A DNA stretch of 37,701 bases from Acidobacteriota bacterium (GTDB lineage: Bacteria; Acidobacteriota; Vicinamibacteria; Vicinamibacterales; UBA2999): NCBI GenBank assembly GCA_030650395.1, contig JAUSDY010000167.1, forward strand, positions 1-37,701, written 5' to 3'. How positions within the stretch are numbered: position 1 is the stretch's first letter; every line of letters starts with the position of its first letter. The position numbers were made by a program, and so were the translations under genes. This document shows, piece by piece, positions 1-37,701 of the stretch. The notes beneath the pieces were generated by a model, which worked only from the letters and a program-made list of their open reading frames with translations, was not told the DNA's origin and ran no database searches.

Positions 1-2302
1 CCGGCGCGTGGTGCCCATGCGAACCCGCCGCCGGATCCTTCTCGTAGGCAGCCAGCGTCGTCTCCCGCACGATTGGCCGCCGGCCGCCGCCAGCCGGCGC
101 GAGATGGGCGGGCACGGAAAGAGAATGGTGCGACTGGGTGACAGCCAGCGGGCGCCGCCGCCCGGTCCGGGTGACCCGCACCGGCGCACCGCTGTAGCGC
201 AGCACGCCGCCCGACAGCGTGGCCAGCGGCGCCGCGTTCTTGCCCACCCGCCCGTCTTCTCCCACGGTCGGCCGCGCCTCGAGCCATCGCGGCCCCACGG
301 TGGCGAAGCGGTCGGTGCCCATCCTCCCGTAGCCCAGCGCGATGGCGACCACGCCGTCGTGCTGGCCGGGCTGCACGTAGACGGGCAGCTCGATGGCGCG
401 GGCCGGCCCTGCCTCAGCGCTCGTCTCGACCCGGACTACGTCGCCCTCGGCCGCGCCGATCGCCACGGCGGTGGCCGGCGACAGGCACGCGTAGTTGTCC
501 CAGGTGGCCTTGGTGATCGGGTCCGGCAGCTCATGCAGCCAGGGATTGTGGGCGCCGCGGCCGTCGAGCATCCCGACCTTGGGATAAAGCACCAAGGCCA
601 AGGTGCCGTCAGTCGCGGGCGGAGCGACAGATGCGGCCGGCCCTGGCGCGACTGGCACGAATGCGCGAGCCGCTGGTGCGGCCGGTGTCACCTCGACGAA
701 GCCATCGTGCACGGCGCGGTCCCAGAACGCGTCGAACGTCAGGCCTGTCATGGCGCGGGGATGCACCGCCTGCCGCCAATTCTCTCGCAGCAACTCGTAG
801 GCCCCTCTCGGGGTACCGGACCATGCGGCCAGCGACTCGATCAGGGGCCGCGTGCCACCAAGGGGCTGGACCAGGGGTTGCGTCACACAGACGACGCCGG
901 CCACGGGTTCGGCATCTCCCCACGACTCGAGGTAGTGCCGGTCTGGACATACAAAACGCGCGACGCTCGACGTCTCGTCGACATGGTCCCCAAGGCTCAC
1001 GACGAGCGGCACCTTCTTGAGCTGCGCCGCCAGCGCCTCGCCCTCTGGCAGCTCGTACACGGGGTTGACGCCGGCGATAAACAGCGCCGACACCGAGCCC
1101 GAAGAGAGTTCGCCGAGCAGCGTCTGCAACTCGTCCAGGTTCCCCCCGCCCTGGAACGACGGCCTGTCCAAGTCGATCGTCCCGCCGTAGGCGCCGAGCG
1201 TGTGGTTGAGCGTGTTGCAGGCCACCTGGAGGCCGACGTCTTCGCTACCGCACACCACCAGGCTCTTGTCGCGGGCGGTCCACAACCGCCCGGCCACCTC
1301 GTCGAGAATCTCGGACGCGACAGGCGGCGGGCCCAGCGGCCCAACCGCGGAGGCCGTGCCAGCCAGACGCGCCACGCGGTCCGTCAGATGCGCCAGCACC
1401 AGACCGGCTTCGGCCGGCGCCACGACGACGCGCCGGTCGGCCTTGGCGCCTGTGAGCGACATCCGCGACTCGAACTGGGCGTGATACGACAGCTGCGCCG
1501 GCCCGCCGTCCAGCGCGCGCCCGACCCGGTACCCGGCCGTGTATTCCACCGGCGAGATCCACGTGCCCAGGAAGTCCGCGTCAACGCTGACGATGACCTC
1601 GGCGCGGTCGAACCGGAAGCGGGGCAGCACGCGGGCACCGTGCGTCCGCTGATGGGCGTCAAGCACCGCCGACACCGACAGCGCGTCGTAGGTCATGTGC
1701 CGCGCGTCGGCAAAGGTCCGCAGGAACGTCCCGATTCCCGCTTGGCTCGTCGGGCTCGTGATGGTGCCGGTAAGCAGGCGGACGGCTCCGCCCTGGCGGC
1801 GGATCTCCTCGAGCGCCTGGAGTATGGCGCGATCGGCATCGCCCCAGGAGGTGCGCTGGCCATCGCGCGTGGGCGCGTCGAGCCGCCGGCTGTCGTACAG
1901 GCCGAGGATCGACGCCTGCCCGACCGCGCAGAGGCCGCCGCGCGAGATCGGATGGTCGGGGTTGCCCTCGAGCTTGATGGGGCGCCCGTCGCGGCTCTTC
2001 ACGATCAGGCCGCAGCCGGCACTGCAGCCAGCGCAGGTCGAGGCATAGAACGACGCCCGGCCCGGCGTGACCGACTCGGGCTGCACGAGGAACGGGATCG
2101 CCTGTTCCACCGGTGCTCGCGAGCAGCTCGAGAGCGCCGCGCCGGCCACACCGAACCCCGCCGCCACGAGAAAGCCGCGGCGGTTCGTGCGCCAGTCGCC
2201 GGCGGCGGGCACGTCGAAAAACTCCGCCGTGGGCCCCAGGTCGGGGGCGCCATCGCGTTGCTCGAGACTCGCCCAGTAGCGCTTCGTTTCTTGCTGCGAC
2301 AT
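1..2302 (-). CDS. actB: ActB-like molybdopterin oxidoreductase-family subunit of alternative complex III (3' end outside window)
   Basis: Large periplasm-facing iron-sulfur subunit of alternative complex III (ACIII), which oxidises quinol and passes electrons to cytochrome c or a partner oxidase. Reading starts at ATG 2302 and stays open to the left edge, so about 767 residues are visible and the C-terminal ferredoxin-like part expected of ActB lies outside. A Tat-type twin arginine (RRGF, residues 41-44) is followed by a hydrophobic stretch. Cys90, Cys93, Cys97 and Cys125 match the N-terminal cluster motif of the molybdopterin oxidoreductase superfamily. The visible part ends in an AYEKDP-type segment that I associate with ActB just before its Fe-S domain. 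ActB is known to have the fold but no molybdenum cofactor. actA lies 64 bp upstream on the same strand, which supports the call. The rest of the act operon should lie to the left. Confidence 0.85.
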   Translation of the reverse strand, partial: MSQQETKRYWASLEQRDGAPDLGPTAEFFDVPAAGDWRTNRRGFLVAAGFGVAGAALSSCSRAPVEQAIPFLVQPESVTPGRASFYASTCAGCSAGCGLIVKSRDGRPIKLEGNPDHPISRGGLCAVGQASILGLYDSRRLDAPTRDGQRTSWGDADRAILQALEEIRRQGGAVRLLTGTITSPTSQAGIGTFLRTFADARHMTYDALSVSAVLDAHQRTHGARVLPRFRFDRAEVIVSVDADFLGTWISPVEYTAGYRVGRALDGGPAQLSYHAQFESRMSLTGAKADRRVVVAPAEAGLVLAHLTDRVARLAGTASAVGPLGPPPVASEILDEVAGRLWTARDKSLVVCGSEDVGLQVACNTLNHTLGAYGGTIDLDRPSFQGGGNLDELQTLLGELSSGSVSALFIAGVNPVYELPEGEALAAQLKKVPLVVSLGDHVDETSSVARFVCPDRHYLESWGDAEPVAGVVCVTQPLVQPLGGTRPLIESLAAWSGTPRGAYELLRENWRQAVHPRAMTGLTFDAFWDRAVHDGFVEVTPAAPAARAFVPVAPGPAASVAPPATDGTLALVLYPKVGMLDGRGAHNPWLHELPDPITKATWDNYACLSPATAVAIGAAEGDVVRVETSAEAGPARAIELPVYVQPGQHDGVVAIALGYGRMGTDRFATVGPRWLEARPTVGEDGRVGKNAAPLATLSGGVLRYSGAPVRVTRTGRRRPLAVTQSHHSLSVPAHLAPAGGGRRPIVRETTLAAYEKDPAAGSHGHHAP

Positions 2303-2366
2303 CACCGGTCCATCCTGTCCACTGGGCCCCTCGGGGGCGGCCCGTCCGCGGACGCCTCCGTCAACA

Positions 2367-3023
2367 TCAGTAATGGCACGTAACACAGTCGATCGACGCG
2401 TACACCGATCTGCCCGCCACTCCCGTCTGGTTGACCTGGCGGTGGCAGTTCACGCACCAACCCATCGACAGCGTCTCCACCTGGCGCACCCGCTCCATCG
2501 TTTCCACCGGGCCGTGGCACTGCTGGCACGTCACCCCGGATGCGACGTGGCCGCGATGGTCGAAATACACAAAGTCCGGCACGTTGTGGATCTTGGTCCA
2601 CCGGATCGGCGCCGGCTGCCGGCCGGCGATCGGCTGCATCCCGTCGGGGTTGACGGCCAGAGCGTCGTAGAGCTTCCGCAACTCCGGCGACACGATCAGG
2701 CGCGGCTTCCGGTTCTCCTTCTTGGCGACATCGTCCTCTTCACGCACGCTGCCAAACGGCGCCGTGACGAACCGGTGGCAGTTCACGCACGTCCCGACCG
2801 CGGGAATGCCCGCGTGCCGGCTCTTCTCGGCGCCCGAGTGGCAGTAGAGGCACTGCACCTGCAGTTCTCCCGCGTGCAGCCGGTGCGAGAAGGCCATCGG
2901 CTGCGCCGGCTCGTAGCCCTGATGGTTGCCGGGAATCCTGATCGCGCCGAGCCGCGTCGCGAGCAGCGTGGCGCCCAGCACCGCGCCGACGAGCAGCACA
3001 ATGGTCACAATGCGTCCGTTCAT
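2367..3023 (-). CDS. actA: ActA pentahaem cytochrome c subunit of alternative complex III
   Basis: Membrane-anchored multihaem cytochrome c subunit of ACIII, 218 residues from ATG 3023. An N-terminal hydrophobic helix (about residues 5-23) is followed by five CxxCH haem motifs: Cys58-His62, Cys79-His83, Cys166-His170, Cys190-His194 and Cys213-His217. The segments around HAGELQVQCLYCHSG, SRHAGIP and VETLSMGWCVNCH are characteristic of ActA, and five haems is the usual number. An upstream in-frame start at 3068 would add 15 residues before the membrane helix. I prefer 3023 because the helix then sits at the N-terminus. It follows narI by about 100 bp on the same strand and precedes actB, so it probably forms part of one long transcript with the nitrate reductase genes. 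Confidence 0.9.
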   Translation of the reverse strand: MNGRIVTIVLLVGAVLGATLLATRLGAIRIPGNHQGYEPAQPMAFSHRLHAGELQVQCLYCHSGAEKSRHAGIPAVGTCVNCHRFVTAPFGSVREEDDVAKKENRKPRLIVSPELRKLYDALAVNPDGMQPIAGRQPAPIRWTKIHNVPDFVYFDHRGHVASGVTCQQCHGPVETMERVRQVETLSMGWCVNCHRQVNQTGVAGRSVYASIDCVTCHY

Positions 3024-3125
3024 GGCAACACCCGCAGGTCGTTCGCGCTCAGCATGGGATGGCCGCACCTTTTCTCGCGTAATACCACCAGTTCACAATG
3101 ACGTGCGGTTTCTCTCGCGACCGGG

Positions 3126-3821
3126 TCAGATCGGCTGTCGCGACGGACGCCGGTACCACCGCACGACCTGGGGCCGCCGCCAGAGGTACGGGTTGGGCAC
3201 CACCAGGATGTGCACGAGCCGGCTGAAGGGAAACACGCCGATCAGCACGAACGCGTTGACGATGTGCAGCTTCACGAGGAACGGCATGGCCGTGAGGAAG
3301 CTGAAAGCCGGGTTGAAGGTCAGCAGGGACAGCAGGTACGGTGTCGCCGCGGCCGCGAACCAGGACGACCCCCACGGGTGAAGGATGGCCACGAGCACAC
3401 CGGTGACCACCTGCAACATGAGCAGTGTGTATACCGTCCAGTCCATCCGGCTGGTGACGATCTTCACCTTGGGCTCGCCCAGGCGCCGCACGGTGATCGC
3501 CACGAGCCCCACGAGAGTGAGCAGGCCGGCGGCGAGCGCGGAGGCTTCGAGGATGTAGAGCCGGAGCGGCTGGCCGTTCCACAGCAGGATGCCGCGCGGC
3601 ACCAGAAACGCCACGATGTGCCCGGCGAGGACCGTGAGGATGCCGTAGTGGAACGGCACGAGTGCCCAGAAGTGGAAGCGGTTCTCGAGAAACTGCGACG
3701 AGTAGCTCGAATACGAGAACGGCCGGTTCCAGTACCGCCCAACCGTGCCCAGCAAGAACACCACGAGGGCGACATAGGGCAGAATCGCGAACAGCAGCAG
3801 GTCGAGGGCGGTGCTAGACAT
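3126..3821 (-). CDS. narI: Respiratory nitrate reductase gamma subunit NarI (cytochrome b)
   Basis: Dihaem b membrane subunit that oxidises quinol on the periplasmic side and passes electrons to NarH. It has 231 residues from ATG 3821, about the usual NarI length, and five predicted hydrophobic helices. The four haem-ligand histidines expected from E. coli NarI are in place: His58 and His68 (FHYGILTVLAGH) and His186 and His204 (KLHIV...FPFSRLVHI). I chose 3821 because GGAG lies about 9 bases upstream and the start overlaps the narJ stop by 8 bases. An in-frame ATG at 3845 is possible but lacks a good ribosome site. It is the last gene of the canonical narGHJI block before actA. Confidence 0.95.
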   Translation of the reverse strand: MSSTALDLLLFAILPYVALVVFLLGTVGRYWNRPFSYSSYSSQFLENRFHFWALVPFHYGILTVLAGHIVAFLVPRGILLWNGQPLRLYILEASALAAGLLTLVGLVAITVRRLGEPKVKIVTSRMDWTVYTLLMLQVVTGVLVAILHPWGSSWFAAAATPYLLSLLTFNPAFSFLTAMPFLVKLHIVNAFVLIGVFPFSRLVHILVVPNPYLWRRPQVVRWYRRPSRQPI

Positions 3822-4359
3822 GGGGTGCGTCTCCGGCGGTGGCATGCGCGAATCCTGAAACCGCGGCGTGAATGGATCTCACTACGTGCTCGTACGGGGT
3901 TCCCCGGCCGTCGAGCCCACCCAGGATTTTCTCCACGGCCGGGACCACGGAGGCGCCGGCGAGTTCCGCGGCGGCGTCGGCCGGCATCCGGGCCAGTAGT
4001 TGCAGAACATGAGGCAGGTGATCGGGGAGGTCGACACCCTCCTCGATACTGTGCGCCGCGAGCGCCTCGCGCATCCGCACGAGGAAGTCACCGCGGTCGT
4101 AATTCTCGCCGTACAGGTGCCAGCCGATGTCCAGGCTGCACTTGGGGTCGAAGTCGAACGCGCCGGTGAAGCGTTCCTGCATCACCTCGATCGTCTCGCC
4201 CTCCATGGTCGCCGCGAACCGCCGCAACTCGTCCGCGGCCGCGGGCGCGGCCCACGCGCCGGCGGCGCCGCACTCTGTCAGGAGCGCGGGCGTCGTCGCA
4301 TCCGGGTAGGTGAGGGCACGCGCCAGCAGTGACAGTAGAGCCGGATCTCGGGACATCAT
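3814..4359 (-). CDS. narJ: Nitrate reductase assembly chaperone NarJ
   Basis: Cytoplasmic TorD/DmsD/NarJ-family chaperone needed for molybdenum cofactor insertion into NarG and for docking of NarGH to NarI. It has 181 residues, slightly shorter than E. coli NarJ, and carries the family pattern YPD near the N-terminus, an all-helical composition, and the conserved DIGWHLYGENYDRGDFL and DHLPHVLQLL segments. Its ATG (4359) overlaps the narH stop in an ATGA arrangement, so translation is probably coupled. A second Met follows immediately at 4356 and cannot be excluded as the start. The position between narH and narI matches the classical operon order. Confidence 0.92.
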   Translation of the reverse strand: MMSRDPALLSLLARALTYPDATTPALLTECGAAGAWAAPAAADELRRFAATMEGETIEVMQERFTGAFDFDPKCSLDIGWHLYGENYDRGDFLVRMREALAAHSIEEGVDLPDHLPHVLQLLARMPADAAAELAGASVVPAVEKILGGLDGRGTPYEHVVRSIHAAVSGFAHATAGDAPHV

Positions 4360-5867
4360 TCCCCCCGCTTTGGCCGGGCGATAAACCCGAAGCCGGCGCC
4401 CTGCTTGTGCTCCATCGGGTCCTCGAGCATCTCGATGGCTTCCTCGCGATGGGCCGGCGGGATGACGAAGCGGTCATCGAACGTGCAGAGCGAGGTGAGC
4501 CGGTAGATGGCGTCGGCCTCCTCGGGCGTGCAGTCAGCCTCGCGCAGCATCCGCTCCGCGGTCGCCGCGTCGACGTCGCCCACCGTCAGCATGCGCCGGT
4601 ACCAGCGGACGGCCTTCTGCTTCCGCAACGCGTAGCGCACCGGTCCCTCGTTTCCCGCGCCAAAGAGATTGGCCAGGAACTTCATCGGCACGCGCGCCTG
4701 CTCGATGTCGTGGAAGAGGTCGTCGGATACGCCGTCGACCGTACCGCCCCGGTCGCCCGTGCCGCCCGTGCGCTGAGCCATCACCGGCGCCATCGGCGGC
4801 ACGTAGAACAGCATCGGCATCGTGCGGTACTCGATGTGCGGCGGCAGCGCCATCTTCCAGACCTTGACGAACTGGTACACGGGCGACTTCTGCGCCGACT
4901 CGATCACCGACTCGTGCACGCCGCTCTCGCGCGCCGCCGCAATCACCGCCGGGTCGTTGGGATCCAGGATGAGCGACCGCTGGGCTTCGACCAGATCCTC
5001 GAGGTTGCTCTTGGCGGCCTCCTCGATCCGGGAGGCGTCGTAGAGGAGCACGCCGAGATAGCGGATGCGGCCGACGCACGAGTGGAAGCACGCGGGCGCC
5101 TGGCCGGTCTCGAGGCGCGGGAAGCACAGGATGCACTTCTCCGACTTGCCGGTGGACCAGTTGTAGTAGACCTTCTTGTACGGGCACGCCGCGATGCACG
5201 ACCGCCATCCCCGGCACCGCGTCTGGTCGAGCAGCACGATGCCATCCTCGCCGCGCTTGTACAGCGCGCCCGACGGGCACGCCGCCACACACGACGGGTT
5301 CAGGCAGTGGTTGCAGATGCGCGGAAAGTAGAAGAAGACCAGGCGCTCGATCGCCGACAACTGGCCCTTCTGTTCGTCGGTGAGCCCCTCGAGGTTCGGG
5401 TCGTTCTCGGCGTAGACGGTCGACCCGCCGAGGTCGTCGTCCCAGTTGGGACCCGCCTTGATGTCGAGATACTTGCCGGTGACCATCGAAATGGGGATGG
5501 CCGTCGGCTGGTCCTGTCCCTCCGGCGCGTTGAACAGGTGCTGGTAGTCGTAGGTCCAGGGCTCGTAGTAGTCGTCCATGCTCGGCTGGTGTGGGTGGTG
5601 AAAGATGTTGGTCACCACCCGGGCCTTGTCGGTCGACTTCAGCCGCAGGTCGCCGCCCTCGGTGCGCGTCCACCCGCCGCTGTACTTGTCCTGGTTCTCC
5701 CACTGCGTCGGGAAGCCGGTGCCGGGCTTGGTCTCGACGTTGTTCCACCACATGTACTCGGTGCCCTTGCGATCGGTCCAGATGTTCTTGCACGCGATGC
5801 TGCAGGTGTGGCAGCCGATGCACTTGTCGAGATGAAACACCATCGCTATCTGCGAACGAACCTCCAC
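4356..5867 (-). CDS. narH: Respiratory nitrate reductase beta subunit NarH
   Basis: Electron-transfer subunit with four iron-sulfur clusters linking NarI haems to NarG. It has 503 residues from a GTG start at 5867, preceded by AGGAG with a 6-base spacer. Ligand groups are Cys16/19/22/26, Cys185/188/193/197, Cys218/Trp221/Cys224/Cys228 and Cys245/248/260/264. Trp221 replaces a cysteine as in canonical NarH, where that site holds a [3Fe-4S] cluster. Length and the conserved MWWNNVETKPGTGFP segment are typical. It lies 43 bp downstream of narG and overlaps narJ by 4 bases. Confidence 0.96.
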   Translation of the reverse strand: MEVRSQIAMVFHLDKCIGCHTCSIACKNIWTDRKGTEYMWWNNVETKPGTGFPTQWENQDKYSGGWTRTEGGDLRLKSTDKARVVTNIFHHPHQPSMDDYYEPWTYDYQHLFNAPEGQDQPTAIPISMVTGKYLDIKAGPNWDDDLGGSTVYAENDPNLEGLTDEQKGQLSAIERLVFFYFPRICNHCLNPSCVAACPSGALYKRGEDGIVLLDQTRCRGWRSCIAACPYKKVYYNWSTGKSEKCILCFPRLETGQAPACFHSCVGRIRYLGVLLYDASRIEEAAKSNLEDLVEAQRSLILDPNDPAVIAAARESGVHESVIESAQKSPVYQFVKVWKMALPPHIEYRTMPMLFYVPPMAPVMAQRTGGTGDRGGTVDGVSDDLFHDIEQARVPMKFLANLFGAGNEGPVRYALRKQKAVRWYRRMLTVGDVDAATAERMLREADCTPEEADAIYRLTSLCTFDDRFVIPPAHREEAIEMLEDPMEHKQGAGFGFIARPKRGE

Positions 5868-5910
5868 GGCGTGCTCCTTTCGCCTTCCGCCTACGCGCTC
5901 AACGCTGCGA

Positions 5911-8900
5911 TCACCACTTTAGGTCCGGGAGCTTCCGCACCAGGATGTGCGTGTCGCGGTTGCTCCCGACCGGCCCCCAGTAGTTGAAGTGGAACGTGAA
6001 CTGCCCGTACCCGCCGACCATCATGCTCGGCTTCAGCCGCGTGCGAGTCAGGCTGTTGTGGCCGCCGGCCCGGCGATAGTTGCGCAGCGGAGACTTCGGC
6101 ACTGAGAACGTCCGCTCGGGCGAGTGGTATTGAATGCACACGCCGGGCGGGATGCGGGCGCTCACCACCGCCCGCGTGACCACGACGCCGTGGTCGTTGT
6201 AGACCTCCACCCAGTCGTTGTCCTTGACGCCGATCTCGGCCGCGTCGTGGTCGTTAATCCAGAACGGCTCCACCCCCCGCGACAGCGTCGTCATCCGCTG
6301 GTTGTCGCCGAAGGTCGAGTGGATGTGCCACTTGCCGTGCGGCGTGAGGTAGTTGAGCATCTTCGACAGCCCCACCTCCTTCTGGAAGCGGAGGTCGGCG
6401 TACTGCGTGGGCAGCGGCTTCGGCTTGTAGGTCGGCAGGTGCTCGCCGAACTGCAGGTAGCCCGGGTGGTCGAGATAGAAGTGCTGGCGCCCGGTCAGCG
6501 TCCGCCACGGCACCAGCGCCTCGACGTTGTAGGTGAACGGCGAGTACGCCCGTCCGTTGGCGGTCAGCCCCGACCACATCGGGCTGTTGATGAACCGGCG
6601 CGGCTGCGACTGGATGTCCTTGTAGCTGGTCCGGAAGCCGCGATCCTTCTCCACCAGGTGCGCCAGCGGCAGGCCGACCCGCGCTTCCATGTTTTTGTAG
6701 GAGCGATAGGCCAGCTCGCCGTTGGTCACCGAGGCGAACTTGAGAATGGTGTTGCAGACGTCCTCGTCAGCGGCCAGCGACGGGTAGCGCTTGTCGCCCC
6801 AGTGAACCGTGGGTCCAGACGCGAGCGACTCGTCGTAGAGGTCGTCGATCGCGTAGTGGGTGCCATGCGCGCCGATCCCTTTCTCGCGCGCCAGCGGGCC
6901 GAACGAGCAGAACTGGTTGTACAGGTTGCTGTAGTCGCGCGACACCACCTGCAGGACCGGCATCGTCCGGCCCGGCTCGGCGTCAATCTCGCCCGTGATC
7001 CAGTCCTTCATGGCAGGCTGGGCGATCTCGGCGTCGGTGTCGTGCGCGAGCGGCGTCGCCACGATATCCTTCACCGGGCCCGGGAAGTGCTTCGGCGCCA
7101 TGTCCGAGAAGGTCTTCGCTAACAACTTGAAGATCTGCCAGTCGCTCTTCGACTCCCAACAGGGTGGCACGGCGGGCGACAGGGGGTGGATGAAGCTGTG
7201 CAGGTCGGTGGAGTTGAGGTCGGCCTTCTCGTAGAAGGTCGCCGTCGGCAGGACGATGTCCGAGTAGAGCGCGGAGGTGTCCATCCGGAAGTTGATGTCG
7301 ACGACCAGGTCCATCTTTCCCTGCGGCGCCGTCTCGTGCCACACGACTTCCTTCACCGAATCGGCCGCAAGATCCTCCGCTACCTTGTTGGTATGCGTGC
7401 CCAGGTAGTGGTGCAGGAAGTACTCGTGCCCCTTCGCGCTGGACATCAGCGCGTTGCCGCGCCAGATGAACCAGACCCTGGGCCAGTTCTCGGGGGCGTC
7501 CGGATCCTCCACCGAGAAGCGCAGCTTGCGCGCCTTGAGCTGGTCGACGACGTACTTGACGACCTTGTCGTTGGTGGCGGCGCCGGCGGCCTCTGCTTCC
7601 TTCACCAGCTCGATCGGATTCTTGTTGAACTGCGGATAGAAAGGCAGCCAGCCGTTGCGGACGGCCTTCACCTGCACGTCCATGGTGTGGCCCTGCGCGA
7701 TCGAGCCAGGCGGCTGGTCAGGCGGGACGGTGTGATAGTCGGTGAACGACTTCTCGTATCGCCACTGGTCGGAGTTGACGTAGTGCCAGCTCGGCGCGTT
7801 CTGCAGGCGCGAGGCGGGAATCCAGTCCTTGCCCATGGCGATCGACGACCACGACTCGCCGGGCGCGAGCTTCTCCTGACCCACGTAGTGCGCCAGGCCG
7901 CCGCCGTTCACGCCGACGCACCCGCAGAACATCAGCGCGTTGATCCCGGCGCGATACATCAGGTTGCCGTGGTACCAGTGGTTGATCCCGGCGCCGATGA
8001 TGATGATGTTCTTGCCCTTCGTGTGCTCGGCGGTGGATCCCCATTCACGCGCGAAGCGCAGCAGCGTGTCGCGCCCCATGCCGGTGTACTTCTCCGACCA
8101 GGCCGGCGTGTAAGGGGTGTCGTCGTCGTAACTGGTCGGGTAATCGCCCGGCAGACCGCGGGGCACGCCGTACTGCGCCATCAGCACGTCGTAGATCGTG
8201 GCCACCCGCACCGTCGTGCCATCGGCGAGCGTGAGGCGCCGCACCGGTACGCCGCGCACGATCGTCCGGCCCTGACCAAAATCGTCCAACCGGGCCTGCA
8301 CGACCTCGTCGGCGTCATGCAACAGCGTCAGCGCCGGTGCGATGTCGCTGCCGTCGACGCCGTCCTTGAGCAGCAGGTTCCACTTCCCCTTGTCCTGCTT
8401 GGCCCAGCGGAACCCCACGCTGCCCATCGGCATCTTGGGCCGGCGCGCCGCCTCGTCCCACATCAGGAACTGCCAGTCGCCGTTCTCGACGCCCGTGTAG
8501 CCGTTCACGCGGTTGGCGCGCAGCAGTTGCCCCGGCCGGTACTGGCCGTCGGCCTTCGGCTCGAGCTCCACGAGCAGCGGCGAGTCGGTGTAGCGCTTGC
8601 AGTAGTCGATGAAGTAGGGCACCTGCCGATCGTGGTGGAACTCCTTGAGCAGCACGTGGTTGACCGCCATCCACCAGGCGCCGTCCTGCCCGGCGTTGAT
8701 CGGCACCCACTCGTCGGCGTACTTGGCCACCTGGTTGAAGTCGGGCGCGAACACCCACATCTTCGTGCCATTGTGGCGCGCCTCGGCCGCGAAGTGGCAG
8801 TCGGGCGTGCGGGTCATGTTGAGGTTCGACCCCATCACGGCCAGCATCTTGGCGTTGTACCAGTCCGCCGACTCGTGGACGTCGGTCTGCTCGCCCCACG

Positions 8901-9555
8901 TCTCGGGCGAAGCCACCGGCAGGTCGCAGTACCAGTCGTAGAAGGACAGCGAGAGGCCCCCGAGCAACTGCAGGAACCGAGAGCCCGCGGCGTAGCTGAT
9001 CATCGACATGGCCGGAATCGGCGAGAAGCCCGCGATGCGGTCGGGCCCGTGCGTCTTCGCGGTGTACAGCAGCGAGGCGCTGATGAGTTCCAGCACGGTG
9101 TCCCAGTCCGCACGGCGGAAACCGCCCTTGCCGCGCGCGCGCTGCCAGCGCTGCCGGGCCTCCGGATTCTCGACGAGCGACCGCCACGCGTCGACGGGGT
9201 CTTCGTGCGCCGCGCGCGCCTCTTTCCACAGGTCCAGCAGCGCCCCGCGCGCGTAGGGATACTTCACGCGCAGGGGGCTGTAGAGGTACCACGAATAGGA
9301 AATGCCGCGCTGGCACCCCCGCGGCTCGTACGGCGGCAGCCCCGACTCGAGCAGCGGGTAGTCGAGCGCCTGCATCTCCCACGTGACGATGCCGTTCTTG
9401 ACGTAGATCTGCCAGCTGCAGCCGCCCGTGCAGTTCACGCCGTGCGTGCTGCGAACGATCTTGTCGTGTTGCCAACGGTTGCGGTAGAACTCCTCCCACT
9501 TGCGCAGGCCGGCGTTGGTCTCGTCCTTGATCCAGGTGATCTCCCCGTTTTTCAT
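5911..9555 (-). CDS. narG: Respiratory nitrate reductase catalytic alpha subunit NarG
   Basis: Catalytic molybdenum subunit reducing nitrate to nitrite. It has 1214 residues, close to the usual length. His38, Cys42, Cys46 and Cys81 form the FS0 [4Fe-4S] site (HxxxCxxxC...C). The [14 protein letters not shown] segment (about 221-234) contains the Asp that ligates molybdenum in the NarG family. There is no twin-arginine leader: the N-terminus begins directly before the [18 protein letters not shown] block. This points to the standard cytoplasm-facing NarG rather than an exported type. Its ATG overlaps the stop of the upstream dihaem cytochrome gene as ATGA, so the cytochrome and narG are translationally coupled. 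Confidence 0.97.
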
Positions 9556-10433
9556 TGGTTGCCTCCGCGGGCCCGTCCGCGTCCGAAGCCCGCCTCTTCA
9601 ACGAGCGGGCCGCGGACGGCGCGGAACCGGTTACGCCATGCGCCATCGAACGCCAGCAACCCCACGGCGGTGCCGCCGAGGCCGAGTAACAGGAACGTCA
9701 CCATGCCCACGCCGGTGTCTTCGCCACCCTGCTGTGCCGAGCGCTCGAGATACGCGACAATCGGCAGGATCTCCTCCGCTTGAAGCGGCGTCCGCCCGAA
9801 CACCGACCGCATCATCGGTGTGGCGGGGGCCGAGAGCCAGACCGCGAGGGCTTTGCGGCCCTGCAGGCGCTCATACACTTTGGTGAGGTCCGGCCCGATC
9901 CGGCCGCCGCCCAGCGCGCCGACGCCGCCCAGCGTGTGGCACGACATGCAGGCCGGTCCGCTGCCGGTCTGCGCCGTCTCCCCTCGCACCAGCGAGCGGC
10001 CACGGGCCACATCCTGCGCTGTGAAGGGACGGTCGCTGATCTGGATTCCCACAAACCGCGACTTCTCGAGTTTGGATTCCGCCTCGATCATCGAGATCAG
10101 TGCGTCTGCCATGGCTGGGGTCAGCAGCGGCGGCGGCGGCATGATGACGCCGCGGGCCTCCTGGAACAGCTGCGTCGCGATGGGGTCGCCGCTGTCGATC
10201 AGCGCCTTCGGGTCTGGGAGATATCTGAGCAGCCAGGCGTGGTCGCGGCGCTCGGTGACGCCCTTCAAATCGGGTCCCGTCAGTCGCCCGCCTCCGATGG
10301 TGTGGCAGCTGGCGCAGTTCTGTTGAAAGTACGCCGCCGCATCCTGGGCATGTGCGGTCGCCGGGGCACATACGGCCAGCGCGGCCACAGCCGCTGATGC
10401 ACACCAGCGCCAAACGCCTAGGGGCCAATTCAC
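9552..10433 (-). CDS. Dihaem c-type cytochrome leading the nar operon (NarC-like)
   Basis: First gene of the nar operon, 293 residues. A signal peptide (residues 1 to about 30) is followed by two cytochrome c domains with CASCH (Cys40-His44) and CMSCH (Cys162-His166), and a single C-terminal transmembrane helix at about 241-262. It is thus a periplasmic dihaem domain anchored at its C-terminus. In Thermus a dihaem cytochrome, NarC, is the first product of the nar operon and takes part in electron transfer and maturation. This gene has a similar position and haem number, but I infer the equivalence from context only. Four-base overlap with narG. The upstream region carries an Fnr-type box (10537-10550) with a -10 hexamer TAGAAA (10509-10514), giving a predicted leader of about 70 bases. 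Confidence 0.85.
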
Positions 10434-10508
10434 GCGACGCCTCCGGGAAAGGAACGTTGACGACGGCTCAAGCCGAAGTAGGACTGCCTCGCGCAGTCGT
10501 GTCGGTCC

Positions 10509-10550
10509 TTTCTACCCGGATTCCCAGGCATCGCATATGACTGTTGTCAT
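10509..10550 (-). promoter_or_regulatory. Fnr-type promoter of the nar-act operon
   Basis: Perfect 18-bp palindrome ATATGACTGTTGTCATAT at 10535-10552 (core ATGAC-N4-GTCAT at 10537-10550). The candidate -10 hexamer TAGAAA on the minus strand (10509-10514) is centred exactly 32 bp away, the spacing of a class II Crp/Fnr promoter with the activator at -41.5. The predicted transcript start is near 10502, about 70 bases before the cytochrome start codon. Box and spacing are read directly. Function as an activator site is inferred. Confidence 0.75.
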
Positions 10551-10721
10551 ATCCGGCAGCCTTATGAGAAAAACCCCGGCTTGCCCGGCTGGAGGGGGGC
10601 CGGATGGAGACAGGCGGATCGCCGTCCGGAGGGCCTAATCCCGGCGGGCACTTCTGTCGCCGGGGTGCCCTCGGCCATCGGCCTTCCGCAGGCTGGAGGC
10701 TGACGCCCGACGGCAACGACG

Positions 10722-10888
10722 CAATTTGACGTCGGTGAAGTCCACGACCATGCCGCGCGCTCGAGGACGTCGCTCCGGACTTCGACTTCGGCCACGGCGT
10801 TGTGCCCGTGCGGGTGCATGCAGACGCCGTCGTAGCCGAGCAGCCGGTGTCCGCAGCAGAAACCAACCCGCGTGATCACGGCGTACAT
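10722..10888 (-). pseudogene. Broken 6-pyruvoyl-tetrahydropterin synthase / QueD-like gene
   Basis: From ATG 10888, which overlaps the end of the nitronate monooxygenase-like gene by 13 bases, the reading MYAVITRV...GHRLLGYDG is followed by CMHPHGHN, the zinc-binding and HGH motifs of the PTPS/QueD family. About 130 bases in, the frame must shift within a CG-dinucleotide run (around 10753-10758) to continue as GMVVDFTDVK, the next conserved block. After that block no further homology can be seen, so roughly the C-terminal half is missing. The net frame change fits two extra bases (GC) in the run. I interpret it as a decayed fragment, although the frameshift alone could be a sequencing error. 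The rest of the stretch to the nar promoter (10553-10721) shows no gene. A T-run after GC-rich sequence near 10565-10610 might be a minus-strand terminator, but its stem is weak. Confidence 0.6.
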
Positions 10889-12303
10889 GGCACACCAGAA
10901 AGCAGCGTGTCGATCACGTCGGCCGCCGTGTAGTCGGCCGCCCCGGGCCGGAGGAACCGCGTGACGCCCGCCAGGTCGTCGCCCGAGGTGACGATGCCTC
11001 GTTCCACATACTTGCCGGCGCGCACCTGCGGGTGACCGGCGGTGGCGATGAGCGCGTTGCAGATGCACTTGCGGCCCGTCGTCGCGTCAACGTCGCCGCC
11101 CTTGGACACGTACACGTTCACAGGCTCCGCGGGACACCTGAAGCCCACCGTGCCGTCTTCCTGGCGGTAGGCCTCGCGCAGGAAGCCGAGGTCGCAGATG
11201 CGTGGCCTGGCGTCGTACTCTTCCACCTCCGACATGGTGCCGGGGAGTCGGGCCACCTTGAACGGGAACCCGGTGGGTGACGCCAGCGGGTCGGTGAAAA
11301 TATTCACGCGGCCGTCAATCGCCTGCTGCAGCAGCGCCTGTCGATAGTCCTGCCGCAGGCCCGACTCGGCGCAGAAGGCGAACGCGGTGCCGACCTGGAC
11401 GCCCGCCGCTCCGGCCGCGAGTGCCTCGCGCACGCGCTCGGGAGTCGCGTAGCCGCCGGCGAGCCAGAATGGCAGGCCGAGCGCTCGCAGCTTGGCGAGG
11501 TCCACATGATCGCGCTCGCCGTAGATCGGCTCGCCGCGCTCGCTCAGTTGCAGCTTGCCGCGCGGCGGCGCGTTGTGCCCGCCCGCCGTAGGCCCTTCCA
11601 CGATGAAGCCGTCGACCCGCCCGCTGGCGCGCCGCTGCAACGTGTGCGCGAGGATCTCCGAGGCAATGATGGCAAGAAACGCCGGCCGCTCGAGAGGTGT
11701 ACCTGAACCAATCCCCAGATCGGCCGGGTCGAACCGGACGGCCATGTCGTCGCCGGGCTGCGCGCCGGTGACGGTCAGTGGGTAACTGGCCGGCTCGTGC
11801 CGCGCCAGGCAGTCGAGCACGCCAGGGATCTTGAGCGGGATGCCGGCGCCCATCAGCACGTAATCCACGCCCGCGAGCATGGCGCCGTAGATCGACGTGA
11901 GGTGAGGGATCTGGATCTTCTCCAGATAGTTGATGCCGACCTGGCCGTCATGACCCTCGCGCGCGAGAAACACCTCCACGAAGTTGGCGACCACGCACAA
12001 CTCGACCAGCTCGCGTGGGTTGTCCTGCGCCTGCGTCGGCACCAGCCGGTACGCCTGCCGCGCCGGGCGGCCGCCGGCGAGATAGTAGGTGTCCCACACT
12101 CGCTCGGCCATGGGCCGGTCGGGAAAAGCGTCCAGGCCGCGGCGCATGTGGCCGCCGACGTCGCCGTCCTGCAAGCGGCGGGCAAGCACCTGATCGAGGG
12201 CCGTGCCGCTCACCACGCCAAGCTGCCCCAGCCGCGACACGGTCCGGGCCAGGCGCCAGTCGGAGATGGCGACGCCCATTCCCCCTTGGATGATGACGGG
12301 CAT
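10876..12303 (-). CDS. Nitronate monooxygenase-like FMN TIM-barrel protein
   Basis: 475-residue member of the nitronate monooxygenase / 2-nitropropane dioxygenase superfamily, FMN-dependent TIM barrels that include nitronate oxidases, FabK-type enoyl reductases and PfaD. The N-terminus IIQGGMGVAISD, the central EGPTAGGHNAPPRG with the family GGH motif, and WLAGGYATPERVREALAAGAAGVQVGTAFAFC (flavin phosphate-binding part) are clear. A long C-terminal extension carries a Cys-x-Cys (KCIC). It is longer than simple NMOs, so the substrate is uncertain and nitronate activity is not shown. Its ATG shares a base with the stop of the upstream hemerythrin gene (TGATG), so both belong to one operon probably driven from the Fnr-type box at 13022-13035. 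Confidence 0.7.
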   Translation of the reverse strand: MPVIIQGGMGVAISDWRLARTVSRLGQLGVVSGTALDQVLARRLQDGDVGGHMRRGLDAFPDRPMAERVWDTYYLAGGRPARQAYRLVPTQAQDNPRELVELCVVANFVEVFLAREGHDGQVGINYLEKIQIPHLTSIYGAMLAGVDYVLMGAGIPLKIPGVLDCLARHEPASYPLTVTGAQPGDDMAVRFDPADLGIGSGTPLERPAFLAIIASEILAHTLQRRASGRVDGFIVEGPTAGGHNAPPRGKLQLSERGEPIYGERDHVDLAKLRALGLPFWLAGGYATPERVREALAAGAAGVQVGTAFAFCAESGLRQDYRQALLQQAIDGRVNIFTDPLASPTGFPFKVARLPGTMSEVEEYDARPRICDLGFLREAYRQEDGTVGFRCPAEPVNVYVSKGGDVDATTGRKCICNALIATAGHPQVRAGKYVERGIVTSGDDLAGVTRFLRPGAADYTAADVIDTLLSGVPCTP

Positions 12304-12947
12304 CAGGTGATCTGGATTCGTTTCACCAGGTCGTCCCGTTCCTGTCTGTCGACCATCGCCTGGTCTGTCATGGGATAGAGCACCTGCTCCTCCATGATGT
12401 TGTGCTCGCCGAGGATATCGTCCAGGGCGGTGATGGCCCGTCCCGCAGCGGCGGCGTCGCCAGCTTTCAAATGGTCGGCGACCTCGGCCATCCGGCGCCG
12501 GATCTGACGATGATCATCCCGCAGCACCGTGGTCGGCCCCTCGAGAATCCCGGTCTTCTGCTCGAAAGCGGGAAACAACGTGATCTCCTCCGCGTCGATG
12601 TGCCAGTTGAGTCCGCACGCGAACTCGGCAAACAAGCGCGCGGCATCCGCACGCGCACCATCGCCGACGAGGCGAGTCACCTCGGTGAGGATGTCGGCGA
12701 GCCGCTGGTGATCCCCGCCGAGATACTCGGAGACGTCGCGTGACCCCGCCGCGGCTCGACGGCGGATCTCGATCCGATATCGTGCGGGACCGGCTTCGAG
12801 GACGCTCCACTCGAACTGGCGCGGCCGGTCCGACTGCAGCCGGCGGAGCACCGGCTTCGGATCGTCGTCGCTCGCCATGATGAACACGTGCTCCGGCTGC
12901 AAGGCGTCAATAGCACGAAGGGCGTCATCGTCGGAGTGGTCGGTCAT
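12303..12947 (-). CDS. DUF2249-hemerythrin domain protein
   Basis: 214 residues from ATG 12947. Residues about 10-65 resemble DUF2249 (LQPEHVFIMASDDDPKPVLRRL). Residues about 75-200 form a hemerythrin-like four-helix domain with probable di-iron ligands His80, His116, Glu120, His146, His182 and Glu187. Proteins with this pairing are common beside denitrification and NO-response genes and are thought to bind oxygen or nitric oxide, but their reaction is not settled. An in-frame ATG at 12995 would fall on the predicted -10 element of the Fnr-type promoter (12994-12999), so I use 12947. It overlaps the next gene by one base. Confidence 0.75.
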   Translation of the reverse strand: MTDHSDDDALRAIDALQPEHVFIMASDDDPKPVLRRLQSDRPRQFEWSVLEAGPARYRIEIRRRAAAGSRDVSEYLGGDHQRLADILTEVTRLVGDGARADAARLFAEFACGLNWHIDAEEITLFPAFEQKTGILEGPTTVLRDDHRQIRRRMAEVADHLKAGDAAAAGRAITALDDILGEHNIMEEQVLYPMTDQAMVDRQERDDLVKRIQIT

Positions 12948-12993
12948 GGCAGCAAGGTCCCCAATGCCTGCGCAACGGATGCTCGGCGCAACC

Positions 12994-13035
12994 ATCGTGC
13001 GCGCCCTGAGCGCGGGGATCCATGACCGGCGTCAT
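12994..13035 (-). promoter_or_regulatory. Fnr-type promoter of the hemerythrin-NMO operon
   Basis: ATGAC-N4-GTCAT at 13022-13035. On the minus strand a weaker -10 candidate CACGAT (12994-12999) lies with its centre 32 bp from the box centre, the same geometry as at nar and feo. The box sits 31 bp downstream of the neighbouring crp/fnr gene, in its intergenic space with the hemerythrin gene. Confidence 0.6.
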
Positions 13036-13066
13036 ACGGGAGCCGATCGGCGCCGGTCGTTCGGCG

Positions 13067-13756
13067 TCAAGTGGCCGAAGTCTCGTTCAAGGCGCTCCGA
13101 TCGAGCACCACGAAGCCGTCCTTCTCCGTATGGACCACGTCTTCCTTCTGCCAGCGGCTCATGATGCGGATCGCGGTTTCGATGGTCGTGCCGGTCAGGT
13201 TGGCGAGCTCCTGGCGCGACAGGGCCATGGGCACGAATATCCCGCCACGCTCCTGCCGGCCGATCTGATCGCACAACTTAAGGAACAGGCGGGCAAAGCG
13301 CGTTTCGACGCGCCCCCCGGAGAGCTCCGCCAGACGGCGCGTCAGCTCGGCCAGGCGGAGCGTCAGGCCCGACAGCAACCCGCGCACCAGCACGGGATCC
13401 TGCTCGAGCAGACGGAAGAACGCCGCCTGCTCGACCCGCAGGCACTGCGTGGGCTCGAGCGTGATGGCCGACGCCGGAAACGGCACGTTCTCGTACACCG
13501 CGACCGCCCCCAACGGATCCCCGGCGCCGAAGATCTCCAGAATGATCTCCTTCCCGGCAGGGGTGGACTTGAACACCTTCACCCGCCCCGTGACGATGGC
13601 GATGAAGACGTCGGCGGGATCGCCCTCCGCGAAGATAAGCTCGCCGCGATCGTACGCCCGCAGGTGCGCCACCTCTGCCACGCGGGCGCGGGCACCGGGC
13701 GACAGGCGCCGGAACAGCGCGATGCGTCGAAGCAGGTCGTCATCCGGCACAGACAC
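13067..13756 (-). CDS. Crp/Fnr-family transcriptional regulator
   Basis: 229-residue regulator with an N-terminal cyclic-nucleotide-binding-like beta-roll (about 12-125), a long dimer helix, and a C-terminal winged helix (about 175-220). The recognition helix region is TGTTIETAIRI (188-198), keeping the Glu and Arg that read the GA step in Fnr-type sites. It lacks the N-terminal cysteine cluster of Fnr; the only cysteines are Cys105 and Cys162. An oxygen-labile [4Fe-4S] sensor is therefore unlikely, and a DNR/NnrR-like haem or another ligand mode is possible. The start is GTG 13756. A second regulator at the right edge (37330-37701) is nearly identical over the shared part. Likely binds the ATGAC-N4-GTCAT boxes of this window (inference). 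Confidence 0.88.
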   Translation of the reverse strand: MSVPDDDLLRRIALFRRLSPGARARVAEVAHLRAYDRGELIFAEGDPADVFIAIVTGRVKVFKSTPAGKEIILEIFGAGDPLGAVAVYENVPFPASAITLEPTQCLRVEQAAFFRLLEQDPVLVRGLLSGLTLRLAELTRRLAELSGGRVETRFARLFLKLCDQIGRQERGGIFVPMALSRQELANLTGTTIETAIRIMSRWQKEDVVHTEKDGFVVLDRSALNETSAT

Positions 13757-13773
13757 GGGCGCATGATAGCCGA

Positions 13774-13939
13774 CTACGGCAGCCGCCGTTCGAGCTCGAG
13801 GGCGCGTGGAAAGACGACCTCGTTCTCCGTGCGGTGGTGCTCGCGCAGATCGGCGTTAGGCGTGGTGCCGGGCGACGATGCGATCGCACAACTCGTCGAT
13901 CGGACGCCCCGGGTCGCCGTCCAGCCGATCCTCGTCCAT
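13774..13939 (-). pseudogene. Remnant of a hemerythrin/RIC-type (ScdA/YtfE-like) gene
   Basis: From ATG 13939 a short reading contains PIDELCDRIVARHHA and then a stop (13856-13858). Shifting by one base, the next stretch reads DLREHHRTENEVVFPRALELE and stops at 13774. These resemble the first and last helices of the hemerythrin domain in iron-sulfur repair proteins (ARHHA near the start, the LREH...E.VVFP element near the end), with the middle missing. I read this as a gene that lost its centre by deletion. It lies just upstream of the regulator gene on the same strand. The homology is short and read by eye. Confidence 0.45.
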
Positions 13940-14014
13940 CGGTGTCCGCACTCTCCCTTTCACTCGGGGCGTTCGCGCCTGACCATACGCTAGCGAGAAC
14001 GCCGGGCGCGCAAC

Positions 14015-14056
14015 ATGACGGCTGTCATACGGCCCCGGGCCTGATAGACTTAGAGT
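14015..14056 (+). promoter_or_regulatory. Fnr-type promoter of feoAB
   Basis: ATGAC-N4-GTCAT at 14015-14028, with a -10 candidate TAGAGT at 14051-14056 whose centre is 32 bp from the box centre, the class II Crp/Fnr layout. The predicted transcript start near 14063 falls inside the adjoining Fur-type box. Confidence 0.7.
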
Positions 14057-14073
14057 TGAGATTGAGTCTCACT
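14055..14073 (+). promoter_or_regulatory. Fur-type operator in front of feoA
   Basis: GTTGAGATTGAGTCTCACT matches the classical 19-bp Fur box variant AATGAGAATGATTCTCATT at 14 of 19 positions, including the TGAGA...TCTCA arms. It covers the predicted start of transcription, where a bound ferric repressor would block initiation. Repression by iron is inferred from the match and from the feo genes downstream. Confidence 0.6.
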
Positions 14074-14091
14074 TTGAGCAGCCGTCCCCTC

Positions 14092-14325
14092 GTGACCGCT
14101 AGACCTGCCTCCCTTGCCGCCCTCCCCATTGGCGGGTCGGCGGTCGTCTGTCGCGTCCGTGGCGACCGCGCCGTCGTCCGCCGCCTGCTCGAGGTCGGCC
14201 TGGTCCCGGGCACGAAGGTCACGATGCGGCGGATTGCGCCCCTGGGCGATCCGATCGAGCTGAGGGTGCGGAACTTCGCGCTCTCGATCCGCCGATCCGA
14301 GGCGCTCGGCATCGACATCGAGTGA
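14092..14325 (+). CDS. feoA: Ferrous iron transport protein FeoA
   Basis: Small SH3-like cytoplasmic protein that supports the FeoB ferrous iron channel. It has 77 residues from GTG 14092. The pattern LPIGGSAVV..., RRLLEVGLVPGTKVTMRRIAPLGDPIELRVRNFALSIRRSEA is typical FeoA. A TTG at 14074 in the same frame would add six residues; neither start has a strong ribosome site. The stop codon overlaps the GTG of feoB (GTGA), indicating translational coupling. Upstream lie the Fnr-type and Fur-type sites, so expression is probably high when oxygen and iron are low. Confidence 0.88.
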   Translation: MTARPASLAALPIGGSAVVCRVRGDRAVVRRLLEVGLVPGTKVTMRRIAPLGDPIELRVRNFALSIRRSEALGIDIE

Positions 14326-16424
14326 CGCCGGTGGCGCCCGTCGTCCTCGTCGCGGGCAATCCCAACTCGGGCAAGTCCACCCTGTTCAACGCGCTCACCG
14401 GATCCCGGGCCCGCGTCGCCAACTACCCCGGGGTCACGGTCGATCGCATCTCCGCACCATTGACGACGAAGGACGGGCGCATCATCGAGCTCGTCGATCT
14501 GCCGGGTACCTACAGCCTGAGCGCGCGGTCGCGCGAGGAACAGATCGCCGTTGACGCGCTGCTCGGGCGCGGTCTGCCCGCGCCGCGGGCCGTGGTCGTC
14601 GTGGTGGACGCCGCCGCGCTCGGCCGGGCGCTCTTCCTCGTCATCGAGGTCCTCGCCACCGGCGTGCCCGTGGTGATGGCGCTCAACATGTCCGACGAAG
14701 CGGCCCGCGACGGCATCGCCATCGATACCGCGCGGCTGGCGGCGATGACCGGCGCCGAGGTCGTGCGCACGGTGGCCACGCGGGGCGAAGGCACCGCCGC
14801 GCTGGCCGCAGCCATCGCGCATGCCGCCGCCAGGCCCGCGTCCGACGCCCCGTTTCTCGACCGGCCCGACGCGCTCAACCTCGACATCGCCGAGCTCGAG
14901 GCCGCCATCCTCGAGGAGCGCGTGCTCGACCGGCCCGGCGCCGCGCGGGCGTGGGCGACCTGGCTCCTGCTGTCGCTCGACGATCAGGGGGGCGACGACC
15001 TGGTCGGCATCCCGCCGCGTCTGCGCACCCTGACCCTCGCCATCCGCGACCGCGCCGCCGCCGCCGGCAGGAACGTCGACCTCGAGATCATCTCGTCCTC
15101 CTACCGCCGCGTCGACACGCTGGTGGACGCCGTCGTGCGCCGGTCTCCCGGCACGAGCCGGAGTCTCACCGATCGCCTCGACTCGGTCCTCACCCATCGC
15201 TTCGCCGGCGGCGTCGTCTTCGCCGTGGTGATGATGCTGGTGTTCCAGGCCCTGTTTTCCTGGTCGGAGCCGGCGATTGCGTCGATCGAATCGCGCGTGG
15301 CCGGCGTCCAGGCGCTGGTGACGGCGGCGATGCCGCCGGGGCCGCTCACCGATCTGCTGGTGGACGGGGTCATCGCCGGCGTCGGCAACGTCGTGGTCTT
15401 CGTGCCGCAGATCGGGCTGTTGTTCCTCTTCATCGGATTGCTCGAAGACTCGGGCTATCTGGCGCGCGTGGCGTTCGTGATCGACCGGCTGATGCGAAGC
15501 GTGGGCCTGCACGGCCGCGCATTCGTGCCGATGCTGTCCGGGTTTTCGTGCGCCGTACCCGCCGTGATGGCCACGCGAACCATCGAGAGCCGCACCGATC
15601 GGCTGCTGACCATGCTGGTGCTGCCGCTGATGTCGTGCAGCGCGCGGCTGCCGGTCTACGTGCTCGTGACGGCCACGGTGCTGGCGCCGGGGGCGCGCGC
15701 CGGTGTCTTCAGCGCCGGGGCCGTGCTGCTCTTCGCCATGTATATGCTGTCGGTGGCCGCCGCGCTCGCCGCGGCGGCGGTCTTGAGGCGCACGGTGCTG
15801 AAGGGGCCGGGCGCCACGCTGGTGCTGGAGCTTCCGCCCTACCGCCTGCCCTCGGTGCGCGTGCTGATCTTCAACGTGTGGCAGCGCGTCCGGTCGTTTC
15901 TCGTCGACGCCGGTACCGTGATTATGGCGCTGACGATCGTGTTGTGGGCGCTGCTGTCGTATCCGAAAGCGCCGGCCGGCACCGGTCCCGGCGACGAGCT
16001 GCGGCAGAGCTTCGCGGGACGCCTGGGCCATGCCATCGAGCCCGCGATTGCACCGCTCGGCTTCGACTGGCGCATCGGCGTGGGCATCATCGGCGCCTTC
16101 ACCGCGCGGGAAGTGTTCGTGTCGACGCTGGCCATCGTCTTCGACATCGAGTCGGCCGACGCGGTCAACGAGCCGTTGCGCGACGCGCTGCGCGCGGCGA
16201 CATGGCCGGACGGGCGGCGATTGATGACGCCGTTGACCGGCGTGTCCCTGATGGTGTTCTTCGTGCTGGCCTGCCAGTGCATGAGCACGATCGCCGTCGT
16301 CCGGCGCGAGTCGGGCACGTGGCGGTGGCCGATCTTCATGTTTGCCTACATGACCGCGCTCGCCTACGGCGCGTCGCTGTTCGTCTATCAGGTCGGCAGC
16401 CGGCTGGGCCTGGGGATCGGCTGA
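14322..16424 (+). CDS. feoB: Ferrous iron transporter FeoB
   Basis: Inner-membrane ferrous iron importer, 700 residues, starting at GTG 14322. The N-terminal G domain shows G1 GNPNSGKST (12-20), G2 with Thr39 in YPGVTV, G3 VDLPG (58-62) and G4 NMSD (122-125). A spacer domain follows. The C-terminal half holds the two Gate regions with the conserved cysteine segments SGFSCAVPAVMATRT and LPLMSCSARLPVY, and a later EVFVSTLAI core helix. Complete and in frame with feoA by a 4-base overlap. The following 49-residue gene starts on its stop codon. Confidence 0.95.
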   Translation: MTPVAPVVLVAGNPNSGKSTLFNALTGSRARVANYPGVTVDRISAPLTTKDGRIIELVDLPGTYSLSARSREEQIAVDALLGRGLPAPRAVVVVVDAAALGRALFLVIEVLATGVPVVMALNMSDEAARDGIAIDTARLAAMTGAEVVRTVATRGEGTAALAAAIAHAAARPASDAPFLDRPDALNLDIAELEAAILEERVLDRPGAARAWATWLLLSLDDQGGDDLVGIPPRLRTLTLAIRDRAAAAGRNVDLEIISSSYRRVDTLVDAVVRRSPGTSRSLTDRLDSVLTHRFAGGVVFAVVMMLVFQALFSWSEPAIASIESRVAGVQALVTAAMPPGPLTDLLVDGVIAGVGNVVVFVPQIGLLFLFIGLLEDSGYLARVAFVIDRLMRSVGLHGRAFVPMLSGFSCAVPAVMATRTIESRTDRLLTMLVLPLMSCSARLPVYVLVTATVLAPGARAGVFSAGAVLLFAMYMLSVAAALAAAAVLRRTVLKGPGATLVLELPPYRLPSVRVLIFNVWQRVRSFLVDAGTVIMALTIVLWALLSYPKAPAGTGPGDELRQSFAGRLGHAIEPAIAPLGFDWRIGVGIIGAFTAREVFVSTLAIVFDIESADAVNEPLRDALRAATWPDGRRLMTPLTGVSLMVFFVLACQCMSTIAVVRRESGTWRWPIFMFAYMTALAYGASLFVYQVGSRLGLGIG

Positions 16425-16573
16425 TGGTGCAGGAAGTCGGCGTGGCCGTGATCGTGCTTGGCGCTGTGGCGTTCCTGGCGCGGCGGCTCTTTGGCCGCGC
16501 GTCGGAAAAGCCGAACGCCGTGACGTTCGTGCCGATTGACAAGCTCAGGAAGAAGCCCGACGACTGTCACTGA
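16424..16573 (+). CDS. Small single-pass membrane protein coupled to feoB
   Basis: 49 residues. The ATG at 16424 shares a base with the feoB stop (TGATG). One hydrophobic helix (about residues 6-20, VAVIVLGAVAFLARRLF) is followed by a basic, polar tail that contains the only cysteine, near the C-terminus. Position and topology resemble the small FeoB-associated membrane proteins found at the end of many feo operons, but those are normally cysteine-rich, so membership is uncertain. It may stabilise FeoB; this is inferred from position only. Confidence 0.55.
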   Translation: MVQEVGVAVIVLGAVAFLARRLFGRASEKPNAVTFVPIDKLRKKPDDCH

Positions 16574-16608
16574 TCGCGAATCGGTTGGTGGCCAGGCGCG
16601 GCGCGCAG

Positions 16609-17013
16609 CTATCGGACCAGGGTCTCCAGCGTCACCGACGCCAGGGTCGCGCGGATGCCTTCATCAACTTCGTCGAACAGACGCCGCAGCGCGGCGGTCT
16701 GCGGTTTCGCCGGCTCGCCCCTGGCGCGGCCGTGCGCGAGATCGACCCCGGGCGTGCGCAAGGGCTCGAAGACCGCAACCACGTCAAGGACGGTGATCTC
16801 GCCACGCGGGCGCGCCAGGCGGTAGCCGCCGCCAATGCCGCGCGTACCCACGGCGATGCGCGCGCGCACGAGTTGCTGGAACACTTTGGCCAGCGCGGTC
16901 GCTGGGATGCCGTGCGGTCCGGCCACCTGCGCCACCGTGACCGGCTCGTCGCCGGCCCTCGCCATCTCGAGGGCGGCATGGAGCGCGTATCGGGAGAACT
17001 TGCTGAGCGTCAT
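16609..17013 (-). CDS. Rrf2-family transcriptional regulator, cysteine-free (BadM-like by context)
   Basis: 134-residue Rrf2 winged-helix protein: MTLSKFSRYALHAALEMA, the recognition part IPATALAKVFQQLVRARI, and the wing GTRGIGGGYRLARP. It contains no cysteine, so it cannot hold the [2Fe-2S] or [4Fe-4S] cluster of IscR, NsrR or RsrR. BadM of Rhodopseudomonas palustris, an Rrf2 repressor of benzoyl-CoA reductase genes, is a relevant relative, and its cluster also carries a GNAT gene (badL). Here the ATG overlaps the stop of a GNAT gene (ATGA). The first third is repeated at the end of the bcr operon (28025-28162). I infer, without proof, that this protein controls the bcr operon. Confidence 0.85.
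   Translation of the reverse strand: MTLSKFSRYALHAALEMARAGDEPVTVAQVAGPHGIPATALAKVFQQLVRARIAVGTRGIGGGYRLARPRGEITVLDVVAVFEPLRTPGVDLAHGRARGEPAKPQTAALRRLFDEVDEGIRATLASVTLETLVR
16909..17013 (-). repeat. Direct repeat copy 1 (5' part of rrf2)
   Basis: About 105 bp covering the start of the rrf2 gene. The same sequence at roughly 90 percent identity (10 mismatches in the 92 bp I aligned, 16922-17013 against 28071-28162) occurs at 28058-28162 in the same orientation. Confidence 0.8.
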
Positions 17014-17498
17014 TGATTGGCCAGCTCCGTCGACGCCTCGAGATCGAGATCGAGGCAGAGCCGTTGGGCCATCACGAAGCCTTCGCGCCGAAAGAACCCC
17101 AGCAGATCCGTGTTGTCCCAGCCGACTTCCGTCTGGAGCGTGTGAATGCCCAGGCCCTTGAGGTTCGTGCGCAGCTGGTCCATGAGCGCCGCGGCCACGT
17201 GGTGGCCACGGAAGCCCGGGTGCACATCGATCACGTCCATCACCGCCACGCGCTCCGTGATGCCGAACTCGCCGTAGAAGACCCGCGCCAGGAGGAAGCC
17301 GACGAAGACGCCCTTGAGCTCGGCCGCCAGCGAGACGGCGATACCTGTCTCGGAAAGCGCCTGCCTGAGCTTCAGCTTGAAGAACTCGTCGCGCCGGCGG
17401 CCGACATTCTTGGCGTCGAGCAGGGTGACGGCTTCGAGGTCGGTCGGTCGCAGATCGCGGACGACGACCGTGTGGTCGATGGGATCGAGCGTGTCCAT
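17010..17498 (-). CDS. GNAT-family N-acetyltransferase coupled to rrf2
   Basis: 162 residues from ATG 17498, which has GGAG with a 7-base spacer; an upstream ATG at 17528 has no such site. GNAT fold: RDLRPTDLEAV start, VAVMDVIDVHPGFRGHHVAAALMDQL with the acetyl-CoA pyrophosphate-binding loop (here RGHHVA, a variant of the usual R/Q-x-x-G-x-G/A), and GFFRREGF near the end. Substrate unknown. The stop overlaps the rrf2 start, so regulator and acetyltransferase are co-translated. A second GNAT of similar layout sits inside the bcr operon (33562-34041). In R. palustris the benzoate cluster includes a GNAT gene beside an Rrf2 gene, which is my reason to link this pair to aromatic metabolism. Confidence 0.8.
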   Translation of the reverse strand: MDTLDPIDHTVVVRDLRPTDLEAVTLLDAKNVGRRRDEFFKLKLRQALSETGIAVSLAAELKGVFVGFLLARVFYGEFGITERVAVMDVIDVHPGFRGHHVAAALMDQLRTNLKGLGIHTLQTEVGWDNTDLLGFFRREGFVMAQRLCLDLDLEASTELANQ

Positions 17499-17559
17499 GG
17501 AGATTCTCCGGGAAAACGTGAACGTCATGCAGCACTCGCCGGGATCGCTCGCCCCTGGT

Positions 17560-17895
17560 TTACCAGGTAATCGTCAGCGTGCCTGTCGCCTGTGTCTGTC
17601 CGCCCTTTACCTCGTACCGTTCCAGACGGTAAACGATCTCGGAGAACTTGTCGGCCTTCATGGCCTCGAGCAGATGTTGCGTCATCTCGTCGTTGGGGCA
17701 CTTGAAGGCCTTGACCGGAACCGTAACGGTCGCGGCCTGGACCCCATTCGCAAAGCCCGGCGCCGCCGGCTGGGCCGATCCGGTGCCGGGAGTGACCGTC
17801 ATGACACCCCTCACCGAACAGGTCCACCCGCGGATGGTCGACGTTCCAGACACGGTGAAGTCAACGTTGGGTTGTTGCGCGGCCGCCGATTGCGC
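17560..17895 (-). pseudogene. YceI-family protein lacking its N-terminal signal sequence
   Basis: Reading FTVSGTSTIRGWTC...ATVTVPVKAFKCPNDEMTQHLL...VYRLERYEV...GTLTITW ends at 17560 and matches the lipocalin-like YceI family of periplasmic lipid- or isoprenoid-binding proteins. Family members start with a signal peptide. Here the frame upstream of AQQPNVDFTV runs without a start codon into sequence that codes, in another frame, for the alpha-hydroxyacid dehydrogenase. The gene therefore seems to have lost its 5' end by deletion, with the junction near 17880-17905. A GTG overlapping the upstream stop (GTGA at 17811-17814) could allow internal initiation, but the product would be a headless fragment. 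Confidence 0.65.
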
Positions 17896-19031
17896 TCGAT
17901 CGCCGAACGGAGGCTGTTCTCGGCGCGGCCGCCGTGGTTGGACACGAAGATGCCGTCTGCGCCGTTCTCAATGGCCAACTCCGCGTCCTCACGCGTGACA
18001 ATGCCCTTCAGGATCACTTTCATGCTGGTGGCATCCTTGATGCGCTTGACGTAGTCCCACGTGTATGACGGACGGGGTCCGGGAGGACCGTCCAGGCCGC
18101 GACGCATCGGCCTCTGGTAACCCGGCTTGTGGTTGTGGCAGTTCTGGCACAGCGGCCGGTCGTACTCCTGGCGGCCTTGAGAGCGCCTCGAGAGCTCCCG
18201 ATTGCTGCCGCCCAGTAAATCGACCGTCCACACGAGAACGGGACACCCCGCAGCCGCCACCCGGTCGATCAGTCGCTTATTGAGGTTCCAGTCGGGGGTC
18301 GTGTAGATCTGAAACCAGTGCGGCTCGCCCATCGCCGCCGCGATGTCTTCGTACGATTGCGAGCTCTGGTTCGACTGAATCTGCAAGATGCCTCTCGCCC
18401 GAGCCGCCCGGGCGGCCCCACTCTCACCCTGCGTGTGATAGGCCTCGAGAGCCGCGACCGGGCAGAGAAACAGCGGCGTATTCCATCGCCGGCCGAATAA
18501 CTGGACCGAGGTGTCCAACTTGGCGGTATCGGGACCCAGACGCCTGGGCCGAAGCATGAGGCGTTGGAAGCCCTCTCTGTTCGCCGCCCTCGTCTCGAGG
18601 TCGTCGACACCCATGTGGATGTAGTTCCAATGTTCCGGCAGGTTGTTCGCGTGGGCGACCCGCTCGAAGTCCCACACGTTGATAGCTTCGGCGGCCGATT
18701 CAACAAGCTGCCCCGAAAAGTGCGCATCAAGGGCGCCTGGTACTTGCGTGGGTGCGCCGCCCGCCTGCGCCGAATGGCTGCGCATATCGGCCGGAGACGG
18801 GAATACCATCTCCTGGCCGCAGTCGGGACAGGGCATTCCGGCAGGTCGCGGGGGGGCCGGCACACCGCGCTGCAACTCCCGCTCAACCGCCTGCTGCCAG
18901 CTGGATGGCAGCGTTGGGTAGGCCAGGCCGAGCAGCGGGCTTCCAGCCAGTAACTTGAAGAAGTGTCGCCGACTTGTCCTACTGTCTGACGCGTTGTCTG
19001 ACGCGGCCGTGTCCGCTATTCTCCTGGTCAT
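17811..19031 (-). CDS. Tat-exported FMN-dependent alpha-hydroxyacid dehydrogenase, C-terminally truncated
   Basis: 406-residue reading of the lactate dehydrogenase / glycolate oxidase (LldD) family, which oxidises 2-hydroxyacids with FMN. Tat signal: SRRHFFKLLAG at 20-30. Core elements seen: PLFLCPVA, QIQSNQSSQSYEDIA, KVILKGI (catalytic-site Lys region, about 338-344) and SNHGGR (365-369, with catalytic His366). Homology ends at about residue 378. The expected DGGIRRGxDVxKALALGA FMN-phosphate loop is missing and replaced by sequence from the adjacent yceI gene read in another frame. Unusual extras are CPDC (68-71) and a haem-type CQNCH (295-299). Export through Tat is odd for a classical LldD but fits an operon of secreted redox proteins. 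Probably inactive unless the truncation is an assembly artefact. Confidence 0.75.
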   Translation of the reverse strand: MTRRIADTAASDNASDSRTSRRHFFKLLAGSPLLGLAYPTLPSSWQQAVERELQRGVPAPPRPAGMPCPDCGQEMVFPSPADMRSHSAQAGGAPTQVPGALDAHFSGQLVESAAEAINVWDFERVAHANNLPEHWNYIHMGVDDLETRAANREGFQRLMLRPRRLGPDTAKLDTSVQLFGRRWNTPLFLCPVAALEAYHTQGESGAARAARARGILQIQSNQSSQSYEDIAAAMGEPHWFQIYTTPDWNLNKRLIDRVAAAGCPVLVWTVDLLGGSNRELSRRSQGRQEYDRPLCQNCHNHKPGYQRPMRRGLDGPPGPRPSYTWDYVKRIKDATSMKVILKGIVTREDAELAIENGADGIFVSNHGGRAENSLRSAIERNRRPRNNPTLTSPCLERRPSAGGPVR

Positions 19032-19116
19032 ACTCGGCTCTCCTCAGCCGCTCGGCGCAACCCGGTCATTCGCGCCTTCTATCGCCGCCCTGTCGCGGCG
19101 CGCCTTCATCCTCCTC

Positions 19117-20184
19117 TTAGAACGCCGCGAGCGCCGTGAACGGCGTGGCGGTTCCGTTCGGAACCTGCATCGCCACCCACGAGAGCATGAACTCCCACCG
19201 CTTGAAGCGGGACGCGAGGACGGCCACGTCCTCGAGGTAGCTGTTGTCAATCATCGCCACGCCCATGATAGGGATGGAAATGCTGTGAATCGGGCGGTTC
19301 CATGGCGTCCCGGACGGCTGGACGTCGACCACACCCTCCCCGCTCAGCGCGGAAATGTCACGCGCTTTGAGCCAGGGCAACGTCGACGCGTGCAAACCCG
19401 CGATTTCGCGCGCCGCGTTCCACGGACCTTTCTCGTTGCGCATCGCCCAGCGGCCGGTCCGAACGAACACCACGTCGCCGGGCCCGATCTTGATCTTCGC
19501 GAACTTCTCCCAGGCGTCGAGGTCCGCCGGGTAGATGGGCGTGTGCGGTTCGAGGTACTTGACGCCCTTCAACAGCGGCATGTCGATGAGGATGCCGCGC
19601 GTGATATAGGCCTTGCCCATCTTGTCGATCGAATAGGCGCCGCAGCCCTCCGGCAACAGCTCCTGCGGCTTCCCGTTGAACCCGAGCACCGTCTTGCCTG
19701 GTCCTTTGCTGCTCTCGACCGCATAGTGGCAGAGCGCGTCCATGTGGCTGTCTCCGCCGTCATGAATGGCGAAGGTGATCGCATCGAGCGCGCCGCGCGG
19801 CACACCGGTCTTCGGGTCGACGGTCGTATTCCAGTGCTTGAACTCGACGTTCATGTTGTTGTTGTCGATGGTCGTCTTCACTTCCGGGAAGTGATGAAGG
19901 GACGTGTAGACCCCCTCTTTCGCCAGAAGCAGGGCCGACTTGGTCTTCTGCGCCGTGATCAGATTCAGCGCGCCACTCCCGTTGTCGGGCCAGCGGCCCC
20001 AGTTCGACAGCTCCTTCTCCCACTTGAGCAGCTGCTCGAGTGTCACCTTGTGCTCAGGAAGCTGGGTTGAGGGGTGCGGCTCGATCGGAACCGGAGCGCC
20101 GCCTTGCCCGGCACCCGACTGTACCGCGCCGGCCGCCACCATGCCCGCGATCAATGCGATTGCGTAGAAAAAGCGTCTTCTCAC
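19117..20184 (-). CDS. Secreted cyclase-family metal hydrolase (kynurenine formamidase-like)
   Basis: 355 residues from GTG 20184, chosen because GGAGG precedes it with a 6-base spacer; a GTG at 20199 would include that ribosome site in the coding part. A signal peptide (about 1-22) is followed by a Cyclase (PF04199-type) domain with the metal-binding pattern HDGGDSHMDALCH (about 141-153), a variant of the family HxGTHxDxxxH. Relatives hydrolyse amide or lactone bonds, for example N-formylkynurenine, isatin and polyketide cyclisation. The substrate here is unknown. It lies between the monohaem cytochrome and the alpha-hydroxyacid dehydrogenase genes in one operon. An enzyme opening a cyclic ester or amide to yield a 2-hydroxyacid is a possible reading, but only a guess. 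Confidence 0.75.
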   Translation of the reverse strand: MRRRFFYAIALIAGMVAAGAVQSGAGQGGAPVPIEPHPSTQLPEHKVTLEQLLKWEKELSNWGRWPDNGSGALNLITAQKTKSALLLAKEGVYTSLHHFPEVKTTIDNNNMNVEFKHWNTTVDPKTGVPRGALDAITFAIHDGGDSHMDALCHYAVESSKGPGKTVLGFNGKPQELLPEGCGAYSIDKMGKAYITRGILIDMPLLKGVKYLEPHTPIYPADLDAWEKFAKIKIGPGDVVFVRTGRWAMRNEKGPWNAAREIAGLHASTLPWLKARDISALSGEGVVDVQPSGTPWNRPIHSISIPIMGVAMIDNSYLEDVAVLASRFKRWEFMLSWVAMQVPNGTATPFTALAAF

Positions 20185-20215
20185 AATAAGCCTCCACACT
20201 CGTGATTTAGTCTGA

Positions 20216-21028
20216 TTACTCCACCCTCAAGATCGCTGACCCGATTCCGACGACGACAAGATTGGCTGGTGCGGTGTAGTCAAGCGTCTCGACCACAAGA
20301 GCAGTCTTACCCGCCGGCAGCGCCGTACGTAGTCGCGCTCGTGCCTTATCTGTTTGTCCGGCCTTGGCCAGGACGACGCCGCGATCCGCACCGAGCAACG
20401 CCTCACCGTGTTCGTCTGTCGTGAACTTCGACCAGTCGTTGCGCCCGGCCCGTTGATATTCCACGGCGTGATTCGCGAGTGGCGCACCCGCGTCCGAGGT
20501 CAGTGTCACTCGATAACCCAGCGACGCTGCGACGGGCACATCCGACGGGAGGGCGGTCTCCGCCACGCGCGCTATCAACTCAACGCTCACTTCTGCACTG
20601 GCCTGGCCGCCTGTTCTGGCGGCGGCGGAACTCTTGAGATCGACGGTGATCGCCGGCGGAGCTTTGACCGCCTCGCTGCCATCCAGCCAGCGATACACAA
20701 TCGCCAACTCGGCGTCAGACGCCATTATGGGCGCAAAGGGCGGCATCTCCTTGCTCGGCAGCCTCACGTAACTCACGAATTTTCGCAGCGCGAGCGGCGT
20801 CTTGGTGAGGACGACCCCGCCCCCCGCCCCCTGTCCAGTTGTTCCATGGCAATTCCAGCATCCGAGGCGATCGACGTACACCTCCTCGCCTGACGGCACC
20901 GCCCGTTGCGCGTAGCTCACGGTGAGAAACGCGAACAAGAGCAGACCAACGATGCCCGACAACGCGTGGGCGGGCAGCCCGCCGGGCTGCCCGCTCGTTC
21001 CACGCGAGGAATTCGGAGTGGTCCTCAC
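20216..21028 (-). CDS. Secreted monohaem cytochrome c with C-terminal immunoglobulin-like region
   Basis: 270 residues from GTG 21028. A hydrophobic signal segment (about 22-40, ending SYAQ) is followed by one haem site CWNCH (57-61) with a likely axial Met in KEMPPF (about residue 96) and the usual MASDAELAIVYRWLDG helix. The C-terminal half (about 125-270) is beta-rich, with a TSDAGAPLANHAVEYQR...TTDEHGEALL pattern like a carboxypeptidase-regulatory or Ig-like fold. It starts 17 bp after the flavoprotein stop, so it is probably the electron donor for that flavoprotein, as small cytochromes are for periplasmic fumarate-reductase-type enzymes. The partner role is inferred from position. Confidence 0.75.
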   Translation of the reverse strand: MRTTPNSSRGTSGQPGGLPAHALSGIVGLLLFAFLTVSYAQRAVPSGEEVYVDRLGCWNCHGTTGQGAGGGVVLTKTPLALRKFVSYVRLPSKEMPPFAPIMASDAELAIVYRWLDGSEAVKAPPAITVDLKSSAAARTGGQASAEVSVELIARVAETALPSDVPVAASLGYRVTLTSDAGAPLANHAVEYQRAGRNDWSKFTTDEHGEALLGADRGVVLAKAGQTDKARARLRTALPAGKTALVVETLDYTAPANLVVVGIGSAILRVE

Positions 21029-21044
21029 GATTCGCTTCCGTCCA

Positions 21045-22598
21045 TCAATCCCCGCTTGTGGTGGTGACTGTCCACCCGCCCCTGGGTACGGCCTGTTTTG
21101 CCGCGCTTTCCCCGACGACGTAGCCGTAAGCGGCTCCCAGCGTGAGGTTCCCCAGGTACGTGCAGTTGTTGAAATTGCCGACATCCACACCGGCGGCGAA
21201 GAGACCAGGAATCGGCTTACCGCTTCGGTGGAGGACTTGGCCTCGCGTGTTGACCCGTATGCCGCCGTGTGTCGACGTGATGCCTGCCTGTCCCAGAATG
21301 GCGTAGTAGGGAGGGTTCTTGAGAACGAGGGCTTGGTTGACATTCTGCTTGGGAATGGGCAGCGCCCAGCTCTTTCCGTTCTCCGCCGCCAGGTTGTACT
21401 CGGAAACGTCGTGAAGAATGGCCTCGGCCGACATCCCGACGCCCCAGGCTTCCATCTGCTTGGCGAGCTCCGTCAGCGTGTTGGCCATGGCGGTCGGCGC
21501 ACCGGACATCTTGTACGCAATGTACTTGTCGATGCCTCCCAGACCACAGTTTTCGCAGGCGAACTGTTTGTAGATCACGTCATCGTAGACGTACGCGGCC
21601 ATCGCGTCGGGCTGCCGGGCGACCTCCTGGACGCAGTTCTGCTCGCCATTGCGAGGATATTTTCTGCCAGACAACTTGCCCGCGCCCTCATCCGTGAAGC
21701 GCCGGCCCCACCGGTTCACCGCGATACTCTGCGGCGAAAAGTAGGCGGACCAGTTGGCCATCGGATTGGTGATCTTCCCCGGCCGGGCCGGCAGCAGGTG
21801 ACCATAGAACGAATCCCAGCCGCCCGTCGACGGCTGCCCACCGAGTTGCAGGGCGGCGAACAAGCCATCACCGAGGAACGGCGGCTTGCGGTCGTAGAAG
21901 CCCGCGTTGCGCTGACGCAGACTTCCGAATTCCCGTGTGATGTGTTGCTGCACCAGCTGCGCATTGCCCATCCATCCACCGGTGGCGAGCACGACCGATT
22001 TGGCTTGGATACGAATCAGTCCCTTCGGACCGTCCGCAAGGACGCCGACCACCTCTTCCTGGCGGTTGGTCAGCACCCGCATCAGCGGGGTCTCGACCAG
22101 GACTTTGCCGCCACCGCTTTCGATCGCCTTGACCATGAAGTTGATCCACATGACCGGCGCGATCGATCGGCCTGCGTTGGAGCCCGGTACGGTTCGTCCC
22201 CCGACCGGCGCGCCAATTTCGTCCATGAATGCGCCCCACTTGTCGACGTTCTCCGACACGGTGCGCTGGACGTCGGGGTCGCCGTCGGGCGCGCTCTCGC
22301 GCATGCTGGCGTAGGAGCTGTTTGCGACGCCCCCTTCGGAATGGGCCGTCGTGCCGCCCGGTTCGTAGGCCTTCTCGATCACAATCACTTGCGCGCCGAC
22401 TTTCTGCGCGCGAAGCGCCGCCGTCAGCCCGGCGATGCCCGATCCGACGACGACGACGTCAGTCCGCAGCTCTTGCGTGGACGGTGATTGAGCGGCAACC
22501 TCCACGCCGCGCAACGTGCTGCCTGCGATCCCTGCCGCTGCGCCAGCAAGAAAACCCCGGCGTGAAGCCTTTGAACCTATCTCAGTTTGTTTTGCCAT
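21045..22598 (-). CDS. Tat-exported FAD flavoprotein of the fumarate reductase / urocanate reductase type
   Basis: 517 residues. Tat signal: ASRRGFLAGAAAG (11-23). FAD-binding Rossmann motif VVVVGSGIAGLTAALRAQ (48-65) with EKAYEPGGTT. Further family marks are NRWGRRFTDEGAG in the middle and the C-terminal PIPGLFAAGVDVGN...NLTLGAAYGYVVGESAA. Such FAD_binding_2 proteins, when exported, usually act as terminal reductases of anaerobic respiration on unsaturated acids (fumarate, urocanate, methacrylate, cinnamates), taking electrons from a cytochrome c. 3-ketosteroid dehydrogenases share the fold and cannot be excluded. The acceptor is unknown. The downstream gene is a monohaem cytochrome c. The operon promoter region has an Fnr-type box, in line with anaerobic use. 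Confidence 0.78.
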   Translation of the reverse strand: MAKQTEIGSKASRRGFLAGAAAGIAGSTLRGVEVAAQSPSTQELRTDVVVVGSGIAGLTAALRAQKVGAQVIVIEKAYEPGGTTAHSEGGVANSSYASMRESAPDGDPDVQRTVSENVDKWGAFMDEIGAPVGGRTVPGSNAGRSIAPVMWINFMVKAIESGGGKVLVETPLMRVLTNRQEEVVGVLADGPKGLIRIQAKSVVLATGGWMGNAQLVQQHITREFGSLRQRNAGFYDRKPPFLGDGLFAALQLGGQPSTGGWDSFYGHLLPARPGKITNPMANWSAYFSPQSIAVNRWGRRFTDEGAGKLSGRKYPRNGEQNCVQEVARQPDAMAAYVYDDVIYKQFACENCGLGGIDKYIAYKMSGAPTAMANTLTELAKQMEAWGVGMSAEAILHDVSEYNLAAENGKSWALPIPKQNVNQALVLKNPPYYAILGQAGITSTHGGIRVNTRGQVLHRSGKPIPGLFAAGVDVGNFNNCTYLGNLTLGAAYGYVVGESAAKQAVPRGGWTVTTTSGD

Positions 22599-22622
22599 GA
22601 CGTTTACCCCTTGGGCCGACCC

Positions 22623-23060
22623 TTACTGGACCGCAATGACGTGCGCGACGTAAACGTCGAAACCGGGACCGCACGTGCCGCCGGATCGATAACTAGCCAC
22701 ACGCCAGCCCGGTTTGAACTCCTTGAATCCGGCGGAGCCGGGAAACACAATCGCCACGGTCGTAACCACGGTGGGGAACGGCGGGGGCTGCTCACCGCGC
22801 CCCGGGGGGGCTGCACGATCGACGAGATCCGCGTCCTGAAAGTAGACCTCACCGGAGCCGCAGTTCCCCACCTTGGTCGCGGCGGGCTTGAGCCCACTCT
22901 TCACGACGAGCACCTGCTTCAGGTTCTTGATCGTGCCGCTGGGCACGATGATGGTTGCGTTGTCGCCGAGCTGTTGGGCGGCAAGGCTCGTTGGCAACAG
23001 GGCCAGACAGAAAGCCAAAGCCGACAGCCCCATTCCGTGCAGAATCGAAGGTCTCTTCAT
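22623..23060 (-). CDS. Small secreted protein of unknown function
   Basis: 145 residues with a clear signal peptide ending SLAAQQ (about residue 30) and a GGAG ribosome site 8 bases before ATG 23060. The mature part is about 115 residues, has two cysteines (NCGSGEV and GTCGPGF) that could form a disulfide, and ends FDVYVAHVIAVQ. I recognise no family. It lies between the TonB receptor and the flavoprotein genes with gaps of about 25-37 bp, so it belongs to the same operon and may be a periplasmic binding or accessory protein. Confidence 0.6.
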   Translation of the reverse strand: MKRPSILHGMGLSALAFCLALLPTSLAAQQLGDNATIIVPSGTIKNLKQVLVVKSGLKPAATKVGNCGSGEVYFQDADLVDRAAPPGRGEQPPPFPTVVTTVAIVFPGSAGFKEFKPGWRVASYRSGGTCGPGFDVYVAHVIAVQ

Positions 23061-23096
23061 AACATTTACTCCGTTGATTCGATTGCCACGTCCTAC

Positions 23097-25976
23097 CTAG
23101 AAGTTGAGTTGCATGCCCAACGCGAACAACCGTCCCTGCAGGATCGCCGTCGGGCGGCCCAGGGCGGATCCGAACGTCTCGGTCTGGCTCAGGATGGTGC
23201 TCGAGTTGAGCAGGTTGAAGACGTCGAATTGTCCCTGCAGTTCCCCGCCCTTGACCTTGAATCTCTTCGCCATGCGCACGTCGATCTGGTTCCGGCGCTC
23301 GAGGAACTTGGTCCCTGGCGTAAGCAGCGGCACGGTGACGCTCGTGAGCGTGAGGCTCGGAATCTGCGCCCGCCCGACGTTATAGTCGACGTTGAGCGAC
23401 GGGTCGGCTACCCGGTGCGAGGCCGAGGAATACTCCGCATCCTGCCGGTTCGTGCCCACGGGCACGCCGGGCAAACCCTGCCAGCTTCCGCTCAGGCTGA
23501 AGCCGTAGGGCAAGGTGTAAGTGCCCGCGAGCTTCAGCGAAATGAGGTACGGCATGTTGAGATCGCGCTGGTCGCAGAACCGAAGACTATTCGGATCGTC
23601 CACCTGGCAGTTGACCGTCGTCTGCTTGCCGGCCGACACCCCGCCATATAGGCTGGCCCCGTGCGTCCTCGTGGTGAAGCCCAGGTCGAAGCCGTTGTAC
23701 CAGCGCTTGTTCTCGGTGGAGTTGCTCTCGATGATCTCCACCTGGCCGCGCTTGGCCACGTTGAGGTTGTAGATCGGAAGCATCTCAGCCGGGTTCAACG
23801 GGTTCGGGATGTTGACGAGGGTGTAGTCGTTGTGTGTCGTGAGCACGTTGTCGGCCCAGAACAGGCGGCGGTAGTCGCGCCGGATCCAGTTTGCCGAGAG
23901 CAGCACCCCCCCCATCAGTTCGCGCTGCACGCCGAGCGTTGACTCCCACTGGTAGGGACGCTTGATGTCGGGATCCGGACGCCGGTTGCTCACCCCGCTG
24001 ATGTTGAACGGCGTGTTGACCGGGCCAATCTCGTTGAGCTGAACGTTGTCGTCGCCATTGAGGTCCGACCACGTGCGGCGATCGGTTTGCACGGTGTTCG
24101 GGTTGTAGACCTGCGCGAATCCTACGGTCGAATACGCGCGCATGTACTTGCCCAAATGGACCTTGACTGCCGTCTTCGAGTCACCGAACACGTCGTAGAC
24201 GAGGCCAAACCTCGGCGCGATGTCCTTCCAGCTCGGGAGGTTCTCGATCTTGGCAAAGGACCGCTCGGGGACGAATCGGCCGGCGGGAGACGTTTGCGCG
24301 GGGACGTAGGTGTTGAACAGTTCAATGCGCAGGCCCGGGTTCACCGTGAGGCGGTTAAACCGCACGGAATCCTGCACGTAGATCCCGAGGTCGTACTTGA
24401 TGACCTCCCGGGTGGTCTGCGGCGTGTTGTAGGTCATCACCGAAACGGGCACCTTGTTGTTGTATTCCTGGTAGAGGTCGGCGCCGCTGTCAAACGCCCG
24501 GTTATGAATGTTCGAGCCCTTGCCCAACTGGAAGCCGAGCTTCGCCGCGTGCGCGCCCGTGACGTAGGACATCGAGCCGGAAAAGGTGTGCCGATCGGGC
24601 TCGCGGTGGTAGTAGGGGCCGATCACATTACCCCATCGATCGCTGGTAATCCGGTCCACGCGACCCACGTCGGTGGGCAAGCTGTCCGGCTGCGACTCCT
24701 GGGTGGCGTAGGTCTCATCGTTTTCCGACCAGCCCGCCTCCACCAGCAGGCTGCTCGTGAGCGTGCCGGTGTACTTCACCTGCGCGGTGAAATACCGCTT
24801 GGGGCTCCGGACGCCGCAAGCTTCGGCGGTCGGGAACGTGTTGGCCGCGCACTCGTGGCCGCGGAACTTGATGATGCCGTCCGCGTAGGCGGCGAACTTG
24901 TGCCGTCGCGACGCCTGATACGTCAGGCGCATGATGCCGCTCTTGATGATGTTGTCGTCGACCGTCGGCTTCGTGAAGTCCGGGTCGAACTTCCGTCTCG
25001 TGGGATCGCGGTTGTAAAAGGAGTCGGTGACCGTCTGATCCACGCCCCAGAGGCGAACCGAGCTGTAGAACCACAGCTTGTCCTTCTTCACCGGGCCGCC
25101 GATCCCGAAATTGACGTCGATAATCTTCTCGACCCGATTCGGGGCCTTGAGGCCAAGCTTCGTGAGCTCCGGTGTGAGGTTGTCGCTTTGAAACGAGCTC
25201 GGCGTCTGCGAGTAGAACAGCGATCCCCTGAAGGTGTTGCTGCCGTCCTTGGGAATCATGTTCAGGCGGACGCCCGCCGACGGCACTTCGGCCGTCAAGG
25301 CGCTGGTCTGGAAACTCATCTCCTCGAACATGCCCTGATTGAAGTAGTTCTGGATGGCGCCGTCACCCTCGATGCCGTTCACGCTCATGCCGTCGACCTG
25401 GATGGCGTTGTCGCGCCGGTCGGAGCCGTGGGTGGCCATGTAGGTCTGCTGCATGCCGGCCGTGCCGCCGACGTCGGGCGCGCTCAGCGTCACCCCGTTC
25501 AGCGTGGCGCCGACCGCCCAGATGCTGCGTCCCGTCGGCACCGATTCCAGCAGTTCCTTGGTCATCACCTGCTGGTTCGTCGCGGTCTGCATGTCCACGA
25601 CCGGAGTTGCCCCGGACACCGTCACCGTTTCTTCGATCGTGCCGACCCGCAGTTCGATGTTGATCGTGGCCGTGAAGTTCGAGATGAGCTCGATCTTCTC
25701 GCGCGTCACCGTGCCGAACCCCGGCAATGTAAACGTCATCTGGTACACGCCGGGCCGCAGATCGACGATGCGGTACTGCCCCGCGTCGTCGGTGACGACC
25801 GTCCGCACCTTTTCGATCAGGACCGGACTCCTGGCTTCTACGGTGACACCGGGCAACACCCCCCCGGAGTCGTCTTTCACGACGCCCGTCAAGGCGCTCT
25901 GCGCGTTCGCTTTCTCCGCCAACGATGCCAACAGTAATAGGCCGACAAACACAGCGACCGTAATCCGACGTTGCAT
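23097..25976 (-). CDS. TonB-dependent receptor with N-terminal carboxypeptidase-regulatory-like domain (Oar-like)
   Basis: About 959 residues from ATG 25976 (GGAGG with a 6-base spacer; a GTG at 25979 is directly before it). A signal peptide is followed by a CarboxypepD_reg-like beta-sandwich (ALTGVVKDDSGGVLPGVTVEA..., about 28-110), then a plug domain (TVTVSGATPVVDMQTATNQQVMTKELLESVP) and a long outer-membrane beta-barrel ending in the aromatic residue NF, as required for barrel assembly. This receptor type is abundant in Acidobacteriota and Myxococcota. The cargo is unknown. It opens an operon of exported redox enzymes, so it probably imports their substrate or product. An Fnr-type palindrome lies about 110 bp upstream. 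Confidence 0.88.
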   Translation of the reverse strand: MQRRITVAVFVGLLLLASLAEKANAQSALTGVVKDDSGGVLPGVTVEARSPVLIEKVRTVVTDDAGQYRIVDLRPGVYQMTFTLPGFGTVTREKIELISNFTATINIELRVGTIEETVTVSGATPVVDMQTATNQQVMTKELLESVPTGRSIWAVGATLNGVTLSAPDVGGTAGMQQTYMATHGSDRRDNAIQVDGMSVNGIEGDGAIQNYFNQGMFEEMSFQTSALTAEVPSAGVRLNMIPKDGSNTFRGSLFYSQTPSSFQSDNLTPELTKLGLKAPNRVEKIIDVNFGIGGPVKKDKLWFYSSVRLWGVDQTVTDSFYNRDPTRRKFDPDFTKPTVDDNIIKSGIMRLTYQASRRHKFAAYADGIIKFRGHECAANTFPTAEACGVRSPKRYFTAQVKYTGTLTSSLLVEAGWSENDETYATQESQPDSLPTDVGRVDRITSDRWGNVIGPYYHREPDRHTFSGSMSYVTGAHAAKLGFQLGKGSNIHNRAFDSGADLYQEYNNKVPVSVMTYNTPQTTREVIKYDLGIYVQDSVRFNRLTVNPGLRIELFNTYVPAQTSPAGRFVPERSFAKIENLPSWKDIAPRFGLVYDVFGDSKTAVKVHLGKYMRAYSTVGFAQVYNPNTVQTDRRTWSDLNGDDNVQLNEIGPVNTPFNISGVSNRRPDPDIKRPYQWESTLGVQRELMGGVLLSANWIRRDYRRLFWADNVLTTHNDYTLVNIPNPLNPAEMLPIYNLNVAKRGQVEIIESNSTENKRWYNGFDLGFTTRTHGASLYGGVSAGKQTTVNCQVDDPNSLRFCDQRDLNMPYLISLKLAGTYTLPYGFSLSGSWQGLPGVPVGTNRQDAEYSSASHRVADPSLNVDYNVGRAQIPSLTLTSVTVPLLTPGTKFLERRNQIDVRMAKRFKVKGGELQGQFDVFNLLNSSTILSQTETFGSALGRPTAILQGRLFALGMQLNF

Positions 25977-26083
25977 CACGCGCCTCCACTTCGGTTAACA
26001 AGACAATGTGTGCCCAGAGAGAATTCAGCGGAATTTGTCCATCGTACGTGGTGAGTACCTAGCAGGTCGTAACGCTCCCGCCT

Positions 26084-26097
26084 ATGACGGGCGTCAT
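26084..26097. promoter_or_regulatory. Fnr-type box between the TonB operon and the NHL gene
   Basis: CCTATGACGGGCGTCATAGG (26081-26100) is a perfect palindrome with 8-bp arms around the ATGAC-N4-GTCAT core. Towards the TonB gene a poor -10 candidate, TAGGTA (26056-26061, minus strand), has the 32-bp spacing and would give a leader of about 70 bases. Towards the NHL gene the sequence at that spacing does not resemble a -10. Direction is therefore uncertain, with the TonB operon favoured. A separate TACAAT (26171-26176) lies before the NHL gene. Confidence 0.6.
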
Positions 26098-26197
26098 AGG
26101 CGCGGTGGACTGCCCGCTGCCCGTTCGCCAGAAGCAGCAGATGTCCGTCAGTTATGTTGGCGGCAGGGGCTACAATTCCAGCCGGAGGCACGCGGCG

Positions 26198-27283
26198 ATG
26201 TTCGTACCAGGTCGCATGAGATTCACACGTTTCCTGCCCCTCGTGCCGGCGATTGCACTGGCGGGAGGGACGACCCTCATCCAGGGCCACGGTCAACCCG
26301 TCAGCGACCTGCCTAATCCGTATCGCGTTATCGAGAACTACTTCCAGCTCGCCGAGGGGAGGTGGTGGGCATCGACGAGCGCCGTCGATGTCGACATCGA
26401 CGGCAAGTCCATCTGGGTCGCCGACCGCTGCGCCGCCAACAGCTGCGCCGGATCGCCGCTGAACCCTGTCCTCAAGTTCGAGGACTCCGGCAAGCTGGTG
26501 AGAAGGTTCGGCGAGAAGATGTTCAATCTTCCGCACGGCATCCACGTGGACCGCGACGGGAACGTCTGGGTGACCGACGCCCAAGGACCGGACGGGAAGG
26601 ACCCGAACAGAAACGGCCGGGGGCACGCCGTCTACAAGTTCAGTCCCGAGGGTAAAGTGCTGCTCACGCTTGGAAAGCCGGGCGTGCCCGGCGACGGCAC
26701 CGGCGAGCTCCTCAACGGGCCGTGCGATGTCGTGACTGCCCCGAACGGCGACGTCTTTGTCGCGGATGGACACAGCGGCCAAGAGCGCACCGCCCCGCCC
26801 GACGCGGTGGCGCGCATCGTGAAGTTCACAAAGGCCGGCAAGATCATCAAGTCGTGGGGCAAACTGGGCTCGGGGCCGGGCGAGTTCAGGACGCCGCACG
26901 GCCTGGCCTTCGACTCTCAGGGCCGGCTGTTTGTCGCCGACCGGGGCAACAACCGGATCCAGATCTTCGCTCAGGAGGGGACGTTCCTGCTCGAGTGGAA
27001 GCAGTTCGGCCGATTGAGTGGGATCTTCATCGACAAAAGCGACATCCTCTATGCCGCCGACTCGGAGTCGGGCGACACCGTCAACCCGGGTTGGAAGCGC
27101 GGGATCCGGATTGGGAGCGCCAGAGACGGAAAGGTGACGTACTTCATTCCGGACGCAGACCCCGATCCAAAACCGACCGGGCAGAGTGGGGCAGAAGGTG
27201 TCGCGGCGGATGCCCGCGGCAATGTGTACGGCGCCGGAGTCAACGCCGGCGCGCAGGCATTGAAGAAGTACGTCAGGCAGTAA
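26198..27283 (+). CDS. Secreted NHL-repeat beta-propeller protein
   Basis: 361 residues from ATG 26198, which has GGAGG 9 bases upstream; a second ATG at 26216 lies just inside. A signal peptide (RFLPLVPAIALAGG) is followed by a six-bladed-type propeller of NHL repeats: LPHGIHVDRDGNVWVTDAQG, GPCDVVTAPNGDVFVADGH, TPHGLAFDSQGRLFVADRGN, and AEGVAADARGNVYGA. Such proteins resemble the peptidyl-alpha-hydroxyglycine lyase fold and often bind ligands or partner proteins. No catalytic assignment is possible from sequence alone. Divergent from the TonB operon and perhaps co-regulated from the shared intergenic region. Confidence 0.72.
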   Translation: MFVPGRMRFTRFLPLVPAIALAGGTTLIQGHGQPVSDLPNPYRVIENYFQLAEGRWWASTSAVDVDIDGKSIWVADRCAANSCAGSPLNPVLKFEDSGKLVRRFGEKMFNLPHGIHVDRDGNVWVTDAQGPDGKDPNRNGRGHAVYKFSPEGKVLLTLGKPGVPGDGTGELLNGPCDVVTAPNGDVFVADGHSGQERTAPPDAVARIVKFTKAGKIIKSWGKLGSGPGEFRTPHGLAFDSQGRLFVADRGNNRIQIFAQEGTFLLEWKQFGRLSGIFIDKSDILYAADSESGDTVNPGWKRGIRIGSARDGKVTYFIPDADPDPKPTGQSGAEGVAADARGNVYGAGVNAGAQALKKYVRQ

Positions 27284-27630
27284 GAGGCGCGTTCGCCAAC
27301 GCGACCGAGCGGAAAGGGGTGACGAGCGGCCGTTCATACGGCTGTCCGTCGATCGGCCCGGGTGCCCGCCGCTGCGTTGCACATCTCCCACCTCCGGGTT
27401 GGATTGGTTACAGCTACAAGTGCGACGCGGGCCGGACGCTATGAATGTGAGCGTCAGTGCATAAGGAATGCCAAGGCTATCCAAAGAAACCACGCCCTGG
27501 CCGCGAGGACTAGGCCAGATAAAGGCGCGGAGGTGTTGGCCGTGGCCGAAGGCCGTCGGCTCACCGGGGCACCAGGGCACCGGCTTGCGGGGTTTTCCGC
27601 AGCGACCGCGAATATTCCTCCGTGGCGGGG
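27284..27630. other. Intergenic stretch with no gene seen
   Basis: About 350 bp after the NHL gene. I see no reading with recognisable homology on either strand, no convincing promoter palindrome (a degenerate half-like CATACGGCTGTC occurs near 27345) and no clear terminator. It leads directly into the gene-fragment patchwork at 27631-28162 and may be decayed sequence. Confidence 0.5.
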
Positions 27631-27711
27631 CTAGAACCGCATCCTGACCCCGAGCTGGACCTGTCGCGCAGATGTGATCGAATACCCCGGGCCGTCGTAT
27701 GAATCGCCCAT
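27631..27711 (-). pseudogene. C-terminal tail of a TonB-dependent receptor gene
   Basis: The minus-strand reading GPGYSITSARQVQLGVRMRF followed by TAG (27631-27633) has the typical end of an Oar-like TonB receptor: a final strand of alternating residues of the form RQVQLGVRxRF with a terminal Phe. Nothing upstream continues the barrel, because from about 27703 the opposite strand codes for a cytochrome fragment. Only about 25 residues remain. It is not derived from the intact receptor at 23097-25976, whose tail differs. Identification rests on a short motif. Confidence 0.45.
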
Positions 27712-28053
27712 GGCAACCTGCAGTCGCCGAAGTCGCTCGAAGGGCAGTGCAACCAGTGCCATGGTCCGGGCAAGCCGCAGACGCGGGCGGACCGTGCCGC
27801 CAACGCCCGGTTGATGATGACCGAGGTCGCCGCCGTCCGCGCGACGCTCAAGGAAGCCAGTTCGCTCATCAAACGGGTGAAGGACAAGGCCGAACGCGCC
27901 AAGTTCCAGGAGGCCTGGCAGCAGGCGGAAGTGCCGCTGATCGAAGCAAGCAATGCCGGTCACGAGTTTGTCTTCGACAACCTCAAAGAACGACTCGAGC
28001 GCGCCAGGATCCGCGCCAATGTTCTTATGGACCGCATCGCAAACCGGCAATAG
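27703..28053 (+). pseudogene. C-terminal remnant of a multihaem cytochrome c
   Basis: In frame after a stop at 27700-27702 the plus strand reads HGNLQSPKSLEGQCNQCHGP (haem motif CNQCH encoded at 27748-27762), then a long helical tail (VAAVRATLKEASSLIKRVKDKAERAKF... and FDNLKERLERARIRANVLMDRIANRQ) ending at 28053. There is no start codon or signal peptide before the haem motif. A TTG at 27811 could start an 80-residue protein, but this would leave the haem site outside. I interpret it as the 3' end of a longer multihaem cytochrome gene cut at its 5' side. The parent family is not clear; the haem followed by a helical C-terminal domain is reminiscent of multihaem oxidoreductases. Confidence 0.6.
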
Positions 28054-28162
28054 GAGGGCCGTGCGGGCCGGCCACTTGCGCCACCGTGACCGGCTCGTCG
28101 CCCGCCCTCGCCACCTCGAGGGCCGCGTAGAGCGCGTAACGCGAGAACTTGCTCAGGGTCAT
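28025..28162 (-). pseudogene. Truncated rrf2 gene at the end of the bcr operon
   Basis: ATG 28162 overlaps the bcrD stop (ATGA). The 45-residue reading MTLSKFSRYALYAALEVARA...QVAGPHG matches the first 35 residues of the Rrf2 regulator at 16609-17013 almost exactly. It then leaves the homology at about 28055 and stops at 28025. The recognition helix and wing are lost, so it cannot work as a regulator. Its coupling to bcrD shows that the bcr operon once ended with, or was joined to, an rrf2 gene. The break lies just where the convergent cytochrome fragment ends (28053). Confidence 0.8.
28058..28162 (-). repeat. Direct repeat copy 2 (5' part of rrf2)
   Basis: Matches 16909-17013 in the same orientation at about 90 percent identity, at a distance of 11.15 kb. 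Differences are mostly at third codon positions, so both copies evolved under coding selection before this one broke. Confidence 0.8.
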
Positions 28163-29019
28163 GAACTCGCTAACTCCGCAGCGCCCGCAGGAAGGCGGCG
28201 GCCGAGACCGGCCAAGCGCCGCGCACGGAAGGCGCCCCACAGTGCGGCGCCGATGGCGCCGGCCAGCATCGACTGCGGATGGCTGCGGATGTCGACGGGC
28301 GACTTTTGCGCGATGGCGGCCTCGGCGAGCGCGGCCATCAGCCCCTCGTCGGCCGCGAGGCCACCGGTGATGAGCACGACGTCCTTGAGGCCGGCCGACA
28401 CCACGAGCTTCAGGTAGCGGCCCGCCATCGACTGGTGGATGCCGCGCAGGATGTTCGGAATGGTGATGCCGCGAGACACCATGTTGATGACGTCGGTTTC
28501 GGCCAGCACCGCGCAGATCGACGAGCACGCCTCGGGCGCGTCGCCCGTCCTGGACAGCCGTCCGATCTCCTCGAGCGTGACACCGAGGTAGCGCGCGATG
28601 TTCTCGAGGAACTGACCAGACCCCGATGCGCACTGGCTGGTCATCCGGTAGCCGAGCACCCTGGCGTGCTCGTCCATGCGAACGGCCCTGGCGTGCAGCG
28701 CGCCGATATCGACCACGCCCCGGGCGGCCGGCTCCAGGAACAAGCCGCCGCGCGCGTGGGTGGTCATGCCGTAGAAGTGGCCAGTGCGGAAGGGCACCGA
28801 CTCGCCCTCGCCCGTGGTGGCGACGTAGCCCACGTCGGCGCGCGTCACACCGGCGCTGTCGAGCGCGGCCTGGTAGGCGGTTTCGACGACGGCGAGCGAA
28901 TCGCGCCGGCGCACGCGCTCCGTAACGCCCGCGAGGAACTGCTCGCCTGCCTGGTCGCCGGTGTCCACAACGGCCACCTTGATGGCAGCCGATCCCACGT
29001 CGATGCCGGTGGTGATCAT
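28159..29019 (-). CDS. bcrD: Benzoyl-CoA reductase subunit D (ATPase activator subunit)
   Basis: One of the two ASKHA-fold subunits of class I, ATP-dependent benzoyl-CoA reductase, which drives electrons to the ring at low potential by ATP hydrolysis. It has 286 residues, close to known BcrD/BadG. Phosphate-binding motif GIDVGSAAIKVAVV (5-18) and ADP-side motif ITGGLAADEG. Cluster-ligand cysteines expected by homology with HgdC are Cys130 (SQCASGSGQF) and Cys169 (SSICAVLAETDV). It follows bcrA by 13 bp with GGGAG before its ATG. Its stop overlaps the start of the rrf2 remnant. No ferredoxin gene follows, unlike in Thauera-type clusters. Confidence 0.92.
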   Translation of the reverse strand: MITTGIDVGSAAIKVAVVDTGDQAGEQFLAGVTERVRRRDSLAVVETAYQAALDSAGVTRADVGYVATTGEGESVPFRTGHFYGMTTHARGGLFLEPAARGVVDIGALHARAVRMDEHARVLGYRMTSQCASGSGQFLENIARYLGVTLEEIGRLSRTGDAPEACSSICAVLAETDVINMVSRGITIPNILRGIHQSMAGRYLKLVVSAGLKDVVLITGGLAADEGLMAALAEAAIAQKSPVDIRSHPQSMLAGAIGAALWGAFRARRLAGLGRRLPAGAAELASS

Positions 29020-29032
29020 CGTCGCTCCCGAC

Positions 29033-30325
29033 TCACGCGGCCGCCGCGTTGCGCAGCGCGAAAAGCGCCGCGCCCAGCGCGCCGGTGTAGATCGAATCCT
29101 CTGAGATGTTGACCGTCCGCGCGCCGTAGTTCTCCTCGACCAGGGTCCGCAGGGCCGCCACGGCCGCCTGGTTCCGTGCCACGCCGCCCGTGAACGTGAA
29201 TTCGTCCTTCACGCCCCCCGACCGCGCCAGCAGGGACATCGCTCGCAGCACGATCGCGCGATGCAGCCCGGCGAGGATGTCCTCACGTCTTTCTCCGAGC
29301 GACAGCCGTTCGCGCAACTCCGCGCCGGCAAACACGGTGCACGTCGAGTTGATTCGTACCGGCGCCGACGACTGGCTCGCAATCGGCCCCAGCTCGTGAA
29401 GGCCGAGGCTCATTTCGTCGGCGATATAGCCCAGGTAGCGGCCGCAGCCGGCGGCGCACCGGTCGTTCATCTGGAACGAGGTGACGATGCCCTGCTCGTC
29501 CACCTGGATGGCCTTGGTGTCCTGTCCGCCGATGTCGAGCACCGTGCGCGTGCGCGGGAACATCGAGTGAGCGCCGAGCCCGTGGCAGAGGATCTCGGAT
29601 CGGATGCGGCCTTCGGGGAACGGCAGGCGCTGGCGCCCGTAGCCGGTGCCGACGCTGCCGATCTGTTCGAGCGTGCGCGCCGATACGCGCGCCACCGCCG
29701 TCGTGAGCGCGGGATCCGCGCCGGGCAGCGCCTCGAGCGCGACCGCGGCATGCTCGTCAAAGCGGCCCGCCGCCTCGGCGGAGTTCTCCACGTCCAGGAT
29801 GGCCTTGTCGAAGAGCCCGGCCAGCAGGTCGAAGCTGACGCCGGTCGCGCGCGCCTCCTCCTCGGCGAGGGCGAGGTAGCGGCTGCCGGCCAGGTCGCGG
29901 AAGAAGTCACTCTTCCGCCGCGCGCCCTCGGCATAGAGCGCGTCGACCTCCGCGGTCATGCGGCCGGCGATGCGATCGACGATGCCGGTGGCCGCGGGCG
30001 GCCTGGTGAGCAGCCGCGAGAGGAAGCGGCGCAGCTCGGTGTCGAGCACCCGCAACTGCGATCGGTACTGCTCGGCCCGGAACTTTCGTTCGAGCGCGCC
30101 GATGAGAGTCGGCGCCTGCGCCGGGTCCCGCGCGATCGATTGGAACTCGCCGGCAATCAGTGAGAAGCGCGCGTTGATCAGCGCCTCGCTGAGGGCCACG
30201 CTGCAGGCGACGTCGTAGTTGCTGCGCGAATTGGTGATGCCGCGACCGAGCACCGCGCCGTCTTCGCCCAGCACCACGGCCTTGGTGGTGGTCGATCCGA
30301 GATCGATGCCCACCGTGTAGTTCAT
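29033..30325 (-). CDS. bcrA: Benzoyl-CoA reductase subunit A (ATPase activator subunit)
   Basis: 430-residue ASKHA ATPase that pairs with BcrD across a shared [4Fe-4S] cluster. GIDLGSTTTKAVVL (6-19) binds phosphate. FTFTGGVARNQ (about 376-386) is the nucleotide-side motif. Cys290 (NDRCAAGCGRYL) and Cys329 (NSTCTVFAGAEL) are the likely cluster ligands. It has the extra central segment (about 60-240) that distinguishes BcrA/BadF from the shorter D subunit, and its length fits BcrA (about 435). Its ATG overlaps the bcrB stop by 4 bases. Confidence 0.93.
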   Translation of the reverse strand: MNYTVGIDLGSTTTKAVVLGEDGAVLGRGITNSRSNYDVACSVALSEALINARFSLIAGEFQSIARDPAQAPTLIGALERKFRAEQYRSQLRVLDTELRRFLSRLLTRPPAATGIVDRIAGRMTAEVDALYAEGARRKSDFFRDLAGSRYLALAEEEARATGVSFDLLAGLFDKAILDVENSAEAAGRFDEHAAVALEALPGADPALTTAVARVSARTLEQIGSVGTGYGRQRLPFPEGRIRSEILCHGLGAHSMFPRTRTVLDIGGQDTKAIQVDEQGIVTSFQMNDRCAAGCGRYLGYIADEMSLGLHELGPIASQSSAPVRINSTCTVFAGAELRERLSLGERREDILAGLHRAIVLRAMSLLARSGGVKDEFTFTGGVARNQAAVAALRTLVEENYGARTVNISEDSIYTGALGAALFALRNAAAA

Positions 30326-31617
30326 GACGACGCCCCGGCCCGCTTCTGGTCGAGCATCTGGAAGTACGACTCGAGGCGGTTCTTGATGTTGGCCGCGGAG
30401 AAGTAGCGCGGGTCGACGAGGTCGCTCTCGATGAAGCCGCCAGGCCGTCCCGATCGCGCCTCGACCTCGCGCAGGATGTGGAGCTGCCCGGCGCTGAACG
30501 AGTTGCAGCTCTTCACCGAGTTGATGAGGAAGCCGTCGGCGCGATACTCCGACAGGTAGCGCGTGAGCAGGTCGATCCGTGTCGGCAGGCTGAGGTTCGT
30601 ATAGCAGCCCAGGCAGTACTCCGCCAGCGTCTCGAGCGGGTGATCGGGATCGTGGCGGAATCCGAGGTCGTAGACACCGCCAACCTTCGAATAGGTGGAC
30701 GCCACCGCCACTGCGCCTTCGTCCGCGAACATCTTCCAGAACTGCCGGAAGCTGGTCCAGTTCGGCGGGCCTTCCACGACGATGCGGAAACGCTCGCGCT
30801 CCACCTCCCCGTCGGGCGTCACCGGACCCTTGCCCTGCCTGATGCGCCCGGCGATCTCCTCTCGAAGCTCACGGTAATAGTCGACGGCGTCCGCGGTGCC
30901 GCGAAACGCGCTGAAGATCGGTCCGACGTAGTAGACCGCGCCGAAATAGGCGTCGATGGGCGAGGGCACGTTCTTCGCCGACTGCAGCACCCACACGAGA
31001 TCGTCCTCGGCCTGCGCCGATCGGGCCAGGTGCGCCCTGAGCCGATCCTCGTCGTACTGGCGGCCGGTCACCTCCTCGAGCTTGGGGATGACGACGTTCT
31101 TGAGTTGATCGACGACGTAGGTGCGCATGCTGTCGGTGATGCGGCCGTCGGCCTGGTACGGCACGTGGAGCATCGCCACCGGGCAGTGGTACTCCTCGCG
31201 GAGCAGCTCGAACCACTTCATGAACGTGAAGCAGCCGGTGTAGGAGAGCAGCAGCAGATCGGGGCTCGGCAGGCGCTGGCCGGTCGGACCGATGTTGCCC
31301 GACTTCATCATCCCGATGTCGCTCTTCACGTAGGTGCAGACATCCTCGGAGTGCCCCAGTTTTTCCGCCGCCGCGATGTACTCGGCCGTCTTGCCCCGCA
31401 TGGCCGATTGCAGCGCGTTGATCTCGGGCAGCACGGGCAGCACGTCGAAGCTGAGCAGGAGTTCGGTGAGGTTGCCGGGCACGAACGTGTAGGCGCAGCG
31501 GGTGCCGGTATCGGGCGCCGCGGCCAGGCGATCGAAATGGCGCGCGATCATCTCCTTCTGCCGGACCTGGCTGCTGTCCTTGTGGGCGGTCGTCGCGACG
31601 ATGGGGGCGGCGCTCAT
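30322..31617 (-). CDS. bcrB: Benzoyl-CoA reductase subunit B
   Basis: 431 residues from ATG 31617 (GGAG upstream, 4-base overlap with bcrC). Member of the 2-hydroxyglutaryl-CoA dehydratase D-component family and, with BcrC, carries the substrate site and two [4Fe-4S] clusters. Conserved cysteine segments are LLSYTGCFTFMKWFELL, AEYCLGCYTNLSLPTRIDLL and NSVKSCNSFSAGQLHILREVE. The same frame stays open upstream to 32706, but that part is the shadow of bcrC and has no homology. Length agrees with known BcrB/BadE (about 430-440). Confidence 0.93.
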   Translation of the reverse strand: MSAAPIVATTAHKDSSQVRQKEMIARHFDRLAAAPDTGTRCAYTFVPGNLTELLLSFDVLPVLPEINALQSAMRGKTAEYIAAAEKLGHSEDVCTYVKSDIGMMKSGNIGPTGQRLPSPDLLLLSYTGCFTFMKWFELLREEYHCPVAMLHVPYQADGRITDSMRTYVVDQLKNVVIPKLEEVTGRQYDEDRLRAHLARSAQAEDDLVWVLQSAKNVPSPIDAYFGAVYYVGPIFSAFRGTADAVDYYRELREEIAGRIRQGKGPVTPDGEVERERFRIVVEGPPNWTSFRQFWKMFADEGAVAVASTYSKVGGVYDLGFRHDPDHPLETLAEYCLGCYTNLSLPTRIDLLTRYLSEYRADGFLINSVKSCNSFSAGQLHILREVEARSGRPGGFIESDLVDPRYFSAANIKNRLESYFQMLDQKRAGASS

Positions 31618-32789
31618 GCTCCACTCCAAAGCTTGATGGAATCCGCAAACGTGCCGGCCTGCTCGCGAATCACCTGGAACTGCCCGTTGTTCTCCGCGTA
31701 CTTGAACGCGGTCCAGGGGATCGCCGTCCGCTCCACGGCGCGGACGGCCATCGGCTGGTCGAGCAGGGCGGGATCGCAGAAGCTGGCCGCGCAGAAGAGC
31801 ACGCCCTCGGCGCCGCTTTCTGCCGCGCGCTGATTGAGGTCGGCGCCCTTCACCTCGTCCGCGATATAGCGGGTGGGGCTCGCCACCGCGTCGGTCAGCA
31901 GCGCATCCACGATCGACTGCAGCGGGTCGCCGTCCACCGGAATATCCGAACGGATGAACCGGTGCACCTGCACGAAGTCGTCGTCGACGATGTAGCAGCC
32001 GGCGCGCTCGAGCGTCTTGATCAGCGCCAGCGGCGGCTGCTCGCAGAACGAGCCGGTCACGAGCACGCGCGCCTGATCCTGCGGCCGCCTCGAGCGGTCG
32101 GCCGAAGCCAGCGCGAGGTACTCCGCGAACATCGTCGTCGATTCCTCGACGGGGACCAGCAGCGCGGCGCGCAGCACGACGTAGAGCTCGTGGGTGGGCA
32201 CCTTCCACGGCTCGCGGCGGCGCAAGGCGTAGAGCTCGCGCACCAGCCGGCGGTTCTCGTTGTAGAGCGCGATCGACTGGCGGAGGGCGGCGGCGGTGAG
32301 CGCGCGCGCGCCGCGGGCCTCGAGTGCCTGCGAGAGCGACTCGAGATCGCGGCGGTAGAACGCACCCCCGATCGCCGGATCGAAGTTCTGCGGCACGTCG
32401 AGGTAATGCACCAGCACCTTCGGGAACAGCATCTGCCACATGCCGGAGAGGTTGCGGATGACGTCGCAGATGGCCGGGAAGATCAGGCCGTCGAGCGCGT
32501 CGTAACTGCCGTTGAGGCCGAGCTCGACGGTGCTGCGGGGCAGGTGGCAGATGTAGGACTGGTAGTAGGCGTCGCCCTTGATGATCTCGAGATCCGGACG
32601 CCCGCCCATCAGGCCCACCGGCAGCACGCCCTGCGCGTGCAGCAGCTCGCGCGGCACGTAGATCGGAAGAAAGCCCACGGCGAGGCCGCCCGTGCGCGCC
32701 TTCCACTCGCGAACGGCGGCGAGTGCCTGGTCGCGGAACAGCGCGCCGGCGCGATCGACGAGGGCGGTCAGGCGGGGGTCCTCGCTCAT
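31614..32789 (-). CDS. bcrC: Benzoyl-CoA reductase subunit C
   Basis: 391 residues from ATG 32789 with GGAGG and a 5-base spacer; known BcrC/BadD proteins are about 380-390. Same superfamily as BcrB. Marker segments are GFLPIYVPRELLHAQGVLPVG, SYICHLPRSTVELGL, VTGSFCEQPPLALIKTLERAG and FCAASFCDPALLDQP, with cysteines for the cluster and substrate site. Starts with an ATGA overlap on the dch stop and ends with one on bcrB. In-frame sequence upstream of 32789 belongs to the dch region and is not part of the protein. Confidence 0.93.
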   Translation of the reverse strand: MSEDPRLTALVDRAGALFRDQALAAVREWKARTGGLAVGFLPIYVPRELLHAQGVLPVGLMGGRPDLEIIKGDAYYQSYICHLPRSTVELGLNGSYDALDGLIFPAICDVIRNLSGMWQMLFPKVLVHYLDVPQNFDPAIGGAFYRRDLESLSQALEARGARALTAAALRQSIALYNENRRLVRELYALRRREPWKVPTHELYVVLRAALLVPVEESTTMFAEYLALASADRSRRPQDQARVLVTGSFCEQPPLALIKTLERAGCYIVDDDFVQVHRFIRSDIPVDGDPLQSIVDALLTDAVASPTRYIADEVKGADLNQRAAESGAEGVLFCAASFCDPALLDQPMAVRAVERTAIPWTAFKYAENNGQFQVIREQAGTFADSIKLWSGA

Positions 32790-33559
32790 GCGTCCCTCCA
32801 CACCGCGGGCCGCCGCTCGATAAACGCGCTCAGGCCTTCGATGGCGTCGGCGGTCGACATCAGGCCGTCGAGGTACAGCCGTTCGATGGCGGGCAGCTCC
32901 GCGGCCATGCGCGCGCGCAAGCCGGTTCGCGACGCCCGCACCACGTAGCGCAGGCTTGACGCCGACTTCGGCACCAGGTAGGTGCGCGCCCACGCGATCG
33001 CCGCCTCGGCGGGGTCGCCGTCCACGACCTCGTCGACCAGCCGCATGGCCAGGGCTTCATCGGCGGTGGCGGAGTGGCCTGAGAGGCAGAGGTCATCGGC
33101 GGCGCCGCGGCCGACGCGGTCGGCCAGCACAAGCGACGCGATCGGCGCGAACACGCCGAGGACGATCTCCGGCTGTCCCAGCCGCGCGTCACGGGCGGCG
33201 AACACGCGGTGACAGAGCGAGACGAGCTCCAGCCCGCCGCCGAGGCACTGGCCCCGGACGGCCGCCAGCACAGGCACGGCGCTGTCGAGCATCGCCATCA
33301 ACGCGCCATGGAAGCGCGCCAGCATCTCCGTGACCTGCGGCGGCAGGTGTTCCGCCACGCTGGCGCCGAACGAGAAGTGGGGGCCGTGTCCCTCGAGACA
33401 GATGGCCTTGAGGTGCGGGGCGGCGGCCGCGTTCCGGAACAGGTCGGCGAGTGCATCCATCACCGCCGCGTCGAGCACGTTGCCTTTCGATCCGCCGATG
33501 GTCGCGCGCCAGATGGCGCCGTCGTCGAGGGGCGAAACGGTAAGGGGAGCACTTACCAT
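32786..33559 (-). CDS. dch: Cyclohexa-1,5-diene-1-carbonyl-CoA hydratase
   Basis: 257-residue crotonase-fold enzyme that adds water to the dienoyl-CoA made by benzoyl-CoA reductase, giving 6-hydroxycyclohex-1-ene-1-carbonyl-CoA. Oxyanion-hole segments: EGHGPHFSFGASVAEHLP and VRGQCLGGGLELVSLCHRVFAA. Length matches Dch from Thauera (about 258). I prefer ATG 33559, with GGAG and a 6-base spacer, over ATG 33565, which overlaps the preceding stop as ATGA but leaves no spacer. The assignment to Dch instead of a generic enoyl-CoA hydratase rests on length and its place between oah and bcrC. Confidence 0.85.
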   Translation of the reverse strand: MVSAPLTVSPLDDGAIWRATIGGSKGNVLDAAVMDALADLFRNAAAAPHLKAICLEGHGPHFSFGASVAEHLPPQVTEMLARFHGALMAMLDSAVPVLAAVRGQCLGGGLELVSLCHRVFAARDARLGQPEIVLGVFAPIASLVLADRVGRGAADDLCLSGHSATADEALAMRLVDEVVDGDPAEAAIAWARTYLVPKSASSLRYVVRASRTGLRARMAAELPAIERLYLDGLMSTADAIEGLSAFIERRPAVWRDA

Positions 33560-33561
33560 CG

Positions 33562-34041
33562 TCATCTCCGTCCCGGTGCCGGCTCAAGGGCCAGCTCCAG
33601 TTGTGTGAAACTGCCGCCGACGAACCCGTTCGATCGGAAGAACGCGAGCATCGAAACATCGTTGCGCGCCACCATCGTCCGCACCGTGGACACGCCCGCG
33701 CGACCGAATCGCCGCCCGGCGTCGGCCACGAGCGCCGAGCCAATGCCGTGGTGGGCCTGGTCCGGATCGACGCCCACCGCGAAGATCCACCCGCACGGTG
33801 CGGAGCCGAACTCGAAGGCGCGAACCTCGCCCAGCAGGTACCCGGACAGACTCGCGCCGTCGCGCGCGGCGAGGCCGACGCGCGAGGACGAGCGGCCCGG
33901 AGCCACGAACTCGTGGAAAAGCCTCTTCCAGTTAGCAGGCTTGCGGCGGCCGGTCAGCCGGGCATCGAGCCGTATGACGGCGGCGAGGTCGGCAGGGCGG
34001 AGGGGACCGATCGAGGGTGTGATCTGCGTCATCGGTGTCAT
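33562..34041 (-). CDS. GNAT-family N-acetyltransferase embedded in the bcr operon
   Basis: 159 residues from ATG 34041, which overlaps the oah stop as ATGA; its own stop overlaps the upper candidate start of dch in the same way. GNAT marks: IGPLRPADLAAVIRLDAR at the start, IFAVGVDPDQAHHGIGSALVADAGRRF with the acetyl-CoA loop Q-A-H-H-G-I-G, and ARNDVSMLAFFRSNGFVGG near the end. Similar in plan to the GNAT coupled to rrf2 (17010-17498). In R. palustris, lysine acetylation controls CoA ligases of the benzoate pathway, so an acetyltransferase acting on an enzyme of this route is a reasonable idea, but the substrate is not known. Confidence 0.82.
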   Translation of the reverse strand: MTPMTQITPSIGPLRPADLAAVIRLDARLTGRRKPANWKRLFHEFVAPGRSSSRVGLAARDGASLSGYLLGEVRAFEFGSAPCGWIFAVGVDPDQAHHGIGSALVADAGRRFGRAGVSTVRTMVARNDVSMLAFFRSNGFVGGSFTQLELALEPAPGRR

Positions 34042-35132
34042 CCGCGGTCGTGCGCCTTCGTGAGGATCTCGTCGACGAGCGGTTCCGACCACGCGGCGCC
34101 CTCGGCGAGGCGTTGCCGCAGCAACAGCATGTCGGCCTCCCGGCACGCCTTGCTCCCCTCGTTGAAGGCGCGGAAGCCCGCGCGCGCTTCGGTCATCATG
34201 TTGAGGCTGAGCCATGCGCGGTTGCCCTCCTTGTTGCGGTCCCAGTGTTCGAGCTTGTGCTTGCGCACGCTCTCGATGGTCTTCGACAGGCAGCCGGGGA
34301 ACGTGTTGGCCAGCTTGAACGCGAGCGCGCTCACCGCGGCGTCGAGGCCCGACAGGTCGACCTCGCCACGATCGACCAGCGCCTTCGCCTCGTCGCGCGC
34401 CGCGCCCGCCTTCAGCTCGCCATACACGATGCGTCCCTCGTCGAGCCACCGGTCCGTCACCACGAACGGACTGGCAATGAAGCGGCCGTCGACCTTGAGG
34501 GCCGGCACTACGGCAGTGACGAGGCCGAGCCGGTGCGCCTTGTACGCGCTCCACTGCTCGCAGAGCGTGCAGCTTTCCATGGCCGCCTCGATGCCGACGA
34601 AGAGCGGCAAGAAGTCCGTGCTGCCGCCGTCGGGCGCGGACCCGTGGCGCGGCCCCGCCTGGCCGAACACCGCCATGTCCTGCGCCACCGAGAAGTCGCA
34701 GGCCATGCCGATCTCCTGCCCGCCCGCGATGCGCATGCCGTTGACGCGGCAGATGACCGGCTTGTCACACATCAGGATGGCGCTCACCATGTCGTTGAAG
34801 AGCCGCAGGTACTGCCGATACTCCTCGGGCTGGCCCGCGTAGTACTCGGCGTACTCGGCCGTGTTGCCGCCCGTGCAGAACGCGCGCGTGCCGCTTCCGG
34901 TGAACACGACGGCCACCGCGGCGCGATCGTTCGAAGCGCGCCGCATCCCGAGAATGACCCCCTTCACCATCTCGGTGGTGTAGGAATTCAGCTGGCCGGG
35001 ATTGTCGAGCGTGATGCGGACCACATGCAGGCCGCGCACGTGGGCCCCGGCCGAATCTCGCAACGGGGTCTCTTCGTACTGGATGCCCGGCGCAGCCTGC
35101 CGGGCCGTGAGGTCGTGGTCCTTCAAAGTCAT
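34038..35132 (-). CDS. oah: 6-oxocyclohex-1-ene-1-carbonyl-CoA hydrolase (Oah/BamA)
   Basis: Ring-opening hydrolase of the crotonase superfamily, converting 6-oxocyclohex-1-ene-1-carbonyl-CoA to 3-hydroxypimelyl-CoA. It has 364 residues from ATG 35132; known Oah/BamA are about 370-380. The segments FCTGGNTAEYAEYYAGQPEE, CRVNGMRIAGGQEIGMACDF and GPRHGSAPDGGSTDFLP are signature sequences of this enzyme, which is used as a functional marker for anaerobic aromatic degraders. The ATG overlaps the had stop (ATGA). Upstream in-frame sequence to 35306 lies within had and is not part of the protein. Confidence 0.94.
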   Translation of the reverse strand: MTLKDHDLTARQAAPGIQYEETPLRDSAGAHVRGLHVVRITLDNPGQLNSYTTEMVKGVILGMRRASNDRAAVAVVFTGSGTRAFCTGGNTAEYAEYYAGQPEEYRQYLRLFNDMVSAILMCDKPVICRVNGMRIAGGQEIGMACDFSVAQDMAVFGQAGPRHGSAPDGGSTDFLPLFVGIEAAMESCTLCEQWSAYKAHRLGLVTAVVPALKVDGRFIASPFVVTDRWLDEGRIVYGELKAGAARDEAKALVDRGEVDLSGLDAAVSALAFKLANTFPGCLSKTIESVRKHKLEHWDRNKEGNRAWLSLNMMTEARAGFRAFNEGSKACREADMLLLRQRLAEGAAWSEPLVDEILTKAHDRG

Positions 35133-36208
35133 GATTCGCTCTCGGGGATGAGGACGATGCGCCGCAACACACCACCGGCGTGCAACTCGGCGAAGACGTC
35201 GTTGATGGTGCCGAGCGCACGGCGCTCGATGAACGGCGCGAGCGCGATGCCGCCTTGCAGCACGAGATCGACAATGGCTGGATAGTGCTCGGGGAGGCAG
35301 CCCCAATTGCCTTGCGCCGTGGCGTCGAACGCCATCAGGTTGGAGAGCCGCAGCTCGACGGCCTTCGGCGTGTAGCCCACCACCGAGAGGTAGCCGCCGT
35401 GGCCGAGCAGGGCAAAGGCGGTGGCCTGGCCGCCGGGGCTGCCGGAGGTTTCGAAGATCTTCGTGCGCCAGGTCGGCACGCCGCGCGATTCGGCGAAGGC
35501 CCGCACCTGCTTGCGCAGTTGTTTCGAATCCACAGTGGAGGGATCGATCGTGAGCGACGCGCCGTGTGGCGACACCTGCGCGAGCCGCTGCGCGCTGACG
35601 TCGATCGCGACCACGGCCGCGCCCATCGCCGCCGCCACCTGGATCCCGAAGCCGCCGACGCCGCCGGCCCCGACGAAGATCGCCACGTCGCCGTTCGCAA
35701 GGCCGCTTCTGACGATGGCCTGGTAAGGCGTCGAGATGGCGTCGGCCACCACGGACAAATCCATCAACTCGATGCCGCCGGGATTGACCCCGGCGTTACG
35801 CAGGTCCGGCACCGGGCAGAGGCCCCGGGCGGGCAGCCGGAGATGCGTGGCGAAACCGCCGTGCACGTCGCTGCCGGGGAAAATCTGCTTGGGACAAATC
35901 TGGCCGCGGCCCGCCCGGCAGGCTGCACACTCGCCGCAGGGCAGCACGGCGGGGACGACCACGTCGCGGCCCACCCACGATTCCGCGCCGGCGCCGGCTT
36001 CGACGACGGTGCCGCTGATCTCGTGGCCGAGCGTGAGCGGCCAGGGGTGGCGGGTGGGGACCCCGTCGTAGAAAAACCCCAGATCCGTGTGGCAGACGCC
36101 GCAGCCGGAAACCCGGATGATGACCTCGCCGGCGCCGGCGGCTTCCTCGCGCGCCTCGTACCGCATCGGGCTGGCGGGCTGGCGAACGACCCACGACGAG
36201 ACCTGCAT
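35129..36208 (-). CDS. had: 6-hydroxycyclohex-1-ene-1-carbonyl-CoA dehydrogenase
   Basis: Zinc-containing medium-chain alcohol dehydrogenase, 359 residues, that oxidises the hydroxyacyl-CoA from Dch to the 6-oxo compound with NAD+. Catalytic zinc site CGVCHTD (36-42) and GHE (61-63). Structural zinc cysteines are Cys91, Cys94, Cys97 and Cys105. NAD-binding loop GAGGVGGFG (180-188). Length fits Had from Thauera (about 368). First gene of the operon, ATG 36208 with GGGAGG about 8 bases before. The leader and an AT-rich inverted repeat (36248-36271) lie upstream. General family membership is certain; the specific name follows from the operon. Confidence 0.9.
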   Translation of the reverse strand: MQVSSWVVRQPASPMRYEAREEAAGAGEVIIRVSGCGVCHTDLGFFYDGVPTRHPWPLTLGHEISGTVVEAGAGAESWVGRDVVVPAVLPCGECAACRAGRGQICPKQIFPGSDVHGGFATHLRLPARGLCPVPDLRNAGVNPGGIELMDLSVVADAISTPYQAIVRSGLANGDVAIFVGAGGVGGFGIQVAAAMGAAVVAIDVSAQRLAQVSPHGASLTIDPSTVDSKQLRKQVRAFAESRGVPTWRTKIFETSGSPGGQATAFALLGHGGYLSVVGYTPKAVELRLSNLMAFDATAQGNWGCLPEHYPAIVDLVLQGGIALAPFIERRALGTINDVFAELHAGGVLRRIVLIPESES

Positions 36209-36247
36209 GACGGCCGCCTCCCGGGTCCGCGCGACTGCGGCGGGCCT

Positions 36248-36271
36248 AAATAGGTATTACAGTTCCTATTT
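36248..36271. promoter_or_regulatory. AT-rich inverted repeat in the promoter of the benzoyl-CoA operon
   Basis: AAATAGG (36248-36254), 10-bp spacer, CCTATTT (36265-36271): perfect 7-bp arms, about 40 bp before the had start codon. A nested pair TAGGTA (36251-36256) and TACCTG (36271-36276) overlaps it. The surrounding DNA is strongly GC-rich, so this AT-rich block stands out. On the minus strand a TAATAC (-10-like) lies within it, so a bound protein would probably block transcription. No Fnr-type box is present. The binding protein is unknown; the cysteine-free Rrf2 protein is my candidate. Confidence 0.5.
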
Positions 36272-36286
36272 ACCTGTATACCCCCG

Positions 36287-36556
36287 TCACCGGCCGGGAG
36301 TCAAGTCCGGAAACTTGCCTCCATTCCGCGCGCTTATCCGTGTGAGATCTGCCGGGACCTTCGAGAGCGCGGCTGCGGCCGGGCCGTTGCCTTTGCCTTC
36401 CTTGCCATGACAAACGGCGCAGTAGGTGTTGAACATCAACGGTGCGTCCGAGACGGGGACCTGTTTGATTGGCCCCTTCTCGATCTTTGGCTGCGCGACG
36501 GCGGCGCCAGCGGAAAACGCGAGAACGACGGCGGCGACGAGGACATGTCTGATCAT
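36287..36556 (-). CDS. Secreted monohaem cytochrome c, C-terminally truncated
   Basis: 89 residues from ATG 36556, preceded by a strong GGGAGGGG site. A signal peptide (VLVAAVVLAFSAGAAVAQ) is followed by one haem site CAVCHGKEGKGNGPAAAAL. The reading then follows the usual family course (VPADLTRISARNGGKFPD) but stops five residues later. Related cytochromes continue for 40-60 residues with the axial methionine. There is no methionine after CAVCH here, so the haem would lack its normal sixth ligand. The break (about 36305) lies immediately upstream of the bcr operon promoter. Probably the 5' part of a gene cut by the rearrangement that placed the bcr operon here. Confidence 0.7.
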   Translation of the reverse strand: MIRHVLVAAVVLAFSAGAAVAQPKIEKGPIKQVPVSDAPLMFNTYCAVCHGKEGKGNGPAAAALSKVPADLTRISARNGGKFPDLTPGR

Positions 36557-36649
36557 TTGGAGCCCCTCCCGGGATCTGTCAGCCGGAGCCGACGATTCTG
36601 GGATGCTGCAAATCAAGGGCCACGGTGCCAAGAGGCATGAAGCCTGCAT

Positions 36650-36691
36650 ATGACGGCGGTCATGTTCGCGTCAGCCGCGATTGCCTATGCT
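36650..36691 (+). promoter_or_regulatory. Fnr-type promoter of the fasciclin gene
   Basis: ATGAC-N4-GTCAT at 36650-36663 and a -10 candidate TATGCT at 36686-36691, centre-to-centre 32 bp as at the other class II-like sites. The predicted transcript start is near 36698, 16 bases before the ATG. No -10-like sequence appears at this spacing on the other strand towards the cytochrome gene. Confidence 0.7.
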
Positions 36692-36713
36692 GATCCACTG
36701 AAGGAGACGAGCC

Positions 36714-37208
36714 ATGAAGCAGCCATTGACACGCACGAGCGCCATCCTGGCAGGGGCGGCCCTGGTCGCGCTGTTGGTTTTCGCTCCCGCCCGCGCGCAA
36801 GGAACGAAGGACATCGTCGACGTGGCCGTGGCCGCGGGCTCGTTCAAGACGTTGGTGGCCGCCGTTCAGGCCGCCAACCTGGTGGAGGTGCTCAAGCGCC
36901 CCGGCCCCCTCACCGTGCTCGCCCCCACTGACGAAGCCTTTGCGAAGATCCCCAAGGCGGACCTCGATGCGCTGATGAAAGACAAGGCGAAGCTCGCCGC
37001 GGTGCTGCAATACCACGTGCTCGCCGGCAACGTCAGCGCCGCCGACCTGAAGATGATGAAGGACTTCGGCACGGTGCAGGGCAAGCGTATCCAGATCTCG
37101 AGCGCCGGCGCGACGTTGAAAATCAACAACGCCACCATCATCAAGCCCGACGTCCCCGCCAGCAACGGCGTGATTCACGTGATCGACACCGTGTTGATGC
37201 CCAAGTGA
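36714..37208 (+). CDS. Secreted fasciclin-domain (FAS1) protein
   Basis: 164 residues with GGAG 7 bases before ATG 36714. A signal peptide (to about residue 29, ARAQ) is followed by one FAS1 domain with the two family blocks, LTVLAPTDEAFAKIP (H1) and the C-terminal NGVIHVIDTVLMP (H2). Bacterial FAS1 proteins are small secreted adhesion or matrix proteins, some related to stress or light proteins; no enzyme activity is implied. The Fnr-type promoter suggests expression under low oxygen or nitrogen oxides, which is unusual for this family. Monocistronic, followed by a hairpin. Confidence 0.9.
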   Translation: MKQPLTRTSAILAGAALVALLVFAPARAQGTKDIVDVAVAAGSFKTLVAAVQAANLVEVLKRPGPLTVLAPTDEAFAKIPKADLDALMKDKAKLAAVLQYHVLAGNVSAADLKMMKDFGTVQGKRIQISSAGATLKINNATIIKPDVPASNGVIHVIDTVLMPK

Positions 37209-37223
37209 ATCCGGGAAGCCGGG

Positions 37224-37254
37224 CGCTGGCCGCAGCCAGCGGGGAGTATTCCCC
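37224..37254. terminator. Tandem hairpins between convergent genes
   Basis: CGCTGGC-CGCA-GCCAGCG (37224-37241, 7-bp stem, 4-base loop) is followed directly by GGGGA-GTAT-TCCCC (37241-37254). They stand between the end of the fasciclin gene and the end of the convergent crp/fnr gene, so could stop transcription from both sides. No T-run follows, so intrinsic termination is uncertain. Confidence 0.5.
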
Positions 37255-37329
37255 ACGAGCGCGGGAAAACACGGAGCGGCCTGCGCCGAATCCGACTGGC
37301 TGGCCGCGCGCGCTCAACCGCGGCGATGT

Positions 37330-37701
37330 TTAGGACGCCGCCGCGTCTTCGAGCGCCTCGCGGTTCAACACCACGAAGCCGTCCTTCTCGGTGTGCATGA
37401 CGTCTTCCTTCTGCCACCGGCTGATGATCCGAATCGCGGTCTCGATGGTCGTGCCCGTGAGATCCGCGAGCTCCTGCCGCGACAGCGGCATCGGCACGAA
37501 CATGCCGCCGCGCTCGGCGCGGCCGATCTGATCGCACAGCTTCAGGAACAGCCGCGCAAACCGGACGTCGACACGCGCGCCCGACATCTCCGCCAGCCGT
37601 CGCGTCAGCTCCGCCAGGCGGATCGTCAGGCCTGACAGCAGGCCGCGGACGAGTGCGGGATCGTCCTCGAGCAGGCGGAAGAACGCGCGTTGCTCGATGC
37701 G
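37330..37701 (-). CDS. Crp/Fnr-family regulator, second copy (5' end outside window)
   Basis: C-terminal 123 residues of a regulator whose start lies beyond the right edge. The visible part, from FFRLLEDDPALVRGLLSGL to the stop, follows the regulator at 13067-13756 nearly residue by residue. The recognition-helix region TGTTIETAIRI is identical and most changes are conservative (for example FVPMPLSRQELADLT for FVPMALSRQELANLT). The two copies lie in the same orientation 24.3 kb apart. Both should read the same DNA sites, so differences would have to lie in the sensing domain, which is not visible here. Confidence 0.88.
   Translation of the reverse strand, partial: RIEQRAFFRLLEDDPALVRGLLSGLTIRLAELTRRLAEMSGARVDVRFARLFLKLCDQIGRAERGGMFVPMPLSRQELADLTGTTIETAIRIISRWQKEDVMHTEKDGFVVLNREALEDAAAS

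Follow-up and report, generated by a model that had tools for sequence, protein, structure and literature searches.

A candidate BadL/BadM-type induction switch around an acetyltransferase gene embedded in an acidobacterial benzoyl-CoA reductase operon

The window analysed here, a whole contig of 37,701 nt, carries on its minus strand (36208-28159) an eight-gene operon, had-oah-GNAT-dch-bcrC-bcrB-bcrA-bcrD, for which the sequence evidence is best explained by induction through a BadL/BadM-type switch, with a probability of roughly 0.7. A BadM-like Rrf2 repressor (17013-16609) would block the operon by binding a dyad at 36247-36272, where transcription of had is expected to start. The acetyltransferase encoded between oah and dch (hereafter GNAT-A) would acetylate an aromatic amine, which in the purple phototroph Rhodopseudomonas palustris is aminobenzoate, and the acetylated amine would bind the repressor and release it from the DNA. 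Induction would be self-reinforcing, because gnatA lies within the operon opened by its own product. The activity and substrate of GNAT-A, the ligand of the repressor and its DNA binding are those that we infer from the observed gene content and order, protein families and tree placement, and from the loci in which GNAT-A accompanies Rrf2 and the dyad.

Protein families were scored by NCBIfam profiles against curated cut-offs, and the operon comprises the following genes.

35129..36208, minus strand: had, 6-hydroxycyclohex-1-ene-1-carbonyl-CoA dehydrogenase (TIGR03201, 461.3 bits; cut-off 338.65, passed)
34038..35132, minus strand: oah, 6-oxocyclohex-1-ene-1-carbonyl-CoA hydratase (TIGR03200, 557.3 bits; cut-off 464.45, passed)
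33562..34041, minus strand: GNAT-A, BadL-like N-acetyltransferase between oah and dch (PF00583, 32.3 bits; cut-off 20.7; in the clade of GNATs that are BadL by position; model of pLDDT 89)
32786..33565, minus strand: dch, cyclohexa-1,5-diene-1-carbonyl-CoA hydratase (TIGR03189, 270.3 bits; slightly below the cut-off of 292.5)
31614..32789, minus strand: bcrC, benzoyl-CoA reductase subunit C (TIGR02263, 492.3 bits; cut-off 421.15, passed)
30322..31617, minus strand: bcrB, benzoyl-CoA reductase subunit B (TIGR02260, 712.4 bits; cut-off 486.55, passed)
29033..30325, minus strand: bcrA, ATPase/activase subunit (TIGR02259, 552.7 bits; slightly below the cut-off of 578; PF01869, 254.9)
28159..29019, minus strand: bcrD, ATPase/activase subunit (TIGR02261, 367.6 bits; cut-off 312.85, passed)

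BcrA and Dch fall just under their cut-offs, yet the assigned family is the best by far for each. The initial annotation had proposed this span and gene set, a complete class I benzoyl-CoA pathway, an extra GNAT gene between oah and dch and ATGA overlaps at nearly all junctions, and all of these are borne out: the eight genes are found on the minus strand, genes of every step are present by NCBIfam family, the GNAT gene clears its PF00583 cut-off, and six of the seven junctions (had/oah, oah/GNAT, GNAT/dch, dch/bcrC, bcrC/bcrB and bcrB/bcrA) overlap by ATGA, the exception being bcrA/bcrD with a 13-base gap. Following the reaction chemistry of the steps from benzoyl-CoA to 3-hydroxypimelyl-CoA, BcrAD would hydrolyse ATP and push low-potential electrons into BcrBC, BcrBC would reduce benzoyl-CoA, and Dch, Had and Oah would take the product of ring reduction on to 3-hydroxypimelyl-CoA. 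These enzyme activities are predicted from the families, and transcription as a single unit and the electron donor are likewise presumed.

By sequence, the operon is one of a class I, ATP-dependent, Thauera-type (Bcr) benzoyl-CoA reductase with the ring-opening enzymes. Set against dehydratases and other CoA reductases, as the initial annotation had advised, BcrB of the window is clearly of its own family, scoring 712.4 bits as BcrB vs 148.8 as 2-hydroxyisocaproyl-CoA dehydratase (HadB) and 74.5 as BzdO (NCBIfam). It matches MbdO with 199.8 bits (phmmer), and three of its cysteines line up with cysteines of MbdO 9g87_A in the alignment. In a tree of 110 rows from a short search, restricted to BcrB-type sequences and built with no dehydratase outgroup, it groups with 12 other acidobacterial rows (support 99).

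Four known systems were compared with the operon. The Thauera aromatica bcr cluster shares had, oah, dch and bcrCBAD and the same pathway; the window differs in its inserted GNAT gene, its acidobacterial host and the lack of adjacent fdx or kor genes. The bad cluster of R. palustris (badDEFGAB, badL, badM) likewise has a class I reductase with BadFG-type ATPases, a BadL-type GNAT, an Rrf2 gene and an operator-like dyad ahead of the operon. However, the GNAT gene of the window sits within the operon, flanked by oah and dch; ring opening is by Dch, Had and Oah instead of BadK, BadH and BadI; the operon is without ferredoxin or ligase; and the Rrf2 gene stands with a second GNAT gene 11 kb off. 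The 3-methylbenzoyl-CoA reductase (Mbd) belongs to the same enzyme superfamily (BcrC of the window, 200 bits to MbdN), whereas NCBIfam assigns the window reductase to the Bcr type; in locus L174 a had-oah-GNAT-A-dch module adjoins an Mbd-type reductase (503 bits to MbdN). The Bzd-type benzoyl-CoA reductase of Azoarcus is also of the class I family, but the window subunits score far below the Bzd cut-offs (BzdO 74.5/448.6, BzdN 115.2/453.8).

The position of GNAT-A recurs. Among 63 named loci that include both oah and bcrC, 16 have a GNAT gene between oah and dch, and it lies at the same place in six further loci of the phylum (L174 and L178-L182, of which L178 repeats the sequence of L053 and L182 that of L046; in L180 it lies between oah and bcrC because no dch was found there). 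A chance insertion was rejected on this recurrence. In a tree of 80 GNATs, which omits the fragment L076_12584 (below 110 residues), a clade of 22 rows (100/99) unites 17 embedded GNATs with five alphaproteobacterial GNATs adjoining an Rrf2 gene. In a wider tree (94 rows, 85 of them different) the embedded GNATs form a clade of 25 rows (99/93), their sister group consists of alphaproteobacterial GNATs (28 rows, 100/97), the two together (53 rows) are supported at 99/81, and the second GNAT of the window, GNAT-B, is separate (100/99). Six surroundings were taken from genomes of the alphaproteobacterial sister clade: a BadM-like gene adjoins the GNAT gene in all six, reductase genes lie within 20 kb in five, and two genomes (G569 and G524) show the R. 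palustris gene layout around it. GNAT-A is thus most likely of the BadL type, an assignment by tree and gene order in which BadL is recognised by its position beside a BadM-like gene; BadL proteins have been characterised from R. palustris, M. magneticum (amb3392) and G. metallireducens (gmet_2096). Its model (pLDDT 89) has the GNAT fold, and a Foldseek search returned 796 PDB chains at E <=0.001 that reflect this generic fold; the best 50 rows mix N-terminal protein and small-molecule acetyltransferases and favour no substrate class, and solved structures related by sequence gave weak GNAT matches only.

The candidate repressor gene is found elsewhere in the window, where it adjoins GNAT-B and not GNAT-A, both being 11 kb from the operon.

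16609..17013, minus strand: intact Rrf2-family regulator, BadM-like, without cysteines (PF02082, 93.6 bits; ATGA overlap with GNAT-B)
17010..17498, minus strand: GNAT-B, second GNAT (PF00583, 42.4 bits; 82% identical to GNAT-B of L042)
28058..28162, minus strand: remnant of a second Rrf2 gene, its first 35 codons, directly behind bcrD (homology stops abruptly)

In many relatives it is GNAT-B that is located behind bcrD. The Rrf2 stub is identical to the intact copy of the window at 94 of 105 bases and to that of L042 at 93 of 105. It differs at about one base in ten from both other copies and is therefore no copied repeat, and an assembly chimera was rejected as its origin on this difference; a strain mixture may be its source. 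A likeness between the bases preceding GNAT-B (17496-17567) and the end of bcrD did not survive re-examination.

Co-occurrence was counted in 54 loci with oah, bcrC and bcrD in view and either 2500 bases or more downstream of bcrD or an Rrf2 match, an alternative that slightly favours Rrf2-positive loci; six of the 54 were hand-picked (the window, L174 and L179-L182), and gene calls in the compared loci follow a rough, home-made GC3 rule. GNAT-A and Rrf2 occur together in 18 loci (L046 and L182 among them being one sequence) and are both absent from 34, with two loci having Rrf2 only and none GNAT-A only. GNAT-B does not track Rrf2 (both 16, neither 10, Rrf2 only 4, GNAT-B only 24). In L174, GNAT-A and Rrf2 are retained beside another reductase type, with no GNAT-B in view. 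Corrected for kinship, the links of GNAT-A are few and not significant: for Rrf2, about 4.5 of five independent pairs run as expected (p 0.06-0.125); for the dyad, 2.6 of four pairs do (p 0.25-0.625).

The sequence before had contains the following elements.

36299..36304, minus strand: promoter-like -35 hexamer TTGACT (by eye, had-upstream alignment; 18-nt spacer to the -10 hexamer)
36275..36280, minus strand: promoter-like -10 hexamer TATACA (by eye, had-upstream alignment)
36247..36272, no strand assigned: perfect dyad TAAATAGG-N10-CCTATTTA, candidate operator of the BadM-like Rrf2 repressor, about 39 nt before had

A consensus scan listed no promoter before had, its rule requiring the second hexamer to end in T. 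The dyad is matched once in the window at <=3 mismatches (0.00 expected). Among the 53 loci with at least 150 bases of had upstream (the named ones also with oah and bcrC in view), it precedes had at <=3 mismatches in 15 of 20 GNAT-A loci vs 1 of 33 others, or in 13 of 18 once two duplicated sequences are removed (L046/L010 and L053/L009). The 1.80 Mb of fetched DNA contained 21 matches, of which 18 precede had in GNAT-A loci; block-shuffled sequence gave 2. Allowing 4 mismatches still gave no dyad in three GNAT-A loci (L064, L058 and L084), and L113 and L110, which have no GNAT-A, carry one at 3-4.

A site matrix was built from four alphaproteobacterial badL-upstream sites. Its score of 37.0 bits on the window dyad is partly circular, because the four sites were chosen as best matches to the acidobacterial arms, and one of them (L092) is not above shuffles alone (p 0.235). 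The matrix finds sites before badD in 3/3 R. palustris-type clusters and before had in 7/7 hand-chosen alphaproteobacterial loci, each above 200/200 shuffles. Only 5 of 23 badL-upstream regions match at p <=0.02, a direct scan of three badD promoters with the acidobacterial arms gave zero matches at <=6 mismatches, and a dyad-type site before the GNAT-B-Rrf2 pair of the window was not found.

The role assigned to GNAT-A follows work on R. palustris, passages of which report that BadL homologues acetylate aminobenzoates, that the acetamidobenzoates made by BadL release BadM and that attempts to acetylate BadM were unsuccessful, the authors concluding that a small-molecule effector relieves BadM repression; the effect in gel shifts required 10 mM acetamidobenzoate (PMC6191541). 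The initial annotation had instead suggested lysine acetylation of the pathway enzymes, an idea that the evidence does not support: GNAT-A groups by tree and gene order with BadL, which in those passages acts on aminobenzoates and not on BadM (PMC6191541). That GNAT-A is a protein lysine acetyltransferase tuning these enzymes is compatible with its fold and with the N-terminal protein acetyltransferases beside small-molecule ones among its best 50 Foldseek rows, but it appears very improbable, given its clade of BadL-position GNATs, its co-occurrence with Rrf2 and the dyad, and the small-molecule substrate concluded for BadL homologues, which left BadM unacetylated (same passages of PMC6191541).

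The claim of GNAT-B to be the maker of the Rrf2 effector comes from its place beside Rrf2 in the window (with an ATGA overlap), in L042, L043, L046, L055 and L061 and in others. It looks improbable, since GNAT-B is without Rrf2 in 24 of 40 GNAT-B loci as against 0 of 18 for GNAT-A, an A-type GNAT stands beside Rrf2 in five alphaproteobacterial loci, and L174 has GNAT-A and Rrf2 with no GNAT-B in view. The lysine reading has a precedent in the acetylation of CoA ligases that reportedly occurs in R. palustris. Least probable is a purely metabolic GNAT-A that disarms, by acetylation, amino-aromatics that would block the pathway, its link to Rrf2 being indirect; the chemistry would be the same as that of BadL and the gene sits among catabolic genes, but this leaves unexplained that GNAT-A was never found without Rrf2 in the 54 loci.

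The BadL/BadM-type switch accounts for the puzzling extra gene and yields a short prediction that names an operator of 26 bp, its repressor and the enzyme making the inducer. It is slightly better than an even bet that the TAAATAGG-N10-CCTATTTA operator belongs with GNAT-A and the Rrf2 repressor to a single regulatory module that spans Acidobacteriota, Planctomycetota and Alphaproteobacteria and is coupled to more than one kind of class I aryl-CoA reductase (Bcr in the window, Mbd in L174). If so, several phyla would gate ring breakdown via an acetylated aromatic amine, and in Acidobacteriota and Planctomycetota the inducer-making enzyme would be built into the operon that it induces.

Partner functions were sought in the rest of the genome bin, following the initial annotation. 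The operon has no ferredoxin gene among its eight, as had been remarked, and no Thauera-type ferredoxin was found in the bin either (L092 ferredoxin as query, best E 0.097; control genome G397, 1.5e-53); two small Fer4_7 frames of 90-91 aa occur elsewhere in it. A scan for a double CxxCxxCxxxC motif gave zero matches in any locus, ferredoxin-bearing loci included, and was replaced by clustering of called genes, in which one ferredoxin family appears in 12 of 80 named loci, all Pseudomonadota by title. Candidates for the other two functions lie on other contigs of the bin, namely a benzoate-CoA ligase family protein (606.4 bits; cut-off 375.25) that could feed benzoyl-CoA, and KorAB-like genes that may encode a 2-oxoglutarate:ferredoxin oxidoreductase.

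Going by record names, the guess of an acidobacterial host is right: the best named relative, MELE01000027.1 ('Acidobacteria bacterium RIFCSPLOWO2_12_FULL_67_14b'), is 96% identical in BcrB, and the next ten rows are likewise Acidobacteria. BcrB is absent from the sampled genomes of the same genus (5/5) and family (9/9). NarG of the window was not found (E 1e-50) in five same-genus and four same-family genomes and has a 91% identical counterpart in G400, the source of L043. These patterns would suit a binning error, with the 37.7-kb contig coming from another acidobacterium; horizontal gain accounts equally for these observations, and we consider such an error unlikely. Nor does G399, the source of L042, have this NarG. 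Tetranucleotide correlations of window pieces overlap between candidate hosts, being 0.73-0.82 with three other bin contigs (mutually 0.82-0.86), 0.74-0.81 with acidobacterial L042 and 0.76-0.78 even with alphaproteobacterial L114. Among the papers listed for benzoyl-CoA or bcrA together with Acidobacteria, titles and abstract openings, and passages of some of them, contained no report of a bcr operon in the phylum. The operon points to ATP-dependent anaerobic dearomatisation in Acidobacteriota, where 33 of 396 genomes sampled have a BcrB scoring above its cut-off.

The operon in question reads had-oah-GNAT-dch-bcrC-bcrB-bcrA-bcrD and is considered here together with the following features of the window:

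36208-28159, minus strand: the eight-gene reductase operon
33562..34041, minus strand: GNAT-A, the BadL-like N-acetyltransferase gene between oah and dch
36247-36272: dyad before had, the candidate operator
17010..17498, minus strand: GNAT-B, the second N-acetyltransferase gene
17013-16609, minus strand: intact Rrf2 gene (BadM-like regulator family), overlapped by GNAT-B
2-10433: narGHJI region, with narG at 5911-9555 and narH at 4356-5867

Had, Oah, BcrC, BcrB and BcrD pass the NCBI curated cut-offs, while BcrA (552.7 against 578 bits) and Dch (270.3 against 292.5) fall slightly under theirs, with every other family far below. Six of the seven junctions are 4-base ATGA overlaps and the remaining one is a 13-base gap. 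Three cysteines of BcrB align with those of MbdO, from the solved 3-methylbenzoyl-CoA reductase, and two cysteine motifs of BcrA align with MbdQ. The gene order, the curated-family scores and the ATGA junctions bear out the complete class I benzoyl-CoA reductase operon with an embedded acetyltransferase observed in the initial annotation; the operon is a new member of an already known kind. Among the related loci, dch was not found between oah and bcrC in L063, L068, L072, L088, L096, L098, L100 and L180. In L177 (5342-9782), from a genome of the same phylum, the reductase is of the Bzd type (BzdO 680.6 bits, cut-off 448.6) and a GNAT adjoins it, and the bin has a third BcrAD-family activase gene away from the operon (G000:C171:202181-203098, 129.2 bits).

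Of the 63 named loci whose available sequence includes both oah and bcrC, 16 carry a GNAT of the A type between oah and dch. These include 9 of the 19 loci from Acidobacteriota, 6 of the 21 from Planctomycetota and one of three without phylum, and none of the 14 from Pseudomonadota or the 6 from Myxococcota. GNAT-A is 31% identical to GNAT-B, a type that many loci carry behind bcrD. A tree of 80 GNATs unites the 17 embedded members (that of the window and those of the 16 loci) with five alphaproteobacterial GNATs, each adjoining an Rrf2 gene, in a single clade (100/99). In a wider tree, of 94 rows, the sister group of the embedded GNATs consists of 28 alphaproteobacterial rows (joint clade 99/81), and GNAT-B stands separate (100/99). 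At E 1e-25, A-type GNATs were found in 21 of 198 genomes of the family of genome G397; where the surroundings were examined, a BadM-like Rrf2 gene adjoins the GNAT in all six alphaproteobacterial genomes and reductase genes lie within 20 kb in five. Genomes G569 and G524 carry badI, an SDR gene, a weakly Had-like stretch at the place of badC, badDEFG, a ligase and a ferredoxin gene, with Rrf2 and GNAT on the opposite strand and no oah or dch in view in the clusters, a layout that fits the R. palustris bad cluster as given in PMC6191541. The same paper reports BadL homologues for M. magneticum and G. metallireducens, and PMC1924859 describes BamK as a benzoate-induced N-acetyltransferase in the class II cluster of G. 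metallireducens. Within the phylum of the window, A-type GNATs above 200 bits occur in 7 of 396 genomes, all with a BcrB-family match on the same contig; in one (G343) this match is under the BcrB cut-off because the reductase is of the Mbd (3-methylbenzoyl-CoA) type. Weaker GNAT matches occur in 24 more of these genomes, some adjoining other reductase types. Several alphaproteobacterial loci carry two neighbouring GNAT genes rather than the single open frame with two GNAT domains seen behind bcrD in three Myxococcota and one Lambdaproteobacteria MAG:

L079, 4516-5448: double-GNAT frame
L093, 5362-6273: double-GNAT frame
L095, 6724-7665: double-GNAT frame
L118, 13441-14355: double-GNAT frame

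Of the 54 loci that show enough sequence, 18 carry both GNAT-A and Rrf2 (one of them a duplicate) and 34 carry neither; Rrf2 occurs alone in two (L069, L104) and GNAT-A alone in none (Fisher 2e-12, uncorrected for kinship). The kinship-aware comparison leaves five independent pairs, of which about 4.5 point the expected way and none the opposite way (p 0.06-0.125). GNAT-B shows no link to Rrf2 in the same loci (both 16, GNAT-B only 24, Rrf2 only 4, neither 10; Fisher 0.53). In the related locus L042 the order is bcrD, GNAT-B, Rrf2, with bcrD adjoining the pair; in the window bcrD is directly followed by a 35-codon stub of another Rrf2 copy, and about 10.5 kb separate this stub from the intact pair of GNAT-B and Rrf2. 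The interval (17500-28057) encodes an FMN dehydrogenase, a cyclase, an FAD protein, a large CarboxypepD_reg protein and an NHL protein. An SDR gene (FabG/BadH-like) lies between bcrD and GNAT-B in L043 (13463-14182); its gene cluster covers 21 loci, with the position checked in L043, L046, L179, L180 and L182, and in neither L042 nor the window does such a gene follow bcrD. Cysteine is absent from the Rrf2 proteins of the window, L042 and L043; three to four are kept in L046, L049, L052, L054, L055, L058, L061 and L064, and one in L084. These residues are possible Fe-S ligands, and the branch that unites the window with its closest relatives, L042 and L043, may have lost iron-sulphur sensing.

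Alignment of five had upstream regions revealed a perfect dyad, TAAATAGG-N10-CCTATTTA. It lies some 39 nt ahead of had, 2 nt behind a promoter-like TTGACT-N18-TATACA. The window has no second match at up to 3 mismatches (0.00 expected). At this threshold the dyad precedes had in 15 of 20 GNAT-A loci (13 of 18 without duplicates) against 1 of 33 others (L113), and at up to 4 mismatches in 17 of 20 against 2 of 33, the GNAT-A loci without it being L064, L058 and L084; corrected for kinship, the link with GNAT-A comes down to four pairs (p 0.25-0.625). The arms are conserved across loci and the inner ten bases variable. A scan of the 1.80 Mb of fetched DNA gave 21 matches against 2 in block-shuffled sequence. 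Eighteen of them precede had in GNAT-A loci (two each in L076 and L179, that of L044 off the aligned place, and L178 and L182 repeating L053 and L046); the others lie before had in L113, before a GNAT at the badL position in L082, and in L089.

A matrix was built from four alphaproteobacterial sites upstream of badL, picked as the best matches to the acidobacterial arms; since they were preselected and one by itself is not above shuffles, only the agreement of inner bases and the new sites count as independent. With this matrix, sites were recovered ahead of badD in 3/3 clusters of the R. palustris type and ahead of had in 7/7 hand-chosen alphaproteobacterial loci, each above 200/200 shuffles. 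Matches at p 0.02 or less occur in 5 of 23 badL-upstream regions, and the matrix search gave no site before the GNAT-B-Rrf2 pair of the window. Upstream of the badD-like gene in L213 and L215 (from G569 and G524), near the proposed BadM site, is TTTGATCCGCATCAAA, a palindrome resembling an FNR box.

In R. palustris, according to PMC6191541, BadL acetylates aminobenzoates, acetamidobenzoates bind BadM (10 mM in gel shifts), and badL is dispensable once badM is deleted. Other BadL proteins have also been used to complement R. palustris deletion strains. By analogy, the operon of the window is most likely governed by a BadL/BadM-like switch, with a putative repressor and inducer. The Rrf2 protein would repress the operon from the dyad as long as GNAT-A had not produced sufficient acetylated amine. 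Because gnatA is itself part of the operon, leaky expression would let the inducer accumulate, and the operon would then open fully. The amine, the ligand and binding at the dyad are all inferred from the R. palustris case. In L174 (8359-17045), had-oah-GNAT-A-dch-SDR-Rrf2 stands beside a 3-methylbenzoyl-CoA-type reductase (MbdN 503 bits) and not Bcr, an arrangement suggesting that a different reductase type can be coupled with the switch and the ring-opening genes. Among open-licence PMC papers, covered mostly at listing level, no report was found of a BadL-type gene inside the operon, its link to Rrf2 or the dyad common to Acidobacteriota and Planctomycetota.

The closest BcrB among named relatives (96%) is from an Acidobacteria MAG, as are the following ten rows. 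In a BcrB tree of 110 rows (short search), the window groups with 12 other acidobacterial rows (support 99), nested in a mixed group of 36 rows (support 89): Acidobacteriota, Planctomycetota, a single Gemmatimonadota row and nine rows without a name. BcrB exceeds its cut-off in 33 of the 396 sampled genomes of the phylum, including 0/5 of the same genus and 0/9 of the same family. For the NarG of the window, G400 (the source of L043) has a 91% identical counterpart; at E 1e-50 there is none in the nine close relatives searched (same genus or family), nor in G399, from which L042 comes. This distribution may reflect either horizontal gain or a binning error, and the sequence composition of the window does not decide between the two.

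Only if the contig truly belongs to the bin do the ligase, Kor-type and ferredoxin genes found there bear on the completeness of the pathway. On bin contig C12, a protein of the benzoate-CoA ligase family (607.2 bits, cut-off 375.25) adjoins an aromatic-acid/H+ symporter-like protein (271.6 bits, under the cut-off of 418.55) and TRAP transporter genes; contig C156 groups one protein of KorA type (549 bits, cut-off 482.75), one that resembles KorB but is under its cut-off, and a GltD-like oxidoreductase. Searched with the ferredoxin of the alphaproteobacterial bcr cluster L092, the bin gave nothing convincing (E 0.097, against 1.5e-53 in the control genome), but it does contain two small frames with a Fer4_7 domain. 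Small ferredoxins of the bin at C171:145744-145905 and C63:44963-45124 are candidate electron donors. In the window itself, narG (1503 bits), narH and narI exceed their cut-offs and narJ is just under, making nitrate respiration the likely electron sink. Downstream of narGHJI lie QrcA/QrcB-like genes (2-3026, under cut-offs), and upstream a haem-binding-like gene.
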